DNA of 64,000 nucleotides from NCBI GenBank assembly GCA_963971305.1, contig CAXARO010001022.1:1-64000 (forward strand), written 5' to 3'. Position numbers and translations under genes: made by a program. Source of the DNA: Arcuatula senhousia. Its lineage: Eukaryota; Mollusca; Bivalvia; Mytilida; Mytilidae. Of this stretch, positions 1-64,000 are shown one piece after another; within the stretch, counting starts at the first letter, position 1; each line of letters opens with the position of its first letter. Under the pieces are notes generated by a model that was not told where the DNA came from, did no database searches, and saw only the letters and a list, made by a program, of their open reading frames with translations.

Positions 1-364
1 TTCGAAGCTTTGTATCTTGAAGTTCTTCCTGACATTGAATGTCGAAACTCCTATGAATCCCTTTGTAAAAGCGATGGAGAAGATGACTACCATCATTATT
101 TATCATGCCCTACAACAAATGGAGAATACACAAAAAACAAAAAATCTTCAGAAAAGATTTCAGCTACAAGCAATAAATTGTATTGGCGGGAAGGAGATCA
201 ACAAATTGCAAGAGAAATCAATAAGAATGAACGATTTAGTCAGTCGAAACTTAAAACAATTTGATGTGTGTAAGCAACAAACAAGTTCATTTTCGTTTTT
301 TTGCCTTGGTACATGTGCATGGTAGGATGCATTTTCATGTCTGTTGCTGTAAAGACTTAGAACT

Positions 365-1320
365 TTTAAGGATCGAAATTAAAAAAATGTTTCGTAACAT
401 ATTTCTCAAGCGATATTTGGTATTTAACTTTTGGTAGGGTCTTATATGATAGATTTCAGGTATGTAACTTTCTAGTATTTACCTTCTTATTAGAGAGCCG
501 ACTTGAAAATTTTGTGGAATAAAAAATAAAAAAAAAAATTCTTAACAGATTTCTCATATATATACTATTTTACATTTTGTGTAAAGCTTTAATTAGGAGT
601 CTTATATAGTGGGATACATTTTTCAGGTGTGTCACTTATTTACTACCTGTTGAACGAGTCGTTTTATAATTTCTTGCATTCGGCAGAGACCTAGGAACTC
701 TTGAATTTAACACGATCCGGTACCTACTTCCTGTTATCTAAACTAGAAAATTATTCGAATACAAAGAATTAGTCAGTATTGGTTTAAAAATCGCAATCAT
801 GCTGAAAATAGATGCGTGAGTACATACATGTTAAAAATGATTAATTAAAACAATTTGTTTTTGTTTTGTCTTTTTTAGGGGGAGGAGGGGGTATTGTTAT
901 TGTACGACTTTTGTCTTGAGCGTCTCTTATAGGTCTTACGTTAATAGACGAAACGCGTATATAGTAAGATTTTACGGAGCATGAGCATGAACTCCCATAA
1001 CGTAGGATTTGATTTCAGGTCTGACGCTCATATAACTTTTTCCTTTAATTAATTTTTTACATTAATGTTCAATGGTTGGAATATTTCATAAAACTTTTTC
1101 GGTAACAAATAAAAACAGGCGTTTGATATTTAGTATGCAGCATCAGCATGGGTTCCAATAAAGTGGGATTTCATTTCAGGAGAGATCTGTGGCTTTTCTA
1201 CTTCCTGTTTAACAAAATCCTGCCATTTCTGTCTTTGACCCTTTTTTTAAATGTTAATTAAAAAATTCTCTTGTCCAAAGTATAATTCATTAAAATTTTA
1301 CACGTTAACGAGTTGCTAAG
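365..1320. repeat. degenerate ~160-bp tandem repeat block
   Basis: A phrase containing TTTCAGG, followed by a variant of CTACTTCCTGTT, recurs near 443, 599, 1001 and 1165. The same family appears inverted at 32500-32830, where units are about 160 bp apart. There is no coding potential; short frames near 10-325 look accidental. Confidence 0.45.
918..960 (+). ncRNA. decayed hammerhead ribozyme motif
   Basis: The arrangement GAGCGTCT, CTTATAG, GTCT...AGAC, GAAACGCG matches the intact hammerheads at 51201-51965. The catalytic CTGATGA has become CTTATAG and the cleavage end is lost, so it should be inactive. Seen by direct comparison. Confidence 0.4.
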
Positions 1321-1734
1321 CTCAAGATTTGTTCTGTCGCATAGTCGACACTTGTACCCAAATAAAAGGCACACTTATTTGATTTGTAAGTGTTAGCAAT
1401 GGGTTAATTCGAAATCAACGGCATGATTGTATCTTTCGTCAGAAAAAGAAAAAAAAATAGCAGACCAAATGTGTTTAAATTCTTTATTCAGGACAGAACC
1501 TCATAAAAAATAAACAGCCAGGACATGAATAGGACGAAAATAATAATAAAAACAAAACGATATGGTAAATCAGTCGGGACAACCCTTTTCATATCTAGAT
1601 TGTCCCATGCTGAAATAAGTGTCAAATTATCAGTTTGCATCATATAACATTGTGATACTATTTATCATTTTCACTTCCAAACCTAATATTATCAGCAAAA
1701 GATCTATTTCTATACATAGAACAATAACCATAAG

Positions 1735-1830
1735 AGGGAAACAGACAACCATGAGATTCCAGGCTAAGGACAAGGAATTATAAAATGTGGCGGGGCTAAA
1801 CTATCGTTTGGCCAAACATTCCCACTATTA
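1735..1830 (-). repeat. solo PLE 3'-UTR relic (family of 22480-24447)
   Basis: The stretch around AAAATGTGGCGGGG and the following TAAACTA and CCAAAC words matches the downstream region of the intact PLE at 22080-22160 on the same strand. No RT sequence accompanies it. The rest of 1330-2090 shows no gene. Confidence 0.45.
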
Positions 1831-2091
1831 CTTGTTTTTATCAAAATGCGGTGAAACAAAAAAAATCCAAAAAAATCCCACAGTAATACAGTATAACTTC
1901 CTCTCAGTAAAGAGAGATTCATAAACTCTCTTGTGGCAGTTCTTCTAAGGTTTCATTGTTTTGCCATCTGCTGGTATCCAGTTTAAAGGGACTATCGCAA
2001 CGTTGTTGACATGTGCCCAAACTATCTTTTCCGAGATGTTATTTTGACCAGTAAATTTATACTATTGATGTTTCGGGGCCATTTTATTTTG

Positions 2092-2180
2092 TAACGTGAC
2101 GGATGTGCTAAGGCAAGCAAGAACTGATTGTTCTTTCGGGGTTCACTCTCATTTCACTTGCGATCAAGTAGTTTTTGTCT
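2092..2180 (+). repeat. solo PLE 3'-UTR relic
   Basis: Words such as GTGACGGATGTGCTA, GCAAGCA and GGTTCACTCTC match the region just downstream of the RT stop in the copy at 2607-3119 (3176-3240). It is a 3' end without its coding part. Confidence 0.45.
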
Positions 2181-2299
2181 TCGTCTTTTTGGATTTACGA
2201 GCTTCAATTTCCCCATTGGTTCATCTTTATATGCTTCTTGCGTCATATTTGTTCAGGCATTTAGCGTGGAATCCTGAGCAGAACTTTGATGGTCATCCC

Positions 2300-2480
2300 A
2301 CCAGACCTTGGGTCAATTACATACAAATGTAATTAATTACAATTCAATTACATGTAATTTGTTCTTATTTGACATTACATTACCAAAATTTGAAAGTAAG
2401 TGATTACATTACAATCACTTGGGCAATGTATTTAATTATTTTTGAATTACTTTTATCTTAAATATTAAAGCACATTACGC
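2300..2480. repeat. AT-rich interspersed repeat, inverted relative to 24870-25085
   Basis: A stretch starting near AGACCTTGGGT, then many ATTACAT/ATGTAAT words and GTGATTACA, resembles the reverse complement of 24870-25085. It looks like a MITE. Ends and target duplication could not be fixed. Confidence 0.3.
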
Positions 2481-2494
2481 AAACAGTATGTTAT

Positions 2495-2587
2495 ATTTAT
2501 AGCACAGTACTACGAGTTATCCTAATAAACTTCGAACGCGAAGAGTGAGAAGTTTATTTGGATAACGAGGTAGGCGGTGCTATAAAT
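2495..2587. repeat. 93-bp foldback palindrome
   Basis: The arms start ATTTATAGCAC and end GTGCTATAAAT. Matching inner blocks GTTATCC/GGATAAC and AATAAACTTC/GAAGTTTATT surround a short centre. It sits 20 bp upstream of the truncated 5' end of the PLE fragment at 2607. Confidence 0.6.
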
Positions 2588-2606
2588 TATTTGTAACATG
2601 AATTAA

Positions 2607-3119
2607 AAGGACCGCAGACTTGCTTTATCCTTCAATCTCACATTGTGTTATATTGATGATGTCCTTTCACTAAACAATCCTCGATTTGGTGACTATTTAC
2701 ATCTCATATATCCGAAGGAACTTGAGGTAAAGGACACTACAGATTCTAGGAGGTCTGCTTCATATTTGGATCTATTTCTCGAAATTGACACACAAGGAAG
2801 GCTTTGTACAAAGCTCTATGACAAACGTGATGACTTCAACTTTCCAATAGTTAACTTTCCCTTTCTGTGTAGCAATATTCCGTCCGCTCCAGCATATGGA
2901 GTTTACGTATCACAATTGATTCGTTATTCCAGAGCATGTGGGGAGTACAACGACTTCCTTGATAGAGCTACACGGCTGACAAGCAAATTGTTAACACAGG
3001 GGTACGTTGCTCCCAGGTTGTTGTCATCACTCAAGAAATTTTACGGACGACATCATGTGCTTGTATGCAAATACGGGATTTCTATCTCTCAGATGAGCAC
3101 AGATGTTGGTTTGACATAG
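2607..3119 (+). pseudogene. 5'-truncated Penelope-like reverse transcriptase (family A)
   Basis: An open C-terminal part of a PLE-type reverse transcriptase. The frame runs from the fingers/palm edge through the catalytic YIDD box (about 2650), the KLYDKRDDFNFPIVNFPF block and the APAYGVY..QLIRYSRA block, to a stop at 3117-3119. Everything before motif C (motifs A and B, N-terminal domain, endonuclease) is missing, so it cannot be active. The 3' untranslated part continues to about 3412 and ends near GGTACACCTTTGCTTCTT. Close relatives in this window are 28746-29305 (minus), 36594-36960 (minus) and 57550-58030 (plus, decayed). Assignment to PLEs rests on the YIDD context and on the longer relative at 22480-24447. 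Confidence 0.75.
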
Positions 3120-3412
3120 AGTTTTGTAATGTCATCCTTTCCGGATTTGACCAACACTTAATCGATCTTTGGCAACGTGACGGGTGTGCTATAGCAAGCA
3201 GGAACTGCTTACTCTTCCGGAGCACCTGAGTTCACTCTCGTTTCGACTTGAGTTCGCGTTGCTGAATGCGGTTTTGTTGTTATGTGTATGTGTTTTATGT
3301 TGTTATGTGGTTTGTTTTGTTGTGATGATTTTTTGTCCTCCGGTTTTGTCTTTGTCTTCACGGTTTTATGATACTGATTACCCCTTTGGTACACCTTTGC
3401 TTCTTCCTTAAC
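3120..3412 (+). repeat. 3' untranslated tail of the family A PLE
   Basis: This stretch recurs in whole or part at 28446-28745, 36290-36593, 47590-47870, 30625-30790, 32140-32360 and 58075-58165, always as the distal part of this family. Diagnostic words are CGGGTGTGCTATAGCAAGCA and CTTCCGGAGCACC. From 3413 to 4182 I see no gene or clear repeat. Confidence 0.6.
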
Positions 3413-4182
3413 TCCGCTCACTGATAAAAATTTTATTGAAAGGCGGAGCACATAATTGTACCGTGATTATATTTTGACCAATCAAAATATTTATTAATCT
3501 GATTGAATAAAATAAAAATTAAAATATTTTTTCGTTGTTAGAAGGAGGAGTCATGTTTTGGAGGCGGAGCTTTTGGTATGCAATATTTGGGTATTTGGTG
3601 TTGATTATTGCATGGAAATTTTCCATTGGGTTTATATAACACAGGTGACATTTTATGCAATATGATTTGGAATACAAATGCCTATTTGTACTTATTTATT
3701 CTTTCTGAAGATCAAAGGGTATTCTCAATTCATGTTACAATGTGTTATATTATTATATTTTAAACGATTCATCTTATGAAAGTTCATGAAGTTTACAATT
3801 ATAGGTCAGACATAATGTTAAGTATCTAAAATAAATTTAAATATTACTCTATTTATCTCTCTAAACTACATGCAACAATTTCGTACATCTTTATCATAAC
3901 AAACACCCCCAAAAATGCGAAAATTAGGATCCATATAGCCAGTTTAAAAAAAAATACAATGCATTTAATTGTTACCTAACAATAGCTTACATATGTAATA
4001 TACGTTATTGAGATGTGGAATAAGTGTACGCGACACAACAAACATAAACAAACAGCAATTCAAAAAATCACAACGGAAAACAGCAAGCAGTCTTCAACAT
4101 GACCATAGGTCACTGCTTACCGTCTTGCATTGGCCCAAGACTTATAATACAATACAAAAGTATCAAAACCAATCCCTAAATC

Positions 4183-4188
4183 ATCAAC
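4183..4188. repeat. left target-site duplication of the Polinton
   Basis: ATCAAC immediately left of the left inverted repeat, repeated exactly at 22010-22015 right of the right one. Six-base duplications are the rule for Polinton integrase. Confidence 0.92.
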
Positions 4189-4349
4189 AGTAGTTATGTA
4201 CTTGAGATAGTCTAGGCCACCCCTGTTTTTGAAAATTTTAAAAACCGCTACCAGTACCCCCCACTGGGAAAATTTCAGAAAATGTAAAAATTTGTACTTG
4301 CATCGGTTGAGCGCATCCCTGTTTTTTTTCTATGCCCCAGTATACCCCC
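4189..4349 (+). repeat. left terminal inverted repeat of the Polinton
   Basis: It begins AGTAGTTATGTACTTGAG and ends at a GTATACCCCC run. It matches the reverse complement of 21849-22009 with about three differences, all near the inner end beside a T-run. The spurious long minus-strand frame over 4275-4637 comes from this repeat and the A-rich repeats beside it. Confidence 0.95.
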
Positions 4350-4431
4350 CTTTACGGCTATAACCCCCCTGCAAAAAAGTTGGGAGGAGACAGAAAATAA
4401 AATGGGGGATAAGAAAGATGAAAAAAAAATT

Positions 4432-4556
4432 GAGAGGTACTGAAAGAGGTACTGAAAAAAAGAGGTACTGCAAAAAAAAGATGTACTTGAAAAAAAAGAG
4501 GTACTGAAAAAAAGGTACTGAAAAAAGAGGTACAAAAAAAAGGTACTGAAAAAAAA
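4432..4556. repeat. GGTACTGAAAAAA short tandem repeats
   Basis: About eight or nine imperfect units of roughly 11-18 bp with core GAGGTACTGAAAAAA sit between the left terminal repeat and the integrase stop. The terminal repeat itself contains GTACTTG and GTACC words. Nothing similar is at the right end, which carries a different repeat array. Confidence 0.75.
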
Positions 4557-4581
4557 CAATGTTGGCGGGAAATTTAAAAAC

Positions 4582-5400
4582 TTAAAACTCAGTGATCTGT
4601 AACTCTTGTTCGTAAAAACTTCCTTTAATTTCTTCACCTTTCAAATCGTTTATTCTATAGGTAACAGGATTTGTATTTAAAACTTTTTCAATGACAAATA
4701 TTTCTCTAGTCCAACGAGTAGTATAGCCCTTTTCGAATTTACCTTTCTTTTTTGTTATTCTTACTCTATCACCTACTTTGAATTTGGGTTTTGTTATTTT
4801 ATCTTCCTTTTCCGAATATAAATTTTGACGTACCGTTAATTCATTTTCCAATTTACTCGCTGCAACGGGTGTTATTTTAATTGAAGAATGTACCGTATTA
4901 TTATAATTTTTAACCAATTTATCTAATATATCGTAATATTTTAAAGTGTCATTGGCAGTAAAGTATTTATACATATGCTGTTTCATTGTCCCTATCCAGC
5001 GTTCCACCACACTAGATTTTTCTTCATTCTCAGTTGAATATAACTTTATGTTATTGTCTTTTAACAATTCTTTTACTTGTCGATTATAAAATTCTGATCC
5101 TTTATCCGACCAAATATACATTGGTTTTCTTTCTTTGAATAATGTTTTAAAAGCTTCGCTGACCGTTGCTCCTGTTTTGTTTTTCAAAGGGATTAACCAA
5201 CCATATTTACTAAAAACATCTATAACTGCTAATAAATATTTATAGTGTTTATTTTGTTTTGAATATGGTTGCATATCAATCAAATCAACTGCCCATGTTT
5301 GGTCTATTGAATGAACATAAACACGTCTTTTAGGAAACGATTTTACAACTCTATGGTGTAATTCATCCGCTAATTTATTTGTAAGATTTTTTATTGACAT
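4582..5400 (-). CDS. INT: retroviral-type DDE integrase of the Polinton
   Basis: A 272-aa integrase expected to insert the element and generate its 6-bp duplication. The catalytic triad is visible: D39 in AVDLID, D99 in WSDKGSEF and E133 in VVERWIGTMK, so the last spacing is the usual D-x33/35-E of the rve fold. The C-terminal part (about 208-272) has the FKVGDRVRI...RWTREIFVI pattern of the small beta-barrel/chromodomain-like tail of Polinton and gypsy integrases. No N-terminal HHCC zinc domain is present in this frame; the protein starts close to the catalytic core. The frame is uninterrupted. The start ATG follows CTTAAAAA and faces the divergent zinc-protein gene 32 bp away. The gene lies next to the left terminus, the standard position. 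Confidence 0.93.
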   Translation of the reverse strand: MSIKNLTNKLADELHHRVVKSFPKRRVYVHSIDQTWAVDLIDMQPYSKQNKHYKYLLAVIDVFSKYGWLIPLKNKTGATVSEAFKTLFKERKPMYIWSDKGSEFYNRQVKELLKDNNIKLYSTENEEKSSVVERWIGTMKQHMYKYFTANDTLKYYDILDKLVKNYNNTVHSSIKITPVAASKLENELTVRQNLYSEKEDKITKPKFKVGDRVRITKKKGKFEKGYTTRWTREIFVIEKVLNTNPVTYRINDLKGEEIKGSFYEQELQITEF

Positions 5401-5432
5401 TTTTTAAGCAACTAAAAAAGTTTTCTTTAAAA
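5401..5432. promoter_or_regulatory. 32-bp divergent start region, integrase / zinc protein
   Basis: The two start codons are separated by only 32 bp. Each ATG is preceded by a TTAAAA-type A-tract, so the spacer reads as two head-to-head copies of the element's start motif. Any promoters must lie here or inside the neighbouring coding sequence. Function is inferred. Confidence 0.45.
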
Positions 5433-5669
5433 ATGATGGAAGGAAAAATCTGCACAAGGTGTAAAGAATGTAAATCATTTTGTGAATATCATAAAGATGG
5501 AAGAATGCGTCTTGGCGTTAAATCCGCTTGTAAACAATGTAATAAACCAAAACAAAGATTACATTATCAAGAAAATAAAGAAAAATATAAAAAAGCTTAT
5601 CAAGAGTTTATGATTAGAAATCCTAATTATCAACATGAATATTACTTAAAAAATAAAAAATATACCTAA
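5433..5669 (+). CDS. small zinc-binding protein, four-cysteine (endonuclease VII-like) type
   Basis: About 78 aa from the ATG at 5433. This start is preferred because the upstream one overlaps the integrase start region, while this one has the element's usual CTTTAAAA leader. Two CxxC knuckles (CTRCKEC and CKQC) about 20 residues apart are followed by a lysine/tyrosine-rich tail of NKEKYKKAYQEF type. This arrangement is common in small phage and giant-virus proteins related to HNH/recombination endonuclease VII, but I see no clear catalytic His/Asn set, so it may only bind nucleic acid. It lies just upstream of and co-oriented with the polymerase (22-bp gap). Confidence 0.65.
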   Translation: MMEGKICTRCKECKSFCEYHKDGRMRLGVKSACKQCNKPKQRLHYQENKEKYKKAYQEFMIRNPNYQHEYYLKNKKYT

Positions 5670-5690
5670 TTAAAATTGTTTCTATTAAAA

Positions 5691-8600
5691 ATGATCCCAA
5701 AAAAATCGTTTAAAGATCTTATAACTGAAACCACCATTGATGATATAGAAGAAACTGATATAACTAAATACATAGAATCACTAAAAGATAAAATACTTAT
5801 TAATCAATTTCCTCTAAAAATAAAAATAATAATAACGAGTGAATTTACAACTCCCATGGCATTTGATATTATAGAAAGTCATTATTCCCATCCCGTTGAA
5901 GTTGTCCTAACGCAAAACAATTTATCTGTATTTTACAATAATTTAATAGATGATTTTAAAGCTTGGGTAGATGAATTTCAAGAAAGAGGATCTGGTTTTG
6001 TTTTCGATGGTATCAAAAGTGTAAAAGTAAAACAATATAAATATGAACATCAAAGAGCTTCGTCTTATATTCCCCTCCAATTTAAATCAAGTAATATTAT
6101 CAACGTTCAAAATAAAAACGATAATAAGTGTTTTCTTTGGTCAATATTAGCAAGTTTATTTCCAGCTGATGAACATAAACAAAGAGTAACTAAATATAAA
6201 GAATATGAAAACGAAATTAACATGAAAGGAATTGAATATCCTGTTTCTATAAAAGATATCTCAAAAGTAGAGAAACAAAATTATCTAAGTATAAATGTAT
6301 TTGCTTTAAAAAATCAAACAAATAAACAATCTTTGTATCCTGTTCGTATTTCAAACGTGGAAAGCCAAAACTTAATTGATCTCTTATATATTGAAAGTGA
6401 TGAAAACACTCACTATTGTTTGATTAAAAATTTAGATAGTTTTATGTGTGATAAACATAATCATAAATCCTTCACATGTAGAAATTGTTTGCAAGGATTT
6501 CAAAGACAAGAAACTCTAATAAAACACAAAAAAATATGTTATGATAATGAACATTGTAAAACCATTATGCCAAAACCAGGGAAAAACATTCTTGAATTTA
6601 AAAATCATCATTTCAAGAATAGATTACCATTTGTTTTATATTGTGATTTTGAAGCAAATGATATTTCAATTCAATCATGCACTCCAGATCCTAACCAATC
6701 GTATATTAAACAAATAAGTAAACAAGAAATAAATAGTTATGGTATATATGTTCATTCCGATTACCCAGAAATATTTAAATCACAATACTTTTCTTATGTT
6801 GGTGATGATGCAGTAGAAAAATATGTGGAAAAAGTAATAGGAATATTCAAAGAAATAACTTATAAAATGTATCTTAATGAAAAGAAAACACCAACATTAA
6901 ATATTCATGAAGAAGAAGAATTCCAAAATGCAACAAAATGTTACATATGTGGACATGAATTTAAAGAAAATAATAAAATCAGAGAACATAATCATCTTTC
7001 AGGTAAATACAGAGGAGCATCGTGTCAATCTTGTAATACAAAAGAAGGTAAAGCAACAAAATTAATACCTGTGTTCTTTCATAATGGATCAAATTACGAT
7101 TTCCACTTTTTAATTGAAGAATTAATGAAGTATGAAGATGAATATAATAAAGTAAAACTTCTTTCTAAAAGCTCAGAAAATTATATTGCCATTGACTATG
7201 GATCACATTATAAAAAATTAAGATTCCTAGATTCATATAGATTTATGTTAAAAGGTTTGTCGGATATTGCAAAATCAATGAATAAATTTCCCATTTTAGA
7301 AAAAGAGTTTGATGGGAATACAAATCTTTTAAAACAAAAAGGATATTATCCATATGAATACATTAGTTCATATGAGAAATTAAAAGAAAAAGAATTACCA
7401 CCAATAGAAAAATTTTAATCAACATTAAACCAAAAAACAATAACAGAAGAAGAGTATAAACATACGCAAAAAGTTTGGAAACATTATAATTGTAAAACTT
7501 TAAAAGATTATCATAATTTATATCTTAAAACAGATGTTCTTATCTTGGCTGATGCATTTGAAAAATTTAGAAAATTCTTTTTGGAAAATCATGAAATTGA
7601 CCCATGTTACTGTTATTCCGCTCCTGGTTTGACATGGCAATGTGGATTAAAATATACAGGGGTAAAATTGGAATTGATAATTGATGTTGATATGTTACAA
7701 ATGTTTGAGAAAGGAATAAGAGGAGGATTTTCCGGAGTTTTAGGACCAAGACACGTAAAAGCATTTAATAAATATACTTCAAATTATGATAATGGAAAAA
7801 GAATATTGGATGAATATGAAATGGAAGAATGTATAAAAATAATAAAAAATGGAGGAAATTTAAATGAATTTTTAATAGAAAAATATTTATTATATCTTGA
7901 TGCAAATAATTTATATGGTTGGGCAATGTCTCAAAAGTTACCAACTGGTGATTTTAAATGGGAAGAAGATCCTAATTATTATAAAAATATTCCAAAAGGA
8001 AGAGGATGTATAATCGAATGTGATTTGAAATATACAAAAAATGTAAAAAGAAAACATACAAATATCCTTTAGCGCCGGAAAAGATGAAAATAAAAAAGGA
8101 AGAATTATCCCCTTATCAATTAAAATTATTAGGAAATAAACCATTGGGTAATGAAGAAAAATTATTTTTAACATTGAAAGATAAAGAAAAATATATAATT
8201 CACGACAGCATTTTGAAAAAATACATTAAACTTGGGATGAAGGTAATAAAAGTTCACAGAACAATTTCGTTTAAAGAATCAGACTGGTTAGCAAAATACA
8301 TAAGTTTCAATACAGAACAAAGAACCAAAGCAAAATCAGATTTTGAAAAAGATCTTTGGAAATTGATGAACAACAGTTTCTACGGTAAAACGCTGGAAAA
8401 CATCAGAGGAAGAAGCGAAATTAAATTATTGACGGAAAGGGAAGAAGTTAAAAAATATATAAAAAAACCAAATTTTAAAGACTCAATTATATTTAATGAT
8501 AACTTTGTTGCAATTGAAAACAACGTCACCTCTATTAAATTTAATAAACCTATTTATTTGGGACAAACTATATTGGATTACTCAAAACAATTAATGTACG

Positions 8601-9124
8601 AGTTTTATTATAATATTGTTAATAAATTATGGAAAGAGAATGAAGTGGTTGCATCTGATACCGATAGTATGTTTTTGAATATTAAAGCCGAAGATGTTTA
8701 CGAGGATATGAAAAACATATTAGACGAATTAGATACGTCCGGATATCCAAAGGATCACTCCTTATATTCAGAAAAAAATAAAAAGGTAATTGGTAAATTT
8801 AAAGATGAACTAAACGGGAAAATTATGAATGAAATAGTTTTCTTAAAAAGTAAAGCATATTCTTATACATTAACGGATTTAAGTGAAGAAAAAAAATTAA
8901 AAGGAATTGGAAAAACTACAATAACTAAAGATATTAAATTTGACGATTATAAAGATTGTCTATTTAACAACAAGACTAAAATGAATAAAATGTGTACACT
9001 AAACTCTAGCAAACACAAAATGTATGTTAATGAAGTAAATAAAATAAGTATGTCTCCGTTCGACGACAAAAGATATATTTTAGATAATGGAATTGACACT
9101 CGTCCTTTTGGATTTTTATCCTAA
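5691..9124 (+). pseudogene. POLB: protein-primed DNA polymerase B, broken by one nonsense codon and one frameshift
   Basis: The replicative polymerase of the element. The start at 5691 follows TATTAAAA. Visible in order: an N-terminal block with the NDNKCFLWSIL pattern typical of Polinton polymerases; a C2H2-like finger (about 6448-6540); the 3'-5' exonuclease motif I YCDFEAN (about 6640); a Cys/His HNH-like insert (about 6940-7050); ExoII HNGSNYD (about 7080); polymerase motif A DANNLYGWAMS (about 7900); motif B KLMNNSFYGK (about 8360); motif C ASDTDS (about 8655); and the KAYSY block. An in-frame TAA at 7416-7418 interrupts an otherwise continuous frame. A one-base shift lies between about 8040 and 8062 in an A-rich stretch. 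All catalytic motifs survive in three pieces (5691-7418, 7419-8072, and from about 8050 to 9124). The last codons overlap the convergent gene at 9116. Confidence 0.93.
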
Positions 9125-9535
9125 CTTCCATGCAACAAATCCAGTTAATGCCATACCACCAACAACAAATGCAATCTCTCTATTTTTCTGGTCATCCGAT
9201 GGAGTATAAAAATCATTTAATGTAGGTTTGTCTGGTAACTGAGATAATTGTTTATTTGTGACACGATAGTATAGTTTCATTGCCTGGTCAACATCTTCAA
9301 AAGTCTGAACCGCGTGATGTTCCTTTTGTAATTGTTCATTAATAAAATCTAATCTTTGTATTCTTTTTTTATTCCATTCCGCTTGTGCTTTTTCCAATTT
9401 TTCTATAGCTTTATCATGTCTGATTTTCTCTTCGTTTGCATTACTACCCATATGCGAAAATAAATAATTACTCCCCGAAAATGCAAAAGCGTTTGTTATT
9501 GCCCCACCAAGCATCATTGCTAAAGCGCTTGCCAT
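9116..9535 (-). CDS. Polinton-type protein with membrane segments and a coiled coil
   Basis: 139 aa. A hydrophobic, glycine/alanine-rich N-terminus (1-30) is followed by a charged helical stretch (about 33-80, many E/K/Q, with RLDFINEQLQKEHHAVQTF), and the C-terminus has a second hydrophobic segment (FVVGGMALTGFVAWKLG). I recognise the central helical block as recurring in Polinton elements of marine invertebrates, but its role is not established; a virion membrane or minor structural protein is plausible. The start follows ATTATAAA. It is the last gene of the minus-strand run, and its stop overlaps the polymerase stop by 9 bp tail to tail. Confidence 0.7.
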   Translation of the reverse strand: MASALAMMLGGAITNAFAFSGSNYLFSHMGSNANEEKIRHDKAIEKLEKAQAEWNKKRIQRLDFINEQLQKEHHAVQTFEDVDQAMKLYYRVTNKQLSQLPDKPTLNDFYTPSDDQKNREIAFVVGGMALTGFVAWKLG

Positions 9536-9564
9536 TTTATAATCATTGTTTTAAAGAGGTTCGC

Positions 9565-9801
9565 TCACTTCATTATATCAGCGGGTATGATACCTTGTTT
9601 AACCAACATATCTTTAGTTGCCATTGCGAGTAGAATATCAACGGTTAACATTGCAACATCATGCATATTGAAATCCACTTTTGGTGCCGATCTTTTTAAT
9701 ACCTTTCTACCTAATTCCGCATATCCAATTGTTAATAACGTTTCCACTCCCGCATGATATAACATATTTACAATTTCTTTTCCGTCTTTTGATGCTGCCA
9801 T
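9565..9801 (-). CDS. small hydrophobic Polinton protein
   Basis: 78 aa, rich in Ala/Leu/Met with alternating hydrophobic helices (LYHAGVETLLTIGYAEL; VAMLTVDILLAMATKDMLV) and no cysteine or catalytic motif. It starts at an ATG with the ATATTAAA leader and lies in line with its neighbours, 29 bp from the next stop. I do not know its function. Clean frame, shared leader and position in the structural-gene run support a real gene. Confidence 0.6.
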   Translation of the reverse strand: MAASKDGKEIVNMLYHAGVETLLTIGYAELGRKVLKRSAPKVDFNMHDVAMLTVDILLAMATKDMLVKQGIIPADIMK

Positions 9802-9816
9802 TTTAATATAATAAAT

Positions 9817-10206
9817 TTAGTTAAATTCAAAAGGGTCAATTTCTTTTTTTTCTTTTTTTGATTCCTTTTTACACTCCATGGTTTTTTCTGGTTTTTTATT
9901 TTTATTATGAATATACCACCCCAATCCAACAATACCTATTGGAAAAAGTACAAATCCATAATTTAATAAATTTATTGAATGTTCTGGACAAGGAGGAAGA
10001 CAAATTTCTTTTGGTTCATCTGTTTCTGAATCTTTTGTTATTTGTTTGATTTTTAAATTTTCTATTTTCATTTTTTCTAATTCTTTTTTTCTTAATTCTG
10101 CATTTCTTGTTCTTACTTCTGCACCCCTTTTACCGGCTGCAACCCTTTTTGGGTTTTTCTTTTTTTCTTCTTTGTTTTCTGGTTGTTCGATATTTTCATT
10201 CATCAT
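9817..10206 (-). CDS. basic protein with one membrane segment
   Basis: 129 aa. The N-terminal third is very lysine/arginine-rich (PKRVAAGKRGAEVRTRNAELRKK) and could bind DNA. A single transmembrane segment follows near 84-102 (LLNYGFVLFPIGIVGLGWYI), then a lysine-rich tail. A basic head plus one membrane anchor resembles virion core or membrane adaptor proteins, but this is inference. The start overlaps the end of the upstream gene by 11 bp (ATGATGAATGA), so translation or transcription of the pair is tightly coupled in space. Confidence 0.65.
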   Translation of the reverse strand: MMNENIEQPENKEEKKKNPKRVAAGKRGAEVRTRNAELRKKELEKMKIENLKIKQITKDSETDEPKEICLPPCPEHSINLLNYGFVLFPIGIVGLGWYIHNKNKKPEKTMECKKESKKEKKEIDPFEFN

Positions 10207-10804
10207 TTTCTATGTCATTATTTGAAGGCGCTTCGTTTTCTGAATCTTTTTTAAATTCTATATGTTTTGCCGTTGTTAACATTGCGGTAAAAGGGGCAAG
10301 ATACATTCCAAATTTATAATACAATTCACAACATGCACTATTTAAAGCGTTATTAACAAAAGGGTCTTCCTCTAAATCTTGTATTAGTTTTGGAGGATCA
10401 ACAACTTTAAAATATTTTGATACACCCAAGACATACAAATTTATAAAACAGTTTCCCAAAGTCTTTGTCATACTAGACCCTAATCTTGCTTCATATTTAC
10501 AGTATAGTTTGTTTATTTGTTCCGTTGTCATTCTGTCGATATCTGATATTTGTAGTTCTCTTCCAATATATTGTTTACTTTTTCCACCGACAACAATAGC
10601 CGATAATCTCTCACGTTTTTTATCTTGTGAGAAACCATCAACATCCAAGTTTTCCCCCTCAATTTGATCACCTAAAAATTCTTCAGCATTCATTTTATAT
10701 GTTGAAAAAAAAGAATTTCTAAATTTTAAAAATTTAAATACGAAATATCCAACCAATGATAAGACAGCCATGTTTGTTGTAATTGTTAGAATTTCTAGAA
10801 GCAT
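10196..10804 (-). CDS. membrane-anchored Polinton protein of unknown role
   Basis: 202 aa. An N-terminal transmembrane helix (about 8-27, TTNMAVLSLVGYFVFKFL) is followed by a soluble domain with conserved-looking blocks (MNAEEFLGDQ; DRMTTEQINKLYCKYEARLG; TKTLGNCFINLYVLG) and an acidic tail. The blocks resemble proteins I have seen in Polintons of invertebrates; no enzymatic motif is seen. The start at 10804 is the only gene start here without AAAATG directly (A-run, then GC, then the ATG); an internal ATG at MNAEEF is an alternative. Confidence 0.65.
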   Translation of the reverse strand: MLLEILTITTNMAVLSLVGYFVFKFLKFRNSFFSTYKMNAEEFLGDQIEGENLDVDGFSQDKKRERLSAIVVGGKSKQYIGRELQISDIDRMTTEQINKLYCKYEARLGSSMTKTLGNCFINLYVLGVSKYFKVVDPPKLIQDLEEDPFVNNALNSACCELYYKFGMYLAPFTAMLTTAKHIEFKKDSENEAPSNNDIENDE

Positions 10805-10814
10805 TGCTTTTTTT

Positions 10815-10893
10815 TAATGCTTATTTTTGCCTAATTTCTTAAGCATTACCCAAGCAATACCTAAGCATTTCTTAAGCATTACTTGAGCATTAC
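10815..10893. repeat. short direct repeats AAGCATTAC between two genes
   Basis: About six imperfect copies of a 10-13 bp unit built on TTAAGCATTAC / AAGCAATAC fill the gap between the ATPase stop and the next start. It is the only repeat array inside the structural-gene run. It could be a transcript-end or start signal; nothing proves it. Confidence 0.55.
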
Positions 10894-11522
10894 TTAGTCA
10901 AGTAACCAATAATCGGTAGGTTGATCTGTCCTTAATATTAATTTACGATGCTTTTTTTTCTTAAGTTCTTCCTTTATTCTTTGCCTTTCTTCCAAAGTTG
11001 GGATGACGTCATTTTCTCTTAAACAATTGTCGTAACTATCCCTGTCTTTTGTGTAAAACATACATAACCATTTTGTTTGTTCTCTCAGATCTTTTAAGAC
11101 AGAGTTGTATCTCTGAGAAATGACCCACACCGATTGTTCCGCGTGTCTTCCTGAAAATGCAAGCTCAGACAACATATCTTTTTTCTTTGTTAGTTCTTTT
11201 GTTGCACTGCAATCATCAATAATATATAACGTTGGATGACCGGCATATTTATTAAAAAAAATCTCAAAAGCTCCTGTAACTTTTCTTCTTCTTTTACTAT
11301 TGGATTAACGATGATTAGATTTTTTGTTTTTGGTTTTTTAACGTCACCAATCCATTCACGATTTTTGTATGCTTTGTTCCATTGAATGGTTGGGCAAAGT
11401 ACAACTATATGTTCAAACACTTTATTATATTCTTTTTCTAATAAATCAAGAACAAATTCAGTCTTTCCACATCCTGTTTGACCGCAGATTATTGCACAAT
11501 GGGGATATTTTGGTAATTCCAT
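10894..11522 (-). pseudogene. packaging ATPase (FtsK/HerA type), frameshifted in a homopolymer
   Basis: The genome-packaging ATPase of the Polinton morphogenesis module. Walker A is GQTGCGKT at residues 14-21. Walker B (hydrophobic run ending DD, about 11203-11230) lies in the shifted frame, and the second part has ELAFSGRHAEQSVWVISQRY with the downstream sensor-like Gln/Arg region and ends YWLLD. The two frames (11190-11522 and 10894-11175 plus upstream codons) overlap; the break falls in a run of eight A on the plus strand at 11254-11261. That could be a real loss, a sequencing or assembly slip, or polymerase slippage. The gene is 11 bp downstream of the capsid gene, the classic ATPase/capsid pairing. 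The start follows CTTTTAAA. Confidence 0.88.
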
Positions 11523-11533
11523 TTTAAAAGGAA

Positions 11534-12799
11534 TTAATAATTAACTTCTTTAAATCTTCCATCTTCAAAATTAATTTGTGCATCTTGTATAACAAACAGA
11601 TAAACATTTATTGATTTGTCTGCTCCTGAAGTTTTGGTTATTTGTATGGTTACGCCTTCAGAAGTGTTTTCGATTCTTCTACCCGAACCGTGTAATGCGT
11701 TATCATCCGTTGAACGTAAATCTAGCCACAATGCGTAATTAGTCGTTAAATATTTTTCCAATGTTGTATATGATAAATTTAGATTTTTTGCAATCAGGTT
11801 TGTTTCTTTATCCCTTTTTGAATTCAAACCAAAGAATTTATTTATTTCATCCCACTGTTGATATGCTTTCATTCCTTGACTATAAAGTTGATTTGGAACC
11901 CCTTCAATTGTCATTTCTACTTTTGTTATGTTAGGATTATAAAAAGTTTCAGTGCTTGTCCTATCAGGATCTTCAAAAAGCATTAGAATTCCTTTCATGC
12001 TTCTGGCCGGAACATTTAAATTAATATTCCACAATGTATCGGATTTGTTTTTGGTTATTTTTCTATGTCTCAGTATTCTATCGTACAAAATAACCATCTT
12101 ACCGTCAACTTGTTGCCTTATCTGTCTTGCCAATTCAGCATCAGTAACCATATCAAATTCCAAACAAATGTTTTTGACTTTATAACTTGCAGATGCATCC
12201 GACGATTTGATAACATCACCATAACTATTAAATGTAAGTTCATATTCAAGTCTATCACCAAGACCCGCTTGATAAAAAGGCATATGAGTTTCCAAAAGTT
12301 CAAAATCAAGTGGGATACAAAATCTTGAACCATATGCGGTGGCGATTGCTTCATCACCTACGTCTGACCCTTTATCATCTGCACCAACCCTATGTTTTAA
12401 CATGTTTGCCTCACCGATACCTTGGTATGCCATATTGTTACGTTCAGATGCAGATTTCCATAAATCAGTATAGCAATAATAGATGTCACTATCATCAATT
12501 GACATAATTTCATTTCCGCTAATACGAATTGTTGTTTTTTTAACTATTGCCCTTCCTATGTTTTGATATATAGTTGCATTGTCGTCTGTGGATTGGATTT
12601 CTATTTCGAATGCTAATCTGGTTGTTCCGGGAACAATAACATCATTGTTGCCTAGATTTGGGAATCTCACTAATAACTGTTGATTTTGATCAATAGTTGA
12701 AGGATTATTGGTTATCACCACACTTTGGCGAATACCTTTTACACCGCGGGGTTCTCTTGTTTTTCTGTAGGGATTTAATTTGTTTCCGTATGCCGACAT
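11534..12799 (-). CDS. MCP: double-jelly-roll major capsid protein
   Basis: About 421 aa from the ATG at 12799 (MSAYGNK). I prefer it over an in-frame start 12 codons upstream because the latter runs into the preceding gene while this one has the CCTTTAAAA leader. Length, position next to the ATPase, and the pattern of beta-rich segments with GTTRLAFEIEIQS near the start and YALWLDLRSTDDNALHGSG near the end match Polinton/adintovirus hexon-type capsid proteins. It would form pseudo-hexameric capsomers. The frame is uninterrupted from end to end. Two antisense frames over 12065-12507 and one on the same strand are shadows. Confidence 0.9.
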   Translation of the reverse strand: MSAYGNKLNPYRKTREPRGVKGIRQSVVITNNPSTIDQNQQLLVRFPNLGNNDVIVPGTTRLAFEIEIQSTDDNATIYQNIGRAIVKKTTIRISGNEIMSIDDSDIYYCYTDLWKSASERNNMAYQGIGEANMLKHRVGADDKGSDVGDEAIATAYGSRFCIPLDFELLETHMPFYQAGLGDRLEYELTFNSYGDVIKSSDASASYKVKNICLEFDMVTDAELARQIRQQVDGKMVILYDRILRHRKITKNKSDTLWNINLNVPARSMKGILMLFEDPDRTSTETFYNPNITKVEMTIEGVPNQLYSQGMKAYQQWDEINKFFGLNSKRDKETNLIAKNLNLSYTTLEKYLTTNYALWLDLRSTDDNALHGSGRRIENTSEGVTIQITKTSGADKSINVYLFVIQDAQINFEDGRFKEVNY

Positions 12800-12818
12800 T
12801 TTTAAAGGAAAAAATTTG

Positions 12819-13334
12819 TTATAAAAATAATTCAATTGTTAATGATATTACAATGTCTACACTTGATGCATTTTCCCATGGGACTGACAAAGCATCCGAT
12901 ATTAATGGTTTAGCGTCAATAACAAAATTTATTGCATCTCCAGCTTCAACTTTTAAAGGGATGTAAAACGTTTCAAAATTACCATAAATATTTGCGTCAT
13001 AATTCAGTTTATATTTTAATGAATCATTAAGATTTATGGTAATGTATATAGAATCCGCGGTTGGTGCAGCATTTCTTGCACTCATTCCTAGAATTTGTCC
13101 GGGATAGGCCATTATATATTCAACTTCACTTCCATTTTCACCAAAACCAATTTTTCTACTTTTGCCAACATCCCCCTTATATGCTGTATTAATACTTATT
13201 ATTTTTCTATCTGGTATATTTTGAACTTTTTCATATAAAATAGTATTATTGAGATTTATTATTTTCATTGAATTCTTAATATCATTCAATTCTGATTCGG
13301 GAAATTTTTTTTTATTAAAACCAAATATACTCAT
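12819..13334 (-). CDS. beta-rich virion protein candidate beside the capsid gene
   Basis: About 171 aa from the ATG at 13334 (MSIFGFNKKK), which overlaps the preceding stop as ATGA. The C-terminal two thirds alternate short beta-type stretches (ISINTAYKGD, SIYITINLND, FETFYIPLKVEAGDAINFVIDA) without cysteines or membrane segments, consistent with a jelly-roll or spike-like structural protein. Sitting between the capsid and the penton-like gene supports a virion role. I do not recognise a family with certainty. Confidence 0.6.
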   Translation of the reverse strand: MSIFGFNKKKFPESELNDIKNSMKIINLNNTILYEKVQNIPDRKIISINTAYKGDVGKSRKIGFGENGSEVEYIMAYPGQILGMSARNAAPTADSIYITINLNDSLKYKLNYDANIYGNFETFYIPLKVEAGDAINFVIDAKPLISDALSVPWENASSVDIVISLTIELFL

Positions 13335-13978
13335 TTTATAAGCTCCAAAATGCAAACCACAGGTAATTTATTATTTATCTTATTATTATTCTCATCTCTA
13401 ATTTCTAATTTAAATTCTGTTATAACATCGTTTACCAAGCATTTATATTCCGGATTTTCAAATCTAACTGTTATAACATCCCCGAACTCTTTATTTTCAA
13501 CAGGAATAACCGTTAATAAAGTACTAGGCTTTCCATCAAAATAATTATGAGAAGTACTTACTTGCTCCAAATGTAAATACAATGATTTGTGAATAGCAAA
13601 ATCTATGGGTTTATTTCCTACGTGCGTTTGATTGGCTTCAAATATTTGTTTATGTCTGAATCCCAACATCTGTTTCAATCCTTTACTTATTTTTAAATCA
13701 GTTGGTGTTGTCAATGATGCAAACCCATTTGTTTCATTTACTTCTATTGTAATATTCGCTTTTTGAAATTCATCTTTAAGTTTTTGAAACCCATAACATC
13801 CATCTGTAATTTTTATGGTTTTTCTTTCTTCAACTTTTCGTATTTGTTCATCTAAAACATTATACCAACCTAAATTATATGTTATGGATTTTAAACCGAT
13901 TTGTTTATTTTCATTTCTATTATCAATGCCTTCACTTAGATTTATTATATTATTAATATTTGATATAGTGTGATACAT
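13331..13978 (-). CDS. minor capsid (penton-like) protein
   Basis: 215 aa. The alternating beta pattern and the blocks DGKPSTLLTVIPV, then FEN-P, then FKLEIRDENNNKI ending with a LEL motif match the single-jelly-roll penton/minor capsid proteins of Polintons and adintoviruses. It would occupy the five-fold vertices. The frame is intact. Its start is only 15 bp from the start of the divergent 13994 gene, and its stop overlaps the next start (ATGA). The family call is by pattern recognition; a structure prediction would settle it. Confidence 0.75.
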   Translation of the reverse strand: MYHTISNINNIINLSEGIDNRNENKQIGLKSITYNLGWYNVLDEQIRKVEERKTIKITDGCYGFQKLKDEFQKANITIEVNETNGFASLTTPTDLKISKGLKQMLGFRHKQIFEANQTHVGNKPIDFAIHKSLYLHLEQVSTSHNYFDGKPSTLLTVIPVENKEFGDVITVRFENPEYKCLVNDVITEFKLEIRDENNNKINNKLPVVCILELIK

Positions 13979-13993
13979 TTTTTAAGATAAAAA
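13979..13993. promoter_or_regulatory. 15-bp divergent start region
   Basis: Only 15 bp (TTTTTTAAGATAAAA) separate two head-to-head ATGs. It is near-symmetric: each gene reads the same T/A tract into AAAATG. Conventional upstream promoters would have to lie within coding sequence. Regulatory role inferred. Confidence 0.45.
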
Positions 13994-15196
13994 ATGACTA
14001 AAATAACAGAAGAATATAAATATAATCCTAATGCGGAGCATGACACTCGTCCAAATAATAAGGTAAAAGAAAGTTTGGATCTGATCAAACAAACAATATT
14101 TGTTAATCAAAAAGATAGCTTTGAAGTCATTTTCCCTGATTTATTTAAAAATTATCAAAATCCACCAATACACACCAACGAACCATGGAATACATGGATT
14201 CATTCCTCATTTGATTGGTGGCAATGTCAGCTAAACTTTGCCGTCTGGTGTGCCACTGCAGGATGTGGGGTTTCTTTTGTTGATCATATTCAAAATACCA
14301 CAAATCTTACCAGATCGGTTTATATGTTTCATTTGTATTATTGTACGGCTAGAATCTTAAAAGAACTTAAATCCCCTTTACCAAGTGACCCGGCATTTTG
14401 TTATTACAAAAACCCATATTCTAAAGCTGCTTATGAACGATTATGTAATGAGTTTAATGTTTCTCCAAGAACAGATTGGAGACAGAAAATGGAAAAAGCA
14501 TGACAAGGATTGGGATACTTTACCCAGTATTATAAACCAGGTGGAGAATATAGATATCATCACAAAAGTGAAGGACCTTTTTTTAATGTTATGGATAAAT
14601 TATATCATTCACAGGATATAAGTATGGCTTGGACAACATTTATACCAAACATATCAAAGGGTTTTACAAAAGCTGGAATAGAACGAATTAATGAAAGTAT
14701 TAGAACTTATGTGTGGGCTTTATTAGGTGCACAATCTCAAACAAAAGTAGAAATATTAAAAGTAGGAACAGGATTTGATGCACAAAAACAATTTTTAGCA
14801 AATGTACAAGATGTTATTAACAGTCCTATCGATTTGCCCACTCAGATATCAAATTATCAAAATGTTTTAAAATATGCAAGAAGTAAAGTTGATTACGCTT
14901 ATGGACTTGGTTTATACATGTCTCCCAGCGATATGGTTTTACAAATTGGTACTATCGTTGGTTATAATAATAAAATTGTAATTGCAACAGAAAACCAAAC
15001 GCTCGGCTTGAACGACGATTTGAATAATAAAAATTTTGATCCTGTTGATTCTAACCCAAAAAAGTCAGAACCAAAAATACCGGAACCAATAACAATAAAA
15101 CAAGTTCAAATACATGACGATCACGAAGATCATAAAAAGGCAATAATATTTGGAAGTATTGTATTGGGTATTACAGCGCTTAATTTATTTTCTTAA
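13994..15196 (+). pseudogene. Polinton protein with C-terminal membrane anchor, one nonsense codon
   Basis: A roughly 400-codon frame interrupted by an in-frame TGA at 14501-14503; the reading frame is the same on both sides (13994-14503 and 14504-15196). The N-terminal part has WNTWIHSSFDWWQCQLNFAV, tryptophan- and cysteine-rich, and the region around the stop carries DWRQKM. The C-terminal part has a proline/glutamate-rich linker followed by a terminal transmembrane helix (AIIFGSIVLGITALNLF). This two-part architecture is familiar to me from invertebrate Polintons but I know of no assigned function; a virion surface or attachment role is a guess. The 3' end overlaps the convergent gene at 15185 by 12 bp. 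Confidence 0.7.
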
Positions 15197-16248
15197 ATAT
15201 TCCCTAGCGGCGGTATATAATAGACCAACAACCAAAACAAGCAAAGCCCATAGGTTGTTTGCAAACCAATTTACTACGTCTTTTGTTGTGGACAATAACC
15301 AAGATACGATTGAACCTATAATACCTGGTAATGCAGCTCCTAATTTTCCTGCAAGAAAAGATAATAGTTTTCCAAGATTTTTTAACTGTTTCTTTATCCA
15401 GTCTTGTACACCGCCTTCCGATGGCGTTGGGGGAGGAGGTGAAGGGGAAGTAGATCCACCAGTAAATGTTTCGACAATAACACCGATAATCATTCCAAAA
15501 GCGGTTAAGATACTAACCAGGGTGATGCCTTGTTCTCTTAATAAAGTCCTTATTCTTTCGCCTAATGTTTTGTCTTCGTTTAATACTTTACGTATTGTCT
15601 CTTTGATTCTATTTACCTGAGTACGTAATTTTTCTTTATTGATATTAATTACTTCTAGTCTTGAACTTCTCTCAATTTCCAAATCTCTAATTCTACTACT
15701 TATTCTATTTATTTGGAATTCATCATTGTCTTCTTTTGCTTGTTCTAATTTGGTATTTTCTTTTGCTAACTCTTTATTTGTTTCGTTTAGTTTTGCTAAT
15801 TCGTTTGCAATCTCTTCTTTTACTGTGGTCATTGCACTGATTACGCCATCCATCTCTCTTTTTGTCATGTCTGTTTGTGTTTCTTCATTTATAAAAGATA
15901 TCCCTTGTTCATCAAATGAAGTTTCTATTTCTTTTACATGTGTTTCTGAATTACTTGCGGTTTCTAATAATTCTTGCACTTCTTGTTGTGTGGATATTTC
16001 TTGTAATGGAATATTTTCTATGGTATTATTAAGTTCACGAATTGGTCCTTTATTTAACATTCTTTGAAACTCTGCTCTACCTTCTCTTATTCTATCAGAT
16101 ATTTTAAAATCATTTACACCTAAAACATCTCTGACAAAATTAATGCCATGTTGTTTTTGAAGAGTGCTAAATTTATAAAATTTTAATAAACCGTTTTGGT
16201 AATATGTCAATGCAATTTCCTTAGCATTTTCATCTTTTACATATAACA
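15185..16248 (-). pseudogene. C-terminal part of a coiled-coil membrane protein split by a transposon
   Basis: About 352 codons remain here; the N-terminal 94 codons lie at 19583-19864 on the far side of the inserted element. This part has a long predicted coiled coil (heptad-like E/K/L/I repeats, roughly 110-220 of the fragment), a hydrophobic segment (ITLVSILTAFGMIIGVIVETF), a proline-rich linker (SPSPPPPTPSEGG) and a C-terminal membrane region with amphipathic and transmembrane helices (LWALLVLVVGLLYTAA). The layout suggests a virion membrane or fusion/penetration-associated protein, but no activity is shown. Frame continuity across the insertion is exact when the element and one 5-bp duplicate are discounted. 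The GTG at 16249 is not a natural start. Confidence 0.75.
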
Positions 16249-17137
16249 CACTGTATGGAAAGAGCGAAAGGGAAAAACGGTTGATTTCTGTGCCCCGGTG
16301 TAGTTTACTCCTGTGTCATTGTTGTATTGTGGGTAAAACAGACGATTGTAAACATCAGGAAGACGAAAATATGTCATTTAGGTAGAAAAATAGATATACT
16401 AGTGTTGTTAAGGTTCATTTGTAGTTTCTTACTTGTCACTCTATTGTTTTCTAACAAGTTTTAAATCAATAGATAAATAATGTAAGAAATATCGCAATAA
16501 AAAAACAAAAAGTTAAAATGATGAAAATCGCATAATTCTTTGGTACATCTGTAAGCAATTAGTAAGTGTAAATATTCTTTATAATATTTTATAACATATT
16601 CTACTGTCGAAGATTAGAAATTATCCTCTCAAATGATTTTACAGCTGTGTTTAACTTATGAGGCGAATGTTTATTGTGTGCCCTGCTGCTGTTAAGTTCT
16701 GTGCACGCTGTAGTTTATTTGAGAGCAGTTTTTAAAGTAGCGAAAGTTTATTTATGTGTTCTGATAAAACTTATCAGAATAGAAAAAGCCTTTAATTTAT
16801 AGAAAAACTCATTTCTAAGTAGCAGTTTGCGTTTTTCATCTTAATTTGATGGAATATCTTATGAAAGGTTAACAAAAAACCTACAATAAGTAACAGATTT
16901 AACTGATTTGTTGTTTTGTAAACACTCAATAAAAAGGGTTGAAGAAATGCTGTCGTTTATTTCCGAGTTCACGAATGTTGATTTCTGTACAGCAAAAATT
17001 GTTGTAGTTTATTTCTGTGCTATTTATTTTTATTATAATAATTTTTTATTGTTTGATGTTATAAACATGAATGTGCTTTAAATACAGGCTAGAGGCACTA
17101 ATGGAAATATATTTTTTTTCAATTTCAGAAATATAAT

Positions 17138-17314
17138 ATGGATAAATTAAAATGCGAATATTGTGATTTTTTTTCTGGCATATTCAACGACACAATTTTG
17201 CATTTTGTCCATAACCATCTCAAGGAAAAAGTAAATATCAAAATTAGAGTGGATGAGAAAAAGAACAAGTTTAAACATTTAAAATTTGATTTGAGACCAG
17301 AAGATGAAATTTAA
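17138..17314 (+). CDS. possible exon: 58-codon C2H2 zinc finger after a splice acceptor
   Basis: An ATG frame just after a polypyrimidine tract and CAG acceptor (about 17111-17128) encodes 58 residues with KCEYC and HFVHNH, giving C6-x2-C9-x12-H22-x4-H27, a proper C2H2 finger, followed by a lysine-rich tail and a TAA. It is too short for a transposase. It may be a first coding exon of a lost transposase, or a captured host exon. Real coding status is unproven. Confidence 0.4.
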   Translation: MDKLKCEYCDFFSGIFNDTILHFVHNHLKEKVNIKIRVDEKKNKFKHLKFDLRPEDEI

Positions 17315-17866
17315 AATGGAAAAAACATTGTACCAGACGAATAAAAAACTTACAATAACCGTTGTTGACTTTGATGATGTTTTGGAACCCCCATCGTCTA
17401 TTGAATTTGGGTATAAAACTGTTAGTTTTATTGTTCGGAAATGTTATTTTGAAATGTAATCATAAACAAACCGAATACTGTATAGCAGGAAATTATCGAG
17501 ACAGTTTTATTTTGCGATTTTCGCACTGACATTGCTGCACCTAAATTTAGAAAATACACGGCGCGATATGTGTCCTCCAATTTAGTCTAAATGGACAGTA
17601 CGATTACTGTGCAAATTTAAGACTGTGTTAACTAAAACTCAGTAGTCCTTCAAGGAAAAGCAAAGACGGTGCGAAAAAAAAATCACAGACAAATCAATAC
17701 ATACTATTCTATTCTATTCTGTATAAAAATAGATTTTATCACCAATTAATTTTGTCGTGCTTTGTTTAAAAGAGCTTTATATATTATTTTTGTAATTTAT
17801 AGAATAAGTAAAACATTAGATGGTTTAGACAGGAATTGTAAATGAACACTTGTTTTAAAATTATCC

Positions 17867-19005
17867 TGGGGCCGTGTTAACGAAGGTGTCCTAGGATAAG
17901 GACATGTCTAAGGATGGTCTTGTTTAGCTTCAGCATAGATGAATTTCAGAACCTTTGTCATACTCATATTGTTCATAGTATGGCCACATTAAGAAGAGCT
18001 GGCGGTTCCAGTATATGATATGTCGTTCTGCATTTGCTACGCCTTCGCATTATCTCGTCTTTTACTTATTCTCACGTGTACTATATTGATTAATTGTATG
18101 TGAACTGATATTATTCCTTGTTTTCATGTTCATACTAACAGAAATTGTAAATACATTGTATTGATAGTAATTGATCGAATTTGTTGTATGTAAATGTTCA
18201 TATATAATCTCTTAAAAGAGGAAATAAAGATATGAATGAATGGATGAATGAGTGTTATTGAAGGCATCCTAAAAATGACACGTCCTAAATTTGGTCCGTA
18301 ATTAAGGTTGTAAAAATTGTTGTCCTAGGACCATCCTTGTGATTTTAAATTAAAAAAAATGTCTGAAATAGGTTTTATCCCCTTGAATTAGGGTTGTATG
18401 TGGCCCAACTCTCATTTTTGATATTTTACTTTCTACATTTAGCAAACAAAGATATTTTTGCCATTGATTAAATTTTCCCAATAGTGACTCATATATTTGC
18501 GTTTTACCAGTTACATTTTGACGATATTCTAATATATGTAGTACTAGACTTTTGAAATTAACATTTAACAGTTCATGTGGATATTTGCTTCCCAAACCTA
18601 GGGATTTACTTTTGGTATTAGTGATAAGTGCAACGCGCAGAACAAAAATGAATGAAGAAATGCAATGATATTGCAATACATTATTTTTATTCTCTCTAAA
18701 AATAACAAAGGCAATGTAATAAAAATGCTTAAATCTATTTTGCATTTGAAAATGTAAAACAAAAAACTTAAAGTTTTTTTTTCAAACGCCTTCACATCGG
18801 CGTAAATGCATGACATTTGGCTATTCAGGATTATCTTAAATTCGTATAAGGATGTTCCTATTTAAGGTTATCGATCTAAGATGGTTTCGTTTAACATCCT
18901 TGGACGCGTCAAGGATGATCCTTTCTACATCCCATTTTAAGTCATAAGACATTGTTTAGGATACAGCTTAGGACAGCTTCATTAACCTGTCCCCTGGTTT
19001 AGAGT
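17867..19005. mobile_element. inverted-repeat element nested inside the nested transposon
   Basis: The left end CCTGGGGCCGTGTTAACGAA and the inverted right end CCAGGGGACAGGTTAATGAA share a roughly 30-bp imperfect inverted repeat that continues into CTGTCCTA words. The interior holds more GTCCTAGGA/AGGATG motifs and an AATAAAGATATGAATGAATGG stretch (about 18219-18240) resembling a retroposon tail. No clear target duplication. Third level of nesting in this locus. Confidence 0.5.
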
Positions 19006-19582
19006 TAGAACTAAAGTTATATTTCCATTATTTGATCTGATTTTCTATGGCCAAGTATTTATAACTCAGAACGAAACATTCGCAACCACACAAATAAACT
19101 TCCGCGGGCTCTGAAATATACATTCGCATGTAGAAAATCAGCACAGAAATATACATTCGCGGTGCAAATTTTAACACCTACTCTTATTTCATCGATCTGT
19201 CTTGAACCTTTGCATAATTAAACTTTATTTATCAACAATAGAGTTCTATATATACTTAAATACACGATGAACAGTTTTTGTTCACTTTAATTTCATCTGC
19301 AAGTGTTTAATTTATGTAATTTTTCCAAAAAAATGTGTTTTATTTATAAATTGATGACTTTTTGTGATCAAAATAGCTTATGACATAAAAATGCAAGTAA
19401 AACTTGAATAAACTAAATCGTTACTATCTAATGTTGAAATCACCGACAATGCAGGATATGTAATTATTCAATAATTAAGTAAAAGGGCAGAAAAAACAGA
19501 CGACTTCATTTTGAGCACAGCAATAAACTACATCGGGGCACAGAAATCAACCGTTTTTCCCTTTCGCTCTTTCCATACAGTG

Positions 19583-19864
19583 TAACAGAGGTCTTCCATC
19601 ATTATCTTTCCTGATAAAAAAATCTTTATAATTTTTATCTGAATATGTTTCACGATTTTCTTCATAAAATCTTTTCATCATTGTTTTTGTAGTTTCTTTT
19701 TCACGAATTTTAGCGTCATTTTCTGATAAATATCTTAACACTTCATATTCCTTATTTATTGACTTTTGAAATTCTTCGTCATTTTGAAAAGACGTTTCTT
19801 CTTCTTCTTCATTATAATCATCTTCAAATGCGGGGTTATCAAACTCAAAACCTCCTTCAGCCAT
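19583..19864 (-). pseudogene. N-terminal part of the split coiled-coil protein
   Basis: 94 codons starting at an ATG with the TTTTAAAAAA leader. The segment is strongly acidic (EDDYNEEEEETSFQNDEEF) followed by a charged helical stretch (REKETTKTMMKRFYEENRE). It ends at the 5-bp duplication where the nested element begins. The remaining 352 codons are at 15185-16243 in the same frame. The few codons reading into the transposon terminus are not native. Confidence 0.75.
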
Positions 19865-19960
19865 TTTTTTAAAAAGAATTTAATTCATATTTTGGTGGAG
19901 GATCATTTACTATAGTTATTTTATTGAAGAAAATAAGCGAGCAAGTCGAGCGGTTACCCT

Positions 19961-20545
19961 TTAAATATTTTCCATTTTTTTTTTAAATTCACTTTTTACC
20001 CTAGATTCTATGTCTTCTATTAATTTCTTTTTTTCTTCATCACTCAATTTTTCCTGTGTATGTTTTATACGTATTTTTTCTTTCATTTCATTGTATTTTT
20101 CCAATTCGTTTAATACCGATTTGAACTCGTTCTCGCTTATTTGTCCATCGGTTAGTGATTTTGATATCAAATCTTTTATGCTGTTTAACTTGCATTCTGC
20201 CATTGTTTTAATTTCGTAATGTTTTTTTGATTTTGTTGTTAACTTTCTTCTAGCAAATTTAACCAATCCTCCTACACTCCCGCATACAATAGCTGCAATT
20301 TGTAATGGAAGTAAGAAAGGAAAAGCTATTCCAACACCGGCTAAACCAACAGATGCAGTTATTAGACTTGTGTCGATACCATCGGTGGCATTAACCCCTC
20401 GTTTATATTTTTTGTATAGTGATTTGCGTTTATCTCTCTCATTTATAAGTGTTTTTTCTATTTCTGTTATTTTTTGTAGTCTGTAATTTTGTCCATCTTC
20501 CATGGGTAATTCGGGATATAATTCTGGAGCTGTAGGTTGTTTCAT
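19961..20545 (-). CDS. Polinton membrane protein with conserved YKKYKRGVN block
   Basis: 194 aa. An N-terminal APELYPELP...YRLQKITEIEKTL segment and the RKSLYKKYKRGVNATDGIDTSL block precede two hydrophobic segments (about 60-95, SVGLAGVGIAFPFLLPLQIAAIVCGSVGGLV), a basic stretch, then a charged helical tail (DGQISENEFKSVLNELEKY and on). I recognise the YKKYKRGVN and SKSLTDGQIS-type blocks from many invertebrate Polinton-derived proteins, function unknown. Intact frame; start with the ACTTTAAAA leader. Confidence 0.75.
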   Translation of the reverse strand: MKQPTAPELYPELPMEDGQNYRLQKITEIEKTLINERDKRKSLYKKYKRGVNATDGIDTSLITASVGLAGVGIAFPFLLPLQIAAIVCGSVGGLVKFARRKLTTKSKKHYEIKTMAECKLNSIKDLISKSLTDGQISENEFKSVLNELEKYNEMKEKIRIKHTQEKLSDEEKKKLIEDIESRVKSEFKKKMENI

Positions 20546-20691
20546 TTTTAAAGTGTAATTTTGATGGTTTTTTTTTTCTCAAATCCTACATATTTTTTTC
20601 TCTGTTGTTTTTTGGGGTTTTCGAGGTAAAGTAAAAATAACATTTTAGAGCCTTTTAATCTTTTAAATTAAAGTCAGTTCAATTATTGCAG

Positions 20692-20706
20692 TATTACCTG
20701 GTAATA
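20692..20706. promoter_or_regulatory. fifth copy of the 15-nt palindrome TATTACCTGGTAATA
   Basis: Identical to the palindromes inside the 61-bp repeats at 21491-21732, but isolated, 3 bp beyond the stop of the 20709 gene and in the spacer before the next minus-strand gene (start 20545). Confidence 0.7.
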
Positions 20707-20708
20707 CA

Positions 20709-21188
20709 TTACCATTGCAATTCCTGGCATATTTCCTTTATTGTTTTCATGTTCCCTATGATAAATTTCACATCACAGGCACATTTCAATAAATTTGGAT
20801 GCGCTTCGCACAGTTTAAATAATCTGATCAGTGCGTAGCAATGTGATGTTGAAAATTTAATTCCATTTTGTGTCAGGAAAACTCCAACATTCCCTTTCTT
20901 TTGTTCCTTTAGTTTATTAATCACCCGTCCCTGCTGTGCTGAGCACGTTTGCTCAGTCATTAAATCCACGTTTATTTCCCCCGTCGTATATCGTTCTTCA
21001 CTATAAGAATCAGTCAATTTTTCTTTTATTTCTCGTTTCAAAACGCTGCGCGTTCTTTTAAGCACAGGCTGGTGTTGTTGTTGTTGTTCTTGGACTTTTG
21101 CTTGATATGCAATAAAAAAACGTTTGATATTCTGATCCTGTGGATATGTTACAAATAAATACTCCTGTAGTTCCACTAAATCGTCCAT
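20709..21188 (-). CDS. rightmost Polinton gene: unassigned protein, candidate binder of the palindromic repeats
   Basis: 159 aa. A short N-terminal helix is followed by a glutamine run (QEQQQQHQ, about 53-60), a basic patch (KRTRSVLKREIKEK), and a Cys/His-containing C-terminal half (NGIKFSTSHCYALIRLFKLCEAHPNLLKCACDV...). The frame is intact, with a GTAATAAAA leader. I do not recognise the family. It is flanked by copies of one palindrome on both sides (four upstream at 21491-21732, one at its 3' end), the arrangement expected of a self-regulating DNA-binding protein or origin-binding protein; this role is inference only. Confidence 0.6.
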   Translation of the reverse strand: MDDLVELQEYLFVTYPQDQNIKRFFIAYQAKVQEQQQQHQPVLKRTRSVLKREIKEKLTDSYSEERYTTGEINVDLMTEQTCSAQQGRVINKLKEQKKGNVGVFLTQNGIKFSTSHCYALIRLFKLCEAHPNLLKCACDVKFIIGNMKTIKEICQELQW

Positions 21189-21490
21189 TTTTATTACTCT
21201 TCTCTCGTGAGGGTTTGTTTAGACAGAACGATGATGGGTTGATGTTTATCGTGAAGGTGGTAAATATTTATGTATTACTTAGCAACAAACTGGCTACGTA
21301 TTGATTATCTTTCATTATGTATTATCGTTCTTTATTGATATAATTTAAATTTTAAAATTCGTCGATGCATGTTGTTGTCTGTCATTCATTAAAGAGATCG
21401 ATTTACCTATTGAATTTTAATTCTTATACATACTTAAGTATAAAATAAACCGTTATACATAATGAACGGGGTGTGTGTCGATTAGCTACA

Positions 21491-21732
21491 GTTTATTCAC
21501 TATTACCCGGTAATACAAATTCTCACAAATTTTCACTTCAAAGTTATCTTAGTTTATTCACTATTACCTGGTAATACAAATTCAAAAAATTTTCACTTCA
21601 GACTCATCTTAATTTATTCACTATTACCTGGTAATACAAATCTTCAAAATATTTCGCTTCAGACTTATCTTAATTTATTCACTATTACCTGGTAATACAA
21701 ATCTTCGCAAAGTTTCACTTCAGAGTTATCTA
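21491..21732. repeat. four 60-61-bp direct repeats, each with a TATTACCNGGTAATA palindrome
   Basis: Units begin at 21491, 21552, 21612 and 21673 (GTTTATTCAC / ATTTATTCAC). Each carries the 15-nt palindrome (21501-21515, 21562-21576, 21622-21636, 21683-21697) followed by TTTCACTTCA and TTATCTTA-type words. The palindrome is the best-conserved part. The array lies between the rightmost gene start (21188) and the right terminal repeat. 21190-21490 holds nothing else obvious. Confidence 0.92.
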
Positions 21733-21848
21733 ACTTAGACCGTAATTCATAAGAACCATTTTGCAATTTTGGATGCCCCAAGGCGTATTTTTTTCGGTGA
21801 ACTTCTGACCTCTTAAAAATGTTTTCATTTCAGAATTCGGGTAGCCGA

Positions 21849-22009
21849 GGGGGTATACTGGGGTATGAAAAAAAAACAGGGATGCGCTCAACCGATGCAA
21901 GTACAAATTTTTACATTTTCTGAAATTTTCCCAGTGGGGGGTACTGGTAGCGGTTTTTAAAATTTTCAAAAACAGGGGTGGCCTAGACTATCTCAAGTAC
22001 ATAACTACT
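21849..22009 (-). repeat. right terminal inverted repeat of the Polinton
   Basis: Reverse complement of 4189-4349 over 161 bp with about three differences; ends ...ACATAACTACT. The minus-strand frame 21730-21969 is a by-product of it. Confidence 0.95.
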
Positions 22010-22015
22010 ATCAAC
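22010..22015. repeat. right target-site duplication of the Polinton
   Basis: ATCAAC, identical to 4183-4188. Confidence 0.92.
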
Positions 22016-22479
22016 GAAAGACTCAATTCTTGACATAAAACAGTTAACATAGAATGACAAGGACAAACAAAGGCTTTGGCAAAGTTTCCTGGCTTAGGAC
22101 AGGCACATATAAAATGTGGCGGGGTTAAACTAGTTTTTTGGATCCAACCTTCCCCCTATTGATAAGCTTGCACAAAGCTACATATAAAACACACTTTAAA
22201 ACTCAATCGACAAAAGTTCAATTCAACAAGAGAGAACCTAAGACAAAATACTGTACGAAAACAACAAGACTAGGAGGAACTCTCTTGAGAACACTCGAAG
22301 TTACTGACAACTAGCTAAGAAAGATTTATCGATTGATGTAAAAGAATCAAATACATCAGTTCTAAATCCGACACCCCACGTCAAAACAATGAATGATTAA
22401 GAGTTGTATCACCATACAGAACCGACATACTTGATCGCTGTGGTGCTTATAAATAATACAGTGGATACAAAGTGAAAAT
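22016..22479 (-). repeat. 3' untranslated region of the intact PLE
   Basis: Downstream of the RT stop at 22480. It contains the AAAATGTGGCGGGG block shared with 1735-1830 and, more loosely, with the 3' regions at 38090-38260 and 52190-52350. The Polinton insertion site lies at its distal edge. Confidence 0.55.
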
Positions 22480-24447
22480 TTAAGGTTTTAAAGTTACTAT
22501 CAAGCTATCAATATTTCTGCCAAAACATACCAAATGCAAAGATTTTACTAAAACATTTAATTCGTATCCTTTTTTCAAAAGGTTTTTAAGCCAGTTTTTA
22601 ATTTCCATAAGGTTGTTTTTGAATTTTTGTGCTTTATAAACTACATTGCTATAAAAGTCAGGATGAGCTATTCCTTTAATAATCAGAAATCTACGTGTAC
22701 AATCAAATTTTTCGATGAGATGTCCATATTTATGTGCAAATTTTGTAAAAGATTTGACTAATTTGTGGTAACGGTAACCTTGTTTTAGCAATTTTTCTGT
22801 AATAAAACGGTTTTTATCATTAAAATCAGACACATCACTGCAAATGCGAGCATACCTGACTAATTGTGAAATGTATACCCCGTAAGCTGGAGCTAATGGT
22901 ACGTCTCCTTCAAGAAACGGAAAATTAACTATTGGGAATGAAAAGTCATCCCGTTTATCATATACTTTAGTGTGTAATCTACCATTGATAATGCTTAAGT
23001 CCAAATCTAGAAATGGACATCTACTGTCGGTTGAGTTTGCTTTATTTAGGGTTAATTCTTTAGGATATATATCATTTATAAAATTTGAGAATGTGGGGTT
23101 GTTTAGAGCAAGTATGTCATCTAAGTACCTATATGTATTGTTAAAAGTTTCGATAAGGTGGTTTTTGTTTGGGTCTTTTTGTAGCTTGGCCATAAACTGT
23201 GATTCGTAACAATATAAAAACAGATCAGCTATGAGTGGAGCACAATTGGTTCCCATTGGAATACCAATGACTTGGCGATATATTTGTTTACCGAACCGGA
23301 TGTAAATATTATCTAAAAGAAAGTTTAATGCAGTAATAACTTCTATGTCTGTCCAATTAACATAACCTTTGTGGGTTTCGTTACTTAAAAACGATTTACT
23401 AAATACTTGTGACACTTTAGAACAGATGTAGTCACTTTTAGATTTGTCAAAGCACCATTTAATTAAATATTCTAATTTCTTTTTGATAAGATTGTGAGGT
23501 AGATTAGTATATAAAGTGGAAAAGTCATAGCTGTCTACGGATTGAAAAGTATTTTCAAATGCCCGAAGTTTGTCTAAAACATCAAGAGAATTTTTAACAC
23601 TCCAAAAATGATTTATTCCACTATTTTCGAAAATTTTATCACAGTATCGGATGATAAATTCTTTCATTGTAGTTAATACAAGAGACAAGACTTTAGAAAT
23701 ATTGGTTAAGGAACATTTACTTGATGCAGAAATAAAACGGGATTTATATGGGTTTTTGAGTAATTTAGGTATCCAGTACATAGTAGGTAATTTATTGTAT
23801 GTAGGGGCTGCTCGAAGTGCTGTGGTTGCTATGACATGATCGTCAATAATACTGGTTTCTGTAGCTTGCACGGGAACGAAAGTACATGAGCCTTTAATTT
23901 CATGCATTAAAACATCCAGATAATATTTACGACATACCACAACAACATTGTTAGCCGCTTTATCCGCAGGAACAAAAACATATCGTGAACCTAATAATTG
24001 TAGTTTTGATTTAATTCTGTTTATATAAGTTTGGGGTAGATATTCTACAAAGGTGTTTTGAAAATGGCTTATTCGTAATTTTACAATGGATATGAATTTA
24101 TTCTTAAACTTGTCTAAAGATTTGGAATCTGCTCCTTCTCGTCTAATCCAGGTCTTACAGTACGAATGAAGGGCAGTATTTACACAATCAAAACAAGAAT
24201 TCCAATTAATTTTCGAAGGAGGTCTGAATTTTGGTCCCTTTTTCAAGAATTTAATAACCTCTGGGTCATTGACAATGTTTAGGTCGCCAGTAACAATATG
24301 GCCACAAGGAACATATCTAAAGTCCGAATTAGCACAGTCGCATGATACAGGAATATTCGAGTCTAGGTCTTCATCTGTAGTGATGGACGTATAGTTAAAA
24401 ATAATACATACATTTTTGTATCTTAAAATATTTTCAGAGCTAAACAA
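22480..24447 (-). CDS. Penelope-like reverse transcriptase, uninterrupted 655-codon frame (family C)
   Basis: An RT of a Penelope-like retroelement. Visible blocks: an N-terminal Cys/His region (VSCDCANSDFRYVPCGHIVTGDL, 34-56) with KKGPKFRPP; PADKAANNVVVVC (160-172), the PLE 'DKG' neighbourhood; YWIPKLLKNPYK (224-235), the PKLHK-type block; motif A SYDFSTLYTNLPH (306-318) with catalytic D308; motif B GIPMGTNCAPLIADLF (395-410); motif C RYLDDI with D443-D444; then YDKRDDFSFPIVNFPF (496-511) and APAYGVYISQLVRYAR (519-534). All three catalytic aspartates are present and there is no stop or frameshift. No GIY-YIG endonuclease follows the RT, and none is seen just upstream, so the copy is probably 5'-truncated or belongs to a lineage with an N-terminal endonuclease. 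The true start is uncertain. Confidence 0.85.
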   Translation of the reverse strand: MFSSENILRYKNVCIIFNYTSITTDEDLDSNIPVSCDCANSDFRYVPCGHIVTGDLNIVNDPEVIKFLKKGPKFRPPSKINWNSCFDCVNTALHSYCKTWIRREGADSKSLDKFKNKFISIVKLRISHFQNTFVEYLPQTYINRIKSKLQLLGSRYVFVPADKAANNVVVVCRKYYLDVLMHEIKGSCTFVPVQATETSIIDDHVIATTALRAAPTYNKLPTMYWIPKLLKNPYKSRFISASSKCSLTNISKVLSLVLTTMKEFIIRYCDKIFENSGINHFWSVKNSLDVLDKLRAFENTFQSVDSYDFSTLYTNLPHNLIKKKLEYLIKWCFDKSKSDYICSKVSQVFSKSFLSNETHKGYVNWTDIEVITALNFLLDNIYIRFGKQIYRQVIGIPMGTNCAPLIADLFLYCYESQFMAKLQKDPNKNHLIETFNNTYRYLDDILALNNPTFSNFINDIYPKELTLNKANSTDSRCPFLDLDLSIINGRLHTKVYDKRDDFSFPIVNFPFLEGDVPLAPAYGVYISQLVRYARICSDVSDFNDKNRFITEKLLKQGYRYHKLVKSFTKFAHKYGHLIEKFDCTRRFLIIKGIAHPDFYSNVVYKAQKFKNNLMEIKNWLKNLLKKGYELNVLVKSLHLVCFGRNIDSLIVTLKP

Positions 24448-24869
24448 GTAACAATTAACATGTTAAAGTATTCGTTTTATAAATTTACATTCTCTACTTC
24501 TTTTAGGATTCAGCTTTTTAATTTTCAAATCTTCTCCTTGTTTAACATTCTAAATTATATAGCTTGAAACCCTTTACTTTGTTTTTTAATGATCTAAATT
24601 AGTGCACAGTGCTTGGTAATATGTTGTTTTAGTTGTTAAATGGCTTGGGTGTAAATTAGATAACTGTTTGTTTCAGGAAAATATTGATTCACTTATAAAA
24701 TAAGTTTCATGACATTTCAATTTCTTTGTTTAATCAAATAAAATCATTTTTACATAATAGACAAATATTTTATGTTTATTACACAAAAGGTCTTTTGCAT
24801 ATTTTGTGTTTGGAAAGGAAGAAATATCTTGTTTCTATAATCATGATAATTCTCTATGATCTAACATGT

Positions 24870-25085
24870 CAAATTTCTTTTTTGGCAAATATTTAGAATA
24901 GCATTATGATATGTCATGAAATGTAATTTGGCACAACAGGCAAAATATGCAAATTAATGCATTACTTTCATTTACAAGTGATTAAGATTTGCCTTAATTA
25001 CAAATTACATTCAACTACATGGAATGTATGTAATTTATTACAACTAATTACAATTACATTTTTAATTACCTCAGGTCTGCATCCT
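24870..25085. repeat. AT-rich interspersed repeat, inverted relative to 2300-2480
   Basis: Repeated ATTACA/TGTAAT words ending near TACCTCAGGTCTGC; resembles the reverse complement of 2300-2480. The remaining sequence from 24448 to about 25790 shows no gene. Confidence 0.3.
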
Positions 25086-25792
25086 ACGTTTAGACAAGAT
25101 GTTTTCTGTTGTGGTTGTTATCACCAGACAATAAAGATCACAATGTAGTGAATTGTTAAACGCCGTAAAAAGGACAGTAAAATCACAATAAAAAAGGTTA
25201 ATTTTGTTCAATACAACCTACATGTAGTTTAACCCGACATGTGACTAAATTTAATTCCTACAGTTTAAGGCCTCAATAAATTGTACAGACATTCATTTAA
25301 AGCTTTTGTATATACCAACAGAATAAAATTTTGCTCTGCCATTTTCAATAGTTCTATCACATGCAATTTTCTTAAAACTTAGACACTGTCAAAGGCCATT
25401 GTTTCGTCTGCTTCACTTCAGATCACTAAAGTTAAACTTGTCTTAAGTTCCATATAATCTTAAACTTTCACAATGTAGACCTGACATATCGTTGCCTGTT
25501 AACTTACTTATTACATTGAGTTATTCGTCACTGTGAGTTGCAATTGTGAGTAGGATTTGAGGGTTGTCATCTCCTCTTGGACTTGCGATTCTTTCCTAGT
25601 ACTGCACATTGTCAATATCACCGGTGCTTGGTTTGTCTTTCATGTTAGATATTTTTTGGTTTTGAGTACTTTTGGATTTGTTAATTTCCAATGTTTTCAT
25701 TCAAATGCAACTGAGGAGAGGTTACTCCTTTAAATATGCATATCTTATATAACCGAATTAGTATTTGTGTTATTAAATATGCGAAGAACCTG

Positions 25793-26175
25793 GATATTCT
25801 CTATGAAATAGAGAATGGACATGGAAGGGTACAGCTGCTGACTGGAACGTATGTTATGTTTGACAGTATGACACAAGTCTTTATACTGTAAATAACATCG
25901 GAAAATGCAACATGGTGTGAGCTGTATTCGAACTCATACCTTTACGGCACCCGTCGCCTGGCTGTCTCCTGTCCGTCGAGGAGGTAAACCCGTCACCGAG
26001 ACCGTTAAAAATAAGTGTTGGTAAATCGGACTCGAACAAACACAAGGTATGGTGGTATGCCATGGTAGTTCATATGGTGTATTTATTATAGAGATAATAT
26101 AACGGCATGCAGCTTGGTGGACATATATGAAATAGATAATGGATATGGAAAGGTACAGCTGTTGACTAATGAGAA
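25793..26175. repeat. interspersed repeat with a tRNA-like B-box inside
   Basis: Two similar blocks (ATAGAGAATGGACATGGAAGGGTACAGCTG-like, near 25808 and 26133) bracket a GC-richer segment whose minus strand has a GAGTTCGAATAC word resembling a pol III B box (about 25930). A SINE is possible, but a convincing A box is lacking. 26176-27050 shows no gene; the 142-codon minus frame at 26499-26927 is AT-rich and featureless. Confidence 0.3.
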
Positions 26176-27059
26176 GAAGCTGCTCTGAAGACTTAAGGAC
26201 ATATAGTTGGCTTAAAATCATCAGTATTCCCTTGCCGTGTTTTAGTCCTTTCTAATCATTTTAAAAAAATATTCATGTCTAACGAAAGGCACATAAAAAT
26301 ATGGCTGTAATGATCCGTTTTGACACCATAGAGATATACCAGACCCAATAGATCTTGAATTGTTTAATTGCAACAATTCGAAGTTATATGATACAAAAAG
26401 AGCTCTTTGTATATGTTAAAACTTTTTTTTTATTTGAAATGATTGTATTCTTTAAATCATGGATATAAACAATTACAATGCACAATAAAATCACAATGTC
26501 AAAGACAATACACATTATTATTAACACAGTAGATACATAGTAACAACAATTCATATATCAACAGCAATTCATAATACATGTTGTTTATTTCAAAGCTGGT
26601 TAATTTTGAAAAGTTTGAATAAATTAAAGCAATTTTTTTGGAAAGAGTATTTAACTGTGCATTTTTGCACATTTCAAATTGATATTTTGTATAAAGATTT
26701 TTATATTCTGAACGTAGGGAACACAAACTATAAAATAAAACATATATTGAAGCAAATTTATAGTAATAATGGCATAAAAATTCTTTTACTTCATTAAAAT
26801 TTTCTGTACTGAAGCAAACGGAGATGATATGTGGAATAAATAGGGAAATAAAAGTTGCGGAAAAGGATGGTGACTCAATCCTTTTAAAAAAAATAATTCT
26901 AAGAAAACCGTTGAGAATCGTATACATCAGACCTCTTCTTAAATTAATTGGCCTTGTGTCACCATTGCCTCTATTGTAGAATCATTTTATGTTCATTTTA
27001 TCACCCTTTCATGTTCATCTCGCTGATAACGTTATAGTTGTTTAGTAAGTTATTGCTTT

Positions 27060-27440
27060 ACTCCCAAGCAGCACAATTTCGGCTATATCCTGGAGATGAA
27101 CATGCAAATGTTGATACAATGAACATTAAATGATGAACGAAGTGGAGGAAACGAGGACACAAGGTCAATCGGATAGGAGAGTTAAGACTGCCACTGGAAA
27201 AAGGAGTAATGGGTAGGAACGAGATATGTAGCCTTCTGCATGGGGATCCTACGAGTCTTACTCTTACCGACACCTGCAGCAGGGTTCTTTAACGTGCGAG
27301 GAACGTGACATTTTCCCAACACGGTGCACCACTATAGTTTAATTGCGGTCAGATTTTCCGCATTATAGCCTGACGACCCCGACATTCATTATGACAGTGC
27401 TGTCCCATTCAACCACCTGGGGCACACACCCCAGTCGCAA
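27060..27440. repeat. GC-richer interspersed repeat
   Basis: Contains CAGCAGGGTTCTTTAACGTGC and related phrases that I associate with dispersed molluscan repeats; partial similarity (GTGCACGTTAA words) to the SINE-like block at 48560-48610. No coding function. 27480-28120 shows nothing clear. Confidence 0.3.
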
Positions 27441-28129
27441 AGCGGCCTGACATAATGTTAGGTTTCTGAGCAAAGTAAAGGAATAACTAACTACAATGTT
27501 AAATCCAATATGCCTATACTTTTAACGTATTGTCCATAGTTGTATTTAGTTTTCAAAATTTGTCATCTGTATAAAGTCTTCCCACACTATGAACAAATCT
27601 AATAACCCAAACCTTTTGATATTATCTTATCCACAATTTAAGGAGGGACAGATCATTTGCAATTTGACTAAGAAAATTTAGCTATTGAATGTTTGAGATG
27701 TTTAAAGAATATGAGTTTAGGAAATTCAAAATGCAAACACAACACCTATGAATATATTCTTAATATAAATGATGAAATAAAGATGCCGCTTTTCACGTTT
27801 AATTATACATGAAAAACGTGTGACATTAAGATGAATTTATGTGATAAGGATACAACTTCGGATGGAATTATATGATTAGAGCACAATGTTGAATACAATG
27901 AGATCCAATTAGATTTTGATATCTATAAAAATAAGGTTACAAACAAATGTCTCTCAACACTATTTTCATTGAAAATGATTATTGTCTTATATATTAGGAA
28001 CAACAAAATAAATTTTCTCCTTTAGTAAAAAGTGGATTGAACAATTTATCCAACCCAAGATTCCTCTCAAGTCAGGTTTTTGAGTCCATGCCTTGCTCCA
28101 ACATAAATAAGAAGCATGTAACAGTTAAC

Positions 28130-28454
28130 ACTGTGATGCTGTATATGTACGTTCAGTTTTCATTAACAGCACTTAAAAAAAAGGAAAATAAAATATCGAA
28201 AAGTTCAAATCTTATTGAATAGTTTCACCTTTTCACTGACTTATTTTCCGGGTTTTTATAAGATAAAAATAAATAATTCCATTTTGGTATAGTTAATTTT
28301 ATTGTTCTTTGTTCTTAAAATTCATATAGGGTTTGACACTTTCAATCTTTTGGTAGAGCGTCTCTTATGAGTCTTGATTGGACGAATCGCGTGTCAGGCG
28401 TATAAAAAATCATTGTCTGGAACTTTGTTGTACTTTTGATTTTTTTATTTCATG
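28130..28454 (+). repeat. left half of a duplicated ~500-bp segment (copy 1)
   Basis: Matches 30095-30454 nearly throughout (TTAACAGCACTT, GGAAAATAAAATATC, then the hammerhead relic and GGAACTTTGTTGTACT). It resumes at 29306-29470, matching 30463-30625. Copy 1 is interrupted by a PLE at about 28455-29305. Confidence 0.65.
28356..28400 (+). ncRNA. decayed hammerhead ribozyme
   Basis: GAGCGTCT, CTTATGA (core should be CTGATGA), GTCTTGATTGGAC stem-loop, GAAT (should be GAAA), CGCGTGTC, AGGCG. Two core positions are changed, so self-cleavage is unlikely. Confidence 0.7.
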
Positions 28455-29305
28455 AAAGAAGCAAAGGTGTAGCAAAGGGTTAATCAGTATCATAAAACCG
28501 TAAGACGAAGACAAACCCGGTAGAAAAAATATCATCATAACAAAACAAACCACATAACAACATAAAAAAACACACACACACATAACAACAAAACCGCATT
28601 CAGCAACGTGAACTCAAGTCGAAACGAGAATGAACTCAGGTGCTCCGGAAGAGTAAGCAGTTCCTGCTTGCTATCGCACACCCGTCACGTTGCCAAAGAT
28701 CGATTTAGTGTTGATCAAATGCGGAAAAGATGACATTACAAAACTCTATGTCAAACTAACATCTGTGCTCATCTGAGAGATAGAAATCCCGTATTTGTAT
28801 ACAAGCACATGATGTCTTCCGTAAAATTTCTTGAGTGATGACAACAACCTTGGAGCAACGTACCCCTGTGTTAACAATTTGCTTGTCAGCCATGTAGCTC
28901 TATCAAGGAAGTCGTTGTACTCCCCACATGCTCTGGAATAACGAATCAATTGTAATAGGTTAACTCCATATGCTGGAGTGGACGGAATGTTGCTTCATAG
29001 AAAGGGGGAGTTTACTATTGGAAAGTTGAAGTCATCACGTTTGTCATAGAGCTTTGTACAAAGCCTTCCTAGTGTGTCAATTTCGAGAAATAGATCAAAA
29101 TACGAAGCGGACCTCCTAGAATCTGTAGTGTCCTTTATCTCAAGTTCCTTCGGATATATGAGATGTAAATAGTCACCAAATCGAGGATTGTTTAATGAAA
29201 GGACATCATCAATATAGTGAAATGTGAGATTGAAGGATAAAGCAAGTTTGCGGTCCTTTTTGTCTAGAAGTGATTATAAGTAGTCCGCTTCATATGAATG
29301 AATTA
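28446..29305 (-). pseudogene. 5'-truncated PLE insertion (family A) in the duplicated segment
   Basis: The minus strand carries a 3' untranslated region (28446-28745) and an RT C-terminal fragment (28746-29305) with the YIDD box near 29210 (HYIDDVLSL). It is broken by an in-frame stop near 29270 and by damage near 28960. It is nearly the same sequence as 2607-3412. The unoccupied duplicate at 30454-30463 shows this is an insertion and fixes its limits to within a few bases. Confidence 0.75.
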
Positions 29306-30094
29306 AGTTTGGGGCATTTTAATTTGCTGTCTAAGCTCACTATTTACCAGGTTCTGTTGTATTCCGTCTTATGCTGATTGACCGTTGTTCTAGAAAAAAA
29401 ATATATTATCAGTAAAGAAGTGCATCGTCGAGCTCTCGTCCATCTCACACACTACAAAGATGTTATAATGGGGACTTCAAATATCGTATGTCTGAAAGGC
29501 TAACAAAAATTCAGTGGACATAACAGAAAAAAAAACAAAAATAAAAGAAAACAAATAACTGCAATTAGCAAAGGGAACACAAGTCGAAAATAGATCTAAC
29601 CACGGTACACAAGAGGAGTAAAACGTTCCTGCTTGTTGAAACACAAATGTCATAAGGTCATATCTGGTTATAGACGATAGTACACTTTATGACCAACTAG
29701 CATCTGTATTTTTATCGAGATTGTAACAATTCTTGAGTGACAACAACAACTGAGGTGCAACATGAAAAAGTGCACGAAGAACTTTACGCATATGTCAGAC
29801 ATGAATCTCTATCAAATGAACCATGATAAGTCACAAAGTCATATACGTTGTGATAATCCGGACACTAGAAGGGACATAATGATGCTACACAAAACTGCTT
29901 CAGCTGCGAATTTGACTCAAAGTTGTGTTTTCAATGTTGAGATTTTGTGCGGCCAAATCAATGATCTAAATTTAAAATAAATCAAACATGTAAAATTTAT
30001 GAAGAGTGAATAAAAAGACACTTAAAGACATAACACCTATTCTTTTCGCAAGTAAAAAAATGAAATTCACATCAATGAATAAAGCGTAAAACGT

Positions 30095-30625
30095 CTATGT
30101 TGTTTTTGCATTGCATAAGTTTTTATTAACAGCACTTGAAAATAAACGGAAAATAAAATATCTAAACGTCCAAAGTAAATCTTAATCATGATTTATACCT
30201 TTTCAATGACTTATTTATCGGCTTTTAATAAGATAGAAACTTAAAAAAAATGATCAAAAAATTATTAGAAATAGTCACTCAGGTATCCATTTCGGTATTT
30301 TTTATTTTATTGTTCTTTTTTTTTACTATTTACATAGTGTTTGGTATTTTCAATCCTTTGATAGAGCGTCTCTAATGAGACTTGATTGGACGAACCGCGT
30401 GTCAGGCGTAGTAAAATTTATTGAATGGAACTTTGTTGTACTCTTGATTTTTTTATTTCCTTAAGTTTGAGGCAATTTAATTAGCTGTCTAAGCTCAACA
30501 TTTACCAAGTTCTGTTGTATTCCGTATTTGGCTGTTTGACCGTTGTTCTAGAAAAAAAGAAGATATTATCAGTAACAGTAAAGAAGTACATCGCTATAAA
30601 TCGAAATCTCGTCCATCTCACACTC
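30095..30625 (+). repeat. duplicated ~500-bp segment (copy 2), PLE-free
   Basis: Direct copy of 28130-28454 plus 29306-29470 without the intervening PLE. It contains a hammerhead relic (30364-30408). The intervening 29470-30095 has no recognisable gene. Confidence 0.65.
30364..30408 (+). ncRNA. decayed hammerhead ribozyme
   Basis: GAGCGTCT, CTAATGA, a GACTTGATTGGAC stem-loop, GAAC, CGCGTGTC, AGGCG. Same relic as 28356-28400 with different core mutations. Confidence 0.65.
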
Positions 30626-30790
30626 TTCCAGTGCACCTCTCGTTTCGACTTGAGTTCACGTTGCTAAATGCGATTTAGTTGGTATGAGTGTGTTTGTTTG
30701 CTGCGTGGTTTGTTTCGTTGTGATGATGTCTTTTCGGTATTATGATATTTGAATACCCCTTTGGTACACCTGTGTTTCTTTCATTAAAAG
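30625..30790 (+). repeat. solo PLE 3' end (family A)
   Basis: TCGTTTCGACTTGAGTTC, then the TGTGTTTGTTTG-rich stretch and CCCCTTTGGTACACC, match 3230-3400. No RT part is attached. Confidence 0.6.
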
Positions 30791-31147
30791 TGTTGCCAGT
30801 TTTCTTGACAAAACCAAATAGCAAACCTAGGTTCGCTTTTGTGGTTTGGTTTGGTTTAGATCTCACCACAAGCCTTTTTACAGACAGAGCAGATCGCACC
30901 TTAGTTATGTATAAATAAAACATCCCGGGCTTTTCCCACATCTGAGTCAAAAATTTTATTAGTTTTTTTTTAGAATATATGCTTTAAAAGTACAATTTCA
31001 TGCTTAGTTTTTGTTGATTTAACAGTTTTGATGTTGTAAGCTGCATATTGTCAGACGTAATCATTTAGAAATTGTCAAAATTTCCCAAGGACAACAACCG
31101 TAGATTAATTTATGTGTCAGATTTGCTGGACATTTTCTTTACATTAT

Positions 31148-32120
31148 ATCGGACGAAGTCCGACTAAGTGTAGAATATAGGTCACATGACAAGTGTATTA
31201 ATGGTGCAAACCGGATGTAGCATTTTGTAAATCAATCCCATAATTCCCAGAAGGCCAGCTTTAGCTGTGTTTTCGCATCAGAAACTTAAAAGAAATTATG
31301 TTTTGGCGAAGCCAAAATATAATTTCTAAACCAATTAAATTTTCAAACGATTTTTTTTCAAGTTTTTGTGCGAAATTGAAACTTTATTCGAAACGTTGGT
31401 CAGTGACCTACAAAAACACCATAACAACGGATTCCAATATGGCTACGTGTTTACATGACGACAGACTAAAACATTACTAAATGACGTCACCTATAACAAC
31501 ATGACACCATGTCAACGTAATCAATATGGGAATGTTTACATACGAACAATAATGCACCATGATCATAAATAAGCCTTGCACTGATTTAGCTAATCTCAGC
31601 CTATGACTAAACAAAATTTAAGAATGGAAAGAAAGGGTCCTACCTCAGAGTCAGATGCTGAGATGTATCCTTGGGAGTTTTTCAATCCTGCGTGATATCC
31701 TCACATGTCAAACCTTCATGCCGTTATTTTCCTCCAGGTTTCTAAATCGATCTCCTGATGTCAATACGACCGAGATGATTAAATACTGACACCGAAAATC
31801 TTCAAAACCTGGCTGAATGAATGTTGACATTTTGTTTGTTGTCTACTGAAGCGCGAAATTCCCTGACAGGGAAATGACGTCATGAAGAAGTTAATTCGTC
31901 CCCGCTTAGTGTTGTCCACAAATATTTGGATGGTATTTGAAATTTTAAGTTTGCATAATTACTTATCCAATGTATATTTGAACAAGAATGCAAATGATTG
32001 TAATGATTGTCCGGGGTGATTAAAATCTAAGACTAAAATAAAAGAAGGGGCTTTTATTCATTCTGAGAAAATTAAACTAAATTCAAATATTTATTTTTAT
32101 TATTTTTGACTTCGTCCGAT
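31148..32120. mobile_element. possible MITE-like unit with ATCGGACGAAGTC ends
   Basis: ATCGGACGAAGTC at 31148-31160 is perfectly inverted at 32108-32120. The interior includes a 35-bp palindrome (31292-31326, arms GAAATTAT/ATAATTTC around TTTTGGCGAAGCCAAAA). No transposase and no clear target duplication, so the boundaries are tentative. Confidence 0.4.
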
Positions 32121-32139
32121 TTTAGGCTACAGCCTACGC

Positions 32140-32360
32140 CATATTAATGCAACACGACGGGTTTGCTAAAGCAAGAAGGAACTCCTCATGTTCACTATCG
32201 TTACGACTTGAGTTCCTGTTGTTTATATTGCTACATGTATTCACTTGTAATTTGATTCATCGTTCCGTTCTCGTTCGTGTTTACAGTTTGTTTTTGCCCT
32301 CATGGTCTTTTAAATTCGAATGGTCCATTAGTGCATCGTTACCCTTTCCAGTCATTTGAC
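32140..32360 (+). repeat. solo PLE 3' end (family A)
   Basis: Variants of ACGACGGGTTTGCTAAAGCA and GTTACGACTTGAGTTCCTG match 3180-3260. It is eroded. Confidence 0.5.
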
Positions 32361-32499
32361 ATCACACCATGAGTTGCAAGTATTTTTTAAGATAGAACAT
32401 GTTTGTATATACTCTAAAATGAGACCTGAAACGGTAAAAGCTTGCTTTATTTAAAATATTTGTTTATTTAATTGAACAAACAGTTCCACTTGCTAAGAA

Positions 32500-32830
32500 A
32501 AATAAAAAATAAAAAAATGGTTAAGAACAGAAATGGCCAGATTTCGTTTAACAGGAAGTAGATGAGCAATAGATCAGAAATCGAATCCCATATTATTGGA
32601 CTTCATGCCAATGCTGCATACCAAATATCAAAAAGCTATGATAAGCAGTTGCTGAGAAAACTTACCATTGACCATTAATGTTTAAAAAATTACCTAATAG
32701 ATAAACACGAACTAAATAAGCGATAGACCTGAAATCGAATCCGACATTATGGGACCTTATGATAATGCTGCATACCAAATATCAAAAGGCTGTAATACGT
32801 AGTTGCTGAGAAACCTACTTGCATTATGAA
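32500..32830. repeat. two ~160-bp tandem units, inverted relative to 365-1320
   Basis: The phrase CTGCATACCAAATATCAAAA recurs at about 32612 and 32770, each preceded by a GAAATCGAATCC word. 32830-34200 shows no gene. Confidence 0.6.
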
Positions 32831-34201
32831 AGTATTTTTCCCGACTGCCGCTCACCGCCCATCCGACATTCACTATTTTATGACCTGTATTTTTACTGTG
32901 TGAAATCAGGCCAAAAAAGAAAATTTCGCGTTTTTGCTACTTGTTTTTGTCTAAAAAATGTGACATAATCGATTTGGTTAGGCGAAATAACTCTAATCTA
33001 AAACTAAAATGTTAACGTCGAAAATAAGTGTTTTTAGTCATTTTTATATACTTAAAGTAATAATAAACCAAAATATGAAAAAATAAATTTGACTTTTGGG
33101 GATTTCCACATTCCTTTTCTTGTAAAACTTATGTTAAACAGAGAATTCATCTATCTTTATTCCATTAACATTAAAAAAAATATTAATTAGAAGTTAATTA
33201 TCATTCCATAAATTCGTCCCACATTTTGAATGTGTTCAAAAGAGTTCAATGTACCAAAAACGTCCCATTGAAAACAATGCTGTCTTATAAAAAAATCATA
33301 TTTTTCTCTCTGTCTTTAACATTAGAAACTAGAAGGTATATGGATATTTTTCCAGGTGCGATAATTAATGGTCCCATGGCTTTTCGGGACAAAATTACAG
33401 TTTCAGAAGGTACCTGAAAATTCTCGCTTGCTTTTCCTTTATTATTTTCAACAAAATCTATACTACTAAAATAACGAAGCGTTTTTTGTTAGCCGGTTTT
33501 GCAGCCTAAACAACAAATGCTACGACTAAGCTTTATATATCAAAAATAGGGGATGGTTGTGCCCTTTGAAAATTTAATTAGCACATATACAATTATGTCT
33601 GCAGTTTGCTAATCAACCTAATTAATTGATCCGGAAACGCTATAGCCGTCATCGTTCCGGAATTTATACCCTCCTTTTTTAGAAGTTTGAAATTATTTCC
33701 CCTGTTTTCAGACAACTACAATAAAAAAACCACAAAACTTTTCCATTAATTATGCTTTAATTTTAAAGATTTTATTTAAAAGATTATATTGGTATGTTTA
33801 CTATAAAAATGTTTGCAAAAATTGTCTTTTCGTCAAAAATTGTAACTTGATAGAAAAATGAAAACCATATTGAAGTTTTAAAATGTATAAAATTAGGCCT
33901 AACGATAACCTTGCGCACATTGCCACTAAACTTTTGTTTTATCTACAGGTGGAAAAACAAAAAGATAAATAAAAACCTATATATAGTTAAAATAATACCG
34001 TAGAACCTTTAATTTGAGATAAGCACAATCAAGTATGATCATGCAAATGCAATGCTTTTATTGTTTGGGCTACATGTATTTTTTAAAGCAATGTAACGAT
34101 TGATTTTGCCGCGAATACGCGGGTTTTTTCCTAGTAAAATATATTTTAACAATAGTGTAATTATTTTTATGGCCCGACCACGTATGCGGATCGGCCATAT
34201 A

Positions 34202-34409
34202 CTGTGGATTCATTTATGTTCGTGGGTACCAATTTTCGTGGTTTGATGAAAAAATATCAGTTCATGGATTCTTAAATTCGTGGTTCTAAAGACTGCTGCA
34301 TATACAGCAATGTTAAATTTCCTTTTCGTAGGGTATCAATTTTCGTGGGTCAAGGCCATCCACGAAAACCACCAAAATTGATACCCCACGAATAATAATG
34401 AAGCCACAG
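34202..34409. mobile_element. 208-bp MITE with CTGTGG ends and TA duplication
   Basis: Starts CTGTGGATTCATT and ends AATGAAGCCACAG, flanked by TA on both sides. Inner blocks TTCGTGGGTACCAATTTTCGTGG and their complements near 34370-34395 make a foldback. TA target and short length suggest a mariner-type non-autonomous element. Confidence 0.75.
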
Positions 34410-34489
34410 TAGTTTTACCCTTGTCCGTCCGTTCTCCCGTCCGTACGTACGCCCGTAACACTTTGGCGAAGTTCTCTGTTAAGGGCTTT

Positions 34490-34950
34490 ATTCGGATACT
34501 AAATGTTGGGGGTCAATGATATTTCACAACTAGATAGGTCATGGGTAGGGCTAAACCACCCACTAGAAATTGGGTCACTGTGACCTATATTTTATGCATG
34601 AACGGCTTTGGCTATGTTTTTAGTAAAGGTCCATAACTTGGATATTAGATGTTGAGGTTAATGATATTTCACCACTAGATGTGTCTAGGGTAAGGTGACA
34701 CCACCCACTAGAAATTAGGTGACGGCGACCTATATTTTATGCATAAATGACTTTGGTTAAGGTCCATTACTCGGATACTCGATGTTGAGGGTCAATGATA
34801 TTTCACTACTAGATGAGTCTAGGTAACAGGGCTCCACCCACCAGAAATTGGGTCACTGCGACCTATATTTTACGCATGAACACTTTTGAATGATTTCTTG
34901 GTAAAGGTTAAAATTCCAGGTTATAGACATTGGATGTCAGTGATATTTCA
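34490..34950. repeat. ~130-150-bp tandem repeat, three to four units
   Basis: Units contain GGTCAATGATATTTCAC, ACTAGATG, CACCCACTAGAAATTGGGT and GACCTATATTTTATGCAT in that order, near 34512, 34655 and 34793, with a decayed fourth near 34938. No coding function. 34950-35310 shows nothing. Confidence 0.8.
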
Positions 34951-35313
34951 AGAACGGAAGGGCCATCCTGTGGCGCATAGACACATTTTCTAGTTTTCTC
35001 ACGTTTCGAATGTGAAATAAAAACTTTATTTATTTTGCAGTATTTCAACTAAAAAGTATTTTTTTACAACCACACATATAAAGCGTTGTATTATATTCTG
35101 TATTGCATCCTCAATTTAAAGACAATGACTTCAACCACGTACCTTTTTGGTTATATGGAACCTATATCTATCTTTTGATCCACAAAGGAGACAATATAGA
35201 GTTAAACCTTAAGTTAACCAAATATACATAAAATGTCGGCAAATTTAGAAATAAAATTGTTTTGTTAAACACTTATTTATTATTACTTTGAAAGCGTTGT
35301 ATTGAAATATTGA

Positions 35314-35486
35314 TTACATTTCTTCAGCTGTCTTAAAACTGTCCAAACTGCTTCCATTGATTTCAAAGTAATTTAAAAAGGTTTCTAAAGAAGTTTGAAA
35401 TTTACCTAGCAAATTCGCTAAACTTGAAGAAGATGAAAATCTGGAATTTGTGCTTGTTGTAAATGTTGTATTTTGTTTGTCCCCAC
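35314..35486 (-). CDS. candidate terminal exon, copy 3, of a host membrane-protein gene
   Basis: Acceptor TTTCGTTTCAG (35487-35497), then a phase-1 exon of 173 bp: two bases, 56 sense codons and a TAA stop at 35314-35316. It encodes a Ser/Thr-rich tail (NTTFTTSTNSRFSSSSS) and ends in a soluble segment with SLDSFKTAEEM. It is homologous to 47106-47191 and 49639-49727 and shares their intron phase and upstream intron words. The longest and most intact of the three. Exon calls rest on splice signals and paralogy, not transcripts. Confidence 0.55.
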
Positions 35487-35504
35487 CTGAAACGAAACAA
35501 AAGA

Positions 35505-36208
35505 CTCCCAGGAGCCTGAATCGCTCACCTGGTCTTAAGTCAACCCTATACATGTAAAGACTTTTCTAGAGCTATAAATGAGCTGAACATTTAAGCAAGT
35601 AACAGCTTTTCTATATCTACTTTAGTTTCATTCTGTAACCGTAGGCCCAAATCATGAAAAAAACGTTATTTTAGAGGTCATCACCCCCATAAGGGGTCAT
35701 CCGACAACTTGACCCTATGAAGACTTGTAAAGCCAAATGAACTGAACATTAAGCAAGCAACAGCTTTTTTTTCTATCTGCTAAAGTTTTCATTCTATAGG
35801 CAAAAACATGAAAAAATGCTATTTTTCACCTTTAAGGGGTCGTAACTCCTATAAGGGGTCATCTGACAACTTCGACTAAATGGAGACTATTGTAGAACTT
35901 TTGATGCTGAAGCCGAACGTGGCATCAGATTTTATCTATCTCTTATATTTTTTTATTTACAAGCCAAAAACAGTAGTCCGACCCCCTGGTCTATTCTTAG
36001 TAACGGCGGTCATGTTGTTTTGACGGCGGTCATCATTTGTGCAATCTTGGTAGAAGACATCCCATTGATGAAGTGTGCAAAGTTTCAAAGCAATCCCATC
36101 AGTCGCTTTGGAGGAGAAGATTTTCAAAGAAACGTTAACGACGGACGACGACGGACGACGACGGACGCCAAGTGATGGCAAAAGGTCACATGGACCCAGG
36201 TGAGCTAA
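35505..36208. mobile_element. repeat insertion with GCTCACCTGG / CCAGGTGAGC ends
   Basis: GCTCACCTGG near 35523 is inverted at about 36196. The interior holds two ~165-bp tandem units (AAGCAA..AACAGCTTTT, ...AAGGGGTCATC) and a GACGGACGACGACGG microsatellite near 36142. It separates exon copy 3 from intron sequence homologous to that of the other two copies. Confidence 0.5.
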
Positions 36209-36289
36209 AAAGTTAGAAATATAAATTATTATAAAAGATAACATCACACTAGTTCATATTACAAATTAATTAAAGTAAAAAAAAAACAA

Positions 36290-36960
36290 AAACCAAAATG
36301 AATATGTTAGCAAAAACACACTTGAGGTCTTTCTTGATATTTTGTCTGTGTAAGAAGCAGAGGTACCAATGGGGTATCCGAATGTCAAAAGTCCGAAAGG
36401 GCAAAACCAGTTAATACCAACAGGAACGGAACTAAAGCAGACATGTAAAACATGGAAACGCAAAAATCCCTGAATATCAATCGACAGCGCGAACTACAGT
36501 CGAGACGAGAGTGAACACAGGTTCCCCGGAAGAGAAAGCAGTTCATGTTTGCTATAGCACACCCGTTGCATTGCCAACAGTCAATTCAGTGTGTCAAATC
36601 CGGTAAAGGAATACAAAACAAAACCCTATGACAAACAAACATCTGCACTCATCTGAGAGATAGAAATCCCATATTTGTCTACAAATGCATGATGTCTTCC
36701 GTAAAATTTCTTGAGGGAAGAGAACAACCGAGGAGCAAAATAACCCTGTGTGAGCAATTTTTGTGTCAGACGTGAAGCTTTGATAAGCAGATCGATGTAA
36801 GTACCGTACGCTCTGGAGTAACGAAACAATTGAGATCCATAAACTCCATAAGCTGGGGCGGACGGAATGTTGCTCCAATAGAAGGAAAAGTTGACGATTG
36901 GAAAGTTGAAGTCATCACGTTTTTCATAGACATGATAGAGCTTTGTTGGAACAAATATCG
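36290..36960 (-). pseudogene. 5'-truncated PLE copy (family A)
   Basis: RT C-terminal fragment (36594-36960, from the YEKRDDFNFPIVNF block to the stop) plus 3' untranslated region to about 36340. Motifs A, B and C are lost. 37010-37980 shows no gene. Confidence 0.7.
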
Positions 36961-37999
36961 TAAGAAAGATTGTTTGTGAAATAAGCAAACTTTAAGAAAC
37001 AACAAAAATACCCGCTATATTGTAAGCACATTATAATCTAAGCATTTAAACCCGAATACCACGCCATCAGACTCATTCGAGTTTAAAACAATTTATTTTT
37101 TTATGTTTCGTATACACCAGTCACCAACATACAACATAAATCTCTTTGAATGGTGACTGAGCTTCGGAATAGTAAACACTCCGCTTATGCTACAAGAACT
37201 GTGTTTATTGACAACCCGGTTATAAACAACTGATGATAATCGATTTTAAACATGTTTTATAAGATGTGTATTTGACAAATATTGAGAAAAAATTAGTAAG
37301 TACAGGGTTGGTGCACATCATTCCTTTTTTATTTTTATACACTGTGAGTTATATTTTGTATATAAACTGAAAGTATTTACTAAGATTTTTTCTAAATTTG
37401 TGTTACGTTAACAATGGTATAAGTTTGGTACCCTCTTTTAACAGGGTAGAACATTTTTAGTTCGTAAAATGTAAAAACATTTCGTATATGAACTTTATTA
37501 AAAAAAAGTTTGTATGCTCATTTGATCAATGTCTTGAACGGAGGAGAATGTCATATGCTACCTTTTGTTATGTGTTAAACCGGCATTTTGGGTAAATATT
37601 TATATCACAAAGAGAGAGAAAATGACTTTTAATCATTTTGTCCACTTTGTAGCTCCTATTTTGTAACCTGGTCTAACTTTAATAAACGTTACCACCAACA
37701 TATGTGAAACGTTTCAAGGCTTAAATAAAGTCAATAAAGCTAACTCTTGGCTTGTAAACACTAAGACATTTTCTAAGTTAAATCTGCATTCCACTCCAAA
37801 TTGATTCTAAGTTCACCGGAGTCCCTGCGTCTTCAAGTTGTCGGCAAGAAAAAGCAAGTTCATAAAAAAGTCCCACATTATATAAGGATTTCGCACATTT
37901 GTGTCGAAAATTACATAAGCATTTTATCACCACACGCGTTTAAAAGTAAATTTATGTTATTGTTAATGTTATTGTGCATCAGCAGCATTTGAGATAAAA

Positions 38000-40930
38000 C
38001 ATTGGAAAGTCTTTGAATAAAGGTAATAACAAAACTACCGAACTTGAATGATCAATCTCATAGTTCAGAGAAAATGACAAGAACGAATCAGTCATACCGG
38101 AGAATTGGTGGATCGCAATGGTCCTGATTTGGTACAGGCATTTCAAACGAAATGGTGGGTTAAACCAGGTTTTATGGCGCCAAACATCCCTCTTCCATTG
38201 CGATCTTAGGATCCGGTAATGACCATAGAACACAACATAGTTGTGAGACACAATAGGGATATTGAGGTGATCATCTCAGTACAGCAAACCAGTCAAACAC
38301 TAATTAAAACAATTAACTATCATATCTTTTAAGTCAATTTTGAACTTATCCACTAGTGGCTGATAACGAAGAAAGAATTTTTTTAGGGATCGTATGAGAC
38401 GTATTTTCTTATAACCCTGCTCCAAAAGTCACTCACGAAGAAATCGGTGTCTGATCAAAAAATCTGTGAAATGTGTGCAAGCACTGGCATATCGAATAAC
38501 TTGTGAAATATAAACACCGTATGCAGGGGAAGTAGGTATATTGCTCTGTAGATTAGGAAAATTAATAATTTGAAAATTAAAATCGTCTCGTTTATCGTAA
38601 ATTTTTGTACTGAGATGACCACCTGGGTCAAATTCGAGGTGCAAATCCAAGAAAGACGTGAAGCAATTTGTGTCGGTGGTCTCTTTAATCTCCAATTCTG
38701 GAGGATATATTAAACGAATCCATCTACCAAATGAAGTGTTATTGACAGAAAGGACATCATCAATATATCTGAATGTAAGATTAAATGACCTTGCTTCTTT
38801 CATCTTCTTGTTCTTTACGAGTCCCTGAAGAAATTCAGTCTCGTAAGAGTATAAAAACAAATCGGCGAGGAGAAGAGCACAGTTTGTGCCCATTGGAATG
38901 CCGATTTGTTGTTGAAAAATCTCTCCTCCGAAGGTGACAAATATGTTGTCAATGAGGAAATCAAGCATACTGCAAACTTGTTCCAGTGTGTAACAAATTT
39001 TATCTTTGAAAGATGTTTTGGAAAAGAATGTAGAATTATAACCCAAAACAACAAAATTCCTAGATTTGAAAAGGCTTTTTTCGAGAAGTTTTTTCAGGCG
39101 ACAAATATGTTGTCAATGAGGAAATCAAGCATACTGAAAACTTGTTCCAGTGTGTAACAAATTTTATCTTTGAGAGATGTTTTGGAAAAGAATGTAGAAT
39201 TATAACCCAAAACAACAAAATTCATAGAGTTTGAAAAGGCTTTTTTCGAGAAGTTTTTTCAGGCGACATTTTAGTTTTTCGTGTGGCAAGGTACTGTATA
39301 AAGTTGAAAAATCGAACGTTTTCAAAGAGTGAACCTCAGAAAATGATCTAGATTTAAAATGATCTAACAAATCTTTTGAGTTCTTCAAAATCCACATATG
39401 GTTAATTCCACTACGATTATAAATAGTGTCGCAGTATGCTTGTTGACCTTCTTTGACAGCAGACAAGATTTTAGTTAAATGAACGGACAGCTCTGTAGTT
39501 GAACATGATGAAAATCCAGCTATACGGATTTTTGTGAAGTTTAGGTATCCAGTACAAATATGGTAACTCTTTATGTTCCTCTTTCATTGGAATATTGAAA
39601 GAGGACATAAAAGAGCTATGGTTGGCTATGATTTCATCTTTGTTAAATGTAGTCCGTTTATATGTAGCACTAGCGGCAGTATTATCATCAATGCCTAGTT
39701 CTTTTATTAGACAATTGTATTAATGTGCTTTACATACAAAAACTATATTATTGGAAGCCTTGTCTGCTGGCATGACAACATACCTGTCATGTAAGGAAGA
39801 GAGACAATTGAGAGCTTCACGATCTCTAAATACAGAAGAAGGCCGGGGGTTCACACATTTGCGAAGTTTGTCTATACGGCTTCGTACAAGAGATCGGATA
39901 GTCCTTACCCAGTCCGACAGTGATTCAAGCTCTGGTTCTTGGTCCTTTTCCCTCTTTATCCAGGCTCTAGCATAGTCCTCCACAGCGTCCATGATGATCT
40001 TAAAGTTGTGATTCCAATTTATACGTTGCGGTTCCCTGAATTTAGGTCCATGGGAAACCACATTACGTAATAAATCATTTTCAATTATCTTAAGATCACC
40101 CGTGATGACATGACCAGATGGACCATAGACAAAGGGAGAAACATAGCAATCACATGTCAGAGGGGACTTTAGATATTCTTCAATGTTTAGGTCCTGCAAT
40201 GCCTATTTGTGGTTGAAAATTTTACTACTTATGGTTTTAGTGTAGCGGTAGGAAACAATTGGTGTTGACTGATTTTTGAAATATGGAGGAATTTGAGATG
40301 TAACTTCCTTACGATTTAAAATATTGCTGATGTTTATAGCATCTATTCCTTTGTTCTTAAATGGAATATGGAGAAATTTCCTATCCTCAGTAGTAAGAGG
40401 CTCACTTCTTACAGGCTTAAAAAGCCGAAAAAAGGCAACGTCGCATATAATGCTAGTAAGTCTGTAAGAAGGAGAAAATGGATCAGTACCTGCTTTCTCT
40501 AACCCAAGATCACGTAGGTCTTTTAGTTTCGTGACTCGTAGTGAATAGAGAATGGTACGAACATGATGGACTCCCAATGGTTGTTGTAGACTAGCTACCA
40601 GATCATCAAACGTGTCTGAAAGAGATCTGTTGTCAGTTTGACTGGCACCAGATGTCGGTTTGTATCGTTTGTGACCATGACTACGTTTGTGTCTACCATT
40701 AGGGTCAAACAGTTTCATAACATTCACCTCACTACATTGTGGGCTAGAAAGATTTCCTACTCCTTTGATGTTATCATTACATCCATAAGGCATTGCAGTA
40801 CCTAAAGTTTTTATCCAGTTAAGCTCTCGTTTTTTACGGTGAGGTGTACTAAGATTAGGACTGTTGGTGTCGTGGTAAATCTTTTCGATAAACCGGACTT
40901 TCATGTTCAAACATTGGTACGAAAAGTACT
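38000..40930 (-). pseudogene. PLE copy with N-terminal endonuclease remnant (family B)
   Basis: Read on the minus strand from 40910: a segment with KKRELNWIKTLGTAMPYGCND, which looks like the end of a GIY-YIG nuclease (E..WI..L.T..P.G.N); a linker; TCDCYVSPFVYGPSGHVITGDL with HGPKFREP (about 40000-40150); the PADKASNN block (about 39740); damaged motif A FDFSTLYSTLPHEK (about 39280); motif B IPMGTNCALLLADLF (about 38880); motif C RYIDDVLSVNN (about 38760); and the C-terminal RT blocks to about 38430. Several frameshifts and a ~164-bp internal duplication kill it. The 3' part runs to about 38000 and ends with AATAAAGGTAATAACAAAAC. Endonuclease before RT is the permuted order described for Naiad/Chlamys-type PLEs. 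Confidence 0.75.
38936..39265. repeat. ~164-bp tandem duplication inside the PLE RT
   Basis: The stretch from ACAAATATGTTGTCAATGAGG through GAGAAGTTTTTTCAGGCGAC occurs twice in direct order (38936-39099 and 39100-39265) with few differences. The junction is within RT coding sequence between motifs A and B. Confidence 0.85.
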
Positions 40931-41584
40931 CGAAACCAAAAGGGTTTGAAATAGGAAGCCAAATCCGGCACCGAAGATATAGACCATGTCCAGAACAAGG
41001 TTAGGAGCATTGTATTTTAAGAGCTTGTCTCAGATAAAATCATGCAAAATCAAAAAAATATTCCACAAGGGAGGTCAAGGAATTTTAAAAAGTGTTGTAT
41101 TTGTTTAATGTACATTTTATTCCAAATTGTTTGCCGCAAAAAAAACCCCACTTCCGGTGTTTCTATTTTTAGTAACGAAAGATGACGCAATTTGATTGGC
41201 TCCTGCTAAAAAACAGCCATAAAATTACAATATTTTCAAAGAAATTACTGTTTAATTCATGCTTACAAAAACTAATTTTGGCGTTGTTTAGTGAAGATGA
41301 ACAATTGAAGGATGGAATTACGTAAAAAAACTGTGGTTTTTCATTTTAAGGTGGTAGCAGGGGTTAAGTGAAGTGGTAATAGAACCGCACTTTCAGTTTT
41401 TATAGCAATTTGAAATGTCAATAAATCTGAAGGGAGGAAACATAACTTTATAAATTCAGTATGAAAGTAAAGTTTAAGGCTAATTAAGCAGTAAAAAAAG
41501 TTTAATGTTTGGCAAATATGTCTGTGTACTAAAATTTTTGTTTGAAAATCATGCCGATTTTCAACAAAGTCAACAATTGGTTTT

Positions 41585-42075
41585 TGGACCATAACTCAAA
41601 AAGATTTGAATGAAACTTTGAGATATTGTTACATACCATAAGAAAAGAAACCCTATTGATTTTGGGGTTAATCTGTTAAAGGTCAAGGTCACATTGGCAG
41701 AAAAACATTAGAAAATTTCTTAAATTAGTGATTTCCTGCCCATAACTCCAAAGGTTGTCAATCAATTTTAATGAAACTTTGAGATATTGTTACATATTAT
41801 ATAAGGAGACACCTTATTGATTTTTTCTATAAATCTGATAAAGGTCAAGGTCAAAGCGACAAAAACATTAGAAAATTTCTTAAAAGTGCATTCCAGACAA
41901 TGACTCAAAAAATGTTTTCAACCAATTTTAGCAAACTTTGGGACATAATGTTACACACCATAAGAGAAGGAACCCTAGTGATTTGGGGGAAATTTTCACC
42001 CAATATCTAGGTCAGCAATAGATGTTAGTAAAATTTTCTCAAAAAGTGGATTCTTTACAATAACTCAAAAATATT
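41585..42075. repeat. ~145-bp tandem repeat, about 3.3 units
   Basis: Units contain ATAACTC, TGAAACTTTGAGATATTGTTACAT, ACCCTATTGATTT, AAAGGTCAAGGTC and ACATTAGAAAATTTCTTAA in order. Flanks 40930-41585 and 42080-43190 show no gene. Confidence 0.8.
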
Positions 42076-43189
42076 GACGTATTAAATTGGCATGTAATGC
42101 CTGTAACAACTTCTGTTAAAGTTTAGTTAGTACATGTAAAATGCTGCAACTCCGCTTTCGCACCTCGTGCTTATTGATTTTTAGTGTATATATCAGTCTT
42201 GAAAAAAAAATGAATAAAATGTGAATTATATTTTTTTATTCTTCCAAATAAATGATGTAAAATTAATCTTAACTTTACTTTTAATGTTTAAATGGACAAG
42301 GCAATATGTCTGTTGGACATATTCTTGTTCAAAAATAGGATCTTGACCTATTTTTGATATCTTTGGCACAAACCTCTGAGTTGACATGCATATACTTATT
42401 TTTATCCCATAAAAAGTTGATGGTTGTGCAGCGTTTATAGACCTTATTTTCAATTGTAAAAAGGAGAGATTTTTTTCAACCGAAAATTTAAATTGCTCAT
42501 TTTTACACAGTTATGAGGACATAGTGACTTTATAATTTCTCTGCTAGCATTTTTCAAAGGTTTGGCCAATGCTATAGTTACATAAACATATATATCAACC
42601 AATTAAATTCATTTCTGTATTTTTTCCTACACTTCATTTTGGGTTCAAAAACTTACTGGAGGCCGGGATTTGCAAATGCGCACACTTGTAACTTCTACGC
42701 TTGACACATAAATCAGGAAACAAGTTTTACTTTATTAAAAGATAACATATTATTATTTGAGTTAATATTACAAATTGCAGAAACTAATCTTTTCTTATAA
42801 GCCAAGAGGGGCTGATCAAAGAAAGGTACCCCCTACTTAAAAGGTCGAAATCTTTTGAAGGTTACAGTAATTTACAAGGATGTTTTAACCTGACGTAAAA
42901 ATGTTTTGGAAGGTTTATATAAAGTTTTAAAAAGAATGGGTAGAGTTTAATTCTTATTTTGTATTTTTACTCCAACTTATGCATTTAAATGTATAAGAAC
43001 ATAATTCCTGGGTCCCCCGCCGAGGGACAAAAAATCTAAGTCTGCTTGCTTAATAGGAGGAAGATAAGTGACAAAACTGGAAATGTATTAGGGGGTAGCG
43101 ACAGTATACTGAGTGGGCAGTAGCTCAGAGTCCTTGGTTTTTATACTTCCGCAAAATTTTGCGATTGTATAATGTTATGGCGATGTCAC

Positions 43190-44180
43190 TGTCGTCGTCA
43201 TCTGGGGACATTTGGTTTCCGTGCAATAACTTAAGTAAATATTAAGTGATTGTTATGAAATTTTGATATGATGTTTGTAACCACTAAAGAAAGTTTCCTA
43301 TCGTAATTGGGATTGGTGGCCCTTTCCATTTTTGAAATAGGGTCAAATGAGGAAAAAACGGGTGTATTGACAAAACTGTTGTAGAATGATTATTATTCAT
43401 TCAATTTTGAAAATTCTGTGTTCATTGAATTTCTCATTAAATTCTTTCTACAAAATGTGTCAATGGTTTTCATATGTGGCACGGTTACATTACTACATGG
43501 GCCAAAGATCTATAAAGGCCATGCCCAGAATTTTTTAATACTTTTTATTCGACTGCAAAAATTGTTGACGTATATTGGTATAATGATAATGATGTCGTTG
43601 TCTGTAAACCTAAGTGTAACCCGTTTAATTTAAGTTCTAGTTATCCGATTGCTATGAAATTTGACAATGATGTTCCTTACCATGAAAGGATGGATGGAAT
43701 TGTCTTTGGGGTCCCCTCTTTTCGTTTATAAATTATATTAGGAACCAAAAATGCTACTTTTGTTCTGGTTAACGAAATGCTATGGAATTTTATTTTAATG
43801 TTTTATACCATTAAAGGATGAATGGGATTGATTTAGGGTGTTCCCCCTTGATTTGTTTAGAAATAAGGGGACAAAAAGGGGCCAATAATTCATTTTTTAT
43901 GTGTTTGCACAATACCTACTGAATGGTCAAATGCTATGAAATTTGACAATGAAATGTCTTATCATTAAACCCTATACTGGATTCATTTTAAGGCCCCATT
44001 TTTTTAATTCTATATTAAGGGACCCAAAAAGGGCCAAAAATGTAGCTTTTTTATTTCTGGTACAATTTTGAAATAAGTTTTGGTAGGTTAAGTCATTTGA
44101 CGTATTGGATACATAATGAAGGATTAATTATTGCAACTCCCCTTTTCCCGTTATGAATTTTTTAAATAATGTGGCACTCT
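43190..44180. repeat. ~180-bp tandem repeat, about five units
   Basis: Units share GCTATGAAATTTGACAATGA, CCATTAAAGGATGAATGG-like and GGGACCAAAAAGGGCC-like phrases (near 43255, 43650, 43775, 43935, with a partial unit before 44100). Confidence 0.7.
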
Positions 44181-44299
44181 GCTCCTCCCAATTGGCGTTA
44201 GGAGCAATAAGGGGCAAAAATGAAAGGGGGTAGATATCCTTGATTAGGGACCACAAGGGATCACTTTTTTTGTAAAAATAATTTATTTTTGTGTGTGAT

Positions 44300-44735
44300 T
44301 TTGAAACAAAAATTGTAAAATGTTGGTAGAAAGTCCACCAAAGGCTGCATTTGTCAAAAAACGTTGTTTCAAAAAACTCTACAAGTTTTCATTCTAAAGG
44401 CCATGAGGGCCAAAAACACAAAAACCACATTTTTTTATCTTAAAAGGGCCATATCTTTAAAAGCTTCGACACATGGAGACTTTTGTAGAGCTCAATGATC
44501 TCTAGATTTAAGTAATGAACAGTTTTTCTCTATTAGGTATGGTATTTATTCTACAGGCCAAAAACACAAAAAAACAAGATTTTTCACCTGTGAGGGGCCA
44601 TAACCCATATCAGAGGTCCTCTGATAAGTTCTGAATGAGGTCTCGGCTTAAGCAAGCAATAGTTTTTCTCTATCTGTCATGGTAATCATTCTATAGGCCT
44701 TTAAGGGACCATATCCTTATGATGAAACAAATCAT
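44300..44735. repeat. ~165-bp bivalve-type tandem repeat, two to three units
   Basis: Shares TTTTCTCTAT, CATTCTATAGGC, CAAAAACACAAAAA and GGGGCCATAACC words, which also occur in the insertion at 35530-35900. Confidence 0.65.
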
Positions 44736-45240
44736 TTGTAACCATAGGGGTTCTGAGTGGGGTCATGGCTCACCCCTTCAAATGACAAATTACTAAATAT
44801 TCTGAAAACCATTGAGATTCCCACCTTATAACCATTTATATCATTACTCCTTATGTAAGACAAATCAAAGTGGCGGATACAGGGGGGGGGGGGGGGGTTC
44901 CGGGGATCGGAACCCCCCCTTTCCTCCGAAATTTTAAAATTTTTTGTGTAGATTTTCAGCAAAATTGATCTGGAAACTTTGGCCTACAGAACCCAGTAAG
45001 TGGAACCCCCCCTTTCGAAAATTTCTGGATCCGCCCTGAATCATTTGGTATCATAAGCATTCCTTAGGGGATCATGCCCCACTCCCTCAAATGATTAAAT
45101 ACTAAATAATCTGCAAACCATTGAGATTCCACCCCTACAACCATATATATTATTATTATTCCTCATGATGAGACAAATCATTTGGTACCATAGAGGGGTC
45201 TGAGGACTTGGGTCATGCCCCACCCTCTCAAACATATAGT
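44735..45240. repeat. tandem repeat split by a poly-G element
   Basis: Two to three units with GACAAATCATTTG, GGGGTCATGCCCCAC, AAATACTAAATA and CCATTGAGATTCC. The central copy is interrupted at about 44872. Confidence 0.6.
44872..45040. mobile_element. MITE with GTGGCGGAT / ATCCGCC ends and a 16-G run
   Basis: Inserted in the repeat unit ACAAATCATTTGG: ACAAATCA lies on its left and AATCATTTGG on its right. The inverted inner blocks GGAACCCCCCC/GGGGGGGTTCC form the foldback; G-run at 44882-44897. 45240-47100 shows no gene. Confidence 0.6.
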
Positions 45241-47105
45241 AACGACATAATACCGGAACTATATTGTGGCAGGGTATTATTTAATGTCCCATTAGATGAC
45301 CCATTTTGTGTATTATCAATTTCCATTTCATTCCAACACTTGCATTCATTGTGAATGTTGTCAGAATAAACACAAGATCTGTTATTTTTTTTTATTTCAA
45401 CATGAAACTTTAACCAAGACATTATTTTTTGACTTTTTTTTATATCAGAAATTCTTATGAGTACATGCATATTTGTTAATATACTATCAACTGTCGCCTT
45501 TGTTGTACAATGGAAATACATTAGTACAACTAATTCACTAAATTGTCGTTTGAAATTTATGAATTTTTTTCTCTTTATGGAATTTGTTGTTTATGTTGAT
45601 TCACAGCAGTATTAAAATTCTTTGTGTGTCTTTAGTGGTATTTAAACTAAAGGATGTTTATTCCTCTTTTGGATTGGCAAAATCCTGATCACATTTTAAA
45701 CAAAATAGAAGAACAGCTATAAAAACAATTGCTAAATAGTTTTAATACCCCGCCAAACTCAGTTTCTTTTGGTGTCTGTCCATCCGTCCATTATTCCCCA
45801 AAGGTTTCTTAATGATAACTTGAAAACATGTCAAAGGATTTGAATGATGTTTTGCACAGCTGTTGAGTACAATAAAATACAGGTCAATGATCACGATGAT
45901 CCAAAAAACATTTGCCACTTTGTAAATTTTTCAAATTTGAAAATGATGAAATTTTCTGGTCTAAGAAAGATAACTCATTTCTTTTCTGTCTCTATATAGA
46001 TGTATAGTATATACAGCATAGTATACAAATATATTTAACCATTGATGAAGCCGTATTTTTACATATTTTTCTAAATACATGTAACACTTTTCTTGACTAT
46101 AAAAACAAACTTATCTCCCTTTTCAATTGAAAAAAAAATGTCTTGAATTTCGAGACTGCTAGGGTTTTACTTACCAAGGTTTAAGTGAAGGATTTAAAAA
46201 GATAGAATACAACAATTTATTTTCGTTGCAATTATGATACATGTAGATCTATAGTATGTAACATTATTTCAAATCGTTGGCCAAAACTATAAATTTTAAA
46301 GAAATTTATATAAGTGGTAGCAAAATTATACCTCCTTAAGTTGTTCAGATAGGTCATTCTATAATATATACTTTAGAAACATCATATTTACCTTTTTAAG
46401 TGTACAGTTTTATCTTTAGAATGTTATATAAATTTACAAGTCAGCAAATCCATGATGTACAAACCATGAACAATCTGATATACGTATGTAATTTGAAGCT
46501 AAATAATCACTACCAATCAGCAATTGCCAAACTTTAAATTTTTAACAAAGCTTAAGCAATGATGATATTTAAATGCTATTATAAAAAAAATATTTCATGT
46601 CCTCCTTTATGAAATATGGGGTATCGAAAAGTACCAAAAAATGCTGAATCAGCAATTTTGCTTTGAGTAACAACTTCAACTGTATGTTCTTAAAAAGACA
46701 ATTTGAATTTTTTTCAATTATATAACCTTATTCTTGTTATTAAAGAACATATTAAATCAATATAATATCAAAGTTGTTATATCTTTACTAATATAAAAGA
46801 TATAAAGCCTCAAAAAAGGGCTAAAACTGACGATTTGAGGACTGATTCACGAACCCGTCGGGTCGAAATAAATATTTTGCTCTATAAAAGACATTAATGC
46901 ACAGATTGTCAAAATATTTTGTATGCCAACTTGGTTTACCTTAAGAGTTAATAGGACAAATTATCATTTAAATCTGTGACATATGCCTGTGGACCATATT
47001 GCATGATTTTATCTGAGACAAGCTCTTAAACAATTTTGAATTAAACAACAAGAAATTTCGATGATAAAAGCAATATTTAAACTTTAAAAAAGAAGCTTAT
47101 TAGCA

Positions 47106-47191
47106 TTAAATATTACCTAGGAAAAAATGCAAACTTGTAGAAGAAACGTATATGGAATCTTCGCTTGTTGTTGTATTTAATTGGTCTTCAC
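47106..47191 (-). CDS. candidate terminal exon, copy 2, of the host gene
   Basis: Acceptor CTTTTCTTTTTAG, then an 86-bp phase-1 stretch with 27 sense codons (EDQLNTTTSEDSIYVSST...) and a TAA at 47106-47108. A donor-like CTAG/GTAATA lies near its end, so it could also be spliced onward. Homologous to 49639-49727 and 35314-35486. Confidence 0.5.
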
Positions 47192-47589
47192 CTAAAAAGA
47201 AAAGAAGACTGTTCAACACTGTAATAAAAAATTACAACACTCTAGCTTTTGGTACAAATTAATTTTAGTAATAACTAAACTTAAAAGGATTATGTTAACA
47301 AAAACACACTTTCTTTGTCCTTTGTGTACAACACAGATATATGGTTGAGAAGGACTTACATGTAGCTATTAAAGTTGTATGTAAACCCTTATATTTTTAT
47401 ACAGCGAAAAAAGGCAACCTTTTTTTTCTCAAAATAAATGTTGATAGTTTGTATCAATTTTGATTCATTTAATAATAACGTTTAAATGTTAGCAATTTTT
47501 AGATTGAGCAGAAAGTGTCTCCGTCTAACAATTTCACAATTCGTTCATGCTGCAAATACTACATTAGGGTGATCTTCTTTCGTCAAAAT

Positions 47590-47870
47590 AATGATAGAAG
47601 CAGAAGTACCAATGGGGTATCCGAATGTCAAAAGTCCGAAAGGACAAAGACAAAACCAGTAAACACCATCAAGAACTGGATAAAAACAGACATGTAAAAT
47701 ATGGAAACACAAAAAATCATGAATATCAATAAACAACGCGAACTCCAGTCGTAACGAGAGTGAACTCGGTTGCTCCGGAAGAGTAAGCGGTTCCTGCTTG
47801 CTATAGCACACCCGTCGTGTTGCCAACAGTCAATTCAGTGTTTCAAATCGGTTAAGAAAGACAAAACAAG
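47590..47870 (-). repeat. solo PLE 3' end (family A)
   Basis: GAAGTACCAATGGGGTATCC, AAGTCCGAAAGG, GAACTCGGTTGCTCCGGAAG and CTATAGCACACCCGTCG match the complement of the family A 3' region; no RT is attached. A fragment of the next SINE-like core follows at 47918-48010. Confidence 0.65.
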
Positions 47871-48379
47871 ACCACATATGGTACCTCTGCTTCTTTTTTG
47901 TCCTATGGAAGGGTAGAAAAAAGTTGTCCAGTGTATGGGGATAGCAATACCCTGTGCACGTTAATAACCTCTTTGTAGAGTTCGATAAGAGACCGTGTAC
48001 AAAGGCAACAGTCGCAAAGTGTCAAAATTCCCAGTTTTGGTCATTTCTTGTATATTCTTTTATATAAGAAGCACCGTCTTTTCTTTTCATTTTTCAACTG
48101 CAATATAAGAGCCTAATATAATATCAAAAAACGGGGAAAAGTGATAACATTAGAAATATTTCAATTTATTCAATGTTTCATTAAAAATGAAACAAGCTTT
48201 GCAGTCAATTATTTTAAAAACTAAGTGGAAAGCTTTCCTTTTTTAAGTTACATGCTCAAAGTAAATGTCCTAACAAATTAAAGAAAAAAAAATTCATCGA
48301 GGAGAAAAATCCAAAATAATTGTTTAACACCAATGGTCACTAACTGTTAATAAAAAAATACCAAAGTGGTGTACAAAAA

Positions 48380-48660
48380 CCCGAGGCGGTGGTATAGTGG
48401 TAAACGCGTCGGGCTACTAACACCGAGGTTCGTGGTTCGATCCTCGTCCGGGAAGAAAATTTCATGAACCAATTTTCCGACTCTCTCTTGATACCATTTG
48501 CGAGGATGGTCTCATGGAACGATGCTAGTCCTTTGGAAGGGACGAAAAAAGGTTGTCCTATGTATGTGGAGAGCAATACCCTGTGCACGTTAAAGACCCC
48601 TTTGTAGAGTTTGATGAGGCTACAAAGGCCACATCCACGAACTGTTAGCTGGAGAGGGAT
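48380..48660 (+). repeat. tRNA-derived SINE
   Basis: The head (48380-48452) has a pol III A box (TGGTATAGTGG) and B box (GGTTCGATCC) at tRNA spacing and a degraded cloverleaf, so it is not a functional tRNA gene. The body continues with GAGAGCAATACCCTGTGCAC and CCCCTTTGTAGAGTTTGATGAG, also found at 47918-48010. 48660-48960 shows no gene. Confidence 0.7.
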
Positions 48661-49058
48661 TCACATATTAAGCATTGATTTTAAGCTTGTATCCCAATTA
48701 AGTTAACACTTGACTTATTTGAGGAAAATTGCGAATATTATTTTTTCAATTGAACAAATTTTTTTCGCTTGTGTTTGCCACCTGTTTTTGCCAAAAGATT
48801 TTCACGAGCCAACAATCGATTTAGATTGGCAAAATATCTTTAATCTAACATGTAAACGTCGAATCTGTTATAATGATGTCTGCTGCCCGTTTTACGTTAT
48901 GGATTTTTAAATTTGTTGCCAATGTTGTAGGTTGTGTCGCGTACACTTCTTTCACATCTCATTATCTTGTATATTATACTAAAAATCTGGTACGAAATTT
49001 TGATCTCCTATTTTCAGTATTCTTAAAACTGTTCATTCTGCTTCCATGAACTATCAGT

Positions 49059-49630
49059 CAGGGATCATTCTTATACAAATGAATTTGTTTCACTTGAACA
49101 AAAGAAATCAAATCACTGATATAAGTGAACACATATATGTGTGAATAAATTTCACTTGTTCCAGTGAAATTTTAATTTATCAAATTGATAAAGCCATTAA
49201 ATGAAATTTCTTTTTATTTGGTTTATTTAAGAACAAATTTACAATTTCTGCACTTCATTAATATCATTATAGATATAGCTTGTCAGATTAATTAAATTTC
49301 TTCTTCAAAGACACAGTACATGCAAATTAATAGTCATTTGATTTCTCAAGGGACCTATTTTCAAAGCGTATGCGCCCACTCAAATTCTTCTGCGCCCAGA
49401 TGATTTTGATTGATATATAAAGTTTCAATTTAGATCTATAGAAGAAAAATACTGCTGACCACATAATTTTTTTTTATAGCATCATTTCAGATGATCAAAG
49501 ATTTAACATTTTGCCTAAAATCACTTGTACAAGTGAATTTAGATTGTTAACCAATCATATTTACTTGAGCAAGTGAATTTGTACCACTTAAATAGGTGGA
49601 TTAAATTCACTGCTACAAGGGTGATCCCTG
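49059..49630. mobile_element. 572-bp MITE with CAGGGATCA ends
   Basis: CAGGGATCATTCTTATA at the left is inverted as ...AAGGGTGATCCCTG at the right, with AATGAATTT/AATTCACT inner matches. Short ACTTGNNCAAGT palindromes recur in the interior. The ends suit a hAT-type element; no clear 8-bp duplication. It sits in the 3' part of exon copy 1 of the host gene. Confidence 0.65.
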
Positions 49631-49638
49631 ACTGACTG

Positions 49639-49727
49639 TCAAGAGTTCAAAACGAACTTACCGAACAATCTTGAAGAAGATAAAAATATGGAATCTGTGC
49701 TTGTTGTTTTATTTTCTTTGTCGCTAC
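49639..49727 (-). CDS. candidate terminal exon, copy 1, of the host gene
   Basis: Acceptor CTTTTTTTAAG, then an 89-bp phase-1 stretch with 28 sense codons (SDKENKTTSTDSIFLSSSRLFG...) and a TGA at 49639-49641. A GTAAGT donor-like site is inside (about 49656-49661). Sequence homologous to the 3' part of copy 3 reappears at about 48965-49055, beyond the MITE, so this copy was cut by the MITE. Confidence 0.5.
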
Positions 49728-50850
49728 CTTAAAAAAAGATACGAGGCCTGTTAGATATCAACAAAGTAATAAATTAAAGGATCAAAGAACACTAGTTTGT
49801 GGTACAGATTAAATAATGTAAAAAACAAAACTTTAAAGGCAATTGATAACAGAAAACACATGAGGTCTTTCCTTAATATTTGTATGTGTAAAACACAGAT
49901 ATATGGTTACAAAGGACTTTGCTGCATGTCGATAAGGTAAACCTCACTGCACATGCTAACCATGTTTTATCTGTAGCAGCCTAAAATATGCATAAAAGGA
50001 CATGTTAAAATTCTTAGACATCTCGACCAAACCAAGACGTTTTTGGTGTTCAAAATATAGGTTTCTCTTTGGAAACAAGATGATAAGATATCTAATATAG
50101 AATAATTTATAAGATATCCTATAAAACTATTTTTTTCAAATATTTACAATCAGTCTTGATTGATAGAAATATAGATGATTTGATATCTACTTTAAAATTT
50201 TAAATGCCCTTTTTTCCTGTGTCGGTTTTGTGCGAATACGCTTTAGTTCTTCAATAATCTTTAAAGTGTTGAGTCGAATATAAAATCGATATTCTTGATT
50301 ATTTGTATACCAGTCCATAGTTGCTTCTTAGCTAGATGTCAGTAGCAGCGAGTGTTTTTAAGAGAGAGAGAGATAGTTCCTCTTTGTCTGGTAACATTAT
50401 AGAAACCACTGGGTCAATAACCATTTCTGGTTAAACATAGGTCCCCGAGGGTTATCACAAGCCTTGTCGTCAGACTTGTCTCAGACGTATTTTCCTACCA
50501 ATTCTAATATTTTTGATATTCAAATTTTCCATTCTTAATTTGAGAGTTGTTTAAAATTAAAATCAAATTGTATAGAATATCAGGTTTATTTCCTTTAATT
50601 GACATGGTCGATATTATCGTTGCTGGATTCTCCTCTGTTCGAACGTATTTGGATTATAGTACCTTTTTTAATATGTTTGGTTTTTGACTTTCAATGTTTT
50701 GATTCAAATGCTGCTGAGAGGCTTTAAGCTGAGTATAAATTTTTAAGCTTACCAAGCTAAAGGCCATGTGAGCTTATGCCATCACTATATATGCATCCGT
50801 TGTCGTCCATCGTCTGTCGTTCGTCGTGGTCTGTCGCTCTGAATCTAACT

Positions 50851-50935
50851 GGGTAACATCAAAGTTCCAGACAATAGATTTTGCTACGCCTGACGCGTGT
50901 GTCGTATATTCAAGACTCAGAGGCACTTTACCCAA
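50851..50935 (-). ncRNA. decayed hammerhead unit, inverted relative to the array
   Basis: The complement reads GTGCCTCTGA, GTCTTGAATATAC, GACA, CACGCGTC, AGGCGTAGC, then TTGTCTGGAACTTTG. It is the repeat-unit core with a damaged CTGATGA and GAAA. It lies 66 bp before the intact array. 49740-50850 shows no gene. Confidence 0.65.
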
Positions 50936-51200
50936 ACTATTGAAAAAGCTAAAGTTAGCATTGTTCATGTTTTGCCATAAAGCCTGGAAACTGTTCAGAT
51001 ACTTTTGAGTTGGAGAATACATCAAAGCTTTAAATTATCCGTCTAAATTTCAAAATTGTCTAAACCCTAAGGTTCTTCCTACCCCAGACATAGGTTGAAT
51101 ATCTTAGTAATAATTTGGTTCCCCAGTTTGGTAGTTTTGGTTATACTGTTCTATGCTCTTCATATTCATACAGTGTTTGGCATTTTCAATATTTTTGGTA

Positions 51201-51249
51201 GAGCGCCTCTGATGAGTCTTGAATAGACGAAACGCGCGTCAGGCGTAGC
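51201..51249 (+). ncRNA. type I hammerhead ribozyme, unit 1
   Basis: The core CTGATGA (51209-51215), stem II GTCT/AGAC with a TGAAT loop, GAAA (51229-51232), stem III ACGC/GCGT with no loop, and cleavage triplet GTC ending at 51240 are all intact. Stem I pairs GCGCCT with AGGCGT. Predicted cut between 51240 and 51241. Confidence 0.88.
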
Positions 51250-51558
51250 AAAATTTATTGTCTGGAACTTTGTTGTCATTTGTATTTCGAACACACATGA
51301 AGGTTAGCACTGCTTGTGGAGTTTAAATTCCCCGAGGTTAGCCCGCTCCGGCACCAACACTTTTGAGTTGGAGAATACATCAAAGCTTTAAATTATCCGT
51401 CTAAATTTCAAAATTGTCTAAACCCTAAGGTTCTTCCTACCCCAGACATAGGTTGAATATCTTAGTAATAATTTGGTTCCCCAGTTTGGTAGTTTTGGTT
51501 ATACTGTTCTATGCTCTTCATATTCATACAGTGTTTGGCATTTTCAATATTTTTGGTA

Positions 51559-51607
51559 GAGCGCCTCTGATGAGTCTTGAATAGACGAAACGCGCGTCAG
51601 GCGTAGC
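51559..51607 (+). ncRNA. type I hammerhead ribozyme, unit 2
   Basis: Identical core to unit 1, CTGATGA at 51567-51573; predicted cut after 51598. Confidence 0.88.
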
Positions 51608-51916
51608 AAAATTTATTGTCTGGAACTTTGTTGTCATTTGTATTTCGAACACACGTGAAGGTTAGCACTGCTGGTGGAGTTTAAATTCCCCGAGGTTAGC
51701 CCACTCCGGCACCAACACTTTTGAGTTGGAGAATACATCAAAGCTTTAAATTATCCGTCTAAATTTCAAAATTGTCTAAACCCTAAGGTTCATCCTACCC
51801 CGGACATAGGTTGAATATCTTAGTAATAATTTGGTTCCCCAGTTTGGTAGTTTTGGTTATACTGTTCTATGCTCTTCATATTCATACAGTGTTTGGCATT
51901 TTCAATATTTTTGGTA

Positions 51917-51965
51917 GAGCGCCTCTGATGAGTCTTGAATAGACGAAACGCGCGTCAGGCGTAGC
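51917..51965 (+). ncRNA. type I hammerhead ribozyme, unit 3
   Basis: Identical core to units 1 and 2, CTGATGA at 51925-51931; predicted cut after 51956. Confidence 0.88.
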
Positions 51966-52084
51966 AAAATTTATTGTCTGGAACTTTGTTGTCATTTGTA
52001 TATAGAGAAAAGCTGTTGTTTTCTTAAACCTTCAGTTTGTTTAGCTCTACAAAAGTCAGCATTCGGTCGAAGATGTCAGACAAT

Positions 52085-52885
52085 CTCTTATAGGGGTTTT
52101 GGTCCTTTAAATAAAGGTAATAACAAAACTACCGAACTTGAATGATCAATCTCATAGTCCAGAGAAAAGGACAAAAACGAATCAGTCATACCGGAGAACT
52201 GGTGGATCGCAATGGTCCTGACTTGGTACAGGCATTTCAAACGAAATGGTGGGTTAAACCAGGTTTTATGGCGCCAAACCTTCCTCTTCCATTGCGATCT
52301 TAGGATCCGGTAATGACCATAGAACACAACATTGTTGTGAGACACAATAGGGATATTGAGGTGGTCATCTCAGTACAGCAGACCAGTCAAACACTAATTA
52401 AAACAATTAACTATCATATCTTTTAACTCAATTTTGAACTTTTCTACTAGTGGCTGATAACGAAGAAAGATTTTTTTTAGTGATCGTATGAGACGTATTT
52501 TCTTATAGCCCTGCTTCAAAAGTCGGTCACTAAGAAACCGGTGTCTGATCAAAAAATCTGTGAAATGTGTGCAAGCTCTGGCATATCGAATAAGTTGAGA
52601 AATATAAACACCGTATGCAGGAGAAGTAGGTATATTGCTCTGTAGATTAGGAAAATTAATAATTTGAAAATTAAAATCGTCTCGTTTATCATAAATTTTT
52701 GTACTGAGATGACCACCTGGGTCAAATTCGAGGTGCAAATCCAAGAAAGACGTGAAGCAATTAGATTCGGTGGTCTCTTTAATCTCCAATTCCGGAGGAT
52801 ATATTGAAGGAATCCAACTACCAAATGAAGTGTTATTGACAGAAAGGACATCATCAATATATCTGAATGTAAGATTAAATGACCA
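52085..52885 (-). pseudogene. 5'-truncated PLE copy (family B)
   Basis: 3' region (52110-52390) and RT C-terminus (52394-52885, from just after RYIDDVLSIN to the stop, including YDKRDDFNFQIINFPN and SPAYGVYISQLIRYARA). Very similar to 38000-38790. One frameshift lies near 52790-52800. The break at about 52885 marks the truncation. Confidence 0.75.
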
Positions 52886-53512
52886 AGGACAGCAATAATA
52901 TATTTTTTTTTAGTTCTTGCCCTATAGAATGAAAACAATTGCGGATAGAGAAAAGCTGTCTCTTTCTAAGGTCTTCAGCTCAATGACCTCTACATTGGGT
53001 CGAAAATGTCAAATGAGGAGTCAAAGTTCACAGAAAAGACCTATATAGCTTAAGGGCAAGGTAAGTGGTTCAGGGTTCTGGGAGCCTTTTGTTTTTCAAT
53101 GTCGATCATATAACGGTATATGCTTGATTTATTATGACCTGTCAAATTTATAAACATAGTCCCAAAACACAGTTTTGTAACAAAATGAACAGCTGTACCA
53201 TTGGATGATTATAGTGTTGAAGACTAAAGGTCTACTTTTTACTAGCTTTAGTCGGGTCAAACTGAACTGCGGTCGTCTGTCCTGGCCAGGTCTACCTTTT
53301 GAAGAAGACTAGAGCAGACCTGAAAACAGTGCAACCTATACCTGACCTGCTATTGAAACGTTAATTCTAAGATGAAGTGGAATTTTTAGATTTTGTATTG
53401 TAATCTAATCGAGAATTGTGAAATGAAAGTACATTTATTAATATAACAAAAGGTCGCATCAGAAGGAGGGGTTTGGATATTGTTAGCGCGCCAGAAAAAA
53501 AAAACGGTATAA

Positions 53513-53805
53513 CCGATGGGTAACAGAATGTGCGAACGTTTCAATAGAACTTTGATTGATATGTTTCAAACTTTGGAAATTGAAAAAACCTCTTGGACAT
53601 CACATAGTACTTCTTTAGTTCATGCTTTAATACAACTGTTCACAGTCGCGATGAGAGTGAGTCAGTTACTGACGAGGATATTAACCAGGATAATGAAACC
53701 GTAGATATAGCTACAGTTCAGGAACATGCTGAAGGTAAAGATGCTGAAGGAATAAATGTGCCACCAGTTGGAACGTCTTCACGTCCCACTAAGAAACCAC
53801 AATGA
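53513..53805 (+). pseudogene. gypsy-type LTR retrotransposon integrase remnant
   Basis: CERFNRTLIDMFQTLE resembles the region around the catalytic Glu of Ty3/gypsy integrases (G..ERFNRTL..ML). It is followed after a deletion and frameshift by an acidic pol C-terminal tail ending TGA at 53803-53805. No LTRs identified. 53810-55470 has no clear gene. Confidence 0.55.
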
Positions 53806-55472
53806 ATGAACTCAAATGAGTATGTTTTATCACAAACTGTACAACAAGATTCTCGGGAAAGGAAAGTGCAATTTCTAATGTCATAGACAAATGAACATTC
53901 TTTCCGTGCTATAAACGAGAAGATTTGTAATGTAATTTTACAGGTTATTGTTAATGAAGTAACGTCGGGACGCCATTTCCCAACAGGGAGCCTGCGTGTA
54001 TTTTGAACTTGATGTTTTACTTCTTATTTCCTTGTGTTTGTATGTATTGTCATGTTTGATATGTTCCATATTGATTTATTGTAGCATCTTTATGGCTGAT
54101 GCCTATATGGTCTATATAGTCACATAGATCCCTCTTTGCTCTTTATATTACTGTTTATTACAGGTTGATATGTAATGCAGTAGATATGCATATTATTCAT
54201 ATTTCAGATTGATATTCTGATATTTTTGATATTTATATTCCAGGAAATTACTAGTATATGATTGTATTTGGTTATATGATTATTGGGGGTGGGGAAAAGG
54301 GGTAATGATTCTGAATTCCCGGGAAATAAAAAGACAAATCGCGAATTCCCGTTGAATAAATTATTTGAATCCCGCATTTCAAATGGCTAAATCCCGTTCC
54401 CGGTAAGGTGTTTTCCCAAATTCCCGGGCTAAAAAATGGCCAATCCCGGAGTCCATAAAAAGGTCTTCCCGACCCTCATTATTTGATGTTTTATGTTGAT
54501 TTTCATGTTTTGAGCTAATCAATTTATTTTTCTTCAACAGGTATGCTTTATAGCACCCCTGTGAGCAGATTTGTAGAATCTTTCTACCCTAAACGAACCC
54601 GGCTACAATTGAAAGGCCAAACACCAAAAGTATTGAACGAAAACCAAACAAGTTTGAACAAGAAAGCCAAATCCAGCACAGAGGATATCAATCATGTGGA
54701 GTGCAAGGATTAAACTCTATAATCAACTATAACTGGTGTCGGATAAAATCGATCACAAAATACTGATTAAAGTACAGTTAACTGGTATCACAATATATTT
54801 TATTCGTGGGAGGGGGGTCTTTCCTCTTCCAGATACGGGAGTAGAATCATAACAGGAGTGTAAACATAAATGAACTTGTGCGCAAGTACAAAAGAGAAGA
54901 CGTATAAGCCAAAACCTATTAAAACTAACATTCAAAATATGTGTATAAAACACACATCAGGATTTTTACGTCGGGCTTTGAACTATCGATAATACGGTGT
55001 TATCAAAAAGGACATTGAAACAACTAGTAAATAAAAGTGTCATAATGGCAGTTTTTGTCTGATGTTATTGTCTCACTGATTAATGATTAATCATTAAATA
55101 ATTAGATTGGGACGTACAGCCCAGCATCTACGACTTCAGCACTCTATGTTTCTGTCAGTGTAACCTCACTGTTTAATTTTGAGTCCAAATATCTCCCTTG
55201 ATAGTCCATGTCTGCATATTGTGTGTTTTTTTAATGTAAATGTTGTTAAAGTCAATCACGCTATTTGATGAGTTGCGCTTACGAGCCGAGGCATACTAGT
55301 ACATGGTGTATCAATGATCACCAACCGGAGCAAGCTGTACGTCTTCTACTTTGAGTATCCAAGCTCCGTGAATGATTTAATTTTTTTTCCAAAAACAAAA
55401 TTTGATTTGGTTCGTCCATTGTTTAAAATTACAAAAAATAGATAATTCTTAAAAACAAAGAGTTTACAAACA

Positions 55473-55560
55473 ATAAAGGTAATAACAAAATTGCCGAACT
55501 TGGAAAATCAATCTCAAATGTCCATAAGACAAGACAAAACAAGGAAGACATACAAAAGAG
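55473..55560 (-). repeat. solo PLE 3' terminus (family B-like)
   Basis: AATAAAGGTAATAACAAAAT, TGCCGAACTTG and ATCAATCTCA match the 3' termini at 38010 and 52110. Confidence 0.55.
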
Positions 55561-55859
55561 GAGTTCTTTAAGCCGGACGCTCTTTACGGCAAACAGTTTT
55601 ATTCAACAAACATAAGAGAGAATATTTTCCAAAATCATCTACCGATGAGATCAATTTATTCTCTTACCATTATTGTTAATTAGTAGTATTTGTTTTTATT
55701 TATCGAAAACAGCTAGCTATTAAATATCCTATCTTTGGTTAATAATAATGCATATCGTCCATTAATACATTTGCCGTAATAATAATTGCCCCAATAAAAA
55801 GAAAATTCTTAAAGTTACGGTCTCTGTCCCATTGTCCGTTCCAGATTTTCGTCTTTGTC

Positions 55860-55886
55860 GTAACAATAAGAATTTCTTATTGTTAC
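55860..55886. repeat. 27-nt near-perfect palindrome
   Basis: Arms GTAACAATAAGAA and TTCTTATTGTTAC around a single T. No known role. 55560-56570 shows no gene. Confidence 0.6.
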
Positions 55887-56572
55887 AGTTTTGCCGTACT
55901 CTTTTCCTGTGCCTTTTTTTTAACAACTACGTACTCTTTACATGTTTTTCAGCCGATTTTTAATCGATCAAGTTCGATTTGCAGACATTTGGCTTTCGTA
56001 TTACAAGAGTTATTTACTAGATTCAGTATTTCATGTCACCGGTTTCGCTCGATTTCGTTTTCTTTTTTTAAGGGGTTTCGGTTGCCTACTTTACTATTTG
56101 CGCTTCCTTCTCTACCAATTTCGTTTTCTTTTTTTTCGTTTCGTTTGTTTTCCTTTCGTTTTTTTCTGATTCTTTCTCTGTTTATCGGTACACACTAGTG
56201 CTTACATTTTATAATTAGTTTGTCCTCTTTTTTGACACTGCATTTTTTTCTGCAGTTTTGTTTCGAAAAGGATACTTTCTGGTTAGTTTTTTTTTGTAAA
56301 CGTAACAGTTTCTTCAGAGGTTTTACACTTTATTCTTCAAATAGTGTGAATTTCATTATTAAAAAAAATGTGAAAATGATAGGTTCTATGTATTTAATGA
56401 AATTTGATGACGTTGACGAATGGACAACAGAAAAGTCATCGAATATTTGAATTTGAAGAGTTTGAATACTTCAACTATTATCTGCCAATATTATACCTTA
56501 TAACATGAGTTGCCCAAGTCGAATTGACCAATCAAATATTAACACATTAGGTTATTTGTTAATAGCGAGCAC

Positions 56573-57003
56573 AGCTCGCAAGCGGGCACGAAGTGTCCGC
56601 TCGAGCGGAGAGCTCTACGGTATTTGTTCCCGCGAAAAATTTGCCTAATGCTGATATTGATTTTTCATGGTCCGGAAAGGCTCTCAAATTTTTACAGGAA
56701 CGGAGTGAATTTGAAAATAATTACCCATTTTGCTAGTCGCATTCCAAAAATTATCTATTTAATAATGTAAAAAGAAAAAAATATTCTGATGACGACGAGT
56801 TGCTACATTTTTTGTAGTAACCAAATTTTAATCGATTTTTTCTTACTTTTCTATTTAACGTTCAATCGCCCCTAGGATCTCGTCCCAAATTGAACGTTCT
56901 AGAAAATTAACCAAAACAAAAATAACTACGATGGTTTCAGATCTTATTTGACTGCATCGATTCGAAATCATTTTTTTTATTGAACAGAATCATGCTGTGC
57001 TCG
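56573..57003. repeat. possible inverted-repeat unit with GCGAGCACAGC ends
   Basis: AGCGAGCACAGC near 56573 is inverted as GCTGTGCTCGC near 57003. The outer flank (ATTTAGGCACTGCCTATTTCATAT) reappears inverted at 63935-63965 next to GCGAGCATAGC, suggesting another copy starting at the window edge. Confidence 0.35.
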
Positions 57004-57042
57004 CATTTAGGCACTGCCTATTTCATATTAAATTACGTGTAC

Positions 57043-57117
57043 CTTTTTCTGATGATAGTATATGATAGGACACTACTGTTTTGTCCTGGTTGATATGTTC
57101 ATCAGACGGTCTCTGCC
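57043..57117 (-). CDS. candidate 75-bp internal exon of the host gene
   Basis: Acceptor GGGTTTTTTTCAG, then a 75-bp phase 1-1 exon encoding QRPSDEHINQDKTVVSYHILSS (cytoplasmic-type, polar), donor AAAAAG/GTACAC. Phase matches the TM exon upstream (58302-58388) and the terminal exons downstream. The weakest of the exon calls. Confidence 0.4.
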
Positions 57118-57149
57118 CTGAAAAAAACCCCAAAATATAATGTATGATC

Positions 57150-57190
57150 ACAGAAGCAGAGGTACCAATGGGGTATCCGAATGTCAAAAA
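57150..57190 (-). repeat. short solo PLE 3' end (family A)
   Basis: AGAAGCAGAGGTACCAATGG and GGTATCCGAATGTC, identical to the 3' end at 36355-36390. Confidence 0.5.
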
Positions 57191-57549
57191 AGTAATAGTC
57201 TTGTACAGACGAAAAGCCAAAATTTTGAGAATATTATGTTTCGTTTCAGTACCACAGAGATCAGTAGTCGTCATCTAAAGAACAAACTTTCATTTTTAAT
57301 ATTAAGTTAGAGTTTAATTCACTTTCTAAGACAAAAATGTATGTCATTTGCGACTTGATTAAGCGATTGAGAATACTTAAAACACAAAGTTTCATTCCTG
57401 AGAATGAATATGGTTGATAAAATGTATGCTGGATTTCCTGAATTCTTCTCTTTTAAATGCTATATGATACTTCTTACCAATGATTGATTTAACTACAAAT
57501 ACTTAGTGTAACTCGCATCCCTAGCATTCCGTTCAAATAATTCAAAAGT

Positions 57550-58165
57550 AGAAAATCGTAGACTAGATCTTTCCTTTAACTTCACTTTCCGTTATATTGA
57601 TGATTTCTTTTCATTTTTGGTGACTTTCTCCATCGTATATATCCTCAGGAACTTGAGATTAAAGACACAACGGATTCCAGGAAGTCTGCTTCTTATTTCG
57701 ATCTACATCATGAGATAGACTCTCAAGGAAAACTTTCTACAACTTTATGGAAAACGTGATGACTTCAACTTTACAATCGTCAACTTTCCCTTCTTGTGTT
57801 ACATCATTTCGTCCGCTCCAGATTATGGAGTTTTCGTATCCTAATTGATTCTCTATTCCAGAGGACTTACATCGATTTCCTTTGCAGAATGTTTCGTATG
57901 ACAAAAAATGCTTACACGGTGTTAATGTTAATCTTCTGTTGCTTCTTCACCCAAGAAATATTACGGAAGCAATATGCGCTCATAGTGAATATGGGATTTC
58001 AATCTCTTAAATGAGTGCAGATGTTGGTTTGTCCTAGGTTTTTTTGGTCCTCTTTTACTGGAGTTGACACACTAAATTTGCAGTGCGATGTGTGAGCTAT
58101 AGCAAGCAGGAATGGTTTATTCTTCCGGAGCACCCGAGATCACTCTCGTTACTACTTGGTATGTC
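57550..58165 (+). pseudogene. heavily decayed PLE copy (family A)
   Basis: TTTCCGTTATATTGATGAT (RYIDD) near 57592, then KDTTDSRKSASY-, KRDDFNF- and SAP-YGV-type blocks in shifting frames to about 58035, and a 3' region to 58165. Several frameshifts and stops. Confidence 0.7.
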
Positions 58166-58301
58166 GATAATTTGTGAATTTGTTTGTTTTCTTTCATAAA
58201 ATGTACACTCATTAATGACAAAGTAAGTGTAAGTATAACCGCCTACCTGATTAGACATTCAGATACAATCCATCTATTGCTCAGTCAATAATGTTACTCA
58301 C

Positions 58302-58388
58302 CATTCGAAACGTCACCATTCATCAATACGAACGTCATGGCCAAGCCCAAGAGAATACTGATTATACCAATAGCCCAGTCATAAGTTT
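58302..58388 (-). CDS. candidate 87-bp transmembrane exon of the host gene
   Basis: Acceptor AATTATTTATAG, donor AATG/GTGAGT, phase 1-1, 87 bp. It encodes TYDWAIGIISILLGLAMTFV followed by LMNGDVSN, a clear transmembrane helix. Joins in frame to the exon at 58933-59019. Family not recognised. Confidence 0.6.
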
Positions 58389-58932
58389 CTATAAATAATT
58401 GCTAGGAATTGTTTATAATTTTGAAAGCAATAGCTTTCAGAATATAAAATTTGTGATTTGGTGAATGGTATTCTATAAGAAATCTTTTAAATTATCAATC
58501 TAAATATTATATACTGCATTCTGATTCATGTTATGTCTTATTGTGTTTTCAGGATATCTTAATAATGTTAATAACAAGTATTTTGATTGTGTTTTAAAAT
58601 TCTTCTTTTCTTTTGAGCACTGGTATATTGAAACTAACCTTTGCATGATATAATATTTTCTGTCTTGATCTGCTACGCAAATGGTTTGATAACTTCATTA
58701 TTATAATTGTGTATCGTCCCAAAATTATATACACTTCATATGAATTAATCATGTTCAACGACAAATCAATATGTGTTCAATTTTCCATCAAACATGTGCT
58801 GTCGTTAAAATCAATTTATTGTAAATGGCACTAAATGGAATAATTTTATAAATACTCTTTATTTTCATTAACTATTAATTGATTTGATTTATAAAAAAAA
58901 CCCCGAAAATAATATCGAACAAATATATTTAC

Positions 58933-59019
58933 CTTTCCAGTTTCTGGTACTGTGTACGAAAAATGCTACGAAACCGAAGTAAACCAGAGAAACCCATCCA
59001 AACACTAAGTTTGTCCTCA
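58933..59019 (-). CDS. candidate 87-bp transmembrane exon of the host gene
   Basis: Acceptor TTATGTTTTCTAG, donor GAAAG/GTAAAT, phase 2-1, 87 bp. It encodes RTNLVFGWVSLVYFGFVAFF and VHSTRNWK, a second transmembrane helix. The gene runs on the minus strand; upstream exons beyond 59019 were not found in the window. 59030-60010 shows no other gene. Confidence 0.6.
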
Positions 59020-60699
59020 CTAGAAAACATAAGAGACACACATTGTTTGTTTTTGTTTGAACATTGTAGTAGTTATTATTCAAAATTGCAAAACTGAATT
59101 CAAAAATCAAAATTACAAAAAGGTTCCCTGCAATCAGCTTTCCCTAGTAAGCTGAAAATAGTCTGAAATGACTAAAGAATATATGTGTTACTGAACAAAT
59201 ATTTTTCGATTCGTTCAGATAAATTAAGGTGTTCAGTTTCTATTCAGTTCAATTATCATTACAGTCGATTCAGGTCCGTTCAGACAAATTCAGTTGGTCA
59301 AGACTATCGTACGTCATCCAGTGTTAAGGTGTTAAGATCTGTCAAGACAATTTCAGTAAATATCGCATTGAAACCTTTGTGTTAAGGTGCATTAAGGTAA
59401 TAAGAGTAACATCCCTTTGTACAATTAAGACAACCTGTAGAGACGATAAATTCTAAATCATCGGTCATGTTGATCGTCGCTGATATACAGAGTTTCCAAA
59501 AAATCTACGTTCTAACATCATCTATCGTTTCCTTTTGTTTGGTTTTATCATATAAATCGGGAATACGACCGCTGTTCTGCAATGATTTTCATTTTTTTCA
59601 TTTTGATCAAAATTACTTAATCAGATGGCCTCGTTGAAGGCTGCTGGCGATTGTTCATTGTGGTTTTCTAAATTGCCGTTTAATTGTGGGCTGTGTCGCT
59701 TACACTTATTCCACATCTCATTATTTTCTTTTGTACGATTGAATATTATAATATTTACAAATGATATACTTGACTGTCAATAATGTAAGTACCTGTACAC
59801 AAAAACGCAGTCAATCACATGGTCAAATTAGCAAAATTAAAAAAATACAGTTTTTAAATAAAATTTAGCAAAACATCAGCGTCACTGTTCACAATTTCTG
59901 CACTGCCCACTATATATAGCTATCAGCTTTTATCTATGTCATGAAAGTACAAAATTTGTAAAAAGGTACGCCTTTCAATCTCCGAAAATAGAGTCATGTG
60001 AAGTGGTAATAGGCGAGCGGCGGAAAGGGGTCTTGAAAAAAATTTAAATTACCCAAAAACCTCATGGGATATTTTTAACTTTATTGATAGTTTAATATTT
60101 CAGCTTTAATAATATCGATGTTTGCCATTTGGAATCTGGTCAGAACATGAAAAAATTAAAGGTCAAAGGTCACTACCCAAAATCTAAAAGTTTGAGTCTG
60201 CAAACATTAAGGCAACTAAAATGTTTCAAAATGTGGTTAAAAGTTAGAAAATAAAGACTTAATATTACTTACATATATAAGTGAATATAAATCATTCACT
60301 TTTGGTCTCTTTGAAGAAATTTGTTACGTTATTTTTTCTATTTTTAGAAAAGGGTCAAATTATTTTGATTTTTGTGTATAAAAGTTTGAATTGCGAAAAA
60401 AAGAATTCACATTTTCACTCACTTTTTTCCTCTATTTGTAAAACATTATCTTATCTTTCGTTTGTAACAAAAATGAATTGTTCAAATGTGTTCATTGACT
60501 CAAAAACACCACATTTGTGGATTATACCAGAATATTAGGTTTTAATAAAAAGTGTACTGAGTTACCATTAACATGTTTAAAACGGAATAGGAATCAAAAA
60601 CCAACAACAATATCTTAAATCCAACTAGTTAAGTAGAGAACAATAGCTTTGCACAGAAAAAAGAAAGAAAATCATCGAAAAACTAACTAAAAAACAGGA

Positions 60700-61656
60700 A
60701 AACTATCCTTTCTTGACATTGAATGTTCCATTCAAGGTGGTAAAATAGCTACATCTGTCTTTTACAAACCTACAGATGCCCACTGCTACCTCAACTACAC
60801 TTCCTGTCACCCCCAGGCTTGTAAAAATGCCATTCCGAAGTCGCAATTTTTGCGACTTCGTCGAATTTGCAGTGATGACTCTGATTTCCACCAACAGAGC
60901 AACAAAATGAAGTCATTCTTTGTCAAGAGAGGATATCCAGCCAGGGTTTTAAATAAGGCCATATCATCGGTCTCTAAGGTAAACAGAACGTCGGCACTGG
61001 AGCCTAAAACACAAAATTCCAGCGATCGTGTTCCTTTGGTACTCACGTACCATCCGCACAATACGGCCGTACAGAACATTTTGATCCGGAATTTTCGCTC
61101 CATTGTTTTAGAGGACCAACACATGGCAGAGGTCTTCAATTCGCCGCCTTTAATGGCTTTTAGGAAGGGCAAAAGTCTTAGACAACACCTTGTCACCAGC
61201 TCTTTTAAAAGCGCGGCTCGCCGCCCTCTGGCCGATTACCGTGGCACTAGAAAATGTAAGCGGCCCGTGTGTTCCACATGTCAGTTTGCCTGGGAGACAA
61301 ATGAGGTGAATGGTCCGTCCAACACTTTCACTCTTAGAAATGGGTTTACTTGCGTATCGGAGAATTTGATATACGCAATCCAATGCAAAAAATGCCTGAT
61401 GGTTTCTGTCGGTGAGACCTGCCGTAGACTTGGAGACCGCTTTGCGGAACACATCAGAAGTGTTCGTAATAGTGGAGATTGTCCGGTAGGTCGCCACTTC
61501 AGACAGCCAGGCCACAATTTGTCCGATATGCAAGTGACTGTGTTGATGGTGGCTAATATGGGTGAAAAGCAACGACAGTCTCTAGAACAGAGAATCATCA
61601 AGTTCCTTGGTTCTAGTCACCCTATGGGCATGAATATCAAAAACAATCTGTTGTAA
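60700..61656 (+). pseudogene. 5'-truncated canonical PLE: RT end plus C-terminal GIY-YIG endonuclease
   Basis: The open frame starts inside the RT thumb (SVFYKPTDAHCYLNY, SCHPQACKNAIP, FLRLRRICSDDSDF) and continues through the linker (FFVKRGYP, LVLTYHPHN) into a zinc-binding CKRPVCSTCQF block and a GIY-YIG-type nuclease region (NLIYAIQCKKCLMVSVGETCRRLGDRF..H), ending FLGSSHPMGMNIKNN before the TAA at 61654-61656. The second signature reads VSVG rather than YVG. Frames from about 60850 to the stop are intact. It differs from the other PLEs in the window in having the endonuclease after the RT. 5' truncation at about 60700 is typical of retroelement insertion. Confidence 0.85.
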
Positions 61657-61904
61657 CTTGTTAATGTTCTCTGATTTTATATATTATTATATTCTTATGT
61701 TTCATAATAAGCTAAAACATATATTATAGTGCTGGTTTTTAGTCATAAAGTTCAGGATTGCTAGCTTGTGACGTACTTATGCTAATCATATGCATGTTTA
61801 TCTACAATGTTCAGGATTGATTGTGACGTAATTTATCACTAGCAAATCAGTCTTGTCCTTGTCTTTGTACTGTGCGGGTGTTTCTCTTTTTTCTCCCAGT
61901 TTTT

Positions 61905-61945
61905 ATTTCCCTGAAGAAGGTCTTTTGACCGAAAGTACTCGGGCC
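61905..61945 (+). ncRNA. hammerhead-like hairpin in the PLE 3' region
   Basis: CTGAAGA (61911-61917, fits CUGANGA), hairpin GGTC-TTTT-GACC, GAAA (61931-61934), then self-complementary AGTACT followed by C. The order parallels the intact hammerheads at 51201-51965. An unpaired A after the core and a weak stem I make activity doubtful. Confidence 0.4.
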
Positions 61946-63379
61946 CCTCTATCGTTTTATATTTGATTTTAAGTGATATGTTTATGTGTATTTATAATTC
62001 GATTTTACCTTTTATCCTTGTGGCGTACCTGACTTTTAGTATTGTAACTAAAAAACACATAAAGAGTTAAGTGGCGAATAGAGGTTTTAAAAACTTTTAA
62101 GTTTTATAACTTAATAACAAACCTTGGGCGATATTTTGGACTTAATAGAGAGATAGGAGTTTTGGCTTTCAGAACATATTAGTTTGACGCCTCTAAAATG
62201 GTCAGAATATTGTCCAATTTGAGCTCAAATATTATACATTTTTAAGCGTGAAGTCATAAGTTCAAAAGACAACCAAATCATTGTACAATGACGGCTCCAG
62301 CAGGTGGGGTGTTCCGAGAGACCCTTAATGTCGCTTAGTGACAAAATGTTAAAAAAATCTTATAGATTTCAGGCAAAACTGTTATGAACATCTTCAACAA
62401 CAATGCTTTATGTAGAGCCCTCCCCTTTTTTTCGAAAATTTCTTGATTTGCTCCTGGATGCTTACGTGCACAACTTATACTTTTAGTTTCAAATAGATAG
62501 TCTAGTAACATAATTTCAAATATTTTCGCCAAAATATACGGCATTAATTTATTGTTTTTCTGCAATCGAATTTTTATTCATTTCAACATAACAAACGCAC
62601 CTCAAAAGTCAAGTACACCTTTCACAAATTTTCAAAACTTTGCTTTTATCAAACATCGCAGGATGAAAAAAAAGGCAAAGACCAAATAATAAATTTCTTG
62701 TGTTCACACAAACCCAAAACTAGCACATATTCTTCATAATTACACCAAAAAATGAAAATTCTTACAATTACTAATCAATCAGATTATAGTTAAAATGTAA
62801 ATACGGGACACTCCGACAGTTTTCCGAGTCATCTGCAGTCAATTTTCTCAAAATCTTACATATTCAATTAAGTATAAATTTATTATCATTCGTCAGAAGT
62901 AAGCAGTTTTAACTAAAAAGTATCCTTACAACATTTTCTTGATCTAAGTATACACTTTGTTTGATTTTAATGACAATTAATGTTGCAAAAGTTAAAATTA
63001 ACGTGTATTTTTGCTACTTTTATTCGTGATTTTTAATTCGATAAAAATTGTAGAAAACTATTATTGTTTTTGAAAATTTCAATTGCAAACAAAGAATTGA
63101 GCAAAATATTTCATGATGTGATTTACGATTTTTTTTCGTGTGTGTTTTTAGGTAAAAAAATAATTCTAAAAATCAAGCCGTTAAAGATTTTCATAGGGTA
63201 CATGTACAAAACAACATTTTTTTTATATCTTCTGACCATATTCGACTTGTCAAACATATATATCCATAAAATAGAATAATCAACCTTTTATTTGAGTTCA
63301 AAAAATCTCATGAGGTTTTTGGGTAATTTAAACTTTTTAATTAGACGACTTTTTCGATATCCGCCGCTCGCCTATAAGG

Positions 63380-64000
63380 AACCGCGTGTGGTGTCAGCTT
63401 AAATTTAAAAGTAAAATCTTCGCCATCTTTTACACCAACACGTTATACAGATCTAATCTCATTTTAATTTTTTCCATTGATTTTTTTTTCGTAGTCTTAT
63501 TGTTTCCCCTAATTTTGTTCTTAGTTAATGAATTAAACAAATCAAACGCGAGTTAGACACAAGTTGAAGAGAGCATATAAATTACATGGCTGCATGCATG
63601 CGTCTTCAACTGAAACGAGAATTTTAATTTCAAATTTTATTCCTTGATATTTGATCTCTGATTTCGTTTCAACTGATAGTGTTTTGTGCCAATTCATGTG
63701 CAATTATGAAATTTGACCTAATTTTTCTTAAAAGCAAGTTGAAGTACGTTTATGTTTGTTAAGTTAACCGTTTTTTCGTGACCTTCTTACGTTAAATCCC
63801 TGGTTTGTAATTGAATGTACATGAACCGTAAATGCTGTTATATACTTAATCTTTGACGTCTGTGAATATACAATCATGGGTAGTCATAAACTGGACAGGT
63901 GATGGTTGTTGGGTGTTACTTTATAATTACCGGTAATATGAGATAGGCATTGCCTAAATGCGAGCATAGCAAAAATATAAGATGTCAATGAACAGCTTAA
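63380..64000. other. non-coding end of window
   Basis: AT-rich; I see no exon or repeat except the GCGAGCATAGC boundary motif near 63960 shared (inverted) with 56990. Confidence 0.4.

What the first reader, a model, noticed from the sequence alone, without database searches (positions are those of the whole stretch)
51001..52001. Retrozyme-like tandem array with three complete-core hammerhead ribozymes
Seen: three 358-bp units, each with an unmutated CTGATGA / stem II / GAAA / GTC core. Known: metazoan retrozymes are short non-coding retroelements with tandem type I hammerheads that give circular RNAs. Inference: this array could yield 358-nt linear or circular RNAs. Its recent homogeneity contrasts with the decayed copies elsewhere in the window.
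Basis: partly seen in the sequence, partly recalled or inferred. Interest (0 to 1): 0.85.

Follow-up and report, generated by a model that had tools for sequence, protein, structure and literature searches.

The report
Self-cutting circular-RNA retroelement array
This is a young insertion of a known kind of tiny animal retroelement whose RNA carries a self-cutting hammerhead ribozyme; related copies in the same genome suggest that it spreads by copying a small RNA ring round and round from one fixed starting point, perhaps with a Penelope-type enzyme.

Summary
Window 51001-52001 is a tandem of a 358-bp non-coding unit (two full copies plus 285 bp, 99% alike), and each copy carries a type I hammerhead above Rfam's threshold. 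It is a metazoan non-LTR retrozyme, a kind already shown to give circular RNAs in a mussel (repeats of ~350-390 bp, PMC7229834).

What I add concerns insertion. Of 32 arrays compared from this genome, 29 show their 3' end, and 26 of these end at one place, 45-48 nt downstream of the hammerhead cut; the 28 readable 5' ends are spread evenly round the unit. Five arrays consist of identical units, four of them with private variants, and unit-level variants are shared between arrays no more than chance predicts. A released linear monomer would end at the cut, so the likeliest template is a circle copied repeatedly from an internal start. Internal start, 5' truncation and tandem copies are the published signature of Penelope-like elements (PLEs), which the literature suspected as helpers of animal retrozymes. 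The helper was not identified: the PLEs examined share no 3' sequence with the retrozyme, the genome-wide search for a better one did not complete, and no RNA data were available. The sample favours young copies.

The parts
51001..51358 (+). unit 1 (358 bp); its 5' end is the 5' end of the insertion
51359..51716 (+). unit 2 (358 bp); register e1-e358 used in this report
51717..52001 (+). unit 3, 285 bp; ends at the family's usual 3' end, 45 nt past its hammerhead cut
51203..51246 (+). type I hammerhead 1, cut 51240/51241
   Evidence: RF00163 36.5 bits
51561..51604 (+). type I hammerhead 2, cut 51598/51599
   Evidence: RF00163 36.5 bits
51919..51962 (+). type I hammerhead 3, cut 51956/51957
   Evidence: RF00163 36.5 bits
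51241..51598 (+). predicted 358-nt RNA released by two cuts and expected to circularise (inferred)
   Evidence: distance between cuts; no RNA data
51977..51984 (+). TCTGGAAC, 21-28 nt past the cut (also 51261-51268 and 51619-51626); the same word lies 14-21 nt past the cut in an anole PLE; meaning unproven
51992..52001 (+). 3' end of the insertion; inferred start of reverse transcription
   Evidence: 26 of 29 readable 3' ends at e285-288
50856..50953 (-). inverted decayed relative, 47 bp upstream of the array
   Evidence: 86%
28279..28442 (+). decayed single-copy relative
   Evidence: 81%
30287..30439 (+). decayed single-copy relative; with the previous one 74% alike up to 28451 and 30459, both at TTTATTTC

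Best explanation
The array is a recent insertion of a metazoan non-LTR retrozyme. Known for the kind from the literature: tandem copies are transcribed, each hammerhead cuts its RNA, and monomers are closed into circles by a host ligase. Inferred here from DNA: a reverse transcriptase, most likely of Penelope type, starts on the circle at a fixed internal site 45-48 nt past the cut, primed at a DNA nick or break, and runs round the circle until it stops at random. That gives a head-to-tail array with a constant 3' end, a random 5' end and usually no clear target duplication. The window array is 2.8 turns of this. Shown: the array, the motifs, the end pattern, the homogeneity. Not shown: transcription, cleavage, circles, the enzyme. 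The confidence given is for the circle template with an internal start; for the PLE as the enzyme I would say 0.55.
For: 3' ends: 26 of 29 at e285-288. 5' ends: 28, uniform over the unit (KS p 0.996; two set by hand from 1 to 352). No end at the cut. Homogeneity: L032 ten units, L044 minus five, L057 four, L058 three, L034 two, all without a difference within the array; the last four with private fixed variants. Sharing of segregating variants between 22 smaller arrays: 9 seen, 9.2 (sd 2.4) by chance. Circular RNAs known for the Mytilus family (PMC7229834). PLE link: internal start of reverse transcription, 5' truncation and partial tandems in PLEs (PMC11167929; PMC3846280); an inverted snap-back at one 5' junction (L042) recalls the inverted structures of PLEs; young PLE families with intact frames exist in this genome; one of them (PLE2) also has a fixed 3' end in 5 of 7 fetched relatives, differing 5' ends, and no clear TSD in 3 of 3 looked at.
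Against: No helper identified. PLE1 and PLE-B carry a hammerhead-like motif but end roughly 105-150 nt past it (by eye) and share nothing beyond 10-15-letter chance words with the retrozyme (E 1.3 or worse). PLE2 has no hammerhead found and no matching tail. 3 of 29 arrays do not end there: L037 (e302, ambiguous), L038 (e214), L044 plus (e108). Some arrays are as variable within as between (L038, L047, L048), so later reshuffling happens. The sample comes from a search that favours copies like the window unit. The sharing test has little power if sister arrays were not sampled. PMC7229834 says TSDs, when present, exceed 4 bp; I found hardly any. The hairpin at the start site and the 358-nt fold are no better than shuffles. 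The hammerhead is not more conserved than the rest of the unit in young arrays.
Confidence: 0.72

Rival explanations
1. Same circle template and internal start, but the enzyme is a LINE-type reverse transcriptase that recognises a site in the unit.
For: Fixed 3' end and 5' truncation are also LINE habits (established knowledge); no PLE with a shared 3' end was found.
Against: LINEs usually start at the RNA's 3' end and leave TSDs of 5-20 bp (established knowledge); in 17 arrays tested no duplication flush at both junctions exceeded 5 bp, L043 in tandem host DNA aside.
Confidence: 0.15
2. The template is an uncut linear multimer RNA, processed or ended at e288 of its last unit, not a circle.
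For: It gives tandem arrays with one 3' end too. In vitro, the anole PLE used uncut RNA and did not need the hammerhead (PMC11167929).
Against: Young arrays with 10, 5, 4 and 3 identical units; unit variants shared between arrays only at chance level (9 against 9.2), though this test is weak; no known process ends the RNA at e288; circles are the main RNA form in mussel (PMC7229834).
Confidence: 0.2
3. Ordinary satellite spread by unequal exchange or by DNA circles, with the hammerhead a passenger.
For: Some long arrays are heterogeneous (L035, L036, L038, L049: 1.3-2.4% within).
Against: DNA mechanisms do not predict one 3' end in 26 of 29 dispersed arrays with uniform 5' ends.
Confidence: 0.04

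Closest known systems
Metazoan non-LTR retrozymes, Mytilus galloprovincialis family (PMC7229834; parts 1-4 of 6 read)
   Same: Type I hammerheads in tandem non-coding repeats of ~350-390 bp, below 50% G+C, many copies; stem III of two pairs with a tetraloop as described for invertebrates.
   Different: The organism here is not named; the fixed 3' end, random 5' ends and mostly absent TSDs are not described in the parts read. I could not compare with their clone sequences.
Penelope-like elements (PAc, PMC11167929, parts 1-3 of 4 read; A. vaga Penelope, PMC3846280, passages)
   Same: Type I hammerhead, tandem or partial-tandem copies, 5' truncation, start of reverse transcription inside the unit some tens of nt past the cut, AC-rich letters at the start, TSD sometimes absent.
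   Different: The retrozyme has no gene; its hammerhead has a stem III; no shared sequence beyond one 8-letter word with PAc, and none beyond chance with the PLEs fetched from this genome.
Plant LTR retrozymes (as described in PMC7229834 and PMC7761336)
   Same: Short non-coding retroelements with hammerheads and circular RNAs.
   Different: Plants: type III hammerheads, LTRs, primer binding site, 4-bp TSDs. Here type I and a 358-bp unit; LTR-type signals were not sought separately.
Newt and axolotl satellite retrozymes (as described in PMC7229834)
   Same: Tandem repeats of ~330-350 bp with type I hammerheads and a palindromic tetraloop on stem III.
   Different: Different sequence family; the ends of those arrays were not looked at here.

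Membership tests
Metazoan non-LTR retrozyme | type I hammerhead | tested here: met
   3 of 3 units above gathering score
Metazoan non-LTR retrozyme | tandem non-coding repeat of about 150-450 bp, below 50% G+C | tested here: met
   358 bp, 40% G+C, longest open stretch 51 codons
Metazoan non-LTR retrozyme | multicopy and dispersed | tested here: met
   239 matches, a lower bound, on many contigs
Metazoan non-LTR retrozyme | TSD, when present, above 4 bp | tested here: inconclusive
   17 arrays tested; flush words of 5 bp at most, L043 aside; absence is allowed by the definition
Metazoan non-LTR retrozyme | self-cleavage and circular RNA | not testable with these tools
   no RNA data, no bench
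Metazoan non-LTR retrozyme | circRNA highly self-paired | tested here: not met
   linear fold z 0.41 against shuffles; circular fold -71.0 kcal/mol. Reported for most, not all, members, so not used to exclude
Penelope-type insertion (works like) | start of reverse transcription internal to the unit, downstream of the hammerhead | tested here: met
   26 of 29 readable 3' ends at e285-288; read from DNA, so inferred
Penelope-type insertion (works like) | two start sites 30-40 nt apart (tail) | tested here: not met
   only one clear end class; L037 at e302 is ambiguous. Reported as optional in PLEs
Penelope-type insertion (works like) | AT-rich target with an ATT-type preference | tested here: inconclusive
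   TCAT in the last 9 nt of 7 of 28 left flanks against 2 of 28 in a neighbouring window, seen post hoc
Penelope-like element (is a) | encodes reverse transcriptase | tested here: not met
   no open stretch over 51 codons in the unit

The most novel reading that the evidence does not exclude
Animal retrozymes are inserted by Penelope-type enzymes that start inside a ribozyme-made RNA circle at a fixed site and copy it round and round at a DNA nick (target-primed rolling-circle reverse transcription). The genome keeps the record: constant internal 3' end, random 5' end, identical units. This would name the machinery that reviews say could not be deduced from the repeats.
Probability: 0.5. Interest if true: 0.68.

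Novelty: new member of a known kind. Interest (0 to 1): 0.48.

Why it matters
How animal retrozymes get back into DNA is open: a 2020 review says the repeats show no conserved motif that would reveal the helper element (PMC7761336, passages), and a 2024 review still names LINEs or PLEs (PMC11722881, passages). A fixed internal 3' end can be read from any good assembly, so the question becomes testable in coral, newt or axolotl, and a defined start site about 45 nt past the cut can be tried with a purified enzyme. It would also give the hammerhead a clear job: making the one-unit circle that explains why new arrays are homogeneous.

Tried and rejected
TSD hunt: 17 arrays, exact words and BLAST of flanks, no consistent duplication; the arrays were not put through it. 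Helper hunt: PLE2, PLE1 and PLE-B have no matching 3' end; the RT fragment at 52394-52909 was not searched. Hairpin at the start site: no better than shuffles. Unit fold: ordinary. Selection on the hammerhead within young arrays: none seen (rates 0.0296 and 0.0300; core intact in 174 of 190 units). Pol III boxes: imperfect box A-like words, no credible box B. Pfam on 10 window ORFs and PDB on one said little about the PLEs. Naming the organism: two protein searches named no close species in the 120 best rows of each, and the COX1 search did not complete. Contigs C1 to C15 are large (C15 at least 33.9 Mb by the places listed) and the assembly is 1.04 Gb; 'mussel' is only a guess from likeness to the Mytilus description. 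PMC8557442 and PMC4209133 are not held.

Partial relics (L033:3990, L050:954 and those of the window) were not counted as arrays. The length figures use the 24 arrays with both ends readable and the usual 3' end. The sharing test left out L035, L036, L038, L049, L033 minus and columns e280-296.

Full report
What is there. Window 51001-52001 is a tandem of a 358-bp unit, 2.8 copies, 99% alike; the units differ by 2-3 letters. Each unit has a type I hammerhead above Rfam's gathering score (36.5 bits against 34, E 1.6e-5). Read by hand on the Rfam alignment, stem I is GCGCCU/AGGCGU, stem II is GUCU/AGAC with a short loop (Rfam marks one pair as non-standard next to a gap), and stem III is the palindrome ACGCGCGU, which as a hairpin leaves two pairs and a GCGC loop. 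The cut follows GUC at 51240, 51598 and 51956. Two pairs capped by a tetraloop is how PMC7229834 describes invertebrate hammerheads; a palindrome would also allow pairing between two copies (recalled knowledge of dimeric hammerheads). The unit has 40% G+C and no open stretch beyond 51 codons. Folding programs do not give the hammerhead as the minimum-energy fold, and the 358-nt RNA is no more structured than shuffles (z 0.41).

Surroundings. The array lies among mobile elements. Three relics of related families are in the window: 28279-28442, 30287-30439 and, inverted and 47 bp upstream of the array, 50856-50953. The first two are 74% alike over about 300-340 bp, and the likeness stops at TTTATTTC in both (28451 and 30459), near in form to the GTATTTC end of the young family. 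From 52105 the right flank is 96% like window 38011-38790, in a region with PLE-like reverse-transcriptase frames. The window lies on contig C1003 of an unnamed 1.04-Gb assembly, G000.

Copies in the genome. A 360-bp query gives 239 matches, a lower bound, many at 358-bp steps, on many contigs. A search with RF00163 scored 74 of 145145 first-look candidates: 64 match, 62 above the cut-off, and 0 of 14 control genomes have a match. I fetched 30 regions with arrays and mapped ends on the unit (register e1 = 51359; the cut is e240/241). With the window this makes 32 arrays, L035 and L036 counted as one.

Ends. In 29 of 32 arrays the 3' end lies inside the fetched sequence. Of these, 26 end at e285-288, that is at GTCATTTGTAT(TTC), followed by unrelated DNA; in six of the 26 BLAST ran on to e290-292 through mismatched flank letters. 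The exceptions are L037 (e302, ambiguous), L038 (e214) and L044 plus (e108). The 28 readable 5' ends are spread evenly over the unit (KS p 0.996; two were set by hand from e1 to e352). None of these 29 and 28 ends is at the cut. The 24 arrays with both ends and the usual 3' end hold 1.4 to 33 units, median 3.2, and the fractional part is uniform (p 0.96).

Homogeneity. Mean divergence is 0.98% within arrays (30 with two or more units) and 2.0% between. L032 has ten units without one difference. L044 minus has five identical units with five fixed differences from the family consensus, three private. L057 (4 units), L058 (3) and L034 (2) are also identical within, each with one private fixed variant. 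Against this, long arrays (L035, L036, L038, L049) vary by 1.3-2.4% within, and L038, L047 and L048 vary within as much as between. Variants segregating in one array recur as segregating in another no more than chance predicts: 9 alleles against 9.2, sd 2.4, from 138 events in 22 smaller arrays. So arrays seem to start from one unit, and differences gathered later are not handed on; the test is weak if sister arrays were not sampled.

Target sites. Of 17 arrays tested, only L031 has an exact word flush at both junctions (5 bp), besides L043, which sits in tandem host DNA. L042 has a 7-bp shared word set off from the junction by ACTCATCAG, an inverted copy of hammerhead letters, which looks like a snap-back. 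Two insertions have a related unoccupied site in the window: L059 at 40346/40353 (flanks 98% and 94% alike; no duplication) and L042 at 44071/44073 (81% and 79%). TCAT lies in the last 9 nt of 7 of 28 left flanks against 2 of 28 in the neighbouring 9 nt; I noticed this after looking, so it is a lead only.

Mechanism. A hammerhead-released linear monomer would have its 3' end at the cut, could not by itself give tandem copies, and would put the genomic 3' end at e240. The data ask for a template that continues past the cut, with a start at e285-288. A circle does this with one unit and explains identical units; a linear multimer could do it too but should hand on unit differences. An internal start downstream of a hammerhead, with 5' truncation and partial tandems, is what Frangieh et al. 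describe for a PLE, PAc (PMC11167929): cut 26 nt after the start codon, that is after ORF nt 29; main start at nt 111-118, which is 82-89 nt past the cut; and a second start, with a tail of 30-40 nt between. That puts the nearer PAc start at very roughly 42-59 nt past the cut (my inference; nt 71-82 is AC-rich), beside 45-48 here. The word TCTGGAAC lies 14-21 nt past the cut in PAc and 21-28 nt past it here, and in both AC-rich letters are at or just past the start. One 8-letter word in such a window is suggestive only; I noticed it after looking. In PAc the hammerhead was not needed for insertion in vitro, which speaks against circles being required by the enzyme.

Helper. PLE2 (window 22480-24462, minus) belongs to a young family: 69 matches from 67 scored candidates, most 94-98% identical in protein, many with 907-aa open frames, four pairs in tandem 4135-4137 bp apart. 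Five of seven fetched relatives share one 3' end near CGTATATT with differing 5' parts; L061 and L062 stop earlier; 3 of 3 copies looked at have no clear TSD. No hammerhead was found in its eight loci. PLE1 and PLE-B (124 matches) carry a minimal hammerhead-like motif, and two PLE1 copies end about 46 nt apart, like the published tail (by eye); but their ends lie roughly 105-150 nt past that motif, and they share nothing beyond chance words with the retrozyme. The search for a PLE with this hammerhead and TGGAAC layout did not complete in 19 tries (first, last).

Compared with what is known. The kind is established: PMC7229834 (parts 1-4 of 6 read) reports ~5000 type I hammerheads in Mytilus galloprovincialis, usually in ~350-390-bp repeats, self-cleavage of a clone, and circular RNA most notable in gonads and mantle. 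That paper proposes that a primed circle is reverse-transcribed into tandem copies and names PLEs as a strong candidate; PMC7761336 (passages) says no motif reveals the helper. I found no description of a fixed 3' end for animal retrozymes in those texts, in passages of PMC11722881 and PMC8490949, or in the listings of searches. Most subscription papers and all supplements are outside this check, so it does not prove novelty.

Verdict. The element is a new member of a known kind, or an already known one if the animal is the published mussel. What is new is the insertion record, which makes an open question testable.

Noticed in passing
4275-16315: Frames like those of a Polinton/Maverick-type element: integrase core (PF00665, 4585-5403 minus), Endonuclease VII domain (PF02945) in 5670-7415 plus; a packaging-ATPase-like and a capsid-like frame by eye only.
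   Followed up: no
22480-24462: RT of a young PLE family, many copies with 907-aa open frames, tandem pairs 4135-4137 bp apart, shared 3' end. The start of the next copy in L067 reads like a GIY-YIG endonuclease by eye, so perhaps a Naiad/Chlamys-type PLE (recalled).
   Followed up: partly
60691-61656 and 61911-61940: End of a PLE frame (relatives carry PF26215 and some PF01541) followed by a minimal hammerhead-like motif CTGAAGA..GAAA; relatives form a tandem of 3091-bp units with 957-aa frames at C7:35932942-35940068.
   Followed up: partly
918-957: A 40-nt stretch 78% like the retrozyme hammerhead, below Rfam E 1.
   Followed up: no
L036:6058 and L035:1903: One retrozyme array of about 33 units split by an insertion with inverted ends (95% over 398 bp) and a 3-bp repeat (CTA), about 8.8 kb long; not read in full.
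   Followed up: partly
L047:1680-2078: A retrozyme array inserted near the 3' end of a diverged PLE2-like copy in the same orientation (69% over 352 bp): chance, target preference or a chimera, not decided.
   Followed up: no
52002-52060 and L068:4086-4150: The right flanks of the window array and of one PLE2 copy are the same repeat (GATAGAGAAAAGCTGTTG...), met within a few nt.
   Followed up: no
L044:4993-5311: Two retrozyme arrays face each other tail to tail across 319 bp; the left one lacks the usual 3' end.
   Followed up: no
21492-21731, 34619-34877, 38932-39268: Other tandem repeats with periods 61, 133 and 164 bp.
   Followed up: no
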